Positions 1 through 64,000 of a stretch of DNA of 64,000 nucleotides are shown in pieces. Origin of the DNA: Cellulophaga sp. 20_2_10. Its GTDB lineage: Bacteria > Bacteroidota > Bacteroidia > Flavobacteriales > Flavobacteriaceae. Each line of letters begins with the position of its first letter. The first letter of the stretch is position 1. The stretch spans positions 248,001-312,000 of the forward strand of contig NZ_JAMCOJ010000003.1 of NCBI RefSeq assembly GCF_023476645.1, given 5' to 3'. Under the pieces are notes generated by a model. It saw only the letters and a program-made list of their open reading frames with translations, was not told the origin of the DNA and ran no database searches. Made by a program: the position numbers and the translations under genes.

Positions 1-796
1 CTGTAATGGTGTTAAAAGAATCGGTTGTAAAAATGCCATCGTAATAGCTGCTTAGACTCTCCAAACCTTTACTAAAAATACCGTGGCTAACAGCAAGGTA
101 TAAATTGCCGGCATTCTTGTTTCTTAATTCTTGTGCTAAGCCATTAAAAGTTCCGCCACCATCGCAGATATCATCTACAACCAAACAATCTTTACCTTGA
201 AGGTCATCTGTATATACTTTAAACCCCGATAATTTACCAGTCTTTACGTCTCTAGACTTAGAACATTCTACAACCTCTTTACCTCCTAAATATTCAGATA
301 CTTTGTATATTTTTTTAAGAGCACCTCCGTCTGGAGAAATTAAAACTATAGTGTTATTTAAGGTCGATAGTACTTTTTCTATAAACGTGTAATTTGTAAC
401 GGTAGTACAGTTGTTTAATAGGGCAGGAGTAACCTCTGAGTGTGGGTCGTAAACAGTAACTTCATCTAATTGAAGGCTATTTATAAGATCTGCATATACT
501 TTTACAGATAGTGATTCACCAGAGACCATTAATCTGTCTTGTCTAGCAGCCGGAAAATATGGGATAAAAACTTTTATAATCTTTACGCCCATACGTTTTA
601 GTGCATCTACGGTTATTAGCAGTAAGCCTACATCGTTAAAAGATTGGAGTCTGTGTGTTACTGTTGTAGTTTCTTGGATATTAAAATTGTCTTCAATTTT
701 AATATGTGGCTCTCCACCAGAAAATAAAAACGACTTATATTCGATGCTTTTCTGATTTGGAAACGGATTAAACTGTGGATCTAAATTTAGTATCAT
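1..796 (-). CDS. prs: Ribose-phosphate pyrophosphokinase paralogue (partial, 3' end outside window)
   Basis: Translating the minus strand from the ATG at 796 gives about 265 open codons that run off the left edge. The protein has the PRPP synthetase layout: an FxGGE segment near the N-terminus, PYFPAARQDR (the catalytic flexible-loop region), a DPHS motif, and the PRPP-binding signature VVDDICDGGGTF. The enzyme transfers pyrophosphate from ATP to ribose-5-phosphate. The sequence is more divergent than a housekeeping Prs, and it lies 63 bp downstream of an NrtR-like Nudix regulator on the same strand. That pairing is typical of the salvage-type prs found with nadV in NAD metabolism loci. I infer that a nicotinamide phosphoribosyltransferase gene may follow to the left of the window. 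Confidence 0.85.
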   Translation of the reverse strand, partial: MILNLDPQFNPFPNQKSIEYKSFLFSGGEPHIKIEDNFNIQETTTVTHRLQSFNDVGLLLITVDALKRMGVKIIKVFIPYFPAARQDRLMVSGESLSVKVYADLINSLQLDEVTVYDPHSEVTPALLNNCTTVTNYTFIEKVLSTLNNTIVLISPDGGALKKIYKVSEYLGGKEVVECSKSRDVKTGKLSGFKVYTDDLQGKDCLVVDDICDGGGTFNGLAQELRNKNAGNLYLAVSHGIFSKGLESLSSYYDGIFTTDSFNTIT

Positions 797-859
797 TTGC
801 GTTATTTTTACACAAAGTTAAATAAGTAAATGGATTAGCAAAAACATTTTGTGTTAAAG

Positions 860-1552
860 TTACGCAAACTTAATTTCAAAATGCATCCCTTTCTTCTCTA
901 AGGCTTTGTATTTGTTAGTGTCAAAGGTGAATAATTGTGCGGGTCTACCACTTCCTGCTTTTTGTTTTTCATCGGATTTTTTAATAAAATCGAAACTTAA
1001 TATCTTTTTTCTAAAGTTTCTTCGATCAATTTCTTGTTCCAAAATGGTAGCATATAAATGCTCTAAATCTGAAAACGGAAACTTTTTTGGAAGCAAATCA
1101 AAGCCAATTGGTTGGTAGTGTAGTTTAGCTTTTAATCTCTTAAAAGCAGTGTTTATAATTAAATTATGATCGAACGGTAAAGCTGGTGTATTGTTTATGT
1201 TTTGCCATTTTACATCTTGCGCATCTGTGGCTGCACTTAATTTAAATTTCTCTGGATTAACTAGGGCAAAATAGGATACAGATATTACCTGGTTTCTTTG
1301 GTCACGATTAATATCGTCTCCAAACGTATATAGTTGTTCTAGGTAGTTTACAGTAATACCTGCCTCTTCTTGTAGTTCTCTGTGTACTGCCGTGGTTAGT
1401 GTTTCACCATTTTGTACTAAGCCTCCTGGTAAAACCCATTGGTCTTTGTAATGGCCATATTTTTGTTGTACTAATAAAATATAAAGTGCGTTATCTTGAT
1501 AGCCAAAAACAACAGCATCTACAGCTATTTTTATGTTCTGATTGTTCTGCAT
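860..1552 (-). CDS. NrtR-family Nudix transcriptional regulator
   Basis: The 230-residue protein has an N-terminal Nudix domain (about residues 8-140) and a C-terminal winged-helix-like region (about 145-225), the two-domain layout of NrtR-type regulators. The Nudix box is complete (G-x5-E-x7-REL-x-EE-x-GI), so hydrolase activity may be retained. NrtR proteins bind ADP-ribose or related ligands and control NAD salvage genes. Other members in Bacteroidota regulate arabinose genes. Here the next gene downstream is a prs paralogue, which favours NAD/PRPP control. A TATTTTTG box at 1572-1579 and a GTATATAC palindrome at 1563-1570 lie just upstream of the start and could be promoter and operator. 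Function of the box is inferred. Confidence 0.8.
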   Translation of the reverse strand: MQNNQNIKIAVDAVVFGYQDNALYILLVQQKYGHYKDQWVLPGGLVQNGETLTTAVHRELQEEAGITVNYLEQLYTFGDDINRDQRNQVISVSYFALVNPEKFKLSAATDAQDVKWQNINNTPALPFDHNLIINTAFKRLKAKLHYQPIGFDLLPKKFPFSDLEHLYATILEQEIDRRNFRKKILSFDFIKKSDEKQKAGSGRPAQLFTFDTNKYKALEKKGMHFEIKFA

Positions 1553-1571
1553 AATATGTGTAGTATATACG

Positions 1572-1579
1572 CAAAAATA
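1572..1579 (-). promoter_or_regulatory. Candidate -7 promoter box for the Nudix regulator
   Basis: On the minus strand this reads TATTTTTG, a full match to the Bacteroidota -7 consensus TAnnTTTG, 20 bases upstream of the regulator's ATG. A short GTATATAC palindrome lies between box and start and could be an autoregulatory operator. No convincing -33 TTTG is seen at the expected spacing. Confidence 0.4.
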
Positions 1580-1636
1580 CAGGTTTTATTATCTGAGAAA
1601 AAAATAAAGAATACTTTGTTTAAAAATAGGTTGACT

Positions 1637-1966
1637 TTAATGTGCAGTGCTATTTGAAAAGAAGTTCATTATAATAACACCAGCTACAATTAAGCTTATC
1701 CCTAAAATAGCAGGAAAATCTAAAGTTTGTTTAAAAATTACAACCGAAATTATTGCTGTAATAACAATACCTAGGCCTCCCCAAATTGCATATGCAACTC
1801 CTAGCGGAATATATTTTAATGCCTGTGAAAAAAAGAAAAAAGAAATAACATACGATACTATTGTTACAATAGTCGGTATTGTTTTTGTAAACCCGTTTGA
1901 GGTTTGCATAAAGCTAGATCCAACAATTTCAAAAACAATTGCTAGTGCTAAAAATAAATATTTCAT
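1637..1966 (-). CDS. Small multidrug resistance (SMR/EmrE-type) transporter
   Basis: The 109-residue protein has four hydrophobic helices and aligns by eye with EmrE almost end to end. The proton/substrate-coupling glutamate is at residue 13 (FEIVGSS, equivalent to EmrE Glu14). The YIPLGVAYAIWGGLGIV segment of helix 3 matches the EmrE equivalent. Length is normal for the family. Members export quaternary cations, polyaromatic cations or guanidinium in exchange for protons across the inner membrane. It starts three bases after the rimM stop on the same strand, so it is probably the last gene of the rpsP-rimM transcript. The substrate cannot be assigned from sequence. Confidence 0.85.
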   Translation of the reverse strand: MKYLFLALAIVFEIVGSSFMQTSNGFTKTIPTIVTIVSYVISFFFFSQALKYIPLGVAYAIWGGLGIVITAIISVVIFKQTLDFPAILGISLIVAGVIIMNFFSNSTAH

Positions 1967-1969
1967 TAT

Positions 1970-2497
1970 TTAACCTAGGTATAAGTCTACTAAGCCTGTT
2001 GGAGTGGTCACAAAAATAGTTTTGTTCTCGCGATCTACTTTTGTAATAATTTCGTCGTTAATAGGTATAAGAAGCTGCTTGTCTCCTTTTTCAACTTCAA
2101 AGAGTGCTTGTGATGTGGTGTCGTTAACACTGGTAATTTGTCCAATGTCTCCGTGTACATCATCTTGTAATGTAAAGCCTATAACTTCGTGGAAGTAAAA
2201 TTTGTCACCAGATAATTTAGGTAACATTGTAAGTGGTAAGTAGAGTTTGGATCCCATTATTCGGTCTGCGTCAGACTCGTCTAAAACATCTTCAAACCTA
2301 ATACGTAATAAACTAGACTTGTGTAATCTACATTTATCAATAAAAAATGGAACCAGGTTATTTCCTAAAGAAATAAACACTGATTCCATGTTTTCGTAAA
2401 CTTCAGGTTCGTCAGCATCAACTTTAATTAATACTTCGCCCTTAAAGCTATATTTAGAAACGATTTTACCTAAGTAGAAACAATCTTCCTTTTGCAT
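1970..2497 (-). CDS. rimM: Ribosome maturation factor RimM
   Basis: RimM is a 30S assembly factor that binds ribosomal protein S19 and assists maturation of the 16S rRNA 3' domain. The 175-residue protein has the usual two parts. The N-terminal domain begins FYLGKIVSKYSFKGEVLIK, close to the family G(K/R)I-x-(K/G)-x-(H/F)GxxGE start. A C-terminal PRC-barrel-like domain contains DxxHGDIGQI and ends LLIPIND. It follows rpsP by 18 bp, the conserved rpsP-rimM order. The following SMR gene starts three bases after its stop. Confidence 0.93.
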   Translation of the reverse strand: MQKEDCFYLGKIVSKYSFKGEVLIKVDADEPEVYENMESVFISLGNNLVPFFIDKCRLHKSSLLRIRFEDVLDESDADRIMGSKLYLPLTMLPKLSGDKFYFHEVIGFTLQDDVHGDIGQITSVNDTTSQALFEVEKGDKQLLIPINDEIITKVDRENKTIFVTTPTGLVDLYLG

Positions 2498-2515
2498 ATC
2501 GTTCTTTATATAAAT

Positions 2516-3028
2516 TTATTCTTCTTCAGAAGCTGCTGCTTCTTCTACTGCTGGAGCTTCTTCTGCTACTGGAGCTGCTGCCGCTGCTGCATCTGCAGAA
2601 CGTTTTTCGTTAATTGCTTTTTCAGATTCAAAAATCTTAGCTGCTTCATCAGCTTTAACTTTATCTAATCCTTCAACTTTACCAGCTACAGATTTTTCTT
2701 TTTCAGCGATCCAAGCGTTAAACTTTTCAGTTGCTTGCTCTTCAGTTAATGCACCTTTACGTACACCACCTTGTAAATGATGCTTTAATAAAACACCTTT
2801 GTAAGATAAAATTCTTTTAGCAGTTTCTGTTGGTTGTGCACCATTAGATAACCATTGTACAGAACCATCAATATCTAAAGTAATTGTTGCTGGGTTTGTG
2901 TTTGGATTGTAAGTTCCTAATTTTTCTAAGAATTTACCATCTCTTTTAGCACGAGAATCCGCTGCTACTACCCAATAGAAAGGTTTTCCTTTTTTACCGT
3001 GTCTTTGTAATCTAATTTTAACTGGCAT
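2516..3028 (-). CDS. rpsP: 30S ribosomal protein bS16
   Basis: The N-terminal 85 residues are a canonical S16 domain (starts MPVKIRLQRHGKKGKPFYWVV), a small RNA-binding component of the 30S subunit body. At 170 residues the protein is about twice the length of enterobacterial S16. The extra C-terminus (about 90-170) is Lys/Glu-rich and ends in an Ala/Glu-rich low-complexity acidic tail, a known habit of Bacteroidota S16. It is the first gene of rpsP-rimM-SMR. A perfect TATATTTG promoter box and a leader hairpin lie upstream. Confidence 0.95.
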   Translation of the reverse strand: MPVKIRLQRHGKKGKPFYWVVAADSRAKRDGKFLEKLGTYNPNTNPATITLDIDGSVQWLSNGAQPTETAKRILSYKGVLLKHHLQGGVRKGALTEEQATEKFNAWIAEKEKSVAGKVEGLDKVKADEAAKIFESEKAINEKRSADAAAAAAPVAEEAPAVEEAAASEEE

Positions 3029-3044
3029 ATCACATTAAATTTGT

Positions 3045-3059
3045 AGGGTGCCCGACCCT
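3045..3059 (-). promoter_or_regulatory. Hairpin in the rpsP 5' leader (candidate ribosomal leader)
   Basis: AGGGT (3045-3049) pairs with ACCCT (3055-3059), a GC-rich stem in otherwise AT-rich DNA, 17 bases upstream of the rpsP start and inside the transcript predicted from the promoter box at 3102-3109. Flavobacterial bS16 leaders have been proposed as autoregulatory RNAs. Whether this leader matches that motif needs a covariance-model search. Confidence 0.45.
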
Positions 3060-3101
3060 TGTTATTAATTCTTTCGTTTGCTTTTGGCTTAAAAGCGGGT
3101 G

Positions 3102-3109
3102 CAAATATA
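3102..3109 (-). promoter_or_regulatory. Candidate -7 promoter box for rpsP operon
   Basis: On the minus strand this reads TATATTTG, a perfect TAnnTTTG Bacteroidota -7 box, about 75 bp upstream of the rpsP start codon. It would give a 5' leader of roughly 65-70 nt containing the AGGGT/ACCCT hairpin. Confidence 0.5.
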
Positions 3110-3170
3110 CAATTTCTGTTTAATTGACACTACTTTGTGGTGTAAAATTATCTTTTTTAAAGAATAATTT

Positions 3171-3443
3171 TCAATTATTCTTTTCAGCTAATTTTTTTGA
3201 CTTCGATAAATTGAAAATTATTCCTAATAAATATACAATGCTAAAAATAAAAGGAAAGAAAATAATAATCAATGTCCAGAATAATTTTGAATTTCCACTC
3301 TCATCACGAAAAACAAAATAAATTGATGAAATGGTTACTATTAAGTAAGTAATTATTAATGTAATTACACTGTAAGGGCCAAAAAATAATCTTATTATCA
3401 TCTTTTTAATGGAATTTGATTCAAAAATAGGATTTTTATCCAA
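3171..3443 (-). CDS. Small membrane protein, PLDc_N-like
   Basis: The 90-residue protein has two hydrophobic helices (about 21-45 and 54-76) separated by a short polar loop, followed by a basic tail. The second helix reads FWTLIIIFFPFIFSIVYLL, which resembles the short phospholipase-D-nuclease N-terminal (PLDc_N) module of small Bacteroidota membrane proteins. That match is by eye only. The overlapping plus-strand frame has no recognisable protein features. Function unknown. It precedes rpsP on the same strand, but rpsP has its own promoter box. Confidence 0.55.
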   Translation of the reverse strand: MDKNPIFESNSIKKMIIRLFFGPYSVITLIITYLIVTISSIYFVFRDESGNSKLFWTLIIIFFPFIFSIVYLLGIIFNLSKSKKLAEKNN

Positions 3444-3656
3444 GCGAAAAAAATTTACTTTTTATAGGTTTTTTCTTCACAAAAATAGCAGGCAATTTAT
3501 CGTTTGCATAAGCAAAGGAAAAAATAACAACTTAACATTTATTAAGAATTGGCGTTAAACTTAGGCTAAACCGCTTTATTATTTTGTAATTGGTTCCTTA
3601 TCTATCTAATTTAGAGGAGCAAGATTGTTGATAATCAGCAAGGTTACTTAATTTAA

Positions 3657-4127
3657 ATGATAAGAGATAGTATGAAGTATACAGAAAAAATTACAAACAG
3701 ATTGAACAGTTTATTAGAGAAAACGTACGATGCGGAAAAGGGATATAAACTTGGAGTAGAAAAAGTAGAAAATCCTTCTGTAAAACGGTTTTTAGAAAAC
3801 AAAATAGAACAACGTTATAATTTTGGACATCAACTGAAGTCAGAAATTTTAGCGTACGGAGAACTACCAGAAAAGGGTGGTAGTTTAAAAGGCGATTTAC
3901 ATAGAACTTGGATGAACCTAACGGCTACTTTAGCTTCTAATGAAGATGAGACTATTTTAAATGAAGTAGAGCGAGGAGAAAAATCTTTTATTGAGGAGTA
4001 TGACGAAATTTTAAAAGATAAAGATATGGTGCTTGCACCGTCTACAGAAAACCTGTTAATAGCACAGCGTGATAGTGTGCAGTCGTCACTAAATACCGCT
4101 AAAGTGTATCAGGAGATGGTTTCATAA
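3657..4127 (+). CDS. PA2169/DUF2383 family four-helix-bundle protein
   Basis: The 156-residue soluble, almost all-helical protein has the ferritin-like four-helix pattern of the DUF2383 family: an early YTEKITNRLNSLLEKTYDAEKGY helix, an ExR helix (FLENKIEQRYNF), and a GSLKGDLHRTW turn. Members are widespread in Bacteroidota and often stress-associated, but their role is not established. The start at 3657 or an internal Met at 3672 are both possible, and the shorter form fits the family N-terminus better. A clear terminator follows at 4158-4179, so it is monocistronic. Confidence 0.75.
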   Translation: MIRDSMKYTEKITNRLNSLLEKTYDAEKGYKLGVEKVENPSVKRFLENKIEQRYNFGHQLKSEILAYGELPEKGGSLKGDLHRTWMNLTATLASNEDETILNEVERGEKSFIEEYDEILKDKDMVLAPSTENLLIAQRDSVQSSLNTAKVYQEMVS

Positions 4128-4157
4128 TTATCTTGTATGTTTGGTTAATTGTTGAGG

Positions 4158-4179
4158 AAGCAGGGCAGATGCCCTGCTT
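4158..4179 (+). terminator. Rho-independent terminator after the DUF2383 gene
   Basis: AAGCAGGGC, loop AGAT, GCCCTGCTT, then a T-rich run: a strong nine-base GC-rich stem about 30 bp after the DUF2383 stop codon. The opposite strand has no U-tract, so it serves the plus strand. Confidence 0.9.
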
Positions 4180-4231
4180 TTTTATTTTAACCATTTATGT
4201 AAAATATTGTTATTGTTTTTTTAACCGAAGG

Positions 4232-4783
4232 TTATGATTTAAACAACTCGTTAGCATTTACATTCTCTTGCTGTTCTTTTGTTGCATATTGCCATTGGTA
4301 GTTTTTAAATCCAAATAGCTTGGCTACAGTATTTGCAGGGAATGTGCTAATAGAATTGTTATAATCTGTGATAGAAGAACTAATGTATCTTCTGCCTGCT
4401 GCAATTTGTTCTTCAGACTCGTTCCAACTATACTGTAAGTTCGTAAACTGGGTATTGGCTTTAAGTTCAGGATAATTTTCTACCTGGATCATTAAATTTT
4501 TTAATGCCTGACTTCCTTCCTTTTCCATCGCTGGGTCAGAGTTAGATTTAGAAGTTCTTAGCGCCGTTATTTTTTCTAGGGTGCCTTCTTCATACGTCAT
4601 ATATTGCTTAACTGTTGCAACCAAATTTGGTATAAGATCGCTTCGTTTTATGTATGATGCGTCTAATGATGAGATTGAATTTTCAATCTGGTTTTTAGCC
4701 CTTGTCATTTTATTGAAAATTGAAATAAATGCAATGACTATAATTGCAAGTACTACTACTGTTACTATTATTCCTGTTCCCAT
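4232..4783 (-). CDS. LemA family protein
   Basis: The 183-residue protein has one N-terminal membrane helix (residues 3-25, a run of V/I) followed by a soluble antiparallel helical domain with the LemA hallmarks: N-Q-I-E-NS-I-SSLDASYIKRSDLIPNLV near the start, then ENYPELKAN and YNxxISTFPANTVAKLFGF near the end. Length is normal. Family function is unsettled; the domain is predicted to face the periplasm or cytoplasm from a single anchor. It starts one base after the DUF3137 gene, a pairing often seen in bacteria, so the two likely form a membrane complex. Confidence 0.9.
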   Translation of the reverse strand: MGTGIIVTVVVLAIIVIAFISIFNKMTRAKNQIENSISSLDASYIKRSDLIPNLVATVKQYMTYEEGTLEKITALRTSKSNSDPAMEKEGSQALKNLMIQVENYPELKANTQFTNLQYSWNESEEQIAAGRRYISSSITDYNNSISTFPANTVAKLFGFKNYQWQYATKEQQENVNANELFKS

Positions 4784-4784
4784 T

Positions 4785-6437
4785 TTAGTTGTTTTTATTC
4801 CAGATGTTAATATTTAATTTTAAATCGTCTATAATTGATAGTTGATTGTGTAAATCGGTATAGAAATCTAACAATAGCTTATTGTCATTTTTGCTTATTG
4901 AATTAAATTGTCCTGGTTCAAAATTATTAATACCACTATTGTTTAAAATAGAAATTCTATTATTTTTAAAAGACATAAATAAATCTCCTTTTGTTCTTGT
5001 TGCTAGTGTTTTTATTCTTTCCATTAAAGCTGGAGTTAAAATATATCTAGCTTCAGTCTGATCATAACAATACACATTAAATAATTTAGAAAATTCGGGG
5101 TCTTCTAATATTACTTTAGGGCCAAAGTCATTACTGGTGTACATATCTATATCTGTAGTTCTTGTGCCAGCTAATCCAAGAGTTAAGGTTTCGGACACAG
5201 AATCCATTACCTTCTTTTTGGTGGTTTTCTTAGGAACTAAGTATAACTCAGAGCTAAAATTTTTATTAAACTTAGCAACAAAAGCTTGTCCAAAAAATAC
5301 TTGATCTGGACCCTCTTTTTCACTAGAGAAATTTCTTTTATACTCTATATCAAGATCACTCATTTGAAAAGGAACTCCTTTGTGTGACCCCATTATTTGG
5401 TCATTACCAGTTATAATATATTGTTTGTTTTCTAATAGGCCAGTTTCTAATACTTCTGGTAAACTAAGATGTCCGTGAAGTACAAAATGAAAATTAGGGT
5501 TTATAAATGCAATCATAGGTTTTAAAATTTTGGTTTTAAAACTATTTCCAGAGTTCATTGCAATTCCTGGTTGCCCCTTATGCTTGCCCAAAGCATAGAA
5601 AAGGGTATAAAAAAGTCCAAAACCTCCAAACACAACATAAATCAGATATTCTGATTTAAACGCAATATCGGAGAATTGTAAGTATACATAACCGCCTACA
5701 AAAAGAAGAATAACTAATACCGAAAATATAAGATATTTTATATAGTTGGTTTTACCAACACTTCTCTCTTGGTCTAACTTATTAATGTCGTTAAAAAGCG
5801 TTGTGTCTATAAATTTCTTGAACTCTTCTTTAGGTTTTAATGGGTACTCTTTTTCTTGGGTTTTAGTATCAGAACTACTATATAGCTCATCCCAAGCTTT
5901 GTTTATCTGTTCTGTATTAGCACCACTTAACACTCTTTTTAGATCTGGAATTACATAAGCCTCAATTGGTAAGTCATACGGTTTGTATTTGGTGTCTTCG
6001 TCTAAAACTATAGTGACATATTCTACAGGAGCCAATCTTATATTGATTTTTAATAGCGGAATAATAATTTTATATACAGTTCTTTGGTCAATAGAAGACG
6101 CTATAGACCCTTTATCAATCTTTAAAATAAGTTCGTCTATTAACTTTGGTCTTTTTGTTAATTTAATAATTTTTAGAAGCGGAAAAGAGAGCATTGAAAG
6201 TAGTACTGCAGGAAAAATTAACTTATAGTAAAAAGGAGTTTCTTCACTATTTAACATTCCTGTAATTCCACTAAAAGCATTTTTAATGTAATTAGATACG
6301 GCTTCAAAAGCATAAACGTAAATTAAAGTCGATACAATGGCTATAAAAATTATAATTAAAATAAAGCCTAGTATGGAAAGCTTTTTATCTCTTTGGTGTG
6401 CACTTAGCAATTGCTGTTTTAGTTCGGCTGTTGTCAT
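4785..6437 (-). CDS. DUF3137 domain membrane protein, LemA partner
   Basis: The 550-residue protein has N-terminal helices at about residues 22-48 and 68-88, and a second pair at about 232-255 and 265-285, with large soluble parts between and after. The C-terminal half (GVPFQMSDLDIEY, VFFGQAFVAKFNKNF, then FSKLFNVYCYDQTEARYILTPALMERI) is typical of DUF3137 proteins, which commonly occur beside lemA. The internal LSAHQRDKK start and WNKNN end are hydrophilic. It is the first gene of a two-gene unit with lemA. Biochemical function is unknown. Confidence 0.8.
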   Translation of the reverse strand: MTTAELKQQLLSAHQRDKKLSILGFILIIIFIAIVSTLIYVYAFEAVSNYIKNAFSGITGMLNSEETPFYYKLIFPAVLLSMLSFPLLKIIKLTKRPKLIDELILKIDKGSIASSIDQRTVYKIIIPLLKINIRLAPVEYVTIVLDEDTKYKPYDLPIEAYVIPDLKRVLSGANTEQINKAWDELYSSSDTKTQEKEYPLKPKEEFKKFIDTTLFNDINKLDQERSVGKTNYIKYLIFSVLVILLFVGGYVYLQFSDIAFKSEYLIYVVFGGFGLFYTLFYALGKHKGQPGIAMNSGNSFKTKILKPMIAFINPNFHFVLHGHLSLPEVLETGLLENKQYIITGNDQIMGSHKGVPFQMSDLDIEYKRNFSSEKEGPDQVFFGQAFVAKFNKNFSSELYLVPKKTTKKKVMDSVSETLTLGLAGTRTTDIDMYTSNDFGPKVILEDPEFSKLFNVYCYDQTEARYILTPALMERIKTLATRTKGDLFMSFKNNRISILNNSGINNFEPGQFNSISKNDNKLLLDFYTDLHNQLSIIDDLKLNINIWNKNN

Positions 6438-6844
6438 TAGTCTAATAGATAGTTTTTAATTAATAGTTGGTGTATGTTGCTTTATTTTTATAATATATGT
6501 TCGTCTCAAAATCGTACGTAAATACGTGATTTAAATAGTGGTTTTACTGTAGGGTAATTTAGAGCTATTTTTTTACCTAGCCAAGAACTGAATAAGTTTT
6601 GCTCTCCTTACACAATACAAAAAAGCCAGTCTTTCTTAATTCAGATCTATGAGTGATGATTGCCTCAGTTAGATTTGAGAAATAACCTTAGTTTCTAATA
6701 AATTAACTCTTGATTTAATTGTGCTGTAATTCTGTGTATATGAAATTAAGCACATAAAAATAACGTCGACTATAGATAACTACGTCATATGAGTTTAATG
6801 CTATTGTATCTTTATAGATATAGGGATTAAAAATCTTTATAAGT
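6438..6844. other. Non-coding stretch between DUF3137 and a small membrane protein
   Basis: No convincing open frame on either strand in about 400 bp. It holds the promoter region of the DUF3137-lemA unit. A segment at 6484-6511 weakly resembles the four-copy intergenic repeat found further right (shared ATATATxTTCGT and CAAAA), possibly a degenerate fifth copy. No terminator hairpin is seen. Confidence 0.4.
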
Positions 6845-7075
6845 TTATTCTTGGTTCTCTTCTTCTTTTTTTCTCCAAACAAAATAACATACGCCAGCCC
6901 ATATTAGGTTAACGGCTACTATTGAAACAAAGAAAACATCTTTTCCCGAGTCTAAGGAGTAATCTGCAATGCCTAATATAATATAAGCAACTAAAGCAAA
7001 TGATGCTGCTAAGCCAACAAAATAAGCTATTTTGCCTTTTTTTGTTAAATGTTTTAATAATAATCTCTCTAACAT
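6845..7075 (-). CDS. Small two-helix membrane protein
   Basis: The 76-residue protein has a basic N-terminus (LLKHLTKKGK), two hydrophobic helices (about 17-38 and 46-66) and a charged RKKEEENQE tail, giving both ends in the cytoplasm. The overlapping alternative frame is Cys-rich and implausible. No family recognised. A copy of the intergenic repeat (7121-7220) and a leader hairpin (7097-7119) sit directly upstream. Confidence 0.55.
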   Translation of the reverse strand: MLERLLLKHLTKKGKIAYFVGLAASFALVAYIILGIADYSLDSGKDVFFVSIVAVNLIWAGVCYFVWRKKEEENQE

Positions 7076-7096
7076 CTTCTATTTTTTTAAGTTGAT

Positions 7097-7119
7097 ATAA
7101 AACCATTCTTCGGTTTTAT
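7097..7119 (-). promoter_or_regulatory. Leader hairpin between repeat copy 1 and the small membrane gene
   Basis: ATAAAACC (7097-7104) pairs perfectly with GGTTTTAT (7112-7119) around a seven-base loop. It lies between the promoter-like repeat and the gene start. No U-run follows on the minus strand, so it is not an obvious terminator. AT-rich stems of this size can arise by chance. Confidence 0.3.
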
Positions 7120-7120
7120 T

Positions 7121-7220
7121 TGTGTTAAAAGTAAATAAGTTAGTCTTTAAGTGAATTACCAAATGCATAAGTGTAGCTGTAAAATATATATTCGTTAAAA
7201 ATTTGAAGACTTGTGTAAAT
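7121..7220 (-). repeat. Intergenic repeat, copy 1
   Basis: About 100 bp related to 14802-14900, with an identical 29-base core starting AAGTGTAGCTGTAAAATATA and a shared downstream TTGAAGACTTGTGTAAAT. Shorter core copies occur at 9469-9500 and 11011-11041. On the minus strand the end of the core (TTATGCATTTGG) aligns with promoter -7-like boxes in the other copies. It lies about 50 bp upstream of the small membrane gene. Confidence 0.75.
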
Positions 7221-7379
7221 AGCGAATAATGTTTTAGATAAAGAATCTAAATAAGGAGTTAATTACAGATTGTTGTAGGCTGCTGTTTGCTTTAGCAAGG
7301 AGACTAATATCTATACGATATTAGTTTTCCGTTTTTGAGGAATAGAAACTTAATACCTAATTAAAATAGGATTTTTTCA

Positions 7380-7859
7380 TTACAGTTGGCCGTTGTTTAG
7401 TATAGCGGTAATTTCTAATTTAAGGCTATTAAGTTTTACGGTATTTCTCATGTCTTCTACTGGTACATTATTTAATTTGTCATTAACTTTAAAAGCCATA
7501 GATAACTGTGTGCTCGTGTATATAAAATAAGAACTTTGTCTTAGAACGTAAAAACCTTTAAAAACATCTAAATTGAATTTTTTTTTAAGCAATCCCATAT
7601 AGTGAGATGTAATTAAATGGTTGTTTTTTATATTAATTTCAATTTTAGTGCTTGCACCGTAAAGCCAAAATAAAGGAACTACAATAGACATTATTCTATA
7701 GATAATGGCATATTGTCCTAAAGCATTATTATTGTAATAAAAGTTAAACACAAAGCCAAATAGTATAAGGAGAACACAGAATACTGAAAGTATTTTCTGT
7801 TTCAAGGGGAAATATATAAAACCAGTTTCTGTAGCTTTAAAATAGGTGAGGTTTTTCAT
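7380..7859 (-). CDS. Hypothetical membrane protein with PH-like tail
   Basis: The 159-residue protein has two membrane helices (about 22-43 and 51-70) and a C-terminal soluble half of alternating hydrophobic residues (IEINIKNNHLITSHYMGLLKKKF, then GFYVLRQSSYFIYTSTQLSMAFKVN), suggestive of the membrane-linked PH-like fold of YdbT/bPH2-type proteins. That is structure-pattern inference, not recognised homology. It starts five bases after the preceding gene, which has the same layout, so the two look like a co-transcribed, perhaps paralogous pair. Confidence 0.55.
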   Translation of the reverse strand: MKNLTYFKATETGFIYFPLKQKILSVFCVLLILFGFVFNFYYNNNALGQYAIIYRIMSIVVPLFWLYGASTKIEINIKNNHLITSHYMGLLKKKFNLDVFKGFYVLRQSSYFIYTSTQLSMAFKVNDKLNNVPVEDMRNTVKLNSLKLEITAILNNGQL

Positions 7860-7864
7860 AAATC

Positions 7865-8371
7865 CTATATTGTTTTAGTATTGATGTAGCTTTTAAGTCT
7901 AATTAAAATTTTTTGATTAAACTCTTCTAATTGTTTTTGATCAAAGCTAGTTTTAGAGTATTTAGGAGATATTATTTTATGTTTTCCTAATGGATCTTTT
8001 TTTAAAACCATTTCATAATAGGTTAGATTATTAAGGGAAACAAGTTGCACACGCTCTATTGATTTAAAATCAATGGTATATAATTTAATGAACCAGCTTC
8101 TTTTAATAATAGTTTTAGAATTAGCGTTAAAAGTTATTTTTATATCACTTAAAAACCAACACGGAACAAAACCAATTAATAAAGAAATAAAATATACTTT
8201 AAACAGAATAAGCCCCTCTAATAACGTAATAGAAAGTGTAGGGAACAAAAAAAATAAAGACAAAAAGAGGAATGAAAATGAGAGTAGTACTAGTATTCTA
8301 ATTTGCAAACCTGTTTCTATTGTAATTTTTTTATTTTCGATTAAAAATCTATTCTTCTTTATTTTAATCAT
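7865..8371 (-). CDS. Hypothetical two-helix membrane protein
   Basis: The 168-residue protein begins with a short basic strand-rich segment, then two strong hydrophobic helices (about 27-47 and 53-75) and a soluble tail with ITFNANSKTIIKRSWFIKLYTIDFKSIERVQLV, a pattern seen in bacterial PH-like domains anchored by two helices. No family is assigned with certainty. It is part of a minus-strand run with a broken gene just upstream (stop 11 bases before this start) and a similar membrane gene downstream. Confidence 0.55.
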   Translation of the reverse strand: MIKIKKNRFLIENKKITIETGLQIRILVLLSFSFLFLSLFFLFPTLSITLLEGLILFKVYFISLLIGFVPCWFLSDIKITFNANSKTIIKRSWFIKLYTIDFKSIERVQLVSLNNLTYYEMVLKKDPLGKHKIISPKYSKTSFDQKQLEEFNQKILIRLKSYINTKTI

Positions 8372-8382
8372 TATAATTTTGA

Positions 8383-8649
8383 CTATTCTTTGTTCTTAGA
8401 TATTTTTACAGTAGTAGCAAACATAAACCCTTTGTGTACATCTTCAGTCATATTCAATTGCGGACAAGGCGCGCCATTTACAATTGCCAACGTATCTTTT
8501 TCACTAAAAGATACAGACCTATGTTCACAACCAAATATTTCGGTAGGCTACTGTTTTCTAATCATCCAGTCATTAGTTGATTTTAAAAATAGATCTGCAT
8601 TAAATCTTCCGTTAGATTTATAATCATCTAAGGTGTCTTTTGCGAACAT
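8383..8649 (-). pseudogene. Small gene interrupted by one in-frame amber codon
   Basis: From the ATG at 8649 the minus strand gives MFAKDTLDDYKSNGRFNADL onward for 33 codons, then TAG (8548-8550), and the same frame stays open for 54 more codons to TAG at 8383-8385. Both halves have ordinary protein composition (second half includes FGCEHRSVSFSEKDTLAIVN). The total of 89 codons fits neatly between flanking genes with gaps of 24 and 11 bases. A CAG-to-TAG or TGG-to-TAG change is the simplest explanation. A sequencing error or two separate short genes cannot be excluded. No family recognised. Confidence 0.6.
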
Positions 8650-8673
8650 TGAATTTTTTAGAAGAGTTTAAAT

Positions 8674-9303
8674 TTAATCAAATATCCCTAGTACTTTTTC
8701 TACAAAAGAAGTTGATCCAGATAGATCTGAAACACCTAAATCTTTAAGAATTTTAGTTGCCTCTGCCTTTACACTTAACTCGTCATTAGCTGCTAAGTCT
8801 TTTATTGGGTTAATCCAGTTGTTAAACTCTAGAATGTCATCATCTTTATTTACTTCTATTAAATAATAATCTATAACAGATAAAAGTTCAATTTTGTAAT
8901 TGCTGTCTGGGTTAGACGAAAGATTTTCAGTTAAAAAGTTCATTATTTTTATATAAATATCTAGAGACTTTAAATAGATACCCTGCATATCAATATCTGT
9001 AAGTATATTTAAATTTTCAGAATCAATTTTGTTATTTATGGCAAGGTTAATTACCCTCTGTATTTCCTCATATAAAAACTCATTGTGGTCTAAAGAGAAC
9101 TCAGATAATGACTCATATACAATGCTTAAGCTTGAAAAATCTGTAGGTTGTATCTGTAGACAGTATTGTTTTATTTCGTCAAAATTATCTTTGGCATAAC
9201 TTGCTATATCTCTTCGGAATTTACGAGTCGTTTTATTATCGGTATCTAACCACTTGTCTAGTTGGTTATCTTCATGGTATTTTAATTTTTCAATGATATT
9301 CAT
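8674..9303 (-). CDS. Hypothetical helical (HEAT/ARM-like) protein
   Basis: The 209-residue acidic protein is soluble and nearly all helical, with repeating amphipathic helices such as INLAINNKIDSENLNIL, YLKSLDIYIKIMNFL and LSVKAEATKILKDLGV. This suggests an alpha-solenoid or HEAT-like scaffold. No signal peptide and no catalytic motif are visible. It is the first gene of a minus-strand run including the amber-interrupted gene and two membrane proteins. Intergenic repeat copy 2 lies about 165 bp upstream. Function unknown. Confidence 0.6.
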   Translation of the reverse strand: MNIIEKLKYHEDNQLDKWLDTDNKTTRKFRRDIASYAKDNFDEIKQYCLQIQPTDFSSLSIVYESLSEFSLDHNEFLYEEIQRVINLAINNKIDSENLNILTDIDMQGIYLKSLDIYIKIMNFLTENLSSNPDSNYKIELLSVIDYYLIEVNKDDDILEFNNWINPIKDLAANDELSVKAEATKILKDLGVSDLSGSTSFVEKVLGIFD

Positions 9304-9342
9304 AATCTCGTACGATGTTATTTAATTAAGATTTACGTTTCT

Positions 9343-9366
9343 GAAAAGATGCACTATTGTCTTTTC
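9343..9366 (-). promoter_or_regulatory. Leader hairpin between repeat copy 2 and the helical-protein gene
   Basis: GAAAAGA (9343-9349) pairs with TCTTTTC (9360-9366). It sits about 40 bp upstream of the start of the 209-residue protein gene and downstream of repeat copy 2, as in the other repeat-bearing leaders. Weak on its own. Confidence 0.25.
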
Positions 9367-9468
9367 AATTCTTAAAGTGCGTTGCATTCATCTAAAACCT
9401 TTCTTTTGTTTTAGCTCCTTGTGTGCGGTAAAAGTATCGTAATTGAGACCGTCCTAATATGCTGAACA

Positions 9469-9500
9469 TATAACTGTAGCTGTAAAATATATATTCGTTC
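9469..9500 (-). repeat. Intergenic repeat, copy 2
   Basis: Contains ACTGTAGCTGTAAAATATAT continuing to ATTCGTTC and an A-run, the core shared with copies at 7121-7220, 11011-11041 and 14802-14900. On the minus strand it lies between the 193-residue secreted-protein gene and the 209-residue helical-protein gene. Confidence 0.7.
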
Positions 9501-9561
9501 AAAAAAACAGGAGTTAATAGCGTATTGCTATAGTGTCTTTGATTTGTTTATTGGTAGGTTT

Positions 9562-10143
9562 TTAGTTCCAAGCCGAATAAACGCCCCATTTATTTCCTTT
9601 TTTCTCAAGAATATGAAGTATAATAAAATCTCCGTATTTACGTGGGGAGTCTTCTTTTGGAATGAAACAGACAAAATATCTATTCTCAGTTAATTCTATT
9701 TTAGGGTTCCATTTTTCAATAACAGCCTGTCTCATTTTTTTATGATTATTGGTTTTGTTGTACCCTTTTTCAATATCTTCTTTCGTAAAAATAAGTAGGT
9801 TAAAATCGTTGTAAAATTGTTTGAATGGTGTAGCCATTACTCGTTCAAAACTAAAATAGTCTTCCTCTTTTTTTAATTTTAGAGCTTTTTTTCTTAATCT
9901 CATAGAACGTCTAGACACCCTTCTACTTCTGTTAATTTTTTCATCTTCAAACATATTTACAAATTCATCTCCATTGTAAAATCTTCCATAATATTTTTGG
10001 AGCTTAAGCTGGCGTAAAGATTTAGCTTCCTTTTTTATGAACGTATGTATTTCTGCCTCGGTTTTAGCATCTAGTTTTTGTGCTTTACATAAAAAGGAGC
10101 ACAAGCTAAACAGTATAATTAGTGCTGTTTTTTTATTCATCAA
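9562..10143 (-). CDS. Hypothetical secreted protein
   Basis: The 193-residue protein has a signal peptide (MNKKTALIILFSLCSFLCKAQ, cleavage after about residue 21) and a basic, Arg/Lys-rich mature part including a tight RRVSRRSMRLRKKALKLKK cluster around residues 74-92. The C-terminal part (RYFVCFIPKEDSPRKYGDFIILHILEKKG) looks like a beta-sheet. No known domain recognised. It overlaps the preceding membrane-protein gene by four bases (ATGA), so translation is probably coupled and the products may act together at the envelope. Confidence 0.6.
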   Translation of the reverse strand: MMNKKTALIILFSLCSFLCKAQKLDAKTEAEIHTFIKKEAKSLRQLKLQKYYGRFYNGDEFVNMFEDEKINRSRRVSRRSMRLRKKALKLKKEEDYFSFERVMATPFKQFYNDFNLLIFTKEDIEKGYNKTNNHKKMRQAVIEKWNPKIELTENRYFVCFIPKEDSPRKYGDFIILHILEKKGNKWGVYSAWN

Positions 10144-10925
10144 TTTAATTTTTCAATTTGCTCATTAATTTCTAGATGTATTTGCTCTAGTTGTTGATCG
10201 TAAATTGCTGTATCTTCTTTAATTGCTTTTTTATATAATTCAAAAGCTTTTAGTCTTAATTCTGAGTATTTAAGTAAGATCTTATTTTGCTCTAATAACT
10301 CAGAAGGTAAGTTTTCTATAGTATTAGAATTTTTTATTATTTCAATATTTTCTTCCCATTTAGGAATTGTACTGTTTTCTAATTCTTGAAGAAGCGAATT
10401 GTCTGTTTCTGTTTCATAGTGTTCAAAAAAGAGTAATGATTCAGTTTCGTTTTTAGAAAACTTAGCAATTTCAGCATCATATTTTTCATATTCATCTCCG
10501 CCTACCGAAAGATATGCATATCCAAAAATTCCAATTAATAGTACAATTAGAGATACAAAACCAACCCCTGCTGCTTTCCATCCAGAGTAAAAATTATTCT
10601 CATTTTCTTTATGCTCATTTAATATTTTTCCGTGGATTTTTTCAACAATTGAATATATTATTGCCGTATAAATTGCAGGTATAACAAAGCTTGGAATTTT
10701 TTCAATTATCGCCTCAGGAATCATAAAAATTCCTGTAAACAAAAGGATAGTAGCTACAAATCCTATTAATAAAGATTTTTTTCCTTCATCAGGTTTATTT
10801 AGGCTTAGGTAATTTTCTCTAATTAAATATCCTGCGGCTAATGGCCCGCCAATAAAGGTTGCAATTGCTATGGATTTTTGAGAATAAAATCTTAAGTCTT
10901 TAGTGTCTTCTTCTTTTTCAATCAT
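10140..10925 (-). CDS. Hypothetical four-helix membrane protein with helical tail
   Basis: The 261-residue protein has about four membrane helices (roughly 17-37, 51-70, 78-96, 113-137) and a Glu-rich helical extracytoplasmic tail (residues 140-261). The first helix contains a FIGGPLAAGYLI segment seen in several uncharacterised Bacteroidota membrane proteins. No catalytic motif is seen. It is translationally coupled to the downstream secreted protein. Repeat copy 3 lies 85 bp upstream, so the pair probably forms an operon under that element. Confidence 0.6.
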   Translation of the reverse strand: MIEKEEDTKDLRFYSQKSIAIATFIGGPLAAGYLIRENYLSLNKPDEGKKSLLIGFVATILLFTGIFMIPEAIIEKIPSFVIPAIYTAIIYSIVEKIHGKILNEHKENENNFYSGWKAAGVGFVSLIVLLIGIFGYAYLSVGGDEYEKYDAEIAKFSKNETESLLFFEHYETETDNSLLQELENSTIPKWEENIEIIKNSNTIENLPSELLEQNKILLKYSELRLKAFELYKKAIKEDTAIYDQQLEQIHLEINEQIEKLN

Positions 10926-10941
10926 AATTTTTTAATCAATT

Positions 10942-10956
10942 CAAAGATGTTCTTTG
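10942..10956 (-). promoter_or_regulatory. Leader hairpin between repeat copy 3 and the membrane-protein gene
   Basis: CAAAGA (10942-10947) and TCTTTG (10951-10956) form a six-base stem with a three-base loop, just upstream of the membrane-protein start. An outer pair AATCAATT (10934) and AATTGATT (10983) is also present. Parallel to hairpins after the other repeat copies, but weak alone. Confidence 0.25.
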
Positions 10957-11010
10957 GTCTTTGTATCTCATAAAATTATAATAATTGATTCTAGTTTAGA
11001 ATACTAAACC

Positions 11011-11041
11011 TATAACTGTAGTGGTTAAATCTATATTCGTT
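11011..11041 (-). repeat. Intergenic repeat, copy 3 (diverged)
   Basis: TATAACTGTAG, then a diverged GTGGTTAAATC, then TATATTCGTTT: the same start and end as copies 1, 2 and 4 with substitutions in the middle. On the minus strand the promoter-like end reads TTATAGGTTTAG. It is 85 bp upstream of the four-helix membrane protein. Confidence 0.6.
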
Positions 11042-11215
11042 TAAAAAAAATGAAAACGTATATGAGTAGACCATGCATTTTTTATGCAAAGTATATCATC
11101 GTATATTTTTATATGTATAGTTAGTATTGGTGCCTCTAAACCTTTCTTCAATAGAGCACAATAAAGTTTTGCTTTTTCTTATTAATTCTAATGTTTTTTA
11201 AAGACGATGCAATCT

Positions 11216-12112
11216 TTATTTTTTTGGAGTCATAATTCCGTCACTATTTTTATTCAGCTTCATTTTTACCAATATCTCATGTAGTGTTTCTGCAGAAAGA
11301 CCATGTAAAACCAATCTGTAGGCTACACTGTACGTAGTTGCAGGTACCATAGGGTGTTTGTTATTAACTAACCCTAAATGACCAGGAGTATTTAAAATTT
11401 GTGATGTATAAATAGCTATTGTTTCATCTAATTGCAATGAGTTTGATGCTCTTATAAAATCATTAGAGGTTAAAAATAGTTGGTAAAAAGGTGTAAAAAG
11501 CTCAATAGCTGAGCGTAAGTCTAAAAAGTTAGTCCATTTATTTGGGAAGCTGATATGATTAAACTGATCTTCAGTAATCATATCTAAGTTTATATTTTCG
11601 GGAGAAGAAATTGTTATATTTTTCTCTTTTAACTGACTGTTTAAGTGAATAACAAAATTATATAAGTTTAAATCATGCTTTAGGAATAAATCATCTTTTA
11701 CGTCTTTAAAATCTTTAGGTTTTAAAGGGTTTCCTTTTACGTCTACATTGGGAATATTACCTGCTATAAACTGTAAAATCTCTGTGCCTATATGAAAATG
11801 ACGAAATATAAGTAAGTTGGCATCTGGGCTAACAAACCTTTTAAGTCCCCATGCTAAAATATGATGTAAAACCTTTGATGAGTTGATTAACTTAGGAAAG
11901 AAAAATTTGAATATATGAATAAAAAACATGGTCATTTTAGACCAGAATTGCACCATTGGTAAAATGTATTTTACCGACCTAGACGAGTTATCTCTCATCA
12001 AGGCTAATTTTGTTGTTTGGTTAATAGGAATACTATCATCTAAAAATAACGCTAGCCAAGGATTAGGGTCCCTTTCATCGTGTGCAGATATGTCCATGTT
12101 TTCGTTTATCAT
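11216..12112 (-). CDS. Uncharacterised protein of the ketosynthase/hydroxylase cluster
   Basis: The 298-residue soluble, helix-rich protein has no signal peptide. Notable are a DPNPWLALFLDDS segment near the N-terminus and a His-rich stretch (HHILAWGLKRF, then IFRHFHIGTEILQFIAGN, about residues 83-116) that could bind metal or a lipid substrate. A C-terminal HPMVPATTYSVAYRLVLHG segment also stands out. I do not recognise a characterised family. It starts eight bases after the ketosynthase-fusion stop and is the last gene of that three-gene unit, so it probably acts in the same lipid or acyl pathway. Confidence 0.65.
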   Translation of the reverse strand: MINENMDISAHDERDPNPWLALFLDDSIPINQTTKLALMRDNSSRSVKYILPMVQFWSKMTMFFIHIFKFFFPKLINSSKVLHHILAWGLKRFVSPDANLLIFRHFHIGTEILQFIAGNIPNVDVKGNPLKPKDFKDVKDDLFLKHDLNLYNFVIHLNSQLKEKNITISSPENINLDMITEDQFNHISFPNKWTNFLDLRSAIELFTPFYQLFLTSNDFIRASNSLQLDETIAIYTSQILNTPGHLGLVNNKHPMVPATTYSVAYRLVLHGLSAETLHEILVKMKLNKNSDGIMTPKK

Positions 12113-12120
12113 ATTTTTGT

Positions 12121-13971
12121 TTAATAATTACCTAATTCTTCTAACTGCATTTTGTATAATTTGGCTGTGGTTTTAGCTGTCTTCACTATTTTTTTAGCCA
12201 CTTCCATATTCATCTTTGGATGATTTAATGCTTTTTCTAAGTTATGAAAATGATTTTCATCTGCTACGCCATGATAAGTAAAAAAAGATACTTGGTTATC
12301 CTTTAGGTTTAATTGATCCTTAATCATTTCTCCCCAATAACCAGATAGTCGCTTGCCAATACCTTCTATAATAAACATAGAGCCTAACAAATCTATAGGG
12401 TTAGCTTTGCTTGCTTGTTGAAACATAAAATTGGTTAACGCCATACTACCTATGTTTTTTTCGCCAGTTCTTATGGTGTTTATATTTTCTCCTAAGGCTT
12501 CAAAATTTTTCTCTAGCATTTGGTAATCTTTGTGCTCTGCTGCTGTATGTTTTATAAAAGCAGATCGTAGCTCAAACAAATCTATATCTATGTTTGATGC
12601 TGCACGAGATATCCACTGAGAGCCATCTATTACTTGTTGTCTAAGGTCTAGTAGTAATAATTTATAATCAGAAAGACTTAGCTTGCCATCATGTATTTTT
12701 GTAACAATAGGTACTTTAAGCAATTCTGTTTCAAAGTCGATCCAGATTTGAGAAAGGTTTCTAATTAACCATTCAGAAGTTTCATTTTTATTAATAACTA
12801 ACTCAGGAGGTTCAATTTCTCGCAATGGATAACTCTTGGTAGCCGTGTTTGTATTTCCCGTTACAGTTAACTGCATAAAAGATGTAACAAAACGACCACT
12901 TTCTGGAACCATGCAAAGTATTTTGTCGTCTAATTTTAACTTGCCAGAATGCATTAATTCATCTAACATTATAAAAATAGAAGCTGCTCCTGTATTTCCT
13001 TTTGATGTAAGGTTGCTAAACCATTTCTCATCTGTAATTTCTCCGCCTCCTTTTAGCATTAACTCTTTTATAGGTTCTTTAAAAACCTCAGAAGAATAAT
13101 GACAGCATAACCAATCTACTTGGTCTTTGTTAATTTTACCTTGGTCTATGAGATCAAAATAGTGCGCTACGCCAGTTTTAATTACCTTGTCTAATAGTCG
13201 TGTGTCTTGCTTTAAATTAATTGCGCCTGCTTTAGAAGCTTCCTCGTAACTAGGATAATCTAGCCAAGTTTTTTCGTCTTCATTTTTATTGTCAGTTTTT
13301 CCTGTGTACATACAAACAGGAAACTCATTTGCATGCGATTTTATATCAATCCAATCAATTTTTAAAGAAATTCCGTTTTCGTTTTTCTTATTTTGAAGTA
13401 CAAACGCACCAGCGCCATCAGACAACATCCATCTTAAAAACTCGGTATCAAATGGTAATGAGCTCGTATTCTGGGCTTCAAAACGCGATGCCTTAAACAA
13501 TCTACTTGCTAACTCGCTACCTACGCAAACTGCATTTTGCTTTTCATCACTTTTAATTTGAGCATATGCATTTTTCAAGGCCATTATTCCACTAGCACAT
13601 ACACTTTGGAAACTAGCAACTTCACATCTATTAAAATCTAAACCTGCGTGTACCATACTTGCAAAACCAGGGATGGGTAAATCTGCTTGTGTGGTTCCAG
13701 TACATAATAATTCTACATCTGTACTTCTTAAACTACTGTTCTGTAACGCATCGTTTACAGCATGTACGGCTAACTGTGCATTAGAGTGTGTTGTTTCTTG
13801 GTTTTTGTTTATAGCATAGTGTCGCGTTTTAATACCATTTTGTTTTAATACACGCTCTTTTGCTCTACTATCTTTGCCGTTTATGCGCCCCAAGAAATCT
13901 TCCATTTCTTGATTAGAAACAGGCTTGTTTGGTAAAAAAGTTCCAGAACTTGTTATATATACCTCGTTCAT
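12121..13971 (-). CDS. Ketosynthase III-like protein fused to a heme-oxygenase-like diiron domain
   Basis: Residues 1-375 are a FabH/KAS III-type thiolase fold. The catalytic triad is visible: Cys125 (SFQSVCASGIMAL), His291 (WLCCHYSSE, in place of the usual HQAN) and Asn326 (SKGNTGAAS). Residues about 400-616 form an all-helical TenA/heme-oxygenase-like domain with likely metal ligands Glu479-His480, Glu536 (IIEGIGK) and His567-x3-Asp571-x2-His574 (HGVADENH), the pattern of non-heme diiron oxidases (HDO family). KAS III is normally about 330 residues and free-standing, so this is a true fusion. It sits between a fatty-acid hydroxylase (3 bp gap) and an unknown protein (8 bp gap). Inferred role: acyl condensation followed by oxidative tailoring of the product. 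Substrate unknown. Confidence 0.8.
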   Translation of the reverse strand: MNEVYITSSGTFLPNKPVSNQEMEDFLGRINGKDSRAKERVLKQNGIKTRHYAINKNQETTHSNAQLAVHAVNDALQNSSLRSTDVELLCTGTTQADLPIPGFASMVHAGLDFNRCEVASFQSVCASGIMALKNAYAQIKSDEKQNAVCVGSELASRLFKASRFEAQNTSSLPFDTEFLRWMLSDGAGAFVLQNKKNENGISLKIDWIDIKSHANEFPVCMYTGKTDNKNEDEKTWLDYPSYEEASKAGAINLKQDTRLLDKVIKTGVAHYFDLIDQGKINKDQVDWLCCHYSSEVFKEPIKELMLKGGGEITDEKWFSNLTSKGNTGAASIFIMLDELMHSGKLKLDDKILCMVPESGRFVTSFMQLTVTGNTNTATKSYPLREIEPPELVINKNETSEWLIRNLSQIWIDFETELLKVPIVTKIHDGKLSLSDYKLLLLDLRQQVIDGSQWISRAASNIDIDLFELRSAFIKHTAAEHKDYQMLEKNFEALGENINTIRTGEKNIGSMALTNFMFQQASKANPIDLLGSMFIIEGIGKRLSGYWGEMIKDQLNLKDNQVSFFTYHGVADENHFHNLEKALNHPKMNMEVAKKIVKTAKTTAKLYKMQLEELGNY

Positions 13972-13974
13972 TTA

Positions 13975-14694
13975 TTATTTGTTATGCTTGGAAAATAATT
14001 TATCCAAGAAGTTAAGAGAAAAGCCATAATTTTTTCGGCCTCTACTATGGTGTTCGTTATGGTATGTTCCAAAAAGTCTCCAACTAGTACCTTTGCCTTC
14101 TCCAAATCTATAATTGCAATGTCCTGCAAAATTTAATAGAATACTTACTAGTGGATATATAAAGACCGCTACGATAGAGAAAGGAATAAACGGAACAATT
14201 GTTAGTGGTATGGTGCTTAGTAAAAGAGCTTCTATCCAATGAAAACTGAAAACAGAATACACTGTAGAAACTCTAGATTTATGATGTATATAATGTACGT
14301 TTTTCATCATAAATTTTTGGTGCATTATTCTATGTACTATATAAAAATGGACTTCGTTCCATAGTGTTAGTAACGTAACTCCTGCTGCTATATTAAACCA
14401 GGTATTTGGGACTAGTTCTACAACATTAATCCTAATTAAATAAATAATGGGCATAATTGAAAACCCAAAAACAACTATTGATTTTATAGAGTGTTTTATT
14501 TCAAAAGCAATCTGTTTTTTAGATACTTCTTTCGATTCAATTTTATTAAGGAAGTGCTTTTTTTCTAAGGTTTTACAGATAAACAAGAACAAGGATCCTA
14601 CTCCAAAATATAGAAATATAAAGTACCCAAAAGTCAGCCAATATAAAGTAATATAGGAATAGTTAAATAAGATGTCTTTAATAAGAAAATCCAA
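13975..14694 (-). CDS. Fatty acid hydroxylase / sterol desaturase family protein
   Basis: The 239-residue integral membrane protein has about four helices and the complete diiron histidine set of the family: His116-x4-His121, His134-x2-His137-His138, and His212-x2-His215-His216, plus His152 and His191. Such enzymes hydroxylate or desaturate lipid chains using O2. It is the first gene of a three-gene unit with the ketosynthase-HDO fusion and an unknown protein. Repeat copy 4 and an inverted repeat lie upstream. A carotenoid or sphingolipid hydroxylase role is possible, but the neighbours favour an acyl product made by the cluster. Confidence 0.85.
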   Translation of the reverse strand: MDFLIKDILFNYSYITLYWLTFGYFIFLYFGVGSLFLFICKTLEKKHFLNKIESKEVSKKQIAFEIKHSIKSIVVFGFSIMPIIYLIRINVVELVPNTWFNIAAGVTLLTLWNEVHFYIVHRIMHQKFMMKNVHYIHHKSRVSTVYSVFSFHWIEALLLSTIPLTIVPFIPFSIVAVFIYPLVSILLNFAGHCNYRFGEGKGTSWRLFGTYHNEHHSRGRKNYGFSLNFLDKLFSKHNK

Positions 14695-14762
14695 TGTAAT
14701 TATTTTAGTTATAGTTAGTTGAGTTTTTATAACGGTTTATGTATAAGCCGTAGTATGTTAAA

Positions 14763-14791
14763 AGCTCTATTTCACCTATAAACATAGAGCT
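14763..14791 (-). promoter_or_regulatory. Inverted repeat in the leader of the fatty-acid hydroxylase operon
   Basis: AGCTCTAT (14763-14770) and ATAGAGCT (14784-14791) form a perfect eight-base stem, followed on the minus strand by TTTTAA. It lies between repeat copy 4 and the gene start. It could be an attenuator if the repeat is a promoter, or a weak terminator for the gene upstream. Confidence 0.4.
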
Positions 14792-14801
14792 AAATCTTTA
14801 T

Positions 14802-14900
14802 ATGTTTTAAAAGTAGATGAGTTTTTCTTAAAATAGATTGCCAAACGTATAAGTGTAGCTGTAAAATATATATTCGTTAGAACTTGAAGACTTGTGTAAA
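14802..14900 (-). repeat. Intergenic repeat, copy 4
   Basis: About 100 bp homologous to 7121-7220, including the identical core beginning AAGTGTAGCTGTAAAATATA and the flank CTTGAAGACTTGTGTAAAT. On the minus strand it contains TACGTTTG (14844-14851 region), a perfect match to the Bacteroidota -7 box TAnnTTTG, about 150 bp upstream of the fatty-acid hydroxylase gene. Confidence 0.75.
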
Positions 14901-14971
14901 TGGAATAAATAATTTTAAAGAAGAAGCCAAAAGAGGAGTAGTTGGGGGTTCCTTATTAAGCGTTTTGGTGG

Positions 14972-15643
14972 TTATTTAATTATCATGTTGTACTTTGTGT
15001 ATATGGTATTTTTCCAATCTGTACAACTTGCTGTGGTACTATTATCCAAGTCGTTTTCTATGCTATTTAAAATCTCTTCAACCCATTTTAAGTTTAAAAC
15101 ATCTCCATATTCTAAAATTCGGTTTTTTTCAACATCGCACTCCCACCAAAAAAGAATGTCCGATACAAAAATTCCGTCCCAAGTAAAGCGTTCCGTTTTT
15201 TCAATTGCATCAGGTGACTCAATATCAAAAGTTAAAAACCCATTTCTTGTAGTGTCGTAAGCGTAAATTTTATAGAAACTTGGGTCAGATAAAAAGGGAA
15301 TTATAACATCAACATTATAATGGTCTTGCTCATTTTTTGTCATTAAAAAATATTCAGAGGGACACCGGTAGAAATCATCTAACTCTAATTTTTTAGATTT
15401 CTCATTTTCCACAAACAAGTCATTAATTATTGCAGGCAATTCTATTTTCTTTAATAAAGACAAGACATCTTCTTTTTTTAATCTTTGGGTATCCATTTCC
15501 CATTCGGTTTTTTTTGAAGCCATTTTTTGGATAGTAGCATCTGGTAGTTTAGGGAACTTTTTCTTGTAAAATTCAGTATACTTTTCGGTGAAATCACTTT
15601 TTATTTTTTCCTGATTCTTTTTTCTCTTAAAAATTCCGAACAT
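14972..15643 (-). CDS. Hypothetical protein, SMI1/KNR4-like (tentative)
   Basis: The 223-residue cytoplasmic protein starts with a basic stretch (MFGIFKRKKNQEKIKSD) and continues with a helical then mixed alpha/beta region. The middle part (DVIIPFLSDPSFYKIYAYDTTRNGFLTFDIE) resembles the central strands of SMI1/KNR4-type (SUKH) proteins, many of which are immunity proteins of toxin systems. No toxin gene is adjacent, so the assignment is weak. No signal peptide. It stands alone between non-coding stretches. Confidence 0.5.
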   Translation of the reverse strand: MFGIFKRKKNQEKIKSDFTEKYTEFYKKKFPKLPDATIQKMASKKTEWEMDTQRLKKEDVLSLLKKIELPAIINDLFVENEKSKKLELDDFYRCPSEYFLMTKNEQDHYNVDVIIPFLSDPSFYKIYAYDTTRNGFLTFDIESPDAIEKTERFTWDGIFVSDILFWWECDVEKNRILEYGDVLNLKWVEEILNSIENDLDNSTTASCTDWKNTIYTKYNMIIK

Positions 15644-15764
15644 TATGCCTGTTTAAGTTTATACTATATTGATACAGATTTGGTAAAGAATGATAATTTT
15701 CTCTATTTAAATTTAGTAATAAATTGTCAGCTTTCTTGATGAGGTTTTAATTCTTCTTAAAAGC

Positions 15765-16919
15765 TTAAATATTTATTTTATATTTTTCCTTTAATACCAT
15801 TGCAGCTCTGGTATATCCGCTATTTCCACCATCAATAAAATGAATATGTTTTTCACTTCTATTTTGTACATAACAAGACATTATACTTCTTTTGCTAACA
15901 TGAATGCCGTAAACAATTAATCCATTTTTTTCTAAATCATCTAGATATTCAGTTAGCAACTGTCTTTGTTTTGGGCTGCCAGTGATAACCATATTTATAC
16001 GCCCATCCATCACTAGGATATCAGATAATTGTTTTAGCTCATTTAAGTATTTTTGACCTTTCTGGTTGGGCAAATAGACATATTTACCAATTACTCCATT
16101 TACCCATACTTTCAAAAAGTTTATAATTCCAATTTTCTTATTACTTGCTTTTAGCTCTGTTTTAATTTTTTTGAAATTAAATTTTAACTCTAATTTATCT
16201 ATAGAAATAGGGTTTCTATTGCTTAAAGAACCATATATTTCATCTGTTTTCTCTAATATTTTTTGAAAATTAAATGCCTGTTTAGATTCACTAATTGAAT
16301 TAATTAATAAAGAAACTACCTCATTTGAATTTTGTGGCGGTGCAATTTTATTCCATCTGCACTCCATACCCTCTAAATCTAAATTAACATCTTGTTTATT
16401 GGGGATAGTAAAATCTACATCTTTAGATTTTATTATTTTTTCGGCAAAGAGTAGGCCATTACCTAATACTACGGGGATCGTATGCAGCTTATTAATACGT
16501 ACCTTGATAATTTTTAACTCTTGTTTGTTTTTATAAACATTAGAAATAGGCATATTTCCAACCCTTAAATTAATATTAAATTCTTTTTTAATGTTTTTCT
16601 GATATAAGACTAAAGCCTCCATAGTTTCTTGTAACAAAATAGGAGGTATTAATAGCGTTGCACCATCTCCACCAAAGAAGAAAGGAATGTCAATAGTATG
16701 TTTTTTAGCAATATTTAACGAGGCGATAATACTTCCTGTTGCTATTAAATTTACTATTTCAGATAATCCTTTTTCTACAGACGCTGTTGAGCCCTTTATA
16801 TCTGTTACTATAATGTACCATTCATCAGGGATGCGTTTAAAAAGATCAGTTTTTGAAAGTAATTCCGTAACTGGTTTCTTATAATTTATGAGGTTGTTGT
16901 AAAATAAAGTGCTTTCCAT
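15765..16919 (-). CDS. DUF3095 family protein (class III cyclase-like)
   Basis: The 384-residue protein fits DUF3095: an N-terminal nucleotide-cyclase-like core with IIVTDIKGSTASVEKGLSEIVN (Asp40) and PFFFGGDGATLLIPP (Asp85). These are the positions of the two metal-binding aspartates of class III adenylyl/guanylyl cyclases. The C-terminal part (DGRINMVITGSPKQRQLLTEYL and HFIDGGNSGYTRAA) is characteristic of the family. No membrane segment. Whether it makes a cyclic nucleotide is not established for the family. It is a single gene with no obvious partner. Confidence 0.75.
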   Translation of the reverse strand: MESTLFYNNLINYKKPVTELLSKTDLFKRIPDEWYIIVTDIKGSTASVEKGLSEIVNLIATGSIIASLNIAKKHTIDIPFFFGGDGATLLIPPILLQETMEALVLYQKNIKKEFNINLRVGNMPISNVYKNKQELKIIKVRINKLHTIPVVLGNGLLFAEKIIKSKDVDFTIPNKQDVNLDLEGMECRWNKIAPPQNSNEVVSLLINSISESKQAFNFQKILEKTDEIYGSLSNRNPISIDKLELKFNFKKIKTELKASNKKIGIINFLKVWVNGVIGKYVYLPNQKGQKYLNELKQLSDILVMDGRINMVITGSPKQRQLLTEYLDDLEKNGLIVYGIHVSKRSIMSCYVQNRSEKHIHFIDGGNSGYTRAAMVLKEKYKINI

Positions 16920-17185
16920 AAAATTGTTATTTGGGAACTATTTTAAGTAGGCTAATTGTCTTTTGCATTAAAAATTATTGAGAGAAAAGTTGTATATCCT
17001 AAGCTTAAAATTGATTTGGTTTAGCCCTTCTATGGTTCGTAGGTACTTATTTTTAATTTATTGTTTTTATGTTCTCTATGCTAAAAGCCAAGTTTAAAAG
17101 ATTTTGCGGACCTTATAAAAATACACAGAACTTTTGATTTATTCCTTAAGTCTGAATTATGTATAGGTTTTGTTGTGGTGCGTTT

Positions 17186-17704
17186 TTATTTCATTAACTT
17201 TTTTAGTTCAATGATATCTTTTTCCGAGTATTTAATATGACGCGACCTATCTCCACAATAAATATAAGGGTCGGAATGTCCCAAAAACCTTTTTGCCCGT
17301 TTTGATACTTTTTTTGCATAAATCAAATATTCTTTGTCCAAAATTAATAAGGGAGAAGTACTGCTGTAAATTCTTGCGAATACTTTGATTCGTTTTTTAT
17401 TCTTTCCTTTAAATTGTTCAGAAACTTCAAAAACATACCAGTAATTTTGAATTGGACGAAAATCAGTTGGTCCATTTTCGTCAATATCGGAATATTTTAA
17501 AGTCTCTTTTCTGATGATTTCAATTACTTTTCCAGTGAAGACATATTCAGATTTTTCAAATTCATCTGAAACTGTTGGAATACCAACTATTCCTGGGTAT
17601 GCAACACATAATCTTTTTGAGTGAATACTGTCAATTACTTCTCTTTTTCTTTGACCGTAACCAAGAAAAGAAATTAGTAATATGAATAATGTAATGTTCT
17701 TCAT
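17186..17704 (-). CDS. Secreted TIMP/NTR-like protein
   Basis: The 172-residue protein has a short signal peptide (MKNITLFILLISFLGYGQ) and a mature domain in the netrin/TIMP pattern: FEKSEYVFTGKVIEI, then YVFEVSEQFKGKNKKRIKVF, then LLILDKEYLIYAKK and a late Cys (YIYCGDRSR). In this group the fold is an OB-like barrel. Bacterial members are secreted and of unknown role. It is a single-gene unit in the cassette-like stretch, with an AACGGTTTGTGT spacer upstream. Confidence 0.65.
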   Translation of the reverse strand: MKNITLFILLISFLGYGQRKREVIDSIHSKRLCVAYPGIVGIPTVSDEFEKSEYVFTGKVIEIIRKETLKYSDIDENGPTDFRPIQNYWYVFEVSEQFKGKNKKRIKVFARIYSSTSPLLILDKEYLIYAKKVSKRAKRFLGHSDPYIYCGDRSRHIKYSEKDIIELKKLMK

Positions 17705-17715
17705 CTACTGTATGG

Positions 17716-17862
17716 TAACGGTTTGTGTTATGTTTTGTAGCGTGTTTAAGTACCTAATTTAATAAATAAAAACTGAATAGAAAGTCCGTTAGTCCCGACG
17801 CTTCGGGATTCGTAAGTAGGCGAGAACTAGCAATAAATTATTTACGGAGTTACCTGCAGGCT
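17716..17862. repeat. Cassette-type spacer 1
   Basis: The spacer begins TAACGGTTTGTGTTATGTTT, contains a TCCCGA/TCGGGA hairpin (17793-17808), and ends with an AGCAATAAATTATT segment. Spacers at 18343-18472 and 19014-19152 share the same order: an AACGGTT start, a short GC-containing hairpin, then a CAAGC-ATAA-TTA-like end. The pattern suggests a common origin for the spacers between single unrelated genes. Confidence 0.45.
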
Positions 17863-18321
17863 TTATTCGTTCATTACAGATTTCGTTTGTTTTTCTAAAT
17901 CGTCAATTCCATTATATTTTCTAAATTCTAAATTTTTTTCGAGCGTTTTCAATTCAGTTATTAGTTCTAATATTAAGTCTAAAGGTTCAGATTCAAATCC
18001 GAACATATTTTGGTCAAATTGAGTTCCGATTAAAAGTCCGTCATTTTCCATTCCAACACAAAAGTTTTCCATAAATTCAGACAATTTAATTTCAGCAACT
18101 TGATATTTTTTCCAACCATCTTTTATGCAAGATTTAGCTCTAGCTTTTTCCGCCCAAAAACAAATCATTCCAATTGGTTCTCCATCTTCGTCATCAGAAT
18201 GTACAGAACTTGAAGTCGCATATCCGTTTTTGTTTTCTAAAGCGTAAACTATTTCAGATTCGCATACAGTTTTTACGAATTTCAAATGTCTATTTTTAAC
18301 TGTAATATGGTTTTGTATCAT
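17863..18321 (-). CDS. DUF2750 domain protein
   Basis: The 152-residue soluble protein has the DUF2750 layout: an N-terminal RHLKFVKTVCESEIVYAL helix, a GMICFWAEKARAKSCIKDGW core and a C-terminal VGMENDGLLIGTQFD segment. Members are stand-alone proteins or appear among putative immunity-type genes. Function unknown. It is a single gene in the cassette-like stretch. Confidence 0.7.
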   Translation of the reverse strand: MIQNHITVKNRHLKFVKTVCESEIVYALENKNGYATSSSVHSDDEDGEPIGMICFWAEKARAKSCIKDGWKKYQVAEIKLSEFMENFCVGMENDGLLIGTQFDQNMFGFESEPLDLILELITELKTLEKNLEFRKYNGIDDLEKQTKSVMNE

Positions 18322-18342
18322 AGTGGTTTTTCAGCTTGCAGG

Positions 18343-18472
18343 TAACGGTTCGGCTCGTATGTTTGTCTTATAGTTTGAAGATAGTATTTTTTTTGGTGAT
18401 TATTTTTCTTTTTTAATTGCCAAATCCAAAAGATTTGGGGGACTCAACAAATACGCCCAAGCTATTAAGTTA
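18343..18472. repeat. Cassette-type spacer 2
   Basis: Starts TAACGGTTCGGCTCGTATGT, contains a CCAAATC/GATTTGG hairpin (18420-18438), and ends near CCCAAGCTATTAAGTTATTA. Same architecture as the spacers at 17716-17862 and 19014-19152. Confidence 0.45.
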
Positions 18473-18976
18473 TTAATTTTTTGCCCTATTTTCTATAGCC
18501 ATTGTTGTGCTTAGTTTTTCTATTTCCATTCTGTTTTTGTCCAGAAATGTAATTTTGAACCTCTTGTAAGGTCTTGGATTATGAATTATTAAATCAGGAT
18601 GTTCTTCTTTTACTTTTTCCCAAAATTCTTCTTTGAAATTCTTTGGGTAGAAAATTTCCGCTATTCCGGATTTACTGTTGTAAGTCCAAGTGGCTTCAAC
18701 AGTCTTATATATTACGGGACAAAGTGCATCTTGAATAACTGCTTGGAAAATACATTTGTTACCGGCTAGTAAAGTAATTTCAGAATTCCTTACCTCAATT
18801 TTTCTATTTGATTTTTCGCATGAGTTATAAATCCTTTTTTTTATTCCATTCTCTTTTTTATTACGTTCTAATTTCCAGCAGCCGTATAAATCGTATTCCA
18901 AAATTGGTTTGTCCTGTCCATTTGCAATTGGTCCGACCGCAAGAAAAATAAAGAGTAAAAAGGTTAGTTTTCTCAT
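18473..18976 (-). CDS. Hypothetical secreted protein
   Basis: The start is placed at the Met at 18976, which gives a clean signal peptide (MRKLTFLLFIFLAVGPIANGQ). An upstream in-frame ATG at 19015 would add 13 residues that destroy it. The mature part (about 147 residues) starts LEYDLYGCWKLER, a lipocalin-like or META-type opening, and has conserved-looking cysteines. It ends in an FKITFLDKNRMEIEKL strand. This resembles small lipocalin-like domains of Bacteroidota, but the match is only a pattern. A single gene in the cassette-like stretch. Confidence 0.55.
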   Translation of the reverse strand: MRKLTFLLFIFLAVGPIANGQDKPILEYDLYGCWKLERNKKENGIKKRIYNSCEKSNRKIEVRNSEITLLAGNKCIFQAVIQDALCPVIYKTVEATWTYNSKSGIAEIFYPKNFKEEFWEKVKEEHPDLIIHNPRPYKRFKITFLDKNRMEIEKLSTTMAIENRAKN

Positions 18977-19013
18977 ATTAGTTGAAGTAGCAAAAATTGC
19001 TCCAAAATTAAGC

Positions 19014-19152
19014 ACAACGGTTCGTATATGGTTTGTTGCGATTGTCTCGCAACTAATCTAGTAAGAATAAACCGAACGTTAGGGAAATCCATAGGATTTT
19101 CCGAGTACACACAGACCCAAGCGATAAATTATACATTGTTGTCAAACGTTTT
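19014..19152. repeat. Cassette-type spacer 3
   Basis: Starts CAACGGTTCGTATATGGTTT. It contains two hairpins, GTTGCGA/TCGCAAC (19035-19053) and AAATCC/GGATTT (19085-19099), and ends in CCCAAGCGATAAATTATACA. The layout parallels the other two spacers. Confidence 0.45.
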
Positions 19153-19509
19153 TTAACTTGTTCCGAATAGATTTTGAAAGACTGGTTCTAAAACACTTCC
19201 AATTATATATCCTAGAATTGACATTATTATTAAAAGCCAAGGTGTTTCTTTAATTAAAGTTACTATTCCAGAAAAAGTCAAACCATAGATATGTTTTTTC
19301 TTTGCATTAACCTTTAGTTCTTCATTTTCTACTAAAGAAATTATAGTTTCTATAATATCAACTTTTCTTAATGTAGACATATGAAGTTTTAGATATTCTT
19401 TATTTTCAAATGCTTGCGCTTCTTCGGCTCCTGTCATTGCATTTACTGTTGAAATATTATTTCTACTTGCTAAATTTAATAATCTTCCTTTAGGTCTGTT
19501 TTTTTTCAT
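19153..19509 (-). CDS. Hypothetical protein with one C-terminal membrane helix
   Basis: The 118-residue protein has a basic N-terminus, a helical middle and one hydrophobic segment (about 88-110, PWLLIIMSILGYIIGSVLEPVF) near the C-terminus. It overlaps the upstream gene by 20 bases, so the two are co-transcribed and probably translationally coupled. No family recognised. A role as a membrane tether for the upstream protein is possible but unsupported. Confidence 0.5.
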   Translation of the reverse strand: MKKNRPKGRLLNLASRNNISTVNAMTGAEEAQAFENKEYLKLHMSTLRKVDIIETIISLVENEELKVNAKKKHIYGLTFSGIVTLIKETPWLLIIMSILGYIIGSVLEPVFQNLFGTS

Positions 19510-19981
19510 AGCCGTAAGTATAAATTCGTCCTAGAATTCTTGGAAAGTCATATTTAAAATCATCGGGAATTTGAAATGGTGTTCCTTGTAGAATTCTAAT
19601 TCTGTTGTTTATAGCTTCAAATCCGTAGTTAGAGTCTCTCATATTCCAATGTATCCATTTATGAGTCGCATTCAAAGCAACAAATGCAGAAAAGTCTTCC
19701 AGCATTATTTTTTCTAAATTATCATATTCCGATGAAGACAAATTATTAAAATCCAAACCTGAAAATTGTGCTTGTAAATGAATTGAGAATGACTTTGTTT
19801 GAGATGTTCTTAAATTCATAACACAAATAGAAGTCACTCTTGGTGTGTTTCCGTGATTAGTGACAAAAGATTCACAAGAATAATGTATGATATTACACTT
19901 TACCTTTTCTTTTAAAAGTTCATTCAGTAAATCAAATCCTTGTTTTCTTTCTCTTATTCTAGGTGAGTTGAATATATTCAA
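19490..19981 (-). CDS. Hypothetical soluble protein
   Basis: The 163-residue soluble protein contains RKQGFDLLNELLKEKVKCNIIHYSCESF near the start, a strand-rich VTSICVMNLRTSQTKSFSIH segment and a HKWIHWNMRDSNYGFEAIN segment. The alternating strands and conserved-looking Asp, His and Trp residues hint at an enzymatic or nuclease-like fold, but no family is recognised. Paired with the overlapping small membrane gene downstream. Confidence 0.5.
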   Translation of the reverse strand: MNIFNSPRIRERKQGFDLLNELLKEKVKCNIIHYSCESFVTNHGNTPRVTSICVMNLRTSQTKSFSIHLQAQFSGLDFNNLSSSEYDNLEKIMLEDFSAFVALNATHKWIHWNMRDSNYGFEAINNRIRILQGTPFQIPDDFKYDFPRILGRIYTYGYEKKQT

Positions 19982-20211
19982 TTAGTTTGGTTTTTAATGT
20001 TTGGCAACTAGTTAAGAAACGCAATTTATTGCATTTATTCCGCCAATATGGGTGTATAAACACAGTTTTGCCGTTTTTAAAATTAAGTCTTGTTCCTAAT
20101 TTTCTTACAATGTAAAACTATTTTTTAGACTGCAATTACGTATATGTGTAATTGTATCTGTATTTTATATAGTTGGTGTAAAAACGTGTGTAGTTGCTTT
20201 TCGTAATCAAA
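19982..20211. other. Non-coding stretch left of the histidine kinase
   Basis: No credible open frame on either strand. At 20131-20165 there is a loose resemblance to the four-copy intergenic repeat (ACGTATATGTGTA, then CTGTATTTTATAT), too diverged to count. The kinase terminator begins at 20212. Confidence 0.4.
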
Positions 20212-20239
20212 AAAGCCTTGAGTTTTACGTCAAGGCTTT
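20212..20239 (-). terminator. Rho-independent terminator of the histidine kinase gene
   Basis: AAAGCCTTGA (20212-20221), loop GTTTTACG, TCAAGGCTTT (20230-20239). On the minus strand the stem is followed by a T-run (TTTTTTGATT), about 50 bp after the kinase stop codon. Confidence 0.85.
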
Positions 20240-20287
20240 CTCTGTTGTATGGCTACAATTGAGCTTGGAAAAACCAAGCATTCTTTT

Positions 20288-21490
20288 TTATTTTTTAAGG
20301 CTAAAGCTAAACTTAGCTCCTTCATTAATTTCTGATGTTACTTCTATGGTGCCACCAGATTTTTCTACAATCTTTTTTACTGTTGCCAAGCCTATACCAT
20401 TACCACGAACACCGTATTTGTCTTGGTTGGCATTTACTTCAAAAATTTTAAATACTTGTTCTTGTTTTTCTAATGGTATGCCTGGGCCATTGTCTAAGAC
20501 ATAAAATTGGTAATGCGTATCTGTACTAGATACACCTAATTCTATTTTAACTTGTTCCTTGTCACTGTATTTAATAGCATTGGTTACAAGGTTAATTAAT
20601 ATTTGGTCTAAGGCTGTTTGGTTTACAGTTAAGTCGGTTAGACTGCTTTTTAACGTAAAGTCTATATTCTTCTCAAAAGAGAATAGGCTAGAGATGGTGC
20701 TTTTTACAGCCTCTACCTTAATCTCTACTTTGCTTTTGCTTAAAATAGTATCGCTTCTGCTGTAGTCTAATAAGCCTTCAATTAGGCCTTTTAGCTTGTC
20801 AGACGAGTCTACTATCATCTTTAGTATCTGTTTGCCTTCTTCATCTATTTTAGCATCGTACATTTCTAAAAAGAGAGATGTTAAGCTAGATACATTGTTT
20901 AAAGGCGATTTTAGATCGTGTGCTGCTATAAAAGCAAAGCGCTCTAGATCTAAATTTTTATCTTCTTGTTTTGCTAATTCTTCTTTAAGTCTTTTTTTGC
21001 TTTTTCTAAGGTTAAGCAAGTTCATTACTTGATTAGACAAAGCTGTTAAAGATTTAATTTGGTGGTCTGTAAGTGTATTTGGTTTTTGATCTGCAACACA
21101 TAAAGTACCTAGCGGAAAACCATCTTCTGTAACAAATGGTACGCCAGCATAAAAAAGAATGTTTGCTTCTCCTGTAACAAAAGGGTTGTCATGAAAACGA
21201 TTGTCTAAACGTGTATCGTTCACCATAAAAGCTTTGTCCTGGCTGTTTATGGCGTGGCCACAGAAAGAGACAGCCCTATCGGACTCAGAAATGTCTACAC
21301 CTATAGTAGATTTAAACCATTGTCTGTCTTTGTCTATTAAGGTAATCATAGCAATAGGCATATTGCATATTTCTGCAGCAATTGCGGTAATATCATCATA
21401 GTCCGACTCTGGTAGCGAATCTAAAACAGAAAAAGAATTTAAAGATTCTAGACGTTCTTTTTCGTTTATGTATTCTTTAGGTGCTATCAT
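20288..21490 (-). CDS. GAF-domain sensor histidine kinase
   Basis: The 400-residue cytoplasmic protein has no membrane helix. Residues about 25-165 form a GAF domain of the type common in cyanobacterial and Bacteroidota kinases (DRQWFKSTIGV, CGHAI, FYAGVPFV-x-GFPLGTLCV). A helical linker follows, then a HisKA H-box with His191 (FIAAHDLKSPLNNV) and a HATPase domain with N-box (ILINLVTNAIKYS), G1 (DNGPGIP) and GxGIGLATVKKIV. No response regulator is adjacent, so it is an orphan whose partner is elsewhere. The signal is unknown; GAF domains of this type often sense small molecules, redox or light. Confidence 0.9.
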   Translation of the reverse strand: MIAPKEYINEKERLESLNSFSVLDSLPESDYDDITAIAAEICNMPIAMITLIDKDRQWFKSTIGVDISESDRAVSFCGHAINSQDKAFMVNDTRLDNRFHDNPFVTGEANILFYAGVPFVTEDGFPLGTLCVADQKPNTLTDHQIKSLTALSNQVMNLLNLRKSKKRLKEELAKQEDKNLDLERFAFIAAHDLKSPLNNVSSLTSLFLEMYDAKIDEEGKQILKMIVDSSDKLKGLIEGLLDYSRSDTILSKSKVEIKVEAVKSTISSLFSFEKNIDFTLKSSLTDLTVNQTALDQILINLVTNAIKYSDKEQVKIELGVSSTDTHYQFYVLDNGPGIPLEKQEQVFKIFEVNANQDKYGVRGNGIGLATVKKIVEKSGGTIEVTSEINEGAKFSFSLKK

Positions 21491-21652
21491 GATAAGACGC
21501 TTTTATTGTTCTATTAAATATAGAACAAAGATTATATTTGTGTATTTCACGGAATTTTACTTACACTTTAACGGTGATAATAAAAATAAATTGCACAAAA
21601 AACCACTAATTTTTTAGTAGTACACGCTTGTTTCTGTTTTAGATTATGGGCA

Positions 21653-22288
21653 TTAACTAGGAGTTAAAAAAATGTTCTTATATTCTTTATACTCATCTGT
21701 TCTACCTTGTTTTAAATACAGACGTAATAATTTTTGTAAAGATCCTTTAGATGCAATGTGATTTTTGCCAACGGCAGATTTCCAAACTTTTTCTGCGTTT
21801 TTTAAATCTCCTTTTTGGTAGTACGCTTCGCCTAGTAAGTTTTTTGTAAAAACAGAGGTAGAGTCTTTGGTAAGGTATTTTATGGCCTCATCGTACTTTC
21901 CTAGGTTTAAGTATGCGTCTCCTAAATTGTAGATTACGGCTAAATTTCCGCTATCTGCTAGTTTTTTACCATACGTAATTGTGCCTTGGTAGTCATTATT
22001 ACTGGCGCATAAAGAAGCTAAAATCTGAGCTGCAGATTCGTTGCCTTTTTCAAAACTCATTTGGTAGTACTTTTTGGCCTCGTCTAATTTATGGTTGTTT
22101 ACATATAGTAAAGCCAATTTGTTCATAGATTTTACGCTACCTTCTTCTATTGCTAATTTGTAGTGTGCAATAGCTTTTTCTGTGTCTCCGTTCTTTTTGT
22201 ATGTATCTGCTTTAGACTCGTTAGATGGGGTACAACAAGTTAACAGAAATACAAAGACGGAAGCCTTTAGTAAGTTGTTCATTTTCAT
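21653..22288 (-). CDS. TPR/Sel1-repeat lipoprotein
   Basis: The 211-residue protein has a lipoprotein signal ending in TCCT (Cys18/Cys19), followed by five or so tetratricopeptide/Sel1-like repeats (for example GDTEKAIAHYKLAIEEGSVKSM and GKYDEAIKYLTKDSTS). It is probably an outer- or inner-membrane-anchored scaffold in the periplasm. No catalytic motif. A decayed, internally deleted copy of this gene lies at 23028-23232, so the gene was once duplicated locally. Confidence 0.75.
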   Translation of the reverse strand: MKMNNLLKASVFVFLLTCCTPSNESKADTYKKNGDTEKAIAHYKLAIEEGSVKSMNKLALLYVNNHKLDEAKKYYQMSFEKGNESAAQILASLCASNNDYQGTITYGKKLADSGNLAVIYNLGDAYLNLGKYDEAIKYLTKDSTSVFTKNLLGEAYYQKGDLKNAEKVWKSAVGKNHIASKGSLQKLLRLYLKQGRTDEYKEYKNIFLTPS

Positions 22289-22702
22289 AGGTTATGTTCT
22301 TAGGTTTGTATTTCAATAATTTCTTTTTAAGTGCTATATAGTGTTCAGTTATATCATCTTGGGGCAAAGACGTATACTTTTAAAAAGAAACTTTATTTTT
22401 TATTTCATTTAGTCTTTTGTTTTAATGGTTGTTAAATTTAAAAGGTTAGCTGTAAGTTATTTAGAGTGCAAAAATAAGTTAATTCTTTCAAACCAAAGAA
22501 TTCTTCTTAATTAAATAAGGTACAGTATATTAGGTTTAGTTGTTTTAACATATTTTTCTTAATTCTTTGTTTTTTTGTGCCAAAAAACAATAAAAATCAA
22601 AAAAAACGCATTATACTTTACCTAAAATACAAAGCATTTTTAACATAAACCAGTTAATTACTAGTTATTTAGCGCTTCTGATACTATTTTAAGGTCTATT
22701 AT
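22289..22702. other. Non-coding region upstream of the TPR lipoprotein
   Basis: No coding frame is supported. It is AT-rich with A/T runs (22560-22610) and holds the upstream region of the TPR lipoprotein gene. It adjoins the SnoaL-like remnant beginning at 22703. Confidence 0.4.
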
Positions 22703-22990
22703 TTACTCAAAACTAACTATTTTCTTCTTTTCTAGTGTCCAAAGGTTTGCCACACGTGTACTAAAAATAGTGTCGACTTTTTTGTAAGTTCCTGTGTACG
22801 TTGCAATAACAACAATAGTATTGCAATCTGTAAACAAGTGTCAGAAGTAAATGTATAGTGTACCTACGCAGTGCCTAATCTTTTAAAACATTTTTTGAAT
22901 TTCTTCTAGACCAATGTAAGCGCTATCGTAAGGAAAATCTTTAGCTTCTGGCTGTTTTTGGTATTTGGAAAATACGTATCCTTTGTTGTA
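22703..22990 (-). pseudogene. Remnant of a SnoaL/NTF2-like gene
   Basis: Two minus-strand frames carry pieces of one NTF2-like protein. From 22990 to 22883 the frame reads YNKGYVFSKYQKQPEAKDFP and ends GLEEIQKMF then a stop, matching the central fPY-x-GLEE part of SnoaL proteins. From 22840 to 22703 another frame reads TIVVIATYTGTYKKVDTIFS, then TRVANLWTLEKKKIVSFE and a stop, matching the family C-terminus (vahvWtlxdGKIVsf). The frames are out of phase, with stops between, so the gene is dead. The N-terminus is missing, replaced by the decayed TPR copy. Confidence 0.6.
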
Positions 22991-23027
22991 CTAACTACTC
23001 TTTTGTAGAGAGCGTGGAGTTATTGGA

Positions 23028-23232
23028 TCTATTTTGTTTTAAATACAGTCGTATTAATTTTTGGAAAGAACTTTTAGATGCAATATGATTTTACCAACTG
23101 GAGATTTTTAAACTTTTTCCGTCTCTCTGTTCTTTTTGTATGTCTCTTCTTTACACTTGTTAGCGGGAGCAACAAGTTAACAGAAATACAAAGAGGTAAG
23201 TCTCTAGTCAATTATTTATGTTGATAGTTAGT
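23028..23232 (-). pseudogene. Decayed, internally deleted copy of the TPR lipoprotein gene
   Basis: The left part (about 23028-23120) matches 21704-21796, which encodes the C-terminal part of the TPR lipoprotein. The right part (about 23121-23232) matches 22184-22290, which encodes its N-terminus. Shared stretches include TTTTAAATACAG, TTAGATGCAAT and CAACAAGTTAACAGAAATACAAAG. About 385 bp of the original is missing between the two halves, with several frameshifting indels. No frame is open across it. Confidence 0.75.
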
Positions 23233-23261
23233 TCTTCATATATTGGCAATAGAGGTGAAAC

Positions 23262-24392
23262 TTATATCTTATTTTTATACAAGTTTTTAAACATTATAAC
23301 TTTTTGGTTCTGTGTGTTTGTTAGTTTTTTGTTTGATAGAAACCAATACACACGTCTTGCTGTTAAAAAATCTGCGTTTAATAAAGGAATTAGATTGTTT
23401 GCCGTTTGTTCTGAAAAATGCTTTTTATCTTCAAGCATATTTAGTAAAGCGACTACTTCTTGGTAAGATTGTAATGTATTGGCATAACTGCTAATACGAT
23501 CTAAATAAAGGGGAGTTGTAGGACTGTCTGTTTTTGCAATAGATTTTAATGCAGCTATTTTTTGCTCTACATTCCCTTGGTAAAACAATTTTTTTATATA
23601 CTTTAAATAGTCCTTTTCTGTTGCCGTTTCTAAGTAATTAATTGTCGGTTTTGTTGGACTTTTTTTGCTTTTAAGAGTTTTAAAAATGGCTTCTAAATAT
23701 TTTTTTTGATATAAATTTCTCTGTGTAAGTTGCTCTAAGGCTAAAGTGTAATGTGTGGTACTCTTTGTGTTTATAAAAACAATTAATTGTTTATTGGTAG
23801 CAGTAGTAGCTGTTAGTTGCTTTATTATTGGTGTTATTTCTCCGTTAGCCCAATGCCAAAGTGTAAAACAAGTTAGTGCAGCCCCCGGTACAGTATCTTC
23901 AGGATCTAATTCTAAAGCCGTGGCACCAGATATGGCATCTACGTTATCTGCTATTTCATTTTTTACGGTGAGTATATCTTCTATATACACCTCTTTAAAA
24001 GGCGAATTTTTATTTTGAAGTATAGTATGTAGTTTTTTGTAATCTTCTGTTGCAAATACATCTGCTTCATACTTTTCTAAAGTTGCTCCTTGTTCTAAAG
24101 TGTACCGTTGGTATTCTCCTATTTCATTCCAATACAAACGTACAGGAATTATTTTACATACATTTTCTAAGCATATTACAGATTCTACGTCCATAAAATA
24201 TCCTGTAGTAAAACCAGTCTTATCTTTTACTTGCGTTAATAACGCCTTAACCGGCATTTTTTCACCAGGATGATGTAGTACAACCTTATGTTCTATGTTG
24301 TTATCGTTATCTTGATAACTGTGATTTTCTTTTTGCAAAATAGACAAAAAGAAAATCACAATACACATATGTATGTTTAGTTTGCCTAGCAT
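23262..24392 (-). CDS. Exported protein with SGAT flavin-like motif and helical repeats
   Basis: The start at 24392 leaves a 2-bp gap after the FAD oxidoreductase gene and preserves a hydrophobic signal (MLGKLNIHMCIVIFFLSILQ). An ATG at 24407 would overlap. The N-terminal half ends with VDAISGATALELD (Thr at about residue 158), which matches the S/T-G-A-T motif where FMN-binding-domain proteins are covalently flavinylated by ApbE. Before it come ICLENVCKIIPVRLYW and a YxxDVFATEDYKKLH segment. The C-terminal half is helical and HEAT-like (LKSIAKTDSPTTPLYLDRIS). Transcribed with the FAD oxidoreductase and a sulfatase, it may be an electron-transfer partner. The FMN assignment is tentative. Confidence 0.55.
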   Translation of the reverse strand: MLGKLNIHMCIVIFFLSILQKENHSYQDNDNNIEHKVVLHHPGEKMPVKALLTQVKDKTGFTTGYFMDVESVICLENVCKIIPVRLYWNEIGEYQRYTLEQGATLEKYEADVFATEDYKKLHTILQNKNSPFKEVYIEDILTVKNEIADNVDAISGATALELDPEDTVPGAALTCFTLWHWANGEITPIIKQLTATTATNKQLIVFINTKSTTHYTLALEQLTQRNLYQKKYLEAIFKTLKSKKSPTKPTINYLETATEKDYLKYIKKLFYQGNVEQKIAALKSIAKTDSPTTPLYLDRISSYANTLQSYQEVVALLNMLEDKKHFSEQTANNLIPLLNADFLTARRVYWFLSNKKLTNTQNQKVIMFKNLYKNKI

Positions 24393-24394
24393 AA

Positions 24395-26320
24395 TTAGGC
24401 GTAACAACGAACCTCAAATAACTTTACGTCTTTGGCTCCGTAGGTTTCTGTTATTGTTATTTTAATGGCCGTTACTTTGGTGCTTAAAAACTGAAATTTA
24501 ATTAATCTTGTTTTGTTTAATTCTATAGTGCCTAAGTCTTTCCAGGTTCCGTTTACTCGTCCTTGTATACGAACTGCTTTTACCATTTCTTTTGGTACTC
24601 CATTTGCGTATAGCTTATCATTTCTACTGTCTTTACGCATCATTATATTACGTTTTACATTAGTATCGCACTTTAATTCTACCGCAGAAACCATTATTGG
24701 TGTGTCCCATTCTAGCTGCAATTCTGCAGGTAAACCTTTAGACATCCAATGGTTTATTTGGCCATCTATATCTCTGGATATTCCGTTAGTAAGTAGTTTT
24801 ACATCACCGGAAGAAGTTGTAGAGGCAAAAATTAAATTTACTTTTTTAGCTAAATCATTAGGGTCGTTTGCAGGTCTTTTAGGGATGTAAACATCGTCTC
24901 TTAATAATTGTTCTTGTAACTCATTTATGTGTTTTTTACCAACCTCTTTTGGTGTTACATTTTTTTTGATGCAAATAGCTGCTGCGGTCCCTACCGCCTG
25001 ACCTTGCAATGCACAAGTGGCCATAATTCTTGATGATGATAATGCAATGTGAGTTTGACTAGCATTACGCCCTGCAAACATTAAATTAGAAATGTTTTTA
25101 GAGTATAAACTTCTAAAAGGGAATTCATAAATATCATCAAAATGATGATGAAAATACGTGGGTTGTTTACTAATGCTATCTATACCTCCTGGAACATGCT
25201 CATCTATGGGCCACCCGCCATAAGCAATTGCATCGGGGTAGTGTTTGTGTTCTGTTAAATCTTTTTCAGATACAATGTAGTCTCCCATAAATCGACGAGA
25301 TTCTCTACGACAAGGCAAAGAACCTACCCAGTCTAATGCTAAGTTTTCTGCTTCTGGAAATTTACCCGAGTTTTTTATAAAATCCCAAACACCATGTAAA
25401 TACCCCATTAATCGATGTCTGTTTTCTTCAAAACCTGCAATAATATCATCGTCACTACCTAACTCAATCCACCAAATTCCGTCTTGGAAACCTGCAAATT
25501 TTCGTTTAGGATGTGCCCTCTCAAAATCATACTTTATAGCAAAAGAAGGTGCAGTATACTTCATAGGTCTGCCCATATCTTTAGAAGACATAAGTAGGGT
25601 AGCACCCATTTGCCAACCGTCGGCAATTTTTGGGGCATAAGATTCATTAAATTCTGATGCAGCTTCTCTCCCTGTTCTGTATTCGGCTCCTGCAGTTGCT
25701 GCTAATAAGCCATCGCCAGAGCAGTCTATAAAAATTGGAGCATTTAATGTGTATAACATTTCTGTTGTAGCTTGCCAACACAGTGCAGATTTAATTTTAG
25801 AGCCAGACATAACGGCTTCTATGGCTTGCGTATTTAGCATTAATGTTAAGTTGGGTTCACGAACCACATACTCATACAAAACGTGATCAAAAACAGGAAA
25901 AGCTTCTTGCTCGTTATCAAACCTATTTAAAAGTAGCATTTCCTCAATAATGCCAGTTTCTCTTTCTGCTTTACCGCTATTTAATCTGTTTACACCATTT
26001 AAATGCACGCGCATTTCGCTAGAAGCATTTCCGCCTAAAACAGGTCTGTCTTGTACTAAAACAGTTTTAGATCCATTTCGGGCAGATGAAACCGCAGCAC
26101 TAATACCAGCTGCGCCGCCTCCAATTACTACAACATCATAGTCAGCTGTTTTTTTACGGTTTGGTATTCCCGTTTTTCCACTGCCTAAATTGTACCATTT
26201 GTCTGTGTCTCTGTTGTAAATAATATCTTTTGGTCCTGCGTGGGCGGTTGTGATCATAGGTATAACACTTGCAGCAACTGCTGCTTTAGTACCTTTTTTA
26301 AAAAAATCTCTTCTTTCCAT
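24395..26320 (-). CDS. Tat-targeted FAD-dependent oxidoreductase
   Basis: The start is set at 26320. The protein then begins MERRDFFKKGTKAAVAASVI, a twin-arginine signal, whereas the ATG at 26383 would bury it and overlap the upstream sulfatase. A Rossmann FAD site follows (VVVIGGGAAGISAAVSSARNG) with VLVQDRPVLGGNASSEMRVH. The segment NLMFAGRNASQTHIALSSSR with GQAVGTAAAICIKK is the C-terminal signature of the PF12831-type FAD oxidoreductase family. The last 140 residues form a beta-rich discoidin-like domain, plausibly carbohydrate binding. Export folded with FAD fits the Tat route. Located after an S1_7-like sulfatase. Substrate unknown, perhaps a sugar or oligosaccharide. Confidence 0.75.
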   Translation of the reverse strand: MERRDFFKKGTKAAVAASVIPMITTAHAGPKDIIYNRDTDKWYNLGSGKTGIPNRKKTADYDVVVIGGGAAGISAAVSSARNGSKTVLVQDRPVLGGNASSEMRVHLNGVNRLNSGKAERETGIIEEMLLLNRFDNEQEAFPVFDHVLYEYVVREPNLTLMLNTQAIEAVMSGSKIKSALCWQATTEMLYTLNAPIFIDCSGDGLLAATAGAEYRTGREAASEFNESYAPKIADGWQMGATLLMSSKDMGRPMKYTAPSFAIKYDFERAHPKRKFAGFQDGIWWIELGSDDDIIAGFEENRHRLMGYLHGVWDFIKNSGKFPEAENLALDWVGSLPCRRESRRFMGDYIVSEKDLTEHKHYPDAIAYGGWPIDEHVPGGIDSISKQPTYFHHHFDDIYEFPFRSLYSKNISNLMFAGRNASQTHIALSSSRIMATCALQGQAVGTAAAICIKKNVTPKEVGKKHINELQEQLLRDDVYIPKRPANDPNDLAKKVNLIFASTTSSGDVKLLTNGISRDIDGQINHWMSKGLPAELQLEWDTPIMVSAVELKCDTNVKRNIMMRKDSRNDKLYANGVPKEMVKAVRIQGRVNGTWKDLGTIELNKTRLIKFQFLSTKVTAIKITITETYGAKDVKLFEVRCYA

Positions 26321-26376
26321 AGTATTGTATTTTGTAAATGGTTTGCTTGGCTTTATTTGTTTTTTGGCACGTTTCC

Positions 26377-27978
26377 TTACCATCCTCTATTAAATTGTAA
26401 CATTAATTTTTTTACTAATTTGGGTTTTGTGCTAGCAATATTTATAGTTTCTGATGGGTCTAATTTGTGATTGTATAATTCTATAAAAAGAGGATTTTTT
26501 TTAGGCTCATTTCTATCTTTCCATACAATTAAGCGGTACTGTTTTGTGCGCATAGCATACCCCATAAGTGTGTTTTCAAACAATTCTCTATTCCAGTTAT
26601 TTTTTTGTTGATGAATTATTCTGTCTTCTACATCTTTAATTAGCGGTCCAAAAAAAGTTTCTCTCATCGCTGGGCGTAGTGGGTAAGCTCCCCATTCTCT
26701 TAGGGCTGGTGTAGGAAACTGACTAAAAGCAGCAGTTTTCCATTTTTTAGAAGGGTTTTCTACTAGTGGTTTAAAGTTTTGGCCTTCTACATAATCTGGC
26801 ACTGGTATATTTGCATAGTTGCATAAGGTTGGGTAAATATCTACTAACTCTACTAGAGCATTGGTTTTTTTACCTCGACTTTTTTTAGGCATATTTGGAG
26901 TCCAAATTACTAAAGGTACGCGAGTAGCAATTTCATAATTGGTAGCTTTGCCCCAAATTCCCATATCACCTAAATGGTAGCCGTGATCACTCCAAAGGAT
27001 TATAATGGTATTGTCTCTTAACCCTTCTTTTTCTAGCTCATCTATAATTTTTCCTATTTGGGCGTCTACATAACTTACGCAAGCCAAATATGCTCGTTTT
27101 AATGAAATAGATAAAGTTGTATCTATTTCTCCTTCTTTTGGAATTCCGTATCTAGTTCTAAGTTCAAAAGAAGCGTGTAGCCCCATTTCTGCACCTCCTT
27201 GGGGGCCTTCTTTTTCTAATGCTAACTTTATTTTATCAGCACTGTATAAGTCCCAGTATTTTTTTGGTGATGTCCAATTTAAATGTGGCTTATTAAATCC
27301 TAGTCCTATAAAAAAAGGTTTGTCACTATTTGCATTCATTTCTTTTATGGTGGCGATCGCTAATTCGGTATTATATCCATCTAAATATTCATTGTCTGCT
27401 ACATCTGCGTTTTCATAAGCTGGCCCCATTGCTAATCCGTATTTGGCAACTTCACCATATTTGGCAATCATTTTAGCTCTTTGTTCTTTTTTATTTTCAT
27501 TATTTTCTGCTAGAGCAAAACCGCCAGGTCTTTTAATGTTTTTTGCAAGCATACTATCTATTGCAGGCTGTCTGCTCCATGATAAGTCATCGTCTAGATC
27601 GCCATGATGAAAAATTTTGCCACAATACACAGTTTCGTAGCCGTTATTTTTAAATTGTTGTGGTAACGTAATTACATCTGGATTTACATCTCTAAATTTT
27701 ATGTAGTTATGATAAATACCACTTGTCTCTGGCCGTATGCCTGTTAGTAAGCTTGCTCTAGATGGTCCGCATATAGCTTGTTGGCAATACGCATTGTTAA
27801 AAAGTAAACCCTGACTTGCCAACTTGTCTATATTAGGGGTTATAGCAATGTTAGATCCATAGCATCCTAACTCTGGTCTTAAGTCATCTACTGAAATAAA
27901 AAGGATGTTCGGTTTTTTTTGAGAATAACAGCTAGTAGTTATCAAAATAAAGCAGATTACTTTAATTAGCTTTTTCAT
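26377..27978 (-). CDS. S1-family sulfatase (iduronate-2-sulfatase-like, probable S1_7)
   Basis: The 533-residue protein has a signal or lipoprotein N-terminus (ILITTSCYSQ) and the formylglycine motif C-G-P-S-R at Cys70, with SVDDLRPELGCYG metal ligands before it and LWSDHGYHLGDMGIWGK ligands at about 325-341. It is close in sequence to the sulfatase at 36658-38310 (both have AITPNID, NNAYCQ and NPDVITLP-like blocks). Such enzymes act in the periplasm after formylglycine maturation by a separate anaerobic or aerobic enzyme. It is the first gene of sulfatase, FAD oxidoreductase and SGAT protein. A carrageenan sulfate ester is inferred from context. Confidence 0.85.
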   Translation of the reverse strand: MKKLIKVICFILITTSCYSQKKPNILFISVDDLRPELGCYGSNIAITPNIDKLASQGLLFNNAYCQQAICGPSRASLLTGIRPETSGIYHNYIKFRDVNPDVITLPQQFKNNGYETVYCGKIFHHGDLDDDLSWSRQPAIDSMLAKNIKRPGGFALAENNENKKEQRAKMIAKYGEVAKYGLAMGPAYENADVADNEYLDGYNTELAIATIKEMNANSDKPFFIGLGFNKPHLNWTSPKKYWDLYSADKIKLALEKEGPQGGAEMGLHASFELRTRYGIPKEGEIDTTLSISLKRAYLACVSYVDAQIGKIIDELEKEGLRDNTIIILWSDHGYHLGDMGIWGKATNYEIATRVPLVIWTPNMPKKSRGKKTNALVELVDIYPTLCNYANIPVPDYVEGQNFKPLVENPSKKWKTAAFSQFPTPALREWGAYPLRPAMRETFFGPLIKDVEDRIIHQQKNNWNRELFENTLMGYAMRTKQYRLIVWKDRNEPKKNPLFIELYNHKLDPSETINIASTKPKLVKKLMLQFNRGW

Positions 27979-28132
27979 TTTAAATTTAGTTTTTGGATCT
28001 TCTCAAATTTAGAGTAAACTCATATTAAATAAGTGATATATGACCTTACAAAAACTTAACATTGTTATTTTAGTGCCTTTTTTTACTTAACTTTAGAATA
28101 GTTTTAATTAGAAATGAAATAACATTAAATAA

Positions 28133-29728
28133 ATGATTGTCAGATTGTTAAACTATAATTCGAAACGTGTTCTTCTTTTGTTTTTGCTTAACGTCATTGT
28201 TTTTAGCACCTTACAGGCTCAACAATTTATGTCTTTTAAAAAAGAGGCAATGCGCATAGATGATTTGTCGAGTAATAGTTTGGTTCTGCTTAAAGAGAGT
28301 TATGCTTCTTCTTTAAAAAACAAAGATTCGTCTAAGGCAGTACAAAGCCTTTTAGATTTGTGTTTTTTAGAGCGAGTTAATTTAAATTACAGTAAGGCAT
28401 TTAAGTATGCCGGCAATGCTTTGTTTATGTCAGAAGAGTTAAAAGACACTCTTTTAATGGCTAGATCTAATGAAGAAATGGGCTATTTAAATTACCTTTT
28501 TAAACAAGATGACTTAGCGGGACAAAACTTTATTACAGCGCATAATTGTTTTAAAATTTCATATCAGAAAAATCAGATTCCTTTTTCTGACTTATATAGT
28601 TCTAATTATAATTTAGCATTATACTACCAGCGAATATCTAATGAAAAATTGCTTCAAAAGTATATTTATAATTGTAAAGCAATTGCAATTAAGGCGGGTA
28701 TAGATCCTATTTATACTGTTTATTTAGATGAAAAAAGGGCATCTATTTTAGAGCAAAATAATAAAATTGATGAAGCAATAGTATTGTTAAATAATAGTAT
28801 TAATACTATAAACAAGGAGCAAAAATTAATACATAAAAGTTTTTTAATTGTGCTGTATGCTAGGTTAGGTAAAATATACAGGAATACCGATAATTTAAAA
28901 CTAGCGAAGGAAAACTACGAAAAAGCTTTAGCTATTAAAGATGTTCAGGGTGAGTTAACATTTTATAGAAGTTATGTTTTTTCTAGATATGCAGATGTTT
29001 TGTATAAACTTAAGGAGTACAAAAAGTCTTACATGAATTTAGCTGAGGCTAATACTATTAATGAACGTTACCTTAACCCAAGAAACGATAATAATCAGGG
29101 GTTTTTAACAATACACAATCATTATAAAGAACAATTAACTACGAAAAATAGGCAATTAAATATTCAAAAATTTGAATTGGCGAGTCAGACCCAAAAAATA
29201 CTTCGTTTTAGGATTTTATTTTTTGTAGTTCTATTTTTAGCGATAATAGCATTTTTGATAATTAGATCAAAAATTAGGTCTTATAAATATGAAAAAAGAC
29301 AAAAAGACTCTAAAGAACAACTGAATATAAAGAATAGTGAACTAACCATAAATACGCTGCAATTAATAGAAAGAGAGAAGGTAATAAAAGAACTAAGTGA
29401 TTACATAAAAGAAACAGTCCCTAATACTCGAACAATTTCTGTTTTAAAATCTATAGATAAGCGTTCTGTTTCTCTTTGGAAGTCTTTTAATAAAAGGTTT
29501 TTGGCTCAGAATGAGGGATTTTATGATCGCTTAAAGACTAAAGTGCCTAATTTAAGCTCTGCAGATTTAAAAATTTGTGCTTTAATTAAACTAAATTTTA
29601 GTGGAAAAGAGATGGCCTATTTGCTTGGGATATCTATCGGTAGTGTACACGTAGCAAGACATAGGTTGCGTAAAAAAATGAAAATAGAGAGAGATATTAA
29701 CTTGGTGAATTATATAAATTCTATATAG
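28133..29728 (+). CDS. TPR-containing LuxR-type transcriptional regulator
   Basis: The 531-residue protein has a signal or anchor N-terminus (VLLLFLLNVIVFSTLQAQ), a periplasmic TPR-like region (about 40-330), one membrane helix (about 357-377, ILFFVVLFLAIIAFLIIRS), a coiled-coil linker and a C-terminal HTH of LuxR/SpoA type (LSSADLKICALIKLNFSGKEMAYLLGIS). Bacteroidota PULs often carry such one-component TPR regulators. It is divergent from the first sulfatase (155 bp) and has its own terminator. It likely senses a periplasmic oligosaccharide or degradation signal and controls the locus. Ligand unknown. Confidence 0.8.
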   Translation: MIVRLLNYNSKRVLLLFLLNVIVFSTLQAQQFMSFKKEAMRIDDLSSNSLVLLKESYASSLKNKDSSKAVQSLLDLCFLERVNLNYSKAFKYAGNALFMSEELKDTLLMARSNEEMGYLNYLFKQDDLAGQNFITAHNCFKISYQKNQIPFSDLYSSNYNLALYYQRISNEKLLQKYIYNCKAIAIKAGIDPIYTVYLDEKRASILEQNNKIDEAIVLLNNSINTINKEQKLIHKSFLIVLYARLGKIYRNTDNLKLAKENYEKALAIKDVQGELTFYRSYVFSRYADVLYKLKEYKKSYMNLAEANTINERYLNPRNDNNQGFLTIHNHYKEQLTTKNRQLNIQKFELASQTQKILRFRILFFVVLFLAIIAFLIIRSKIRSYKYEKRQKDSKEQLNIKNSELTINTLQLIEREKVIKELSDYIKETVPNTRTISVLKSIDKRSVSLWKSFNKRFLAQNEGFYDRLKTKVPNLSSADLKICALIKLNFSGKEMAYLLGISIGSVHVARHRLRKKMKIERDINLVNYINSI

Positions 29729-29746
29729 AATAGTGTAGAAAAGCAA

Positions 29747-29773
29747 AAGAGCCGTACTATATGTACGGCTCTT
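29747..29773. terminator. Bidirectional terminator between the TPR-LuxR regulator and susD
   Basis: AAGAGCCGTAC (29747-29757), loop TATAT, GTACGGCTCTT (29763-29773), T-rich on both strands. It is placed between the convergent regulator and SusD genes, so it ends both transcripts. Confidence 0.9.
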
Positions 29774-29827
29774 TTTACTTGCAAATAAACTAACTCAAAC
29801 AATTGTAAACTAAACGAACTTGTGTTA

Positions 29828-31564
29828 TTAATAGCCAAAGTTTTGAGACATTGTTGGTGCCTTTTCTACTTCAGAAGCAGGTAGTGGCAGGTAGTAATGT
29901 TGTGTTAACCATGGTCTTTCTACTACAGTAACTTCTTGGCTAATTTCTGTGCCATCTATAGCTTTATTCCATTCTAGGCCTTTAACATTAAATCCTAAAT
30001 GACTTTCATTCATCCATCTTCTTTCATCAAAAAAGTTATGCCCTTCAAAACAAAGTTCTATACGTCTTTCTCTTTTTATAGCTTCTAATAAATCTGTTCC
30101 AGAAGCAGTTATTGTTGGCTGTAAAGCTCTGCTAGAAATCTTATTTAAAAAGGTTGTTGCAACACCTTCATCACCCAAATGGTATTGTGCTTCTGCGTAG
30201 TTTAAATATATTTCTGATAATCTGTATAAAATATATGGACGCTCCGGGGATATACCTGTTAAACCGTCTACCATACCTTCTTCATTTAAAGTTCCTATAC
30301 TTTCGTCTTGAAACTTTCTAATGTTATATCCAGTTTTAGATGAATGTTGTTTGTTACCTAAACCTTCCTCTGAATCTAATCCATGTGGATTTACACTTAC
30401 GTCATCAGAATTAAAGTATTGTACCTTACGGCCTCTAAACTCTGCTCCGTTATAATTAAGATCTGCATAGTATCTCATTTCTCTACCATCATTAGGGTTG
30501 GCGGCATCAAAAGTAGCATCGTTAGTTGTGGTACCATCAGCCATATTAAACTGTAATGCAAAATTGTGTGTTGGTGCAGCTAATGCCCAACCACCGTAAC
30601 CACTAGGTGAAAAGGTCTGGTCTGGAAGCGAATTAGCATCTGTACCAAAATCATAATAAAGAGCACTATAAGGTCTGGCAAAAAGAATATCATCATTAGG
30701 AGATAAAAATAATTTTTGATATTCCGTTGCGTTTGCAACAGCGATTAAATCTCTAGCGCCAACTATATCTATTACTGCTTTTGCTGCATCGGCGGCATCT
30801 TGCCATTTGTTTGGTTTTGTGTATATATAAAGCGGATCGTTACTTGGTGCAAATGCAGGATCATGTAATTTACTAGCAGCATATAATAATGTTCTAGATT
30901 TTACTGCTAAAGCCGCTAATTTTGTAGCTCTGCCAAATTCCCCTCCAGGTCTTGTTTCTGGTAAAACTACAGCAACATCATTAAGTTCACTTACAATAAA
31001 ATCTACGCACTCTTCATAACTGTTACGCGTTAATGCAAAATCATCATCTAAGCCTAAAGCATTTTCTAAAATTGGCACACCACCATAAAAGCGAATTAAT
31101 TTACTGTAAATATTTGCACGTAAAAAACGCATTTCTGCCTTTAAAAGGGTTACAGTCTCTGGGTCTTTTTCCATTGCAGCACTATCATCTACTTTGTCTA
31201 AAAACTCATTAGCTAAACGTACATAATCCCAATAGTTATCCCATTTTCCGTTTAGCATACCAACAGTACCAGGCGTCATCCCTGCTCTAAGTCTAAATTG
31301 GTCTAACAGTTTAAAGTTAAAAATAGCCTCGTAAGAACCTACTTCTAAGTTAAATCTACGTCCCCACCATTGTCTTTTGTTTACGCCCCAGCTTTCTGTA
31401 CTGTTATAAACAGTGTATACTAGTCTTTCTAGTTGCTCTGGATCATTGTATATTAGATCTTCTGCAAAAGCATCTCTAGCTTCTACATCTAATACATCAT
31501 TACAACTAGATAAGCTAAATACGGCAATTGCCAATAACGCGTATATTAATTTTAAATTTTTCAT
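29828..31564 (-). CDS. SusD-like glycan-binding lipoprotein
   Basis: The 578-residue protein has a lipoprotein signal (FSLSSCND), SusD/RagB N-terminal TPR blocks with AEMRFLRANIYSKLIRFYGGVPIL, and the conserved C-terminal YRLSEIYLNYAEAQYHLG and LWRERRIELCFEGHNFFDERRW-like segments. It is the surface-exposed partner that binds oligosaccharides and closes over the SusC pore. It lies directly downstream of susC (17 bp gap), the usual order. In this locus the ligand is probably a sulfated carrageenan oligosaccharide. Confidence 0.92.
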   Translation of the reverse strand: MKNLKLIYALLAIAVFSLSSCNDVLDVEARDAFAEDLIYNDPEQLERLVYTVYNSTESWGVNKRQWWGRRFNLEVGSYEAIFNFKLLDQFRLRAGMTPGTVGMLNGKWDNYWDYVRLANEFLDKVDDSAAMEKDPETVTLLKAEMRFLRANIYSKLIRFYGGVPILENALGLDDDFALTRNSYEECVDFIVSELNDVAVVLPETRPGGEFGRATKLAALAVKSRTLLYAASKLHDPAFAPSNDPLYIYTKPNKWQDAADAAKAVIDIVGARDLIAVANATEYQKLFLSPNDDILFARPYSALYYDFGTDANSLPDQTFSPSGYGGWALAAPTHNFALQFNMADGTTTNDATFDAANPNDGREMRYYADLNYNGAEFRGRKVQYFNSDDVSVNPHGLDSEEGLGNKQHSSKTGYNIRKFQDESIGTLNEEGMVDGLTGISPERPYILYRLSEIYLNYAEAQYHLGDEGVATTFLNKISSRALQPTITASGTDLLEAIKRERRIELCFEGHNFFDERRWMNESHLGFNVKGLEWNKAIDGTEISQEVTVVERPWLTQHYYLPLPASEVEKAPTMSQNFGY

Positions 31565-31581
31565 ATCTGTATTTTTTTATA

Positions 31582-34500
31582 TTAGAAACTAAAGTTTACA
31601 CCTAACGTATATGTTTTTAAAGAAGGGTATGTACTTTCTCTAAAGTTGTTGTACCCTGTTGCTTCTGGATCTAACCCTAGTTTATGAACATCAGAGAACA
31701 TTGTAATTAGGTTAAGTCCTCTTGCAAAAACTTTTATATCACAAAATTTAATTTTGTCTTTAGGTATAGTGTAGCCAACCTCTATTTCTTTAAGTCTTAA
31801 GAATGATGCATCATGTAAGTATAAATCTGCTCCCTGAAAATTAGCAGGGTCACCACTTTGGTTTCCGCTAAATTTATCATCTTGTCCAAAAGCTCTTGGA
31901 TATTTAGAGTCTCTGTTTGTTGGTGTCCATCTTTGGTCAAATACATATTCTGGTTTAGCCCCAGTTTGGTCAAAAAACACTAACATTTTAGCTTCTGCTT
32001 GTCCTTGCAATAAAAAGCTCATATCAAAATTCTTGTATTTAAATCCTCCAAAAACACCAAATTGTATTTGTGGTATGTTAGAGCTAAAGTCACGAACTCT
32101 ATCGTTAGAATCTATTTTTCCGTTACCATCTGTATCTACATAAATAGGTTCTCCTTCTATAGTGCCATTTAATTTTACTGGTGTAGCATCTACTTGTGCT
32201 TGGTCTCTAAAAATACCCGAAGTAGGGTAGGTAATATAAGAATCTATAGAATATCCTTCTCTTTTTCTCCATTCAGGGACATCCTCTGCTTCGGCTAAAT
32301 AAACAACCTCATTTTTAGCTTTGGTAACGTTACCACCTATGTTATAACTAAAATTATCATTTACTTGTTGGCTCCAACCTAATTCTAATTCCCAACCAAA
32401 GTTGTCTACCTTACCAATATTTTCTTGTGGTAATGTTAAACCTGCTGCATCTGGTATAGCAGCTGCTCTTGTAACCAATATATCTTCTCTGTTTTGGTAG
32501 AAATAATTAAAATCACCTGTAAGTTTACTATCGAACATAGAAAAAGCCAAGCCAATATTTTTCATATAAGCTGTTTCCCAAGTAATGTCAGGGTTAGGTA
32601 CGTTGTCTGGTGAATAACCATTGTAACTAACTCCAGGTGCGCCAAATACATAGAAATTAGGATTAGCAGTATTTGTTGGTCCTCCATAATCAAAACGAGT
32701 TAAATACTGGAAAGCTCCAATACGGTCATTACCCATTTTAGCCCAAGATCCTCTTAATCTTAAATCTGTTAGCCAATCTACATTGTCTAAAAAAGATTCT
32801 TTGTTAATTGCCCATGATGCAGCAATACCAGGGAAGGTACCATATCTTTTACCAGGACCAAAGTTACTAGAACCGTCATGGCGAATTGTAAAATCTACAA
32901 AATATTTCTTTTTGTAATCGTAAGAGAAAGACCCAAAGTAGTTAACTCTTCCCCATTCTTGAGAGGTTCCAAAAGATTGTTGTCCGTCATCGCTACCAGC
33001 AAACAACTCCGTATGTTCTTTTGTTGGAAACCCTTGACGCTCTGCCCAAAACTGTCTTTGTTCAGACTGTGCTTGCTCATAACCTACAAAGGTGCTTATA
33101 GAATGGTTTTCTCCTAGTTTTTTCTTGTAATATAAAGTGGCGTTTGCTTGTACTTCATCAAACTTCCAGAAACCTTCTCTAAGTATTCTTTCTCCACCTC
33201 TTTGAGATTTACCTGTAGATGGTACGTATTCTCCTGTATCTCCTTGGTATGTGTATATTGTCCATGGGGTATACCATGATTTCTGATCGTTATTTTGTCT
33301 GCGTATACCAACAAAAGTTTTAAATGATAATCCTGGAGTTATCTTTTTTAAATCCCAGTCTAAAGAAAAACGACCGCGTAATGTGTTGTCTATTCTTTTT
33401 ACAAAACCAGATTCGTTACTAGACATTACGTATGGGTTTGCTCCGTTTTCACCACCCCATCCTGGTAACCCATTTGGGTAAATACCTACTTCTGTAGGCT
33501 CATTGGTATAAATATGCTTGTATATAAAATTGGCATCTATACCTGGTTCTTGGGTGTTTCCAAATCTTCCAGAAATATCTACACCTATTTTAATATCATC
33601 TGTAAGCTTAATATCTAAGTTAGATCTAACTTGGTTTTGTTTAAACTTTAAATCACCAGACTTAAATAAACCTACTTGCTTTATAAAATCACCACTAACA
33701 AAGTACTTTACATTTTCACTACCACCAGAGATAGAAATTGTATTTCTAGATTCTGGAGATGTTTTAGCAAAAGTTAAATCGCTCCAATCTGTACTTGGAA
33801 AGTTTATAGGGTCTGTACCTGCGGCATAATTATTTATTTGTTCTTGAGAAAAACGAGGAGCTTGTCCTAATCTGTCTGTAATTTCATTCTCGTAAATTGC
33901 ATATTGCTCAGACGACATAAGGTCTGGTCGTACAGAGAAAGACGATAAGTTGTATGATGATGAGATGTTAATTTTTGGTTTCCCTGATTTACCTCTTTTT
34001 GTTGTAACTAAAATTACACCGTTTGCTGCTCTAGCACCATAAATTGCAGCTGCACCATCTTTTAATATTGTTATAGATGCAACATCTTGTGGAGATAGTT
34101 GAGAAAAAGATCCTGATACAACACCATCTATCAATATTAATGGTGAGTTGTTGTTTAATGTAGATTTTCCTCTTATTAATAAAGATACGTCTCCTGTAGA
34201 TCCAGGATAGCCACCTCTATCGTTCACAATTAAACCAGAAACCTTACCAGCTAAAGACTTTGCTAAATCTTTGTTTGATGTTTTTTCTATGTCTTCACTT
34301 TTAATAGAACTAACAGATCCTGTAACTTCTCCCTTTTTTCTAGTTGTATATCCTAAAACTACAACCTCTTCAAGGTTTTCTGCATCTGCAGCCATTGTTA
34401 AGTTAATGGTACTTTTACTACCAACAGTTACTTCTTGTGCTTTATAACCGATATAGGTAAATACTAAAACAGTAGCATCATTATCTACTGCGATACTATA

Positions 34501-34749
34501 ATTACCATCAAAATCTGTGGTTGTACCAGTAGTTGTTCCTTTTACAACAATACTAACACCTAGCATTGGTCCCATTTCATCAGAAACTGAACCTGTAATA
34601 GTTCTTTGTTGTGTATCTATAGGAGTGTTCTCTTTTGCACTTGCGTGTAAAGGTATAGCCAAAAGGCTACATAGTATAAGTTGTATTGAGAACAACTTAT
34701 TAAGCATGGAAAAATAATTTCCATTTTTTTTACTTTTTGGTTTTTTCAT
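31582..34749 (-). CDS. SusC-like TonB-dependent outer membrane transporter
   Basis: The 1055-residue protein has a signal peptide, a carboxypeptidase-regulatory-like domain (about 48-130, TITGSVSDEMGPMLGVSIVVKGT), a TonB-box-like and plug domain (EEVVVLGYTTRKKGEVTGSV, then SPLILIDG), and a long beta-barrel ending in TYTLGVNFSF. Length and layout match SusC/RagA proteins, which import oligosaccharides with energy from TonB-ExbBD. The gene starts the susCD pair and is preceded by about 400 bp of non-coding DNA containing the promoter. A later internal Met at codon 15 is an alternative start. Confidence 0.93.
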   Translation of the reverse strand: MKKPKSKKNGNYFSMLNKLFSIQLILCSLLAIPLHASAKENTPIDTQQRTITGSVSDEMGPMLGVSIVVKGTTTGTTTDFDGNYSIAVDNDATVLVFTYIGYKAQEVTVGSKSTINLTMAADAENLEEVVVLGYTTRKKGEVTGSVSSIKSEDIEKTSNKDLAKSLAGKVSGLIVNDRGGYPGSTGDVSLLIRGKSTLNNNSPLILIDGVVSGSFSQLSPQDVASITILKDGAAAIYGARAANGVILVTTKRGKSGKPKINISSSYNLSSFSVRPDLMSSEQYAIYENEITDRLGQAPRFSQEQINNYAAGTDPINFPSTDWSDLTFAKTSPESRNTISISGGSENVKYFVSGDFIKQVGLFKSGDLKFKQNQVRSNLDIKLTDDIKIGVDISGRFGNTQEPGIDANFIYKHIYTNEPTEVGIYPNGLPGWGGENGANPYVMSSNESGFVKRIDNTLRGRFSLDWDLKKITPGLSFKTFVGIRRQNNDQKSWYTPWTIYTYQGDTGEYVPSTGKSQRGGERILREGFWKFDEVQANATLYYKKKLGENHSISTFVGYEQAQSEQRQFWAERQGFPTKEHTELFAGSDDGQQSFGTSQEWGRVNYFGSFSYDYKKKYFVDFTIRHDGSSNFGPGKRYGTFPGIAASWAINKESFLDNVDWLTDLRLRGSWAKMGNDRIGAFQYLTRFDYGGPTNTANPNFYVFGAPGVSYNGYSPDNVPNPDITWETAYMKNIGLAFSMFDSKLTGDFNYFYQNREDILVTRAAAIPDAAGLTLPQENIGKVDNFGWELELGWSQQVNDNFSYNIGGNVTKAKNEVVYLAEAEDVPEWRKREGYSIDSYITYPTSGIFRDQAQVDATPVKLNGTIEGEPIYVDTDGNGKIDSNDRVRDFSSNIPQIQFGVFGGFKYKNFDMSFLLQGQAEAKMLVFFDQTGAKPEYVFDQRWTPTNRDSKYPRAFGQDDKFSGNQSGDPANFQGADLYLHDASFLRLKEIEVGYTIPKDKIKFCDIKVFARGLNLITMFSDVHKLGLDPEATGYNNFRESTYPSLKTYTLGVNFSF

Positions 34750-35160
34750 AATTCTGAGTTGTTACGTTAGGAGTTTTTAGTGACATAGTGTTCTGTGTTT
34801 AGCATTAGGAGCTTAAACATTTTTTCTTGTAGTTTTTTCTTTAAGATGTGATGCACTTGTTCTTTTAAAAAGTATAAATGTTAAAGGAAAAAATGCGGAC
34901 ATCGTAAAAATTAGTTTCATATCCCAAAAGAAACGTAAAAAACAGGGTCTCTATTTATCAATTTTACCTTTCGATAACATTATTTTAACCTTTTTGGTTA
35001 AAATGACTCGTATTTTGGGTAATGAGATGTGTTTTGGGGTAGGTGGCCTTTATAAGTTGATTTTTTCATCCTTAAAAGCTTTGGTTCTAGCGCTTAAGGA
35101 TGGGCATAAAAAAAACTCCTTAAAAATAAGAAGTTTGGTAATTAAAATTTTATGTGGTTA
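34750..35160. other. Non-coding region between susC and a sulfatase
   Basis: About 410 bp upstream of susC without a supported gene. It contains the terminator of the preceding sulfatase (35114-35135) and presumably the susC promoter. Plus-strand open frames here run into the sulfatase antisense and have no protein character. Confidence 0.5.
35114..35135 (-). terminator. Terminator downstream of the S1_19-like sulfatase
   Basis: On the minus strand AACTTCTTA, loop TTTT, TAAGGAGTT (one G-U pair) is followed by an eight-T run. It lies 26 bp after the sulfatase stop codon and separates it from susC. Confidence 0.75.
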
Positions 35161-36645
35161 CTATTTAGGTAAGGAAAATGTGTTATTAAAAGTAGCCATT
35201 GTACTGTCTTTCCATATTTTTTGTAAATACGTAGGGTCAAACCAAAGTGGTTCTACATGTGTTTTACTCCATTGTTCTGCATCACCTACAAGTCCTTTTA
35301 ATATTTCTGGATGTGTAGAGCTTAAGTCATTTTCTTCACTAATGTCCTCTGTAATTTTAAAAAGCTTCCAAGGTTGTCTGCTTACTTTTAGTGCTTTCCA
35401 TTCATTTTTTCTTGCAGATACATCTGTGTAACCTTCTCTATGGCGCATAGCAAATAAAGTTTCTTTTGCGTGCGGATCTTCATTGGCTAATATAGATTCC
35501 CATACGTTTTTACCATTTAAAATTTTGTTACTAGGTAGCTCTGCTTTTCCTATATGAGCCAAAGTTGGGTAGAGGTCTAAGCTGTTAATAGGGTAGTTGT
35601 TTTTTTCTCCTTTTGTAATGTGCTCTGGCCAATACATAAACATGGGTACACGATAACCACCTTCCCAGGTATCTCCTTTTCTTCCGTGCAGAGGGAAATT
35701 GGTTGCGCCGTGATCGGTGTTTCCGCCATTATCACTTAAAAAGATAATTAAAGTATTTTTTAATTGATTTGTTTCTTTTAGTGTGTTTACAATAGCGCCA
35801 ACTCCTCTATCTACGGCATAAACCATAGCGGCATAGGTTCTTCTGTCTTTATCTTTTATGTCTGCAAATTTTTCTAAATCTTCTTCTTTAGCTTCAAGTG
35901 GTACATGTGGTGCATTGTAAGCTAAATATAAAAAAAATGGTTTCTTTTTGCTTGAAGCCTCTTTTACAAAACGAGAAGCTTCTCTAGAAAAGGCATCGGT
36001 TAAATATTCTGTTTCTTTTACTTCTTTACCATTATGCTCTAATGGTAAAATGTAATCCCTAATTACTTTTTTATTGGCTTTTTTTTGTTTCTCATATTGA
36101 GTTCTATATTGCTCTGGGAAGTAATTGTGTCCACCTGCTAAAAAACCATAGAAGTCCGCAAAACCGCGTTGGTTGGGGTGAAATTCTTGCGTTGCTCCTA
36201 AGTGCCATTTTCCAATTGCACCGGTGTAATAACCGGACTCTTGCAATGTTTTAGCTATAAATTGTTCATTGGTAGAAATACCTTGCCCGGTAGATTTTCC
36301 GTTAGCTGCTAAGTTAAATTGGGATCCAATTGTATGCGGATACCTACCTGTTAATAATGCCGCTCTACTGGGGCCGCAAAACGGATGCGCTACATAGGCA
36401 GAGGTAAACATAGTGCCTGCGCCGGCTAGTTTGTCTAGCTCGGGTGTTCTAATGTCTTGGCTTCCGTTAAAACCAACATCGGAATACCCTAGATCATCAC
36501 AAAGAACAAGTAAAATATTAGGTTGCTTTGTTTCTGTTGTAACTTCTGGTGCTGCTTGTGCTACTTTTTTAGGCTTGTTCGTACAGCTTAATACTAATAG
36601 TGACGTTGCAAGAAAAATAGCCTTGGTGTTTTTATATAAAATCAT
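35161..36645 (-). CDS. S1-family sulfatase (probable S1_19)
   Basis: The 494-residue lipoprotein (LVLSC then polar linker) has LCDDLGYSDVGFNGS metal ligands and the formylglycine motif C-G-P-S-R at Cys90. It also has GAIGKWHLGATQEFHPNQRGF and FLSDNGG, the typical arylsulfatase core. Its position next to an S1_7-like sulfatase parallels the Zobellia carrageenan locus, where an S1_19 enzyme removes the 4-sulfate of iota-carrageenan. Subfamily and bond are inferred from context. It follows the 36658-38310 sulfatase by 12 bp in one operon. Confidence 0.85.
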   Translation of the reverse strand: MILYKNTKAIFLATSLLVLSCTNKPKKVAQAAPEVTTETKQPNILLVLCDDLGYSDVGFNGSQDIRTPELDKLAGAGTMFTSAYVAHPFCGPSRAALLTGRYPHTIGSQFNLAANGKSTGQGISTNEQFIAKTLQESGYYTGAIGKWHLGATQEFHPNQRGFADFYGFLAGGHNYFPEQYRTQYEKQKKANKKVIRDYILPLEHNGKEVKETEYLTDAFSREASRFVKEASSKKKPFFLYLAYNAPHVPLEAKEEDLEKFADIKDKDRRTYAAMVYAVDRGVGAIVNTLKETNQLKNTLIIFLSDNGGNTDHGATNFPLHGRKGDTWEGGYRVPMFMYWPEHITKGEKNNYPINSLDLYPTLAHIGKAELPSNKILNGKNVWESILANEDPHAKETLFAMRHREGYTDVSARKNEWKALKVSRQPWKLFKITEDISEENDLSSTHPEILKGLVGDAEQWSKTHVEPLWFDPTYLQKIWKDSTMATFNNTFSLPK

Positions 36646-36657
36646 ATGTTTTAAGAA

Positions 36658-38310
36658 CTAGTTAAGTTGCGCTAAATTGCCTTTCCAACCTTTGTTAAAT
36701 TGCACTAATAATTCAGATACAATTTCGGGGTTTTCTTTTGCGATATTTACGGTTTCAGTAGCGTCGTTATTGTGGTCGTAAAGTTCAATGAAAATAGGAT
36801 CAGCATTCTTGTCAGTGTAATCTTTCCAGACTATAAATCTGTAGTTTTTAGTTCGCATAGAGTATCCCATTAATTTATTTTCAAATAGGTCTCTATTCCA
36901 TTTATCTCCCTGTTGTTTTTTAATTCTCCCTTCAACTTCCTCTATTAAAGGACCAAAAGATGTTTCTTTCATTCCTTTAGATAAAGGGTTTGCTGCCCAT
37001 TCTCTTAAAGCAGGTGTAGGAAACTGACTAAATACTGCGGTTTTCCAGTCTTTTGCAGGGTTGCTTAATAAAGGTTTAAAGCTTTGTCCTTCTACTGTGT
37101 TAGGTACAGTTACCTCTGCTAAGTCACAAAGAGTAGGGTACATATCTACCAATTCTACTAAGGCATTTGTTTTTGTGCCTCTAATTTCTTTATCCATATC
37201 TGGAGTGGTAATTATTAAAGGTACTCTAGTTGCAATTTCATAATTGGTTGCTTTTCCCCAAATGCCCATATCTCCTAAGTGCCAACCGTGATCGCTCCAT
37301 AATATAACTATAGTGTTGTCTCTTTGACCAGACTCATCTAATGCTTTTAACATGCGACCTATTTGTGCATCTATGTAACTAACGCAAGCTAAATATGCGT
37401 GTTTTAATTTAATAGCTTGCTCGTCACTAATAGCTCCTTTTTTAGGAATATTAGCTCTTGCTCTTAATTCAAAAGAGGCGTGTAGGCCCATTGCTGCGCC
37501 ATCTTTAGGGCCATTTTTTTGCGCAGCTAACTTTATATCCTCTTCATTATATAAGTCCCAGTATTTTTTTGGAGCTTGCCAATCTAAGTGTGGTTTTTTC
37601 ATTCCTAAACCTAAGAAAAATGGTTTGTCTGGATTTTTACTTAGCATATCTTTTAAGGTAGCAATTGCTAAGTCCGTATTGTAACCGTCTTCATATTCAT
37701 TGTCGGGATAGTCTGCAAATTCATAAGCAGGACCTTTTCCTAGTCCGTTACGTAGTGCATTTTTACCGTATTTGGCAATCATTGCAGCACTGTTTTCCTT
37801 TTGCATCTTTATATTTTCTGGTAACTTGAAACCAAATTTCGGTTTTTTTTCACTGCTCATTGCACTATGCGGCACAGGCTTTCTACTCCATGACAGCTCT
37901 GGATCATTGTATTTTCCGTGAAAAATTTTACCAGTATGTACGGTTTCATATCCATTGGCCCAAAGGTTTTGTGGTAAGGTTACAATATCTGGGTTGGCTT
38001 CTCTAAAGTATGTAAAATTTTCAATAACCTTAATGCTTTCTGGTCTTGCACCAGTCATTAAGCTAGCTCTAGAAGGGCTACATATTGCTTCTTGGCAATA
38101 CGCATTGTTAAATTGTAAACCATTACTGGCCAAGGTATCTATGTTTGGTGTTATGGCAATCTCAGAGCCATATGTGCCTAATTCTGGACGTAAATCATCT
38201 ACAGCAATAAATAGAATGTTAAGCTTTTGTTTGGGTTCTTTTATTTTCTCTTTTTGTGATTGGCAACTGCTTATAAAGAAAAGTAGTACTATTAATTGCG
38301 CGTATCTCAT
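36658..38310 (-). CDS. S1-family sulfatase (iduronate-2-sulfatase-like, probable S1_7)
   Basis: The start at 38310 gives a clean lipoprotein signal (MRYAQLIVLLFFISSCQS). A second ATG four codons upstream is possible. Metal ligands VDDLRPELGTYG, formylglycine motif C-S-P-S-R (about residue 77) and LWSDHGWHLGDMGIWGK are all present. It is highly similar along its whole length to the sulfatase at 26377-27978. In carrageenan loci S1_7 enzymes act on kappa-carrageenan-type oligosaccharides after other desulfation steps. First gene of a two-sulfatase unit, divergent from the molybdenum hydroxylase. Confidence 0.85.
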   Translation of the reverse strand: MRYAQLIVLLFFISSCQSQKEKIKEPKQKLNILFIAVDDLRPELGTYGSEIAITPNIDTLASNGLQFNNAYCQEAICSPSRASLMTGARPESIKVIENFTYFREANPDIVTLPQNLWANGYETVHTGKIFHGKYNDPELSWSRKPVPHSAMSSEKKPKFGFKLPENIKMQKENSAAMIAKYGKNALRNGLGKGPAYEFADYPDNEYEDGYNTDLAIATLKDMLSKNPDKPFFLGLGMKKPHLDWQAPKKYWDLYNEEDIKLAAQKNGPKDGAAMGLHASFELRARANIPKKGAISDEQAIKLKHAYLACVSYIDAQIGRMLKALDESGQRDNTIVILWSDHGWHLGDMGIWGKATNYEIATRVPLIITTPDMDKEIRGTKTNALVELVDMYPTLCDLAEVTVPNTVEGQSFKPLLSNPAKDWKTAVFSQFPTPALREWAANPLSKGMKETSFGPLIEEVEGRIKKQQGDKWNRDLFENKLMGYSMRTKNYRFIVWKDYTDKNADPIFIELYDHNNDATETVNIAKENPEIVSELLVQFNKGWKGNLAQLN

Positions 38311-38603
38311 TGTATATATCAAAAAAGTTAATATTAAGTACTATCAAAATAACCTAAAATGAACAACTAAATATTCTTTTAATTTATCCATACCATACAC
38401 TATTTTACCCTATTTGTAAACGCCGTTGCTATTTTGGAGTATAGTAATTGGTTTTAGAACGAATAAAATCCTCTTTAAAACAAATTTGTATGATGTATTA
38501 TAGATAAAATAAAGTGTTAATAGGTTAAGTATAGCGGTTTGTTGTCCTTATTTTTGCGTAAATTGAAAACTTAGACATCTTTATAAAACTAAATAAAAGA
38601 TTT

Positions 38604-39062
38604 ATGACCAAGCTAAAAATTAATGGAGAAATACACACTATAGATGTAGATCCGGATATGCCTTTGTTATGGGCAATAAGAGATATTATAGGTTTTACTG
38701 GGACTAAATTTGGTTGTGGTAAAGGTTTTTGTGGTGCTTGTATGGTTTTAATGGATGGCAAGGCAGTAAATTCTTGTCAGCTTCCTGTTTCTTCTGTAGG
38801 TGAAAATGAATTAATTACTGTAGAAGGAGAAACAGAAAATCTTCAGTTGTTACAAAAATCTTGGGAAGAGCACAATGTCCCTCAATGTGGGTTTTGTCAG
38901 TCGGGTCAATTAATAACGGCAACAGCTTTGTTAAACGGTAATAGCAACCCGTCAGAAGAGGATATTAATAATGCTATGGTGCGTAATATTTGCCGTTGTG
39001 GTACATACCCTCGTATAAAAAAGGCTATTAACCATTCTGTAGAATTAAAAAACAAAGGCTAG
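38604..39062 (+). CDS. Molybdenum hydroxylase small subunit, two [2Fe-2S] clusters
   Basis: The 152-residue protein is a typical isoquinoline 1-oxidoreductase/aldehyde oxidase alpha subunit. The plant-type [2Fe-2S] motif is GCGKGFCGACMVLMDG (about 41-56) with a further Cys, and the helical-domain cluster has CGFCQSGQLI and ICRCGTYPRI. It carries electrons from the Mo site to an acceptor. No signal peptide, so it would be exported by hitch-hiking with the Tat-targeted large subunit. It is the first gene of a two-gene plus-strand unit inside the PUL, with a one-base gap to the large subunit. No cytochrome partner is adjacent. Confidence 0.9.
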   Translation: MTKLKINGEIHTIDVDPDMPLLWAIRDIIGFTGTKFGCGKGFCGACMVLMDGKAVNSCQLPVSSVGENELITVEGETENLQLLQKSWEEHNVPQCGFCQSGQLITATALLNGNSNPSEEDINNAMVRNICRCGTYPRIKKAINHSVELKNKG

Positions 39063-39063
39063 T

Positions 39064-41244
39064 ATGAAAGATGTAAAAAATGTAAGTCGTAGAAGCTTTT
39101 TAAAAGGTTTAGGTTTGGCTTCTGGAGGATTAATAATTGCTTCTGGAACAACTCTTTTTGTTGCTTGCGAGCCAAAAGATATAGTAGAATTTAATCCTAA
39201 TTTATTTGTTCAGCTTAATTCTGATGGAAATCTAATTTTGGTGGCATCAAGATCAGAAATGGGACAAGGGGTGCGTACTTCTTTAACATCTGTAATTGCA
39301 GATGAGATGGAGGCAGACTGGGATAGAGTTAGTATTTCTCAGGCAGTAGGTGATGTGAAATATGGCGATCAAAATACGGATGGTTCTAAAAGTGTACGTC
39401 TTCTGTTTGAAGAAATGCGTAAAATAGGCGCAGCTACAAAAGCAGTACTAATTGCTGCTGCAGCTAAAAAATGGGAAGTACCTGCATCAGAATTAAGAGC
39501 AGAAAATCATTTTGTTATAAATGCTAATGGTAAAAAAATAGGATTTGGAGATTTAGTAGAAATTGCTAAAACACTAGATGTACCTAAAGATGTACAGCTA
39601 AAAGACCCTAAAGATTTTAAATATATAGGTAAGTATTTACCAAGTAAAGATGTTGTAACATTATCTAATGGTAGCGCAGTTTTTGGTTTAGATAAGCGTG
39701 TAGATAATATGAAGTTTGCAGCAATAAAACGTTGTCCTGTTGCTTTTGGAACTGTAAAATCTTATGATAAAACAGCTGCCTTAAAAATAAAAGGTGTTAT
39801 AGATGTTGTAGAAATTCCTATGTTGCGTAAGCCTTTTGGTCCTTTAGGAGGTGTTGCTGTTGTAGCAACAAATACTTGGGCAGCTTTTAAAGGCAAAGAA
39901 GCATTAAAAGTACAGTGGGATCTGGGTGATAATAACACTTATGATTCTGAAGAGTATATGAAGCAATTAACAGCTAACGTACATAAAAAAGGAAAGGTTG
40001 CAAAAACGGTTGGAGACGTAGAAGACGCATTTAAAAAAGCATCTAAAACCATAGAAAGTACATACCAATTGCCACATTTAGTACATGCGCCAATGGAAGT
40101 TCCAAATGCGGTTGTTTGGGTTCAAGGAACTACCTGCGAAGTATGGGCGCCAACGCAAGAGCCGCAGCGAACAAGAACAGAAGTTAGTGCCTTTTTAGAA
40201 ACTGGAGAAGAAAATGTAACAGTTAATGTTACCTTTTTAGGTGGTGGATTTGGTAGAAAATCTAAGCCAGATTATATTGTAGAAGCTGCAGCTGTTTCTA
40301 AAGCCATTAATGCTCCTGTGCAAGTTGTTTGGACAAGAGAAGATGATATACAACATGGTTACTACCATACCGTGGCGGCACAATATATGAAAGGCGGTTT
40401 AGATAAAGAAGGTAAGGTAACTGGTTGGTTGCATCGTTTTGCATTGCCTTCTATAGCGTCTACTTTTGCTCCAGGTACTGTAGATCCTGCTCCTTTTGAA
40501 TCTGCAAGTGCTACAAACGTACCTTTTGAGATTCCTAACATGCAAGTAGAAACAGGTGAAGCGCCAGCACACGTTAGAATAGGTTGGTTGCGTTCTGTAA
40601 TTAATATTCCACACGGTTTTGCTATAAATGTTTTTGCTGATGAATTAGCGAATGAAGCAGGTATAGATCCGTTAGAGTTTAGATTAAATCTTATTGGTAG
40701 CGACCGTATTGAAGAGACAAAAAATGAATATAAATACGATACTGCTCGTTTAAAACATGTGCTAAAGCAAGCTGCTAAAAACGCAGAATGGGGTAAAAAA
40801 TTACCAGAAGGTCATGCAATGGGACTTGCAGTACATTACAGTTTTTTATCTTATGTAGCTTCTGTAGTTGAGGTATCTGTTATAAACAATAGAGTAAAAG
40901 TACACAATATACATTCTGTTATAGATTGTGGTTTGGCTGTAAACAAAAATACAATTACGGCGCAAATGGAAGGTGCTGCTATTTTTGGTATGTCTCTTGC
41001 TTTTTATGGTAAAATAACGGCAAAAGACGGAGCTATAGAACAAACCAATTTTGGTGATTATCAAATGTTACGTATGCCGCAAGCACCAAAAATACATGTA
41101 GAGATTGTTGAAAATAACGAAAAACCAACAGGTGTTGGTGAGCCAGGTGTGCCAGTTATTGCACCCGCAATTGTAAATGCAATTTTTAAAGCAACGGGTA
41201 CTAGGTACAAAACATTGCCACTTAAAGATCATAAGTTAGTTTAA
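39064..41244 (+). CDS. Tat-targeted molybdenum hydroxylase large subunit (aldehyde oxidase type)
   Basis: The 726-residue protein has a twin-arginine signal (VSRRSFLKGLGLASGGLIIA) and the xanthine-dehydrogenase-like molybdopterin domains of the IorB/aldehyde dehydrogenase group: EMGQGVRTSL, GGGFGRKSKPDYIVEAA and PTGVGEPGVPVIAPAIVNA, the last containing the catalytic Glu. Such enzymes hydroxylate aldehydes or N-heterocycles with water and a Mo cofactor. Its presence inside a carrageenan locus, in the periplasm, suggests an aldehyde substrate such as open-chain 3,6-anhydro-galactose, but this is inference. No Mo-insertion gene is present here. A strong bidirectional terminator follows. Confidence 0.88.
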   Translation: MKDVKNVSRRSFLKGLGLASGGLIIASGTTLFVACEPKDIVEFNPNLFVQLNSDGNLILVASRSEMGQGVRTSLTSVIADEMEADWDRVSISQAVGDVKYGDQNTDGSKSVRLLFEEMRKIGAATKAVLIAAAAKKWEVPASELRAENHFVINANGKKIGFGDLVEIAKTLDVPKDVQLKDPKDFKYIGKYLPSKDVVTLSNGSAVFGLDKRVDNMKFAAIKRCPVAFGTVKSYDKTAALKIKGVIDVVEIPMLRKPFGPLGGVAVVATNTWAAFKGKEALKVQWDLGDNNTYDSEEYMKQLTANVHKKGKVAKTVGDVEDAFKKASKTIESTYQLPHLVHAPMEVPNAVVWVQGTTCEVWAPTQEPQRTRTEVSAFLETGEENVTVNVTFLGGGFGRKSKPDYIVEAAAVSKAINAPVQVVWTREDDIQHGYYHTVAAQYMKGGLDKEGKVTGWLHRFALPSIASTFAPGTVDPAPFESASATNVPFEIPNMQVETGEAPAHVRIGWLRSVINIPHGFAINVFADELANEAGIDPLEFRLNLIGSDRIEETKNEYKYDTARLKHVLKQAAKNAEWGKKLPEGHAMGLAVHYSFLSYVASVVEVSVINNRVKVHNIHSVIDCGLAVNKNTITAQMEGAAIFGMSLAFYGKITAKDGAIEQTNFGDYQMLRMPQAPKIHVEIVENNEKPTGVGEPGVPVIAPAIVNAIFKATGTRYKTLPLKDHKLV

Positions 41245-41266
41245 TACACTAGAATTAATACAAATT

Positions 41267-41302
41267 AAAAAGGGGATAAGTTGTAAAACTTATCCCCTTT
41301 TT
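41267..41302. terminator. Bidirectional terminator between Mo hydroxylase and GH127 genes
   Basis: AAAAAGGGGATAAG (41267-41280), loop TTGTAAAA, CTTATCCCCTTTTT (41289-41302): a 14-base stem with U-runs on both strands between convergent genes. Confidence 0.92.
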
Positions 41303-41323
41303 TCATAAAAATTAACTTATTTT

Positions 41324-43429
41324 TTATTCCCAAACAACTGGTAAAAACACAGTCATTTCGCTTTCTTTTTCATTATTTCTGTTAGACCAAGCGTAATAAG
41401 GAACAAAGGTAGTATTGTATGTTTCCCATTGCGGTTTGTTTACTTTGTGGTACATTTTATCAGCTTTACTGGCATCTTTACGTAATAAAACGTTTCCTGT
41501 GATGGCAGACACACCGCCTAAGAAATCTGGTCTGTATTCAGATGTAAGTTGTGATGCATCACCTTTAATAAACACATCTAAAATACTAGTATCCTTAGGT
41601 AAATCTGCAGATTCTACGCAGTATACAAGAGGACCTCTTTTTATAGCTACCTGGTTACGTACTTCTTCAATACGCTCATGGCCTTCTACAAAGTTTATGT
41701 CTAATGGCATTGCAATGCGTAGTACATCATCTTTTTTCCATTCGCGTGTAATCGTAGTAAACTCACCAGCTTTTATAGTGGCATCAACTTCTTTACCATT
41801 TACTAAAACCTTTGTGTTTTCTGCCCAATCCGGAATTCTAACAAGCATATCAAAAGGAGTACTTTTACAGGCTTGCATTGTTATTTTTACATCTCCATTC
41901 CATGGGTACGCCGTTTCTTGTTTCAATTCTATTTTAGAACCATCTGTAAGTGTCGATTTTAGTGTGTTGCCACCATAAAGGTTAACGGCAATACCATTTT
42001 TAGATTTGCTGTATGCCCAGCCAGATACTTTTGCAATGGTACGCACAAGGTTAGGAGGACAACAAAAACAATCTAAATACGCTTGTCTTGTAGGGAATTC
42101 CGTGTTCATTTTATCATAATCTCTAGAACCGTGAATTACTCTAAGTGGGTTGGCGTAGTAATACCTATCTCCTTCTAAATTGATACCAGATAAAGCACTG
42201 TTGTACAATACCGTTTCCATAATGTCTGCGTATTTAGATTCTCCATGTACGCCTAACATACGGTAACTAAACATTGAGTTACATACATTAGCGCAAGTCT
42301 CGTTATACGCGGTCATATTAGGCATCATATACTCGTCTATAAAGCCTTCTTCTATTTTATCTCTGTTGGTAGATGCTCCGTAGTGAGTTTGACCTACAGC
42401 ACCAGTTACATACATTTTTTTAAGTGCAACATTCATCCATAGTTTGTCTAAAGCATCAATTAAAGCTTGTTCTCCGGTTTCAGCATAAACATCTGCCGCT
42501 CCTGCGTAATAATACAATGCTAACACAGCATGGCCAACAGCTTCGTCAGACTTGCGTAAAGGTGTGCGTTCTTGTACCATATCTCCAATAGGATACCCTT
42601 TTGTTTCTGCTGTTTCTGCAACTTTGTAAGATCCTCTGTTGTTAATAAATTTCTCTGCTAACTCTAAATAGCGTTTGTCATTTGTTGTTCTGTACAATTC
42701 TACCAAGCCCATAATTTGGGTTTGGTTAAATCCAAATCGACCATAACGCTCATCATCTGTCATAAATAACGAGTGCAATAAGTCTGCGTGTTTAACAGCA
42801 ATGTCTAAAAAGTTAGTCTGACCAGTAATTCTGTAATGAATACAAGCACTAGTTAATAAGTGTCCAGAATTATACATTTCATGAAACTTTCGGTTTTCAT
42901 ACCTAGAACGATCTTTGTTTAATTGTATCTGTGTTTGTAGGTAGCCATCTTTTTCTTGTGCTTTTCCAATGATATCAATATAACTATCTATTTCTTTTAA
43001 TAAAGCCTCATCTTTATTTTGAGCGTAAACATACATTGTAGCTTCCATAAACTTATAAAAGTCACCGTCATGCCAATGCATTCCTTTGTGCTCACCTTCT
43101 TTTAAGCCAGCAGCAATTTTAAAGTTGTTTAAGGCGTGGCCAGTATCACCAGTCAACAGACTACGCATATAGGGAACCATTTTTGTTTCGGCAATTTTAA
43201 ATTTATCTGCCCAAAAGCCTTCTGTCCATTGGCAATCTCCCATATCTATGCTTTTAAAAGCAACATGCGGACTATTGGCATTATTTATAATACCTGCATT
43301 AGGATCTAAGTTTAGAGCTAGATCTTTACTTTCTGTATTTGCAGTTGCTTCCGGAACCTTTGCTTTTTTATCTTGTCCACAAGAGGAAAGTACCAGAGTA
43401 CTAAAGGCTATAAGTGTAAAGTGTTTCAT
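41324..43429 (-). CDS. GH127 glycoside hydrolase (probable 3,6-anhydro-D-galactosidase)
   Basis: The start at 43429 preserves a lipoprotein signal (LIAFSTLVLSSCGQ). The ATG at 43477 would overlap the upstream sulfatase gene. The Zn-binding residues of GH127 (HypBA1-type Glu338, Cys340, Cys417, Cys418) are present as Glu377, Cys379, Cys456 and Cys457, with the same 79-residue spacing. HypBA1 is a beta-L-arabinofuranosidase. In Zobellia carrageenan loci GH127 members cleave terminal alpha-1,3-linked 3,6-anhydro-D-galactose, and the neighbouring S1 sulfatases, GH129 and anhydro-galactose pathway favour that here. It follows the sulfatase by 28 bp. Long antisense frames within it are not genes. 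Confidence 0.85.
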   Translation of the reverse strand: MKHFTLIAFSTLVLSSCGQDKKAKVPEATANTESKDLALNLDPNAGIINNANSPHVAFKSIDMGDCQWTEGFWADKFKIAETKMVPYMRSLLTGDTGHALNNFKIAAGLKEGEHKGMHWHDGDFYKFMEATMYVYAQNKDEALLKEIDSYIDIIGKAQEKDGYLQTQIQLNKDRSRYENRKFHEMYNSGHLLTSACIHYRITGQTNFLDIAVKHADLLHSLFMTDDERYGRFGFNQTQIMGLVELYRTTNDKRYLELAEKFINNRGSYKVAETAETKGYPIGDMVQERTPLRKSDEAVGHAVLALYYYAGAADVYAETGEQALIDALDKLWMNVALKKMYVTGAVGQTHYGASTNRDKIEEGFIDEYMMPNMTAYNETCANVCNSMFSYRMLGVHGESKYADIMETVLYNSALSGINLEGDRYYYANPLRVIHGSRDYDKMNTEFPTRQAYLDCFCCPPNLVRTIAKVSGWAYSKSKNGIAVNLYGGNTLKSTLTDGSKIELKQETAYPWNGDVKITMQACKSTPFDMLVRIPDWAENTKVLVNGKEVDATIKAGEFTTITREWKKDDVLRIAMPLDINFVEGHERIEEVRNQVAIKRGPLVYCVESADLPKDTSILDVFIKGDASQLTSEYRPDFLGGVSAITGNVLLRKDASKADKMYHKVNKPQWETYNTTFVPYYAWSNRNNEKESEMTVFLPVVWE

Positions 43430-43457
43430 ATTTTTAAATTGAGTATAAGTTAGTTTG

Positions 43458-44912
43458 TTATTTGTTGTCTTTTTCAAATTGACGCTTCTCTTTTAAGGGA
43501 GTAGTGTATTGTTCCATTTCTTTTTTTACCATTTCTGGAGTTCTATAACGATCCATACGGTCTATATCGTAATTCTCAAAACTTCTTTTTAACATCCAAA
43601 GTGGTCGCTGTAATGTAGACTCCCATTCAAACATTTTTTTAAACATAGATTTTACTTTGTCTGGATGTTTAAATGCAATATTGTTTTGTTCTGCAGTGTC
43701 TTTAGATAAATCATATAACTCTGCGGGTCTGTCTGCAAAGCGTATTAATTTCCAATCGCCCTCTCTGTAGGCAAGTCTTACTTCTTTTTTCCAAAATAGA
43801 GTATTGTGCGGTCTAGCATTATTTTCGCCATTTATAAAAGGCAAAAGATTAACACCGTCTATATCTTTTAAATCTTCAGTTTTTCCACCTCCTGCTGCGT
43901 AAAAAGTAGGTAATAAGTCTAAAGTGCTAACAGGGTAATTGTATTCAGATTTTGATTTTATCTGTTTTGGCCAACTGATTAAATAAGGCACTCTTATGCC
44001 GCCTTCTAGATGGTTAGATTTTGTACCGCTTAACGGTAAGTTTAAAGATGCATTTTTATCTGTTGGTCCGCCATTATCGTTAGAGAAAACTATAATTGTG
44101 TTTTTATCTAATCCAAGTTCTTTTAATTTGTTTATTACTTTGCCACAGGCTCTGTCGAGTGCTAAGGTCATAGCAGCTAACTCTTTTCGTTTACCGTATA
44201 AGTTAGGAAACTTTGCTAAATCTTCTTTTGTTGCTTGCATTGGTGTGTGTACAGCATTAAAAGCTAAGTATATAAAAAAAGGATTGTTTTTGTTTTTTTG
44301 AATAAACGAAACTGCTTCGTTTGCCAAGGCATCTGTTACGTACTTTGTTGGTTCTTGGTAATTGCCAAAACCTCTTTCCATTCTGTTATCTAAATTGGCT
44401 TTAGAAACATCATTGTAGCCAAAGTAACTACGCGCGCCACCTCTAAATCCGTAAAATTCATCAAAACCTCTTTTTGTTGGGTGGTAACGGTCGGCATCAC
44501 CTAAATGCCATTTGCCGTACATAGCAGTTTTGTAACCTAATTTTTTTAGGTAATCGGCAATCGTTAATTGGTCTAAAGGCAAACCCATATCGTCTGCTAC
44601 ATACTTAGAGTTGTTGCTCATGTACCCAGGGACATTTATTTCTTCATATCCAAAACGTTGTTGGTATTTACCTGTAATTAAGCCCGCTCTAGATGGTCCG
44701 CAAGTGGCATCTGTAACATAGCCTTGGGTAAATTTTGCCCCAGACTTTGCTAATTTATCAAGGTTTGGAGTCTTCATTACTGTACTGCCTTGAAATCCGA
44801 AATCTGCATAACCAGCATCATCAGAAAACAAGAAAACAATGTTTGGTTGTTTTTGTGCTTGTAGCTGTATAGCAACAAAAACTAATAATAGGTATAAAAT
44901 ACTTTTCTTCAT
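43458..44912 (-). CDS. S1-family sulfatase (probable S1_17-like)
   Basis: The start at 44912 gives a good signal peptide ([20 protein letters not shown]). A five-codon longer form is possible. Metal ligands [16 protein letters not shown], formylglycine motif C-G-P-S-R (about Cys71), [13 protein letters not shown] and FSNDNGGP are all present. In a carrageenan locus a sulfatase next to GH127 and GH129 would act on terminal sulfated galactose or anhydro-galactose. S1_17 is suggested by the gene order known from Zobellia, not by sequence alignment. Adjacent to GH127. Confidence 0.82.
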
Positions 44913-45064
44913 TTGTGTGTGTCTCACTGTTAGGAATGAGTGAATTACAACAAATTAAAAGAAAAATATGATAAAACGATTAATGCAAATTACCTTGTTG
45001 TGGTATTATTTTAACTGTATTGATATGTTAAATAGATAAATTGGAGTTATTTAAACGTAGTTTG

Positions 45065-45385
45065 TTAATCTTTTATCTCCATAAATTCTACTGGTGCACC
45101 GTTGTGTTTTATAAAAGCTACACGCACGCCTTCGCCAGGAGAAAAAGTATCAACTAAAATATCTTTGCCTTGTAAAGCATCTTCCATGTTGTCTACAAAG
45201 TAAGCTATGTGTGGTACGGTACGCATTAACTCTGGCATTGGACTGTCAGCATCAAATTTCACCCATTCTATACTGTACTCGTCTTTATCAAACTCTGTGT
45301 AATGTATTTTTCCAGGTTCGTAAAAACCATCCCAATCTTTTTCTTCTGTAGTTGGTATTCCAATATGACTAAATTTATATTCCAT
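45065..45385 (-). CDS. VOC (glyoxalase/bleomycin resistance-like) family protein
   Basis: The 106-residue single-domain protein begins YKFSHIGIPTTE, with an early His typical of the VOC fold's first metal ligand. It has VPHIAYFVDNMEDALQGKDIL in the middle and ends in PVEFMEIKD, with the Glu ligand of the last strand. VOC enzymes bind a divalent metal and include epimerases, dioxygenases and lyases. Function here is unknown. It lies in the middle of the PUL between GH2 and sulfatase genes with 16 bp to the GH2 stop, so it probably acts on a carrageenan-derived compound. Confidence 0.65.
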   Translation of the reverse strand: MEYKFSHIGIPTTEEKDWDGFYEPGKIHYTEFDKDEYSIEWVKFDADSPMPELMRTVPHIAYFVDNMEDALQGKDILVDTFSPGEGVRVAFIKHNGAPVEFMEIKD

Positions 45386-45401
45386 TTTATTTTTATTAAA
45401 A

Positions 45402-48659
<3,258 letters not shown>

Positions 48660-50717
48660 TTAGTCTTCTAGCAAGCTAACTTGATAGCTTCCTTTATTAA
48701 TTTCACCATTTTCTCTGGTAACGTAATAGCCATAACCAGGAATCGTTTGTCCGTTTTCAATTTTCTGATCTACATTACCTACGTTAACAATTACAGTAGT
48801 GCCATTAGAAAATTTTGTGCGCTGTACTTTAAAATCTTTGCTTAGGTATTCGTGACTAACTAATTCTGCATAAAATGTTTCTTTGTGTATTGGTGCTACT
48901 AATTTGTTGGCCATTTTAATCATACTAGCCATGCCATTAAACTCATATGGAGCAAAGAAAATAGTTGTTCCTCTACCAAAAAGTATGCTACGTAATGACT
49001 TTATTCTAAAATCACCATTGTTAGTAACCTCGTTGTCTGGATCTTGTATTTTGCCAAATACGGCAATAGCATCATGATACACAAGACTAAAAAGTGGTGC
49101 TTTTTTGGATATATTTCCAAGTGGAGGATTACCTAAATAAGTCATACCTTCAAACATATCAAAATAAGGAATCCAAGCCTCTTGTCCATGTTCTGTCCCG
49201 TTTACAAGGTTTAAAGAATCTATATATTGAGCTAGTGCAATACGTCCCTCTTTCCCTTTTTCTCTGTACGCAGCAAATGTAATATCTGTAATATCTGCTT
49301 TTAAGTTTAACGCTTTTATTTCTTCAGTAATGTGTTTTTTTGCTAAGCCTAATTGATATTTACTATCTACACGTGCCCATCTGCTATTGGTTTCTTGCAG
49401 GTTTCCTTTAGCATCTTTCCACATAAATTCTGTTGAAAAATTTGGATCGTTCTCTAACAAAGCAGAGTAGGAGTGGTATGATGAGTATAAGTAACCATAT
49501 TTGTTAGTTAAGTCTACTGCTTCTTTAAGTTTTTTAACGCCACCAAGTTCTTCACTTATTGGCCAATTGTTAGGTACGTAGTTAGAGAAAGTTCCCCAAG
49601 CGTGTATAAAAGCATTGTCTACTTTTAATGTGTCATGTATTGTAGTAATCATATCTTTTAAATCGTCAAAAGTAAAAGCCATACCAGGCATATTTACATA
49701 ATGAGGATAGCCACCGTAAATACCAAAATAGATAGAACCCGGTAGTTTATCTACATCTGGGTTTCTTGCTAGTTTATCTTTTAAAGAAACAAAATGACCA
49801 CGTTTTTTAGCTTCTTTTCTGTATTCTTTAGCCATATCTACGTAATCTCCATTTGGAATAAAAGAGTAGGTTATACCGCCAATTGTTTGGTTGGGTTTTG
49901 ATATGTCCCATACAGGATCTAAAAACTGTATTCTTTGGTAGGTAGACATTTTACCATCTGCATTAAATAAATACTGACCGTTATTATTAATGTTAAAAAA
50001 TAGTTTTGGTCTTACGTCTTTATCAATAATACCAACAACAGCAGATTTTTTATTGTAGGTTCCCCACCAAGGCATAGATAAACCAGTGCCATTGTTAAAA
50101 AGATCTAAAGTGCCAATAGATTTACCGTTATATGTGGTATCATCCCACTTACAAAATCGACCTCCGTTCATTGGAAAAATATAAGACGGACAAATAACGC
50201 CTTGCTTTTGTGGTATTACTGCAGCTCCTATATCTTGGTCTGTTTTTAAACTAAAGTGACGAGATGGATACCTTAAACTTATTAGTTTGTGGTTGCTAGA
50301 ATTGTAGCTTATAATTTCTGCTCTTAATTTAGATGTTTTGGTGTCTAAACTTAATCTAGTTTGTAGTGTTACACCTTTGGCTATAGAGCCATCGTTAAAA
50401 GTAGGATTGCTAAATGTGATGACAACCGTATTCTTATCTTTTTTAGTCAGTTCAATTTTTTTACTGTTAGATATGTTTACTGTTTGCTTGGCTTTTTTGC
50501 TATCTAAAAGTGTTAATAGACCAGCAGCATTTTCCCAAGGATCTGGATTCCAAACTTGACCTGAATTTTTTTCAACCACGGTAAAATTTCCTGTAGTATT
50601 ATCTACGGTAACTTTAACTTTGCTATCTTCTAGTACTACTGGATTTTGTGCATGTAAAAAACCTGAATGTATCAATAAGATAATGGAGGTTAAGAGAATT
50701 TTTTTAATAATTTTCAT
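48660..50717 (-). CDS. GH129 family glycoside hydrolase (probable 3,6-anhydro-D-galactosidase)
   Basis: The 685-residue protein has a signal peptide (LLTSIILLIHSGFLHAQ), an N-terminal beta-sandwich-like part and a (beta/alpha)8-like core with IHAWGTFSNYVPNNWPISEEL, YGYLYSSYHSYSALL, then DITDITFAAYREKGKEGR and GTEHGQEAWIPYFDMFEG. This is the layout of GH129, a family that includes a Bifidobacterium alpha-N-acetylgalactosaminidase and Zobellia alpha-1,3-(3,6-anhydro)-D-galactosidases. The D-anhydro-galactose pathway next to it supports the second activity. Its start overlaps the aldolase stop by four bases (ATGA), so it is coupled to the sugar acid genes. Catalytic residues are not pinned down here. 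Confidence 0.8.
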   Translation of the reverse strand: MKIIKKILLTSIILLIHSGFLHAQNPVVLEDSKVKVTVDNTTGNFTVVEKNSGQVWNPDPWENAAGLLTLLDSKKAKQTVNISNSKKIELTKKDKNTVVITFSNPTFNDGSIAKGVTLQTRLSLDTKTSKLRAEIISYNSSNHKLISLRYPSRHFSLKTDQDIGAAVIPQKQGVICPSYIFPMNGGRFCKWDDTTYNGKSIGTLDLFNNGTGLSMPWWGTYNKKSAVVGIIDKDVRPKLFFNINNNGQYLFNADGKMSTYQRIQFLDPVWDISKPNQTIGGITYSFIPNGDYVDMAKEYRKEAKKRGHFVSLKDKLARNPDVDKLPGSIYFGIYGGYPHYVNMPGMAFTFDDLKDMITTIHDTLKVDNAFIHAWGTFSNYVPNNWPISEELGGVKKLKEAVDLTNKYGYLYSSYHSYSALLENDPNFSTEFMWKDAKGNLQETNSRWARVDSKYQLGLAKKHITEEIKALNLKADITDITFAAYREKGKEGRIALAQYIDSLNLVNGTEHGQEAWIPYFDMFEGMTYLGNPPLGNISKKAPLFSLVYHDAIAVFGKIQDPDNEVTNNGDFRIKSLRSILFGRGTTIFFAPYEFNGMASMIKMANKLVAPIHKETFYAELVSHEYLSKDFKVQRTKFSNGTTVIVNVGNVDQKIENGQTIPGYGYYVTRENGEINKGSYQVSLLED

Positions 50718-51385
50718 AGTTTGGTTTTTGTAGTTCTCAATTGTAAGTATGCTTTAATCTCTGCTTTAATATTTTTAAAATGTTCTGCTAAACCATTAAA
50801 ATCATTGTTTTTGATAAGCTCTTTGTCTAGTAGGGAGCTGCCCATGCCAACACCAGTTGCACCTGCGGCAAAAAATGAAGCAATATTTTCTTTAGTAACA
50901 CCACCCGTAGGTAGTACTTTTATTTTATTTAATGGTGCTAGTATGTCTTTTACAAAAGTAGGACCTAGCTGTGTAGCAGGAAAGATTTTTACCTCGGAAG
51001 CACCCAAAGACCAAGCTTTGTAAATTTCTGAAGGAGAGTAAGCGCCCGGGAAAATAGGAATACCATCTGCTACTGCTTTTTTTATAACTTCTTCATTAAT
51101 TATAGGGGTTACAATAAATTGTGCCCCTGCAGAAATAGCATTGTTATAATCTTCTATAGAGCAAACTGTACCTGCGCCAACATTTAAATTTGGAAATTTA
51201 GATTGTATTTCTGTAATAATTTCTGTAGCGCCAACAGTGTTCATTGTTATTTCTATGGTAGATAAACCAGCTGTAACGTACGCGTTGGCGATACCTATAA
51301 TTGTTTCTAAAGGTAGGTTTCTAACAATACCTACAATTGGTGCTTTGTTGTGTAATTTCCAGTTAAAGGGTTTGTGCGTTTTCAT
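50714..51385 (-). CDS. dauD: 2-keto-3-deoxy-6-phosphogalactonate aldolase
   Basis: The 223-residue class I aldolase has the KDPG/KDPGal aldolase signature: Glu45 (STIEITMN), GAGTVCS, the FPGAYSP segment and the Schiff-base Lys133 (ASEVKIFPA), followed by LPTGGVTKENIASFF. It cleaves 2-keto-3-deoxy-6-phosphogalactonate to pyruvate and glyceraldehyde-3-phosphate in the cytoplasm. It follows the kinase with a 23-base overlap and precedes GH129, the order of the carrageenan pathway. The symbol follows the dau genes of the D-anhydro-galactose pathway; the family alone would allow KDPG aldolase. Confidence 0.85.
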   Translation of the reverse strand: MKTHKPFNWKLHNKAPIVGIVRNLPLETIIGIANAYVTAGLSTIEITMNTVGATEIITEIQSKFPNLNVGAGTVCSIEDYNNAISAGAQFIVTPIINEEVIKKAVADGIPIFPGAYSPSEIYKAWSLGASEVKIFPATQLGPTFVKDILAPLNKIKVLPTGGVTKENIASFFAAGATGVGMGSSLLDKELIKNNDFNGLAEHFKNIKAEIKAYLQLRTTKTKL

Positions 51386-52322
51386 ATTGTAATAAAATTT
51401 TCTTTTGACCTAATAACAATGCATTCTCTAATATTTTATCATCTAAGAGAATTAGGTGTTTTGGATTAATTATTTGCTTTAAGGCTATTTTGTATAGGCT
51501 AAAAACGGGATCGGGTGCTACTAAAAATATGTTTTCGGTAGTTTCTTCTAAGTAGCTAATTTCATCACCAATTAAAAGTCCACTTAAAAAATAATAATTT
51601 TCTTCTTTTGTTCTAATTTGAAGTAAATCCTTAGCTCTAATTGAAAATAAACTAACACTTAATTGTGCTTGTAGTCCAAGTTGAACACCTTCTAGAAAAG
51701 GTTTTTCTAGAACAGTTGATGAGGTAGTGCTAACCGAATTAACTAAGATGCTTTTTTTAGAAAGTATCTCAAATAATTCACCAGTCATATAGTTCTTTAA
51801 TTCAGTGTAAATTCCGTTGTTGTATGTAATGTGTTTACTGTGTGTTCCTGGTAGTAAAAGAACTCCTTTTTTGTATTTTTTTAATTCTTGTTCTAATCCT
51901 ATGGCCTGTATTTCTTCGCCACGCATCATTCCGGAACTGGTTTTAGCTCCAGAAACTAAAAGTACTTCTAGGTGGTTGTTAAAAATTAAATGTTTCCAAA
52001 TTAAATTATTTCCTGAAGCATTTAAAGGAAAATCGGCATAGTTAAGCTCAAACAAACCAATATTGGCAGATGCCATACCTGCGGCAACAATTAAATGTTT
52101 TTGATGCTCCTTAGGTAGGCTAGATACTTGTTCTTTTAAGTAATCTGCAAAAAACTGTGTTTGCTCTTTTTCTCGTTGTTTGGAGAATTTTTCATAGAGA
52201 GATTTTATTCCACAATCTGTTTTGTGCTCTACAATAATAGTAAGCGTATTTGTTTCTATAACACGCAACCTAAAGTTAGATGTTCCCCAATCGCAACTAA
52301 TAAAATAATCTGGTAGTGCCAT
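51363..52322 (-). CDS. dauC: 2-keto-3-deoxygalactonate kinase
   Basis: The 319-residue protein is a DgoK-type kinase: ISCDWGTSNFRLRVIE at the N-terminus (phosphate-binding), GMASANIGLFELNYADFPL, GMMRGEEIQAIGL and LLLPGTHSKHI. It phosphorylates 2-keto-3-deoxygalactonate, the product of the cycloisomerase, and feeds the downstream aldolase. Its ATG starts immediately after the aldehyde dehydrogenase stop, and it overlaps the aldolase by 23 bp, so the block is a tight operon. It is the kinase of the D-anhydro-galactose route as in Zobellia, by context. Confidence 0.87.
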   Translation of the reverse strand: MALPDYFISCDWGTSNFRLRVIETNTLTIIVEHKTDCGIKSLYEKFSKQREKEQTQFFADYLKEQVSSLPKEHQKHLIVAAGMASANIGLFELNYADFPLNASGNNLIWKHLIFNNHLEVLLVSGAKTSSGMMRGEEIQAIGLEQELKKYKKGVLLLPGTHSKHITYNNGIYTELKNYMTGELFEILSKKSILVNSVSTTSSTVLEKPFLEGVQLGLQAQLSVSLFSIRAKDLLQIRTKEENYYFLSGLLIGDEISYLEETTENIFLVAPDPVFSLYKIALKQIINPKHLILLDDKILENALLLGQKKILLQYENAQTL

Positions 52323-53771
52323 TTAGTTTAATGCTTTAGTAACTCTTTTTTTAATTAAATAATCATCTAATGCATAGGTAGAACAGTCTACACCAATACC
52401 GCTGTTTTTTACACCACCGTGTGGCAAGTAAATATCATACTTAACTCCGTTTAGTTGTACTTCTCCAAATTCTAATTTGTTTGCAAAGTAGGCAAGAGTT
52501 TCGTCGTTTTTAGAAAATACATACGATGCTAAACCTGCATCTGTATTGTTAGCTAATTCTATAACTTCTTCTTTTGTCGTAAACGGAACAATAAATGCTA
52601 CAGGCCCAAAAACTTCCTGTTGTAGAATTTCTGGATTAGAGTTTTTAAATGTTATTGCTGTAGGTTCAAAATAATAACCAGGTTGGTCTATTGTTTTACC
52701 ACCGTACTGTATTTCTCCGCCTTGTTTAACAGCTTCGTTAACTATGTGTTGTACTTTAACTACAGATTGCCTGTTGGTTAAAGGTCCCATTTGTGGCTTA
52801 TTTTCTTTACCAAAACCAATAGTTGTATTTTTAAATTTATCTACAATACCTTCTGTGAATTTTTTGATCACAGACTTGTGAATGTAAAACCTGTTTGGAG
52901 CAACACATATTTGTCCTGTATTGCCAACTTTTAATGCTGCACCTATATTAATTGCAAGTTCTAAATCTGCATCGTCAAAAACAATAAAGGGGGCGTTGCC
53001 ACCACACTCCATACTGTATCTTTTTATAGACGTTTTACTGCTTTGCTCTATTAATTTTTGAGCAGTTTCTGTAGAGCCAATCATTGTTATTAAGCGCGGA
53101 ATTTTACTTTCGCAGAGCGGAATGCCTACGTTAGATACATCACCACAAATAACTGTAACGACACCTTTTGGAAAGTCAATTTCGTGACAAATTTCTCCTA
53201 TAATATATGCAGATAGTGGTGAGAATTCTGAAGGTTTAAGTATCACACTACAGCCAGCAGCTAATGCAGGTCCTAGTTTAAAACCTAAATTTAATAAAGG
53301 AAAGTTATAAGCTAAAAAGGCAACGCCAACACCAAGAGGTTGTGAAACAATTTTATGTTCGTGTGAGCCTTCTTTGTCTTCTATTTCTATATCGTGGCGT
53401 TTTGCAATTTCTTCAGAATAGTATTCTAGAGAATTGGTAATACTTGTTAGGTCTTCTTCACTTCCTTCCCAAGTTTTCCCCATTTCATGCATTATACTAC
53501 TGCGCAGTACATCACTTTTTTCTAGAATTTTAGTTCGTAGTTTGCCTATCCAATTTAAGCGTTCTGTTAAAGGTAGGTTAGACCAGTATTTAAATCCTTC
53601 TTGTGCAGTTGTTAAAGCTAATTCTGTATCTTCTTTGCTTGCCCAGGCAATGTTTGCAACAGGTTTTTCATCAGCAGGACATATTACATCAAAAGATGCC
53701 CCATTAGAAGCATCCCTTAATTCTCCATTTATATATAATTTTTTATTACCGAATTCCAAATCTTTTTTCAT
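52323..53771 (-). CDS. dauA: NAD(P)-dependent aldehyde dehydrogenase (probable 3,6-anhydro-D-galactose dehydrogenase)
   Basis: The start at 53771 (MKKDLEFGNKKLYINGE) is preferred over 53792, which lies deeper in the upstream gene. The ALDH fold is complete: AYNFPLL with the conserved Asn, KPSEFSPL, GST, MECGGNAPF with the general base Glu255, and GNTGQICVAPNR with the nucleophile Cys289. In the carrageenan pathway an ALDH oxidises 3,6-anhydro-D-galactose to the 3,6-anhydro-galactonate acid in the cytoplasm. It overlaps the cycloisomerase by 26 bp. Specificity is from context; related enzymes act on other aldehydes such as succinate semialdehyde. Confidence 0.82.
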   Translation of the reverse strand: MKKDLEFGNKKLYINGELRDASNGASFDVICPADEKPVANIAWASKEDTELALTTAQEGFKYWSNLPLTERLNWIGKLRTKILEKSDVLRSSIMHEMGKTWEGSEEDLTSITNSLEYYSEEIAKRHDIEIEDKEGSHEHKIVSQPLGVGVAFLAYNFPLLNLGFKLGPALAAGCSVILKPSEFSPLSAYIIGEICHEIDFPKGVVTVICGDVSNVGIPLCESKIPRLITMIGSTETAQKLIEQSSKTSIKRYSMECGGNAPFIVFDDADLELAINIGAALKVGNTGQICVAPNRFYIHKSVIKKFTEGIVDKFKNTTIGFGKENKPQMGPLTNRQSVVKVQHIVNEAVKQGGEIQYGGKTIDQPGYYFEPTAITFKNSNPEILQQEVFGPVAFIVPFTTKEEVIELANNTDAGLASYVFSKNDETLAYFANKLEFGEVQLNGVKYDIYLPHGGVKNSGIGVDCSTYALDDYLIKKRVTKALN

Positions 53772-54912
53772 TGTAGTGAGTTTCTTTGTCAAGGTATTTT
53801 TCTAATTCGTCCATATTTACATCCACACCTAAACCAGGAGTATTAGGAACGGTTAATAATCCGTTATCTACCGTAAGATCGCATTTTGTAACTATATCTC
53901 GCAGTGCATTTTCAGACCTATCTAATTCCATTGTTGGCAGATCATTGTACATTCTGCCAGGATTCTTATCTAGATTACCAACAAAATGAGCTGCAGCACT
54001 AATAGCAATCCAGGTACCCCAAGAATGTGGTACAATATCTTTATTAAATGCTTGGGCAAGAGTCGCAATTCTTTTGGCTTCTGTTAAGCCTCCGGAAGCA
54101 CAAATATCAGGTTGTGCAATGTCTACACATTCATTTTCTAATAATCTTTTAAATCCAAATTTTAGATACTCGCACTCGCCGCCAGCAATTGGTATTGTTG
54201 TATTTTCTCTTAGTTTTCTGTATCCTTCGTAATCTTCAGGAGATACTGGTTCTTCAAACCAAGAAATATTATATTTTTCTACTTTTCTGCAAAGTTCTAT
54301 GGCTTCTTGGTAGCTATAGGCGTGGTTGGCATCTATCATTAATCTAATATCATTGCCAATTGCATTACGTATTGCAGCTACATATTTTACATCTTCTTCA
54401 ATGCTTAAGCCAACTTTCATTTTTATCGCTTTAAAACCTTGAGACTTGTACAGCTTTGCTTCTTCGATTAAAACTTTTTCTAAATTATCTACGCGAGTAA
54501 AATACAATCCGGTAGCGTATGGTTGTATAATAGGGTTTTTTAATCCGCCTAAAAGAACGGCAACAGACTTATTTAGTATTTTTCCTTTAATATCCCATAA
54601 AGCAACATCAATAGCACTTAGCGCTGCTTGTAGGCTTCCGCTTCTGGCATAATCCATAGATCTTCTATACATTTCTTGCCATAAAACCTCGTGTTCAATG
54701 GCTTGTTTGCCTATTAAAAAAGGTTTAAAAAACTCTATACCTGCTTTAATTACGCCTGCAGGCCCATAGCCTTCTCCCCAACCATAAGTGCCGTCTTCTA
54801 ATGTAATTTTTACAAGACATATTTTCCTAGTGTTGTACTGCCATTGCGAAAAGTAAAAGGGAGTATCCAACTCATGGCTGATTACGTAAGGCTCTATGTT
54901 TTTTATCTTCAT
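53746..54912 (-). CDS. dauB: Enolase-superfamily cycloisomerase (probable 3,6-anhydro-D-galactonate cycloisomerase)
   Basis: The 388-residue protein is a mandelate racemase/muconate lactonising enzyme-type TIM barrel. The K-x-K base (FKAIKMKVG), metal ligands Asp (LMIDANHAYS), Glu (WFEEPVSPED) and Glu (IAGGECEY), and the opposite base His (DIVPHSWGTW) are all in place. In anhydro-galactose catabolism such an enzyme converts 3,6-anhydro-galactonate to 2-keto-3-deoxygalactonate. The next three genes encode the steps on either side. A sugar-acid dehydratase activity is the alternative, and the locus favours the cycloisomerase. Confidence 0.83.
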   Translation of the reverse strand: MKIKNIEPYVISHELDTPFYFSQWQYNTRKICLVKITLEDGTYGWGEGYGPAGVIKAGIEFFKPFLIGKQAIEHEVLWQEMYRRSMDYARSGSLQAALSAIDVALWDIKGKILNKSVAVLLGGLKNPIIQPYATGLYFTRVDNLEKVLIEEAKLYKSQGFKAIKMKVGLSIEEDVKYVAAIRNAIGNDIRLMIDANHAYSYQEAIELCRKVEKYNISWFEEPVSPEDYEGYRKLRENTTIPIAGGECEYLKFGFKRLLENECVDIAQPDICASGGLTEAKRIATLAQAFNKDIVPHSWGTWIAISAAAHFVGNLDKNPGRMYNDLPTMELDRSENALRDIVTKCDLTVDNGLLTVPNTPGLGVDVNMDELEKYLDKETHYNEKRFGIR

Positions 54913-54995
54913 ACCAAAGTGGATTTTTGTGATCCTAAAAGTTTATAAAACGATTAGGGCTGTGTTTTTATAATTATGGTTAATGTGTATTGTCT

Positions 54996-56006
54996 TTAAT
55001 AATTGGCGTATCCTAGAATACATATTGCTGTAATAAGGACTGCTAGTCCGCCCATAAGAATTTTAAAAGGGCCTTTCGCATTTTTCCATTCTCCTGCTCT
55101 GTATGCCCAGATATTACTTATTATAAGAGCTAGGCCTAATAGAATTGGCCAGCCAATAACAGGACCTAAATCTCCCATTAAAGCTGCGCCTTGGCCATAT
55201 ACGCCAAGTGCCGCAAACCAGAAAACACCAGTGGCAATGGCCCACAGATATGCTTTTTTACTATTTTTTACTTTAAAAGAACTCCACGTATTGTTTTTTG
55301 CTAATCTGTAAATAGCATAACCGCCATTCATTGCAAATGCTCCTATTAAAACAACAACCCAAGATGCTAAACTTGCATTTTGTGCACTTGTTCCATAATT
55401 GTCTACAGCTATTTTTGCTACTGGAGCAGCATTAGAGAAGCCTACATTTAAAAAGGCAGATAGTACACCCGAAGCAACAGCGATTAGTACGCCTATTTTT
55501 ATAGATTTATTATTAGAGTCTGTGTTCTTATTTTTAAGTTTGTCTCTTTTTACGCCAGCAATTGCGGTGATGCCCACGCCAATAAGAAGTAATAGAACAC
55601 CTGTTAATATAATTGGAAATGATGGCTGAGAAAAAGCACCTTCCATTTGAAATAATGGAATAATACAGCCCATTGAAGCCGCTAGTCCCATAACAATACC
55701 ATAGGTAATAGATATTCCTGTTTTTTCTACGCTAACACCAAAAAGAATACCTCCAATTCCCCATAGGAAACCATATAGAGCAGCTGTCCAAAAAGTGCTA
55801 GAATCTGTGCTGGCTATAACGCTAAATAAATCTGGAATAACAATTAAAGCCCATACAAGAGGAATAAGAATCATAGCAACAAAAGCTTGTATAAGCCACC
55901 AAGCCTCCCATTTAAGTGGAGCCATATATTTCATTCCTAGTCCAAAAGTTCCTTGAAAAAAACTTGCAAATACAACGAGTATAATTGCTAGTGAGTATGC
56001 ATCCAT
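54996..56006 (-). CDS. RhaT-family sugar:proton symporter
   Basis: The 336-residue inner membrane protein has ten hydrophobic helices and the DMT/RhaT layout: an early FFQGTFGLGMKYM, WGIGGILFGVSVEKTGISITYGIVMG, and GLIGWPILLGLALIISNIWAYRAGEWK near the C-terminus. RhaT carries L-rhamnose with protons. In PULs the family also imports other monosaccharides. Here it is placed right before the anhydro-galactose genes, so 3,6-anhydro-D-galactose or galactose are likely substrates. It follows the GntP gene in the same direction. Confidence 0.85.
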   Translation of the reverse strand: MDAYSLAIILVVFASFFQGTFGLGMKYMAPLKWEAWWLIQAFVAMILIPLVWALIVIPDLFSVIASTDSSTFWTAALYGFLWGIGGILFGVSVEKTGISITYGIVMGLAASMGCIIPLFQMEGAFSQPSFPIILTGVLLLLIGVGITAIAGVKRDKLKNKNTDSNNKSIKIGVLIAVASGVLSAFLNVGFSNAAPVAKIAVDNYGTSAQNASLASWVVVLIGAFAMNGGYAIYRLAKNNTWSSFKVKNSKKAYLWAIATGVFWFAALGVYGQGAALMGDLGPVIGWPILLGLALIISNIWAYRAGEWKNAKGPFKILMGGLAVLITAICILGYANY

Positions 56007-56169
56007 TTTAATGTGGTTTTTTGTGTTAGTTGAAGGTATGGCAAGCGTGTGAGTAAATAACTCGTCATCCTTGTATCACAAAGAAACCCTAATATTAAAT
56101 GTGCGTATTGAAGAATTTTACCTTAGAGCGGCATTATTTTACCCTATAAGCACAAAATTGACAATTGTT

Positions 56170-57474
56170 TTAGTCTCTTAGAAGTATGTGGGCAATAAAA
56201 ACCATTAATCCGCCTGACAGCGAAACGATAGCTGTAAGTAGGCTAAAAGATTTTAGTAGTTTTGGAACGGATACATTGTGTATTTCTTTAAATAACCAAA
56301 AGAAGCTACTATTTACGTGTATAATTCCTAGCGATCCGGCACAAATTGCAGCTGTTGTAAATGTAGGGTCTAGTGTGCCGTTGCTAATTAGTGGTGCAAC
56401 AATAGAGGCTGTGGTGATTAGAGAAACGGTAATTGAGCCCGTAACAGTTGTAAAGAGCATGCTGAGTAGAAACGGTACAATTATACCCATGGAAGAGATT
56501 GACTCTGCATTGGAGAATAAAGAGCTAACAATGCCAGTGTCTTTTATTACTTGTCCAAAGGCACCACCTGTTCCCGTAATTAAAATAACGATGGCTGTTT
56601 TAGAACCTGCACTATTAAAATACGAATTTAATTTGGTAGAGAAGTTCTGTTTGCCAAGTAATGGTAATGCAAAAAGAATTCCGATTAGTAAGGACCATAT
56701 TGGGTTTTTTATAAATGCTATAAAAGCATTTTCTTCTGTAACAATTGCTCCTATAGACATTAATACAAGCGGAACTAATAAAGCGGCAAAAGGCAGTATC
56801 TTTTTATAGCCAGATAATTTCCTGTGTTCTACCTTGTTTATTTTGCTGCTATCTATGTCGCTGGCAGTTTGTAGATTTTTTTTATTGAATTTTAACCAAG
56901 TTAATCCTCCAATTATAGCTGCAATGGCTACAGCAACATTTAGGGGTATAATTTCGCCTACATTTATGTTAAAGGCAGATGCTACGGCTAATGGTCCAGG
57001 TGTTGGTGGTATTAGGGCGTGTGCAACGGTTAAACTCATGGCTAAAGATAATCCAAGGACTAAAATAGAGTGTCCAGATTTTTTAGATAGTACGTGTAAA
57101 GTGGGCAGTAGTGTTAGGTAAGCAACATCCATAAAAACTGGAATCCCAATTAAAAAGCCTATTGCGGCCATACTTAATGGAAGGTATTTAGTTCCGAAAA
57201 GGTTAATTATACTATCTGCAATTACGTCAGATCCGCCAGTGTTAGATAATATTTCCCCGAGTAAAGCACCAAAAAGGATAATTAAACCAATCCATTTTAG
57301 TGTATTACCAAATCCATTTAGTAAGCTTTCTGTTACGGTCGTAACCGAGCCTCCAGAAGCTAAGCCTAGAATTAGACCAAATACAAGTAAAGCAGGTATT
57401 GGGTGTATTTTAAAAACAGTAACTGTTACAATTAATAGAACTATACAGATTACTAAAATAATTAAGGCATGCAT
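56170..57474 (-). CDS. GntP-family gluconate-type permease
   Basis: The 434-residue inner membrane protein has 11-12 helices. It shows the GntP family signatures: PIPALLVFGLILGLASGG at the N-terminus, GGSDVIADSIINLFG, PVFMDVAYLTLLPT and HALIPPTPGPLAVA, with LITGTGGAFGQVIKDTG in the second half. GntP carriers move aldonates and related acids with protons. In this locus it might import 3,6-anhydro-galactonate or another acid produced in the periplasm. First gene downstream of the AraC regulator, and likely the start of the catabolic operon. Confidence 0.85.
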   Translation of the reverse strand: MHALIILVICIVLLIVTVTVFKIHPIPALLVFGLILGLASGGSVTTVTESLLNGFGNTLKWIGLIILFGALLGEILSNTGGSDVIADSIINLFGTKYLPLSMAAIGFLIGIPVFMDVAYLTLLPTLHVLSKKSGHSILVLGLSLAMSLTVAHALIPPTPGPLAVASAFNINVGEIIPLNVAVAIAAIIGGLTWLKFNKKNLQTASDIDSSKINKVEHRKLSGYKKILPFAALLVPLVLMSIGAIVTEENAFIAFIKNPIWSLLIGILFALPLLGKQNFSTKLNSYFNSAGSKTAIVILITGTGGAFGQVIKDTGIVSSLFSNAESISSMGIIVPFLLSMLFTTVTGSITVSLITTASIVAPLISNGTLDPTFTTAAICAGSLGIIHVNSSFFWLFKEIHNVSVPKLLKSFSLLTAIVSLSGGLMVFIAHILLRD

Positions 57475-57599
57475 AAGTTGGGGCGATTGTTATTTGTTTT
57501 AAATAATCAAATGTAATTTTTTAAACTAGATTTTGGTATTTGTGTTTTTATCCTATGTTAGCATTATTATACCATCTTCTTATCAACTATTTTATTGAA

Positions 57600-58484
57600 T
57601 TAAATAGCTGTTATTTTTTGATTGTATTTTTCCATGTACTCAGAAGGAGTAACCTTCATTAACGTTTTAAATTGTCTGTTAAAGTTGGTTAGAGTGTTAA
57701 ATCCGGATTGATAACAAACTGTAGATATTTGCATTTCGCCCTCTATTAATAGTTTGCATGCGTGTCTTAGTCTAATTTCGTTTAGGTATTGTGTGAAGGA
57801 TTTATGTGTTCTTTTTTTAAAGTATCGGCAAAATGCATTTGGAGTCATAAAAGCTATAGATGCAACCTCTTCTAACTCTATCTTTTTCTCAAAATTTTCA
57901 GTTAGGAATAAAATTACCCTAGCCATACGATCTTTTTCATTTTTGTTATAAGTGTTGGTTATAACTTCTGAGCACAAAGGCTTGTGATTTTCACTTACAG
58001 ATAAAATGTCTAATATTTTTAATAAGCCAATTATTCTAGAAAGACCCTGATTGCCCACTAGTCCTAGGATGTGGTTATGAGCTAGGTAGGTTGCTGCTTT
58101 AGAAAATTGAAGTCCCATATTTGCTTTCTGAAAAAGAGCTTGTAAACGTTTGGCTTCTGCTAAATCTAAGAAGTTTTCGCCTAAAAAATTATGTTCAAAC
58201 TTAATAACAACTAAATCAACAGCTTCGTCTTCTAACTTGTCTGCATAGTATTCTTTGTGATTTTTAAATAAATGAGGTACGTTACTTCCAATTAAATAAA
58301 GCTCTCCAGGAGCAAAATTACCTATGGAGTTACCAACATAACGTGTCCCTGTGCTTTTTATAAAGTATATAAGTTCTAATTCTTTATGAAAATGCCAATT
58401 TTGTTCTATACAAGGCATTCTGTCTTGGCGCGCAAGAAAAGAATTTTCAGGTCTTTTTTCTGTTTGTTTGTATGTTAGTTTCAT
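57600..58484 (-). CDS. AraC-family transcriptional regulator
   Basis: The 294-residue protein has an N-terminal cupin-like effector domain (about 15-140, with HFHKELELIYFIKS and GELYLIGSNVPHLF) and a C-terminal double HTH of AraC type (about 185-290: ELEEVASIAFMTPNAFCRYFKK, then STVCYQSGFNTLTNFNRQFKTLMKVTPSEYM). No membrane helix, so it senses a cytoplasmic ligand. Its position upstream of the transport and sugar acid genes, in the same orientation, matches the AraC regulator at the end of the Zobellia carrageenan locus, required for growth on carrageenan. A pathway intermediate is the likely effector. Confidence 0.88.
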   Translation of the reverse strand: MKLTYKQTEKRPENSFLARQDRMPCIEQNWHFHKELELIYFIKSTGTRYVGNSIGNFAPGELYLIGSNVPHLFKNHKEYYADKLEDEAVDLVVIKFEHNFLGENFLDLAEAKRLQALFQKANMGLQFSKAATYLAHNHILGLVGNQGLSRIIGLLKILDILSVSENHKPLCSEVITNTYNKNEKDRMARVILFLTENFEKKIELEEVASIAFMTPNAFCRYFKKRTHKSFTQYLNEIRLRHACKLLIEGEMQISTVCYQSGFNTLTNFNRQFKTLMKVTPSEYMEKYNQKITAI

Positions 58485-58743
58485 AGCTCCTTAGTTTTTT
58501 ATATAAAAAAGTATAGGCTTTTTCCTTTTAGTCGGGTTATAAATATAGAAAAATTAACCTTAAATGTATTCAATTTGACTTTTTTAGATAAAATAGTGCT
58601 ACTGTGTGCGTCAAAATTAACACACAACCCTTTTAAGGAGTATTTTTTAGTTTTAATAAAAAGCCTTAGTTCTTACGGTAATTTTGCGTCTATGCTGTTC
58701 ACTTGGTTAAAAAATTGTAAATTTCGCCTAGAATTCAATTTTT

Positions 58744-59220
58744 ATGCAAAGAGCAGCTTTATTTCTTATGATATTTCTTTGTGTTTCTTGTGATTTTTTC
58801 GATTCTAGAGCAGTTAGGACTCAGAAGTTAATAGAGCAAGAAATGGAAGGTATAGATTGGAATACCGTAGATCAATTTCCGTTGTTTGAAGGGTGCGATG
58901 AGTTAGCGTCAAAAGAAGAACAAAAAAAGTGTTTTGAGGAAATGCTACTATTGCATTATTCAGAGATACTGGGAGATTTTGAATTTGTATTAGATAGAAG
59001 TATAAAAGATACCATACGTATAGATTTCTTGATAAATGATAAAGGTGTAATATCTATCCTAGATATAGAGCAAGATTCTATAATTACAAATCAGATACCT
59101 GGATTTAATGGTATTATTTCTCGTGGCATTAGAAGTTTGCCAAAAGTGAGACCTGCATTAAAAAGAGGAATACCTGTAAGGGCAAAATTTAGAATTCCGT
59201 TAATCATAAATACCAAATAA
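58744..59220 (+). CDS. Lipoprotein with TonB C-terminal-like domain
   Basis: The 158-residue protein has a lipoprotein signal (LFLMIFLCVSCDFF, Cys16) and a mature part that begins with a polar helix and has a FPLFEGCDELASKEEQKKCFEEMLLLHY segment. The rest reads as a beta-alpha-beta-like repeat (IRIDFLINDKGVISILDIE ... RGIRSLPKVRPALKRGIPVRAKFRIPLII). The GCxxLxxxxEQxxCF block with this tail is the pattern of small Bacteroidota lipoproteins resembling the TonB C-terminus. Function unknown. First gene of the plus-strand core block; ruvC follows 7 bp later. Confidence 0.6.
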   Translation: MQRAALFLMIFLCVSCDFFDSRAVRTQKLIEQEMEGIDWNTVDQFPLFEGCDELASKEEQKKCFEEMLLLHYSEILGDFEFVLDRSIKDTIRIDFLINDKGVISILDIEQDSIITNQIPGFNGIISRGIRSLPKVRPALKRGIPVRAKFRIPLIINTK

Positions 59221-59227
59221 CGTTTTA

Positions 59228-59782
59228 GTGTCTAAAGAGAGAATAATTTTAGGGGTAGATCCTGGAACTACAATTATGGGTTTTGGACTTATAAAAATTG
59301 TAGGTAAAAAAATGGAATTTTTGCAAATGAACGAGTTGTTGTTGCAAAAATACAAAGACCCGTACACTAAGTTGAAATTAATTTTTGAGCGTACTATAGA
59401 GCTTATAGATACATATCATCCTGATGAAATGGCGTTAGAAGCTCCTTTTTTTGGTAAAAACGTACAGTCTATGTTAAAGTTAGGTCGTGCGCAAGGTGTG
59501 GCTATGGCTGCGGGTTTGTCAAGAGAAATACCAGTAACAGAGTACATGCCAAAGAAAATTAAAATGGCAATAACGGGTAGTGGTAATGCAAGTAAAGAGC
59601 AAGTTGCGGGTATGTTGCAAAATCTGTTAGGTTTAAAAGAGTTGCCTAAAAATTTAGATGCAACAGATGGGTTGGCAGCTGCAGTTTGTCATTATTATAA
59701 CAGCAATAAAATAGAAACGGGTAAGAGTTATTCTGGCTGGGATTCTTTTATAAAGCAAAACCAAGATAGAGTAAAAAAATAA
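59228..59782 (+). CDS. ruvC: Holliday junction resolvase RuvC (GTG start)
   Basis: The 184-residue protein has the RuvC RNase-H-like fold: Asp11 in ILGVDPGTTIMGFG, Glu in EMALEAPFFGKN, QSMLKLGRAQGVAMAA, and DATDGLAAAVCHYY with the last Asp. It cuts Holliday junctions symmetrically with RuvAB. The start codon is GTG at 59228, seven bases after the previous stop. No ATG gives a better N-terminus. ruvC is followed by hemW. Confidence 0.95.
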   Translation: MSKERIILGVDPGTTIMGFGLIKIVGKKMEFLQMNELLLQKYKDPYTKLKLIFERTIELIDTYHPDEMALEAPFFGKNVQSMLKLGRAQGVAMAAGLSREIPVTEYMPKKIKMAITGSGNASKEQVAGMLQNLLGLKELPKNLDATDGLAAAVCHYYNSNKIETGKSYSGWDSFIKQNQDRVKK

Positions 59783-59788
59783 AATTTA

Positions 59789-60919
59789 ATGGCAGGCATT
59801 TATATTCATATTCCGTTTTGTAAGCAGGCGTGTCATTATTGCGATTTTCATTTTTCTACCACAATGGGGAAAAAAGAAGAAATGCTAGAGGCTATTTCTA
59901 AGGAGCTTGTTTTGCGTAAAAATGAGTTTGCTAATACCAAAGTAGAAACTATATATTTTGGTGGTGGTACACCATCTGTTTTAGAGACTGAAGAAATTAA
60001 TAAACTTATAGAAACGGTGTATGCAAATTATGCTGTAACTGTAGATCCAGAGATTACTTTAGAGGCAAATCCGGACGATTTATCAACCCGAAAAATAAAA
60101 CAATTAGCAGCTTCTAAGGTGAATAGGCTAAGTATAGGCGTGCAGTCTTTTTTTGAAGATGATTTAAAATTGATGAATAGAGCGCATAGTGCGACAGAAG
60201 CAGAGAGTAGTATAGCAGAAGCTACTACTTATTTTTCTAATATATCTATAGATCTAATTTACGGTATTCCAGGAATGTCTAATAAAAAGTGGTTGCAAAA
60301 CATACAGAAGGCATTGTCTTTTGGATTGCCGCATATTTCTAGTTATGCGCTTACTGTAGAGCCAAAAACGGCATTAGATAAGTTTATTAAAAAAGGAGAA
60401 ATAGCACCGGTAAAAGATAGTGTTTCTCAAGAGCATTATAAGATATTGGTAGAAGAGTTGGCTAAAGAAGGATTTGTAAATTATGAGTTTTCTAATTTTG
60501 GGAAGCCAGAATTTTTCTCTAAAAATAACACCGCCTATTGGTTGGGTAAAAAATATATTGGAGTGGGGCCGTCTGCACATTCTTTTGATGGAGAAAAGAG
60601 GAGCTGGAATATAAATAACAATCCTAAATATATAAAGGCTTTAGCCAAAGGGGAGTTTCCAAGAGAAATTGAAGAGTTGTCTGTTGTAGATCGATATAAT
60701 GAATACGTAATGACAGGTTTGCGAACTATTTGGGGTGTTTCTGTTGCAAAGGTTGAAGTAGATTTTGGTGAAGATTATGTTGCTTATTTAAAAAAAGAAG
60801 CAGAAGGTAAAATTAAAAAGGGTTTGTTGGAGTTTCGTGATAATACACTTTTTGTAACTGCAAAAGGAAAGTTTTTGAGTGACGGAATTGCGGCAGATTT
60901 ATTTATTGTTAATGTGTAA
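59789..60919 (+). CDS. hemW: Radical SAM protein HemW
   Basis: The 376-residue protein has the HemN/HemW-type radical SAM fold, with Cys11, Cys15 and Cys18 in IPFCKQACHYCDFHF. The fourth Cys of HemN is replaced by Phe20, which marks HemW, a heme chaperone rather than coproporphyrinogen oxidase. GGGTPS, ANPDDL and SIGVQSF segments are all present. It starts six bases after the ruvC stop. Confidence 0.92.
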   Translation: MAGIYIHIPFCKQACHYCDFHFSTTMGKKEEMLEAISKELVLRKNEFANTKVETIYFGGGTPSVLETEEINKLIETVYANYAVTVDPEITLEANPDDLSTRKIKQLAASKVNRLSIGVQSFFEDDLKLMNRAHSATEAESSIAEATTYFSNISIDLIYGIPGMSNKKWLQNIQKALSFGLPHISSYALTVEPKTALDKFIKKGEIAPVKDSVSQEHYKILVEELAKEGFVNYEFSNFGKPEFFSKNNTAYWLGKKYIGVGPSAHSFDGEKRSWNINNNPKYIKALAKGEFPREIEELSVVDRYNEYVMTGLRTIWGVSVAKVEVDFGEDYVAYLKKEAEGKIKKGLLEFRDNTLFVTAKGKFLSDGIAADLFIVNV

Positions 60920-60941
60920 GGTTTAATATAGAAAGAGATAG

Positions 60942-61691
60942 ATGAAGGCAGTTATAAAAGTAAGAACAAAGAATTATACTATTAATTTAAGTGAAGGTTT
61001 AGATATTTCTATGCCTTTACAGGGCAGTGAGTCTAATGTAAATGCGTGGTATGTAGATGCACCTGTTATAGAACCGCATACAGAAGAGGGTTTTGTAGGA
61101 GCTGTTAAGCAGGGGGCATCGGTTAATTTTAATAATATTAGTTTTAATCCGCATGCGCATGGTACACATACAGAATGTGCTGGTCATATTACAGAAGAGT
61201 TTATGTCTATAAACCAAAAGCTAAAACAGTTTTTCTTTTTAGCAGAGGTAATAACTATTGCGCCAGAAAAAATAGGAGACGATTTTGTAATTTCTAAAAA
61301 GCAATTGCAATATGCGTTAGGTAATAAAAAGAGAGAGGCTTTAGTTATACGTACAATCCCTAACTTGTCTGATAAAATTAGTATGCAATATTCTAATACA
61401 AATCCACCTTATTTATTAGAAGAAGGTGCTACTTTTTTAAAGGAAAAAGGAGTAGATCATTTGTTAATAGATTTGCCTTCTGTAGATAAAGAAAAGGATG
61501 ATGGATTGCTAGTTTCTCATAGGGCTTTTTGGAATTTTGGAGGTAAAATAAGAGAGAACGCAACGATAACGGAATTTATATATGTTGCAAATACCATAGT
61601 AGATGGTTCTTATTTTTTAAATTTGCAGGTAGCTCCTTTTGAGAATGATGCAAGTCCTAGTAGGCCAGTTTTGTATAAAATTGAAGAATAA
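60942..61691 (+). CDS. Cyclase family (kynurenine formamidase-like) hydrolase
   Basis: The 249-residue protein has the metal-binding motif of the cyclase/KynB family (HAHGTHTECAGHI, about residues 67-79; canonical HxGTHxDxP-like). The middle includes ALVIRTIPN and the C-terminal part LLIDLPSVDKEKD with FWNFGGKIRENATITEFIYVAN. Members hydrolyse N-formylkynurenine or related amides and esters with Zn or Mn. The substrate here is not known. It sits in the core block between hemW and DUF4230. Confidence 0.78.
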   Translation: MKAVIKVRTKNYTINLSEGLDISMPLQGSESNVNAWYVDAPVIEPHTEEGFVGAVKQGASVNFNNISFNPHAHGTHTECAGHITEEFMSINQKLKQFFFLAEVITIAPEKIGDDFVISKKQLQYALGNKKREALVIRTIPNLSDKISMQYSNTNPPYLLEEGATFLKEKGVDHLLIDLPSVDKEKDDGLLVSHRAFWNFGGKIRENATITEFIYVANTIVDGSYFLNLQVAPFENDASPSRPVLYKIEE

Positions 61692-61729
61692 AACAGTAAA
61701 ACAATGCTGTTTTTAATACGAGATTATAA

Positions 61730-62368
61730 ATGAATGGTATTATAGAAGTTTTTTTAGGTTTAATATTAGGTGCAATATTAATGTATTGGGTCTATTCTTT
61801 TTTTAGAACCAAAAAGACAAAAGAGGTGACGCACAAACAGTCTACCGTGTTGTTAGAAAAAATAAAGAGAGTATGTAAGCTAATTTCTGTAGAAGGAGAT
61901 TTTGCTGAGGTTTATCAGTACCATAATACTAAGGAGCATTTTATGAGCTTGGTAAGTAGTAAAAAGAAAGCATTGGTTATTATAAATGCCAAAGTACAGA
62001 TTGGGTACGATCTTAAAAAGATACTTTTAAACGCAGATGATGTAAATAAGAAAATTGTACTTACTAATTTTCCTGAGCCAGAAGTACTGTCCATTTCTCC
62101 AGAGTTGCAATTCTACGATATTAAAAACGGGTTATTTAATTCTTTTTCTCCAGAAGATTTAACCAACGTAAATAAAGAAGCAAAAGAGCATATTTTAGAT
62201 AAGATACCTGTAAGTGGTCTAATGGAGACAGCTCGTAAAGAAGCTATGGAAACTATACTTTTAGTAGAAACTATAGTGGAAACTATTGGTTGGAAGCTAG
62301 ATTATTCTGCTTTAAGGATTGAAGACAAAAAAGAAGTAAAGCAAATAGAGCAAGAAATTAATAGGTAA
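61730..62368 (+). CDS. DUF4230 membrane-anchored protein
   Basis: The 212-residue protein has one N-terminal helix (about 4-25, EVFLGLILGAILMYWVYSFF), then a soluble domain with VCKLISVEGDFAEVYQYHNTKE and KKALVIINAKVQIGYDLKKI, the start of the DUF4230 family fold. It ends with a coiled helix. Family function unknown. Part of a plus-strand core cluster, 10 bp before the Dabb gene. Confidence 0.78.
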   Translation: MNGIIEVFLGLILGAILMYWVYSFFRTKKTKEVTHKQSTVLLEKIKRVCKLISVEGDFAEVYQYHNTKEHFMSLVSSKKKALVIINAKVQIGYDLKKILLNADDVNKKIVLTNFPEPEVLSISPELQFYDIKNGLFNSFSPEDLTNVNKEAKEHILDKIPVSGLMETARKEAMETILLVETIVETIGWKLDYSALRIEDKKEVKQIEQEINR

Positions 62369-62377
62369 TATATTTTT

Positions 62378-62713
62378 ATGAAGGTTGATACTAATAATTT
62401 TGAACCAGTATTTGTACACACTGTATTCTTTTGGCTAAAAAACCCTGATAGAGCAGAAGATCGGGAGGCGTTTGTGGCATCTCTTCGTAAATTTTTAAAC
62501 GCTTCGAAATATGCACATACTAATTTTATTGGTACACCGCCAAAAGCAACAAGAGACGTTGTAGATGGTAGTTTTACTTTTAGCTTGTTGGTGTCTTTTA
62601 CGTCTGTAGAAAATCAAAATAAGTACCAGGCTGAAGATGTTCATTTAACATTTGTAGATGAGGCATCTCATTTGTGGAATAAGGTTGTGGTATACGATTC
62701 TAATGAGGTGTAA
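62378..62713 (+). CDS. Dabb (stress-responsive alpha/beta barrel) protein
   Basis: The 111-residue protein fits the Dabb domain: FVHTVFFWLKNPDRAEDREAFVASLRKFL at the start, and a C-terminal QAEDVHLTFVDEASHLWNKVVVYDS with the typical H-x-F-V. Dabb domains form dimeric barrels and are linked to stress or to polyketide-like aldol chemistry. No specific role known here. Follows DUF4230 in the same operon. Confidence 0.8.
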   Translation: MKVDTNNFEPVFVHTVFFWLKNPDRAEDREAFVASLRKFLNASKYAHTNFIGTPPKATRDVVDGSFTFSLLVSFTSVENQNKYQAEDVHLTFVDEASHLWNKVVVYDSNEV

Positions 62714-62725
62714 ACGTAGTGAACA

Positions 62726-63085
62726 ATGAATATAGAAGACTTTAGGGAGTATTGTATTTCTAAAAAAGGAATAACGGAAGAATTTCCTTTTGATGAGCAT
62801 ACTTTGGTTTTTAAGGTGATGGGAAAAATGTTTGCTTTGGTAGCTTTAAGACGTCTGCCATCGCAAGTAAACTTAAAATGTGATCCGGAGTATGCAGAAG
62901 AACTAAGAGAGACACATGATGGTGATGTTATTCCTGGGTATCATATGAGTAAAAAGCATTGGAATACAGTTTTAATAGAACGTATTTCCCCTCAATTAAC
63001 AAAGAAATTTATAGACCACTCTTATGATTTAGTGGTGTGTGGTCTTACTAAAAAACTAAAAACAGAATTAGAGAATTTGGAGTAA
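62726..63085 (+). CDS. MmcQ/YjbR family DNA-binding protein
   Basis: The 119-residue protein shows the MmcQ/YjbR (double-wing) pattern: N-terminal REYCISKKGITEEFPFDEHTLVFKVMGKMFALV, then NLKCDPEYAEELRETHDGDVIPGYHMSKKHWNTVLI and the C-terminal FIDHSYDLVVCGL. The family has a CyaY-like fold; DNA-binding is suggested but little studied. Last complete gene before the MutS-like one. Confidence 0.85.
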   Translation: MNIEDFREYCISKKGITEEFPFDEHTLVFKVMGKMFALVALRRLPSQVNLKCDPEYAEELRETHDGDVIPGYHMSKKHWNTVLIERISPQLTKKFIDHSYDLVVCGLTKKLKTELENLE

Positions 63086-63135
63086 TAACTAATATCTTTA
63101 CATTTTTCTGTTTACACAATTTTACGCAACAATAC

Positions 63136-64000
63136 ATGGAAGAGCTTACTGCATTTTATACAAATAACATTGCCGCATATAAAGAAGAATCTAAAAAGGT
63201 TAAGTCTAAGTTGTTAAGGTCTAGTTTGCTTAGGCTGGCTGTTTTTTTAGTGGCCGCTTTTGGAATTTATTTTTTTATGGGTAATGCTAAAATTGTAATG
63301 GCAGTTATATTAGGTGCTATTATATTGTTTGTGTATTTGGTTTCTAAGCACTCGGATTTACAATATGTATATCATAAGTTTCTAGCGTTAATTAAAATTA
63401 ATGAAATAGAGATAGATGTTCTAAATCGTAAATTTCATAACCTTCCAGATGGGGAGGAATTTAGTAACCCCATACATTTTTATAGTCAGGATATAGACTT
63501 ATTTGGTAAGGGGTCTTTTTATCAGTTTAGTAATCGAACTGCATTAGAGCAGGGCAGTGAAACCTTAGCAAAGCAGTTTACAGATAATAATATAGACAAC
63601 ATAGAGCAAAAACAAGATGCGATCAAGGAATTAGCCTCTAAACCTAAGTGGAGACAACAATTTGCTGCCATTGCAACACTTGTAAAAGCTGAGGTTTCAT
63701 ATAAGACTATTGTTTCTTGGGTGGAGAAACACACCTCTTTTATTCCTCAGGTAATGCAATACATACCAACTGTATTTGCAATAGTTTCTGTAGCTACTTT
63801 TGTATTGTACTTTTTGGGTTTAATTTCTGGATTTGTTATCGCAATTTGGTTTTTTGTTGGGATACTAGTTACTGGATTTTTCTTTAAAAAGGTAAGTAAA
63901 CTTGCAGCTGATATGGGAAAAATACAAAGTACTTTTCAGCAGTATCAAAAGCTAATTGTAGAGATTGAAAACATAGAATTTACGTCTAATTTGCTCAAAG
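63136..64000 (+). CDS. Membrane-anchored MutS-like protein (partial, N-terminal part)
   Basis: The frame from the ATG at 63136 is open to the window end (288 codons). It has two hydrophobic helix pairs (about 31-45 with 50-68, and 211-229 with 233-253) separated by LIKINEIEIDVLNRKFHNLPDG and FYQFSNRTALEQGSETLAKQF. The latter resembles the region before the ATPase core of MutS-family proteins, in which TM-containing MutS-like proteins of Bacteroidota are known. The catalytic part is beyond the window, so the assignment is not proven. Confidence 0.55.
   Translation, partial: MEELTAFYTNNIAAYKEESKKVKSKLLRSSLLRLAVFLVAAFGIYFFMGNAKIVMAVILGAIILFVYLVSKHSDLQYVYHKFLALIKINEIEIDVLNRKFHNLPDGEEFSNPIHFYSQDIDLFGKGSFYQFSNRTALEQGSETLAKQFTDNNIDNIEQKQDAIKELASKPKWRQQFAAIATLVKAEVSYKTIVSWVEKHTSFIPQVMQYIPTVFAIVSVATFVLYFLGLISGFVIAIWFFVGILVTGFFFKKVSKLAADMGKIQSTFQQYQKLIVEIENIEFTSNLLK

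Follow-up and report, generated by a model that had tools for sequence, protein, structure and literature searches.

Carrageenan is a major red-algal polymer whose signature sugar is 3,6-anhydro-D-galactose (D-AnG), and along the known route this sugar is oxidised with NAD through DauA. In the parts of their article available to us, Ficko-Blean et al. (2017; PMC5698469) count dauA-D, dagA, cgsB, cgrA, cgtA and cgtB as the core carrageenan PUL, predict that DagA enzymes face the periplasm, report that growth on D-AnG induces stress proteins in Zobellia and that deletion of dauA abolishes growth on this sugar, and name an 'OXR' gene for carrageenan PULs in the legend to Fig. 9. A second relevant system is PaoEFG of Pseudomonas putida / P. 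taiwanensis, a periplasmic enzyme which, as far as the available portions of PMC12064950 and PMC11144800 go, oxidises the sugar-derived aldehyde HMF to an acid that is then imported. Here we analyse a 64,000-nucleotide stretch of the Cellulophaga sp. 20_2_10 genome (the window) in which a gene pair comparable to the latter system lies inside a PUL comparable to the former (Table 1). We propose that the pair encodes a PaoEFG-like periplasmic oxidoreductase that would convert a carrageenan-derived aldehyde, most likely free D-AnG, into an acid, to be imported and used from DauB onwards, an explanation to which we give about an even chance of being right. In this explanation, the pair counts as an accessory part of the carrageenan PULs of flavobacteria, handed from one to another.

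Table 1. The gene pair and the PUL features around it, in window coordinates.
Feature	Position	Strand	Basis or remark
S1-type sulfatase	36658..38322	-	divergent neighbour upstream of the pair; Pfam-type domain search
Divergent intergenic region, common to the pair and the sulfatase operon	38323..38603	.	motif search
[2Fe-2S] subunit (FeS)	38604..39062	+	152 aa; Fer2 + Fer2_2; both cysteine motifs seen in the translation
Molybdopterin-binding large subunit (MoL)	39064..41244	+	726 aa; MoCoBD_1 + MoCoBD_2; twin-arginine N-terminus
GH127 enzyme, probable DagA type	41324..43477	-	convergent neighbour downstream of the pair
GH2 enzyme	45402-48632		domain search
KDPG/KDPGal aldolase (DauD)	50714..51385	-	order as ZGAL_3153
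2-keto-3-deoxy-galactonokinase (DauC)	51363..52322	-	domain search
Aldehyde dehydrogenase (DauA type), NAD route	52323..53792	-	family
MR/MLE enzyme, 3,6-anhydrogalactonate cycloisomerase (DauB type)	53746..54912	-	step at which the imported acid is proposed to enter
GntP-type sugar-acid permease	56170..57474	-	proposed acid importer
AraC-family regulator, CgrA position (ZGAL_3159)	57600..58484	-	candidate reader of the promoter motif

Judged from its domains, the pair is a two-subunit enzyme of the xanthine oxidase family, of the FeS plus Mo type, and a putative aldehyde oxidase: both [2Fe-2S] domains and both molybdopterin domains are present, and all four exceed their Pfam cut-offs (Fer2 with 34.7 bits, Fer2_2 with 85.1 bits). 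The two open reading frames are intact, MoL beginning 1 base past the FeS stop, and no FAD subunit gene adjoins them, the neighbours being the sulfatase and GH127 genes in the window and other genes among the immediate labelled neighbours in relatives. Residue E693 of MoL, within GVGEPG, a motif that we take to be the site of the catalytic glutamate in this family, does not vary across 41 aligned sequences, and neither do R9 and R10 of SRRSFLKG at its N-terminus. The Pfam TAT_signal model gives 20.5 bits on MoL, just below its cut-off of 22.7, TatC is encoded in the genome, and the FeS translation, read by eye, displays no export signal of its own. Cytoplasmic assembly of the two subunits with molybdopterin would come first; they would then exit together through Tat, FeS being co-exported on the signal carried by the Mo subunit. 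The sequence-only reading had described a complete two-subunit enzyme of aldehyde-oxidase type, with a twin-arginine motif on the Mo subunit, set on the opposite strand between the sulfatase and GH127 genes of a carrageenan-type PUL, and this held up, both open reading frames and the strands of both neighbours included; Tat-type export of the Mo subunit, which it had predicted, is supported as a prediction. As for the PUL, its content comprises GH127, sulfatases, GH2, a GH129-like enzyme, a KDPG-type aldolase, a KDG kinase, an aldehyde dehydrogenase, MR/MLE, RhaT, GntP and AraC; genes for the D-AnG pathway, GH127, sulfatase, AraC, SusC and SusD occur together at the locus, and the order of open reading frames of at least 150 aa, GH2 excepted, is that of ZGAL_3150-3159 in Table 1 of PMC5698469. 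Because its place and family match ZGAL_3150, the GH127 enzyme next to the pair is probably an alpha-1,3-(3,6-anhydro)-D-galactosidase that would release D-AnG. The GntP-type permease scores 260 bits against the gluconate:H+ symporter model TIGR00791, whose cut-off is 293.

The steps that we propose are as follows. In the periplasm, DagA enzymes would free D-AnG, an aldehyde, and the pair would oxidise it to 3,6-anhydro-D-galactonate; the acid would then be carried into the cell by a sugar-acid permease (GntP here) and reach the known pathway at the DauB step without passing through DauA. That D-AnG is the main substrate has, in our estimate, slightly less than an even chance. Electrons would travel from Mo through the two [2Fe-2S] clusters to a periplasmic cytochrome c, which may be the product of the neighbouring gene in five of ten PUL loci and of some other gene in Cellulophaga. 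A cytochrome c gene adjoins the pair in three of these loci and lies one gene further off in two, and by reading the neighbouring protein carries CxxCH and a signal peptide. Within the window, neither a cytochrome nor a Mo-cofactor gene adjoins the pair, just as the sequence-only reading had noted; its accompanying view that no acceptor could be named is now weaker, since in five of the ten relatives a cytochrome c is encoded next to the pair or one gene away. The same genome has one XdhC gene and further genes for the molybdenum cofactor at other places; used as a query there, the Maribacter vaceletii cytochrome matches no more than the terminal domain of a larger protein. In one genome (G101), cytochrome c, XdhC and MobA-like genes are all found at the pair. 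A similar cytochrome c is also encoded near the pair of Flavobacterium 7A and 28A, which falls outside the clade described below, and the cytochrome is therefore not special to PULs.

The ten PUL-resident pairs, from Cellulophaga, Maribacter, Algibacter and two further genera, form one clade with 100/99 support in a tree that included 18 other flavobacterial pairs, and a tree of MoL alone recovers the same ten-member group with support of 74. Among 397 genomes examined for MoL, DauA and DagA, a close MoL (a match at E 1e-200) is present in 6 of the 27 that hold DauA and DagA vs 11 of the 370 others (Fisher p 4e-4, a value uncorrected for phylogeny); co-occurrence with carrageenan PULs in related genomes, a check that had been suggested from the sequence alone, is thus seen in both clade and counts. 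The gene is far from the near-universal presence in genomes with D-AnG genes that would mark a core gene, and its absence, at that E-value, from 21 of the 27 means that carrageenan use does not generally require it. Eleven of the 17 genomes with MoL are without the combination of DauA and DagA, and therefore the wider family has another job; in Flavobacterium 7A and 28A, both of these genes are present and the pair lies elsewhere in the genome. Two contigs (G064 and G229, of 8.8 and 3.8 kb) are too short for gene context. Movement of the pair between PULs is strongly indicated by sequence comparison, because the M. vaceletii pair is Algibacter-like while its dau genes are Maribacter-like: M. 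vaceletii and Maribacter G015 share 91% identity in DauA, 85% in DauB and 98% in AraC but 71% in both MoL and FeS, and M. vaceletii and Algibacter mikhailovii share 81% in MoL and 92% in FeS but 51% in DauA. In M. vaceletii, a run of genes that includes GntP and an IlvD/EDD dehydratase ends 3 bases ahead of FeS; the pair of Maribacter G015 stands in line within a GH127-sulfatase run. The dN/dS of MoL among Cellulophaga is 0.04-0.08, a sign of purifying selection. We are highly confident that the pair is a dedicated PUL component. Separately, the idea that M. vaceletii dauA is a pseudogene was rejected, its reading frame being open, 478 aa long and 77% identical over its length; a single TAA reported within the match lies most likely just ahead of the start codon.

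Co-regulation of the pair with the PUL may be suggested by the intergenic region, where a strong motif, AGGGTAAAATAGTG, at 38398-38411 (-) points to the sulfatase, and the AraC-family regulator of the PUL is a candidate for reading it. A shared motif is found near the pair in seven of the ten PUL loci, mostly directed at the neighbour gene. The copy facing FeS, about 105 bases ahead of it, is weak and not significant, and the FeS-facing copies in four Cellulophaga taken together are not significant either (p 0.04-0.14). Five matches occur within the window alone at two mismatches or fewer, a number reached by 11 of 100 shuffles and thus not significant. In the promoter 20-mer comparison, nothing on the FeS strand exceeded the shuffles, and the motif lead itself came from the opposite strand, with no shuffle comparison behind it; a scan for the sigma-70 consensus gave 14 sites vs 13.9 expected.

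Alternatively, the pair might serve a broad-specificity detoxification of periplasmic aldehydes, such as D-AnG, HMF-like breakdown products and oxidised phenolics from red algae, which feeds no pathway and has been kept in the PUL because algal feeding brings aldehydes. The active-site motifs RIGWLRSV, GVGEPG and GGGFGRK, much alike in PUL and non-PUL pairs, speak for it, as do ten non-PUL loci in which the pair is followed by a MobA-like gene (10/10) and accompanied by XdhC (7/10) and PUL genes are not present; by the rule applied, ten positions set the PUL pairs apart from seven non-PUL ones, a weak sign, none of them lying within the three motifs. So do, to the extent of the published text available to us, the activity of PaoEFG on HMF (PMC12064950), the oxidation of furan aldehyde by a membrane-bound Gluconobacter aldehyde dehydrogenase that its authors consider molybdopterin-dependent and that we assume to be related to the protein of PDB 8gy3 (PMC11924602), and the rise of stress proteins on D-AnG in Zobellia (PMC5698469). 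Detoxification leaves unexplained, however, why a single clade resides inside carrageenan PULs and was apparently handed between them, and why the M. vaceletii run brings it together with a sugar-acid permease and a dehydratase, and we consider it rather unlikely.

A clearly less probable substrate is the galactose half of carrageenan, a reading suggested by MFS and MR/MLE genes in the same PUL at five of the ten loci. Those of A. mikhailovii are best matched by D-galactonate transporter and galactonate dehydratase models, and the IlvD/EDD enzyme of M. vaceletii scores near L-arabinonate dehydratase, all with scores below cut-off. Galactose, however, is mostly in the ring form, a poor substrate for the xanthine oxidase family; furthermore, the window's genome holds no MFS match at 1e-100, and in three genomes that have no close MoL the MFS and MR/MLE genes are present all the same, in two cases visibly within a carrageenan PUL. 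Of 31 genomes holding both DauA and DagA, galactonate-type genes (MFS matches of at least 77% identity, a cut of our own) occur in 5/8 with MoL in the PUL vs 3/23 others (p 0.013). Four of the 31 (G006, G010, G011 and G015) had entered through MoL matches, and in the unbiased 27 genomes the figures are 3/6 vs 3/21 (p 0.10); we therefore rejected this coupling as strong evidence. That the pair is a chance passenger without part in carrageenan use would suit its opposite strand and the 21 of 27 genomes devoid of a close MoL, but ten pairs forming one clade across several PUL arrangements, their apparent movement between PULs and the purifying selection make such a role very improbable and a chance insertion unlikely.

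Returning to the oxidation of D-AnG to an imported acid, we tentatively suggest a division of the pathway between compartments: D-AnG would not be imported as a toxic aldehyde, the periplasmic Mo enzyme would pass its electrons through cytochrome c to the respiratory chain, and the acid would be imported and enter at DauB. One carrageenan PUL would have handed the module, made up of FeS, the Mo subunit and in many cases cytochrome c, to another, and in M. vaceletii it would have come to stand with a sugar-acid permease, an IlvD/EDD dehydratase and a lower pathway of meta-cleavage type. Of the seven PULs that were read widely, six contain genes resembling sugar-acid permeases. In Zobellia, the transporter gene ZGAL_3158 occupies the position of GntP (the GntP identity is our own reading), and the dauA phenotype means that no such bypass works there, which counts against a general role of the route; GntP is therefore not specific support. 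The earlier statement that such an enzyme is not known to be part of the described Zobellia pathway has to yield on novelty, as the 'OXR' of the Fig. 9 legend, in the part of PMC5698469 available to us, means that the presence of such a gene in carrageenan PULs is not new. The main text of the Zobellia expression paper (PMC5613140) does not mention 'molybd', 'isoquinoline' or 'xanthine'. If our proposal is true, the imported form would be the acid, electrons would go directly to respiration, the cell would be shielded from the aldehyde and carrageenan use would be tied to the supply of molybdenum. A use for the sugar-acid permeases of carrageenan PULs would suggest itself as well, and the pair would be a molybdoenzyme linked to respiration and dedicated to a PUL.

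Compared with known systems, the pair shares with DauA, encoded in the same PUL, the proposed net oxidation of aldehyde to acid, whereas DauA is an NAD-linked D-AnG dehydrogenase of an unrelated family, presumably cytoplasmic. The best solved relative of MoL is chain C of PDB 8gy3, an aldehyde dehydrogenase large subunit (residues 3-721, E 1.5e-90), the alignment with which shows a Tat-like start and the motifs GWLRSV and GEPGV; we take its source to be Gluconobacter oxydans, and thus presumably another bacterial group and substrate class. E. coli PaoABC is a far weaker match (5g5h_C, E 2.8e-27) and has a further FAD subunit of its own. According to the available part of PMC4273604, it is a Tat-exported enzyme of the xanthine oxidase family with co-exported subunits, and in this it resembles what we propose for the pair. 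'OXR' is an annotation of the same family in a legend on carrageenan PUL conservation; neither the legend nor the text of PMC5698469 available to us assigns it a function, a partner subunit, a clade or a mechanism. PaoEFG, compared by description rather than by sequence alignment and within the limits of the published portions cited above, likewise consists of a 2Fe-2S protein and a molybdopterin subunit, and its third part is a cytochrome c, a gene for which is found beside the pair or close to it in five of the ten PUL loci. It differs in being described as an HMF detoxifier, whereas the pair of the window sits in a carrageenan PUL and has no cytochrome gene adjacent. We do not file the pair as a member of PaoEFG; by analogy, however, it may work like it.

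The two-subunit enzyme that the sequence-only reading had described opposite the genes of a carrageenan utilisation locus (PUL) is present as read: an iron-sulfur (FeS) and a molybdenum (MoL) subunit gene of the xanthine oxidase family type lie on the plus strand with a single base between them (see table), and all four Pfam domains expected of such a pair score above their cut-offs. The motif read as a twin-arginine signal of the large subunit was also recovered, as SRRSFLKG within the first 20 residues of MoL, and 41 aligned sequences show no variation at either arginine or at E693 of GVGEPG. The minus-strand genes near the pair encode sulfatases, SusCD, GH127, GH2, a GH129-like protein and the four enzymes of 3,6-anhydro-D-galactose (D-AnG) catabolism, then RhaT, GntP and AraC; among ORFs of at least 150 aa, and with the exception of GH2, the order from GH127 to AraC is that of ZGAL_3150-3159 in the accessible part of PMC5698469 (Table 1), where ZGAL_3158 as GntP is our own reading. 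Gene set and order both place the pair in a carrageenan-type PUL, as had been proposed. The closest named relatives of MoL, among the best 79 of 135, belong to Cellulophaga fucicola (97% identity), C. omnivescoria (92%) and C. baltica (84%). Purifying selection acts on both subunits in Cellulophaga, with dN/dS of 0.01-0.08 (one FeS comparison being saturated), as it does on GH127 and a sulfatase. A second FeS-MoL pair, 36% identical, is carried elsewhere in the same genome (G000:C1:484000-503999, L180).

Features of the window and genes of the seven-gene run of Maribacter vaceletii
Feature	Position	Strand	Assignment
FeS subunit	38604-39062	+	Pfam domains above cut-off
Mo subunit (MoL)	39064-41244	+	Pfam domains above cut-off
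AGGGTAAAATARTG site	34978-34991	-	
AGGGTAAAATARTG site	38398-38411	-	
AGGGTAAAATARTG site	56132-56145	-	
M. vaceletii run, gene 1			2-oxo-3-hexenedioate decarboxylase-like protein
M. vaceletii run, gene 2			IlvD/EDD dehydratase; passes subfamily PRK06131; L-arabinonate dehydratase 797 bits, cut-off 882
M. vaceletii run, gene 3			GntP, above cut-off
M. vaceletii run, gene 4			tautomerase-like protein
M. vaceletii run, gene 5			2-oxopentenoate hydratase-like protein
M. vaceletii run, genes 6 and 7			acetaldehyde dehydrogenase and 4-hydroxy-2-oxovalerate (HOA) aldolase, above cut-off

Such pairs do recur in carrageenan PULs of related genomes, a check that the sequence-only reading had proposed. 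A scan of GTDB genomes with MoL gave 79 named loci as the best of 135 relatives, and carrageenan PUL genes surround the pair in seven of them (L003, L004, L005, L007, L008, L017 and L019). Among 397 Flavobacteriaceae genomes, MoL (E <=1e-200) was found in 17, the aldehyde dehydrogenase DauA (E <=1e-130) in 35, and both in seven, in six of which they share a contig at most 36 kb apart; in one genome, G387, which is assigned to the window's genus, the DauA coordinates are those of C. baltica DauA, and this places the window in Cellulophaga. The GH127 type that would release D-AnG, DagA, is also encoded in 27 of the 35 DauA genomes, not always close to DauA; 6 of these 27 carry MoL, vs 11 of the 370 others (Fisher p 4e-4, genomes being taken as independent and kinship ignored). 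The pair is thus linked with carrageenan genes, yet most genomes that carry these genes lack it. In a FeS+MoL tree of 28 rows, picked from 97 extracted sequences with duplicates and more distant ones omitted, the ten PUL pairs (the window, the seven loci, G089 and G101) form one clade (support 100/99) against 18 other flavobacterial pairs, and none of 500 label shuffles was as clustered; a wider, quicker MoL-only tree (51 rows) returned the same group with support 74. Since four of the ten come from Cellulophaga, about five independent genera are represented. Three pairs from DauA genomes (G255 and Flavobacterium 7A and 28A) fall outside the clade, and are sited away from DauA. In all of ten non-PUL loci a MobA-like gene follows the pair, and in seven XdhC does (one member of each was domain-scanned); the MobA-like gene was seen in five of ten further non-PUL pairs, in short loci.

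The pair has very probably been swapped between carrageenan PULs separately from the dau genes, as the sequences of M. vaceletii suggest. Its dau region is close to that of Maribacter G015 (DauA 91%, DauB 85%, AraC 98%, GH2 79% identity), but the two pairs are just 71% alike; against Algibacter mikhailovii, MoL and FeS reach 81% and 92%, but DauA only 51%. In the FeS+MoL tree the M. vaceletii pair in fact clusters with those of Algibacter, and an Algibacter-like pair beside Maribacter-like dau genes argues for exchange between PULs. Of two further PUL genes, the MFS gene is nearer Algibacter (87 vs 80%) and the MR/MLE gene nearer Maribacter (89 vs 83%).

A possible electron acceptor is encoded beside some of these pairs. 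A cytochrome c gene, called secreted monohaem by reading and by a domain scan of one copy, directly adjoins the pair in G101, where MobA-like and XdhC genes also follow, in A. mikhailovii and in Algibacter G006, and lies past one SMP-30/gluconolactonase-like (SGL) gene in M. vaceletii and G089, that is, in five of the ten PUL loci; Flavobacterium 7A and 28A likewise have such a gene close to their non-PUL pair. It is absent from the stretches read of the Cellulophaga loci, in agreement with the earlier statement that no dedicated cytochrome adjoins the pair in the window, and of Maribacter G015. In the window's genome, the cytochrome query matched nothing but the end of a protein of 489 aa (L178:1486-2955), where a cytochrome c-like domain lies; by reading, this protein is of multicopper type and probably a nitrite reductase. 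The single XdhC gene adjoins the second pair, together with genes that, by sequence reading, are MocA-, MoeA-, ThiF/MoeB-, MobA- and MoaA-like, which makes supply in trans plausible.

A shared promoter element may tie the pair to its PUL. The motif AGGGTAAAATARTG, first noticed at three operon heads of the window, occurs at up to two mismatches in 13 copies in 94 intergenic stretches (17.6 kb) from the PULs of six relatives, vs 0.78 in shuffles (maximum 3, n=100) and 9 per 269 kb of coding sequence. All 13 point to the next gene, 71-242 bases off; the two Maribacter loci supply 11 of them, and G101 and Algibacter G006 have no copy. A matrix built from other operon heads, used with a 14-bit cut that was set after the scores were seen, places a site of at least 14 bits by the pair or its run in seven of the ten PUL loci: in the stretch adjoining the pair in the four Cellulophaga and G089, upstream of the run holding the pair in M. 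vaceletii, and, 409 bases away, in A. mikhailovii, where the stretch had to be extended beyond a small ORF. No such site was found in 11 control stretches, mostly shorter (best 11.7). The sites face the neighbour gene, save in A. mikhailovii, which has one facing each way. The motif therefore sits in the intergenic region shared with the pair, and is a candidate binding site of the AraC-family regulator CgrA.

Genes for acid uptake and breakdown are common around the pair. Against the gluconate:H+ symporter model the window GntP reaches 260 bits, short of the cut-off of 293, and GntP-like or galactonate-transporter-like genes occur in six of the seven PULs for which a wide stretch was read (that of the window and those of six relatives), G101 having neither in 60 kb. 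An MFS and an MR/MLE gene are also found in the PULs of five of the six relatives, the A. mikhailovii copies having D-galactonate transporter and galactonate dehydratase, respectively, as their best models, at scores under the cut-offs, and in three genomes without a close MoL, two visibly within a carrageenan PUL. These transporter-like and dehydratase-like genes, with an adjoining sulfatase (L007:935-3396 and L008:4745-7223; equivalents L159, L161, L173 and L186-L188), are mostly within carrageenan PULs, and are a possible second entry to 2-keto-3-deoxy-galactonate. In M. vaceletii, a seven-gene run leads straight into the pair (L005:2548-9536; contig 100994-107982 in L158). It amounts to a meta-cleavage-type lower pathway that is inserted, along with an IlvD/EDD dehydratase and GntP, into a carrageenan PUL; speculatively, 2-keto-3-deoxy-galactonate could be broken down by it through a non-phosphorylative route. 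HOA aldolases 77-81% identical occur in five other flavobacteria with same-pathway neighbours, and no FeS-MoL in the stretches examined. With permease, dehydratase and lower-pathway genes by the pair, acids seem, by gene content, to be handled close to the oxidase. An HpcH/HpaI-type aldolase of G089 (L162:11361-12125) adjoins dauA at the expected dauD/dauC place, which fits a non-phosphorylative variant suggested in print, and four more PULs have a like-sized ORF (253-261 aa) adjoining dauA. SGL genes, whose product might be a lactonase for the sugar-acid product, adjoin MoL in two PULs (L162:177-1136, L005:12060-13178), and one, by similarity only, adjoins a DagA-type GH127 in Flavobacterium 28A (L202:8633-9589).

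No NCBIfam equivalog cut-off is reached by the pair, so that its substrate is not given by family name alone, and the substrate is the weakest link of the route we propose. Because PUL pairs and non-PUL relatives differ little in their active-site motifs, a broad aldehyde oxidase remains a serious rival. We found no description of a role for the carrageenan-PUL FeS-Mo enzyme in the open-access papers searched, where 'isoquinoline 1-oxidoreductase' and 'carrageenan' were found together only in PMC5698469 (Fig. 9 legend, in the accessible part), and where carrageenan, xanthine dehydrogenase and PUL, and again Cellulophaga, carrageenan and aldehyde oxidase or xanthine terms, led only to PMC12758843. 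There, in the part available, deletion of moeA in Flavobacterium IR1 shifted colony colour, particularly strongly on kappa-carrageenan, with several PUL proteins up and some molybdoenzymes down. The accessible text of PMC5698469 has the Zobellia DagA enzymes as predicted periplasmic, stress proteins induced by D-AnG, and no growth on D-AnG upon dauA deletion. From these facts and the Pseudomonas precedent we infer that the pair would oxidise D-AnG in the periplasm and pass electrons to cytochrome c, and that the acid would be imported and join the pathway at the cycloisomerase DauB. The earlier observation is thus confirmed, and its interpretation as periplasmic oxidation of D-AnG supported in part.

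The enzyme type is known; its setting here is PUL-bound, and its role is testable. The best solved match of MoL is an aldehyde dehydrogenase large subunit (8gy3 chain C; residues 3-721, E 1.5e-90), whereas the E. coli PaoC chains match far more weakly (E 2.8e-27). In Pseudomonas, according to the available parts of PMC12064950 and PMC11144800, the aldehyde HMF is oxidised by periplasmic PaoEFG before uptake of the acid, and this enzyme has the same subunit types as our pair, with a cytochrome c in addition.
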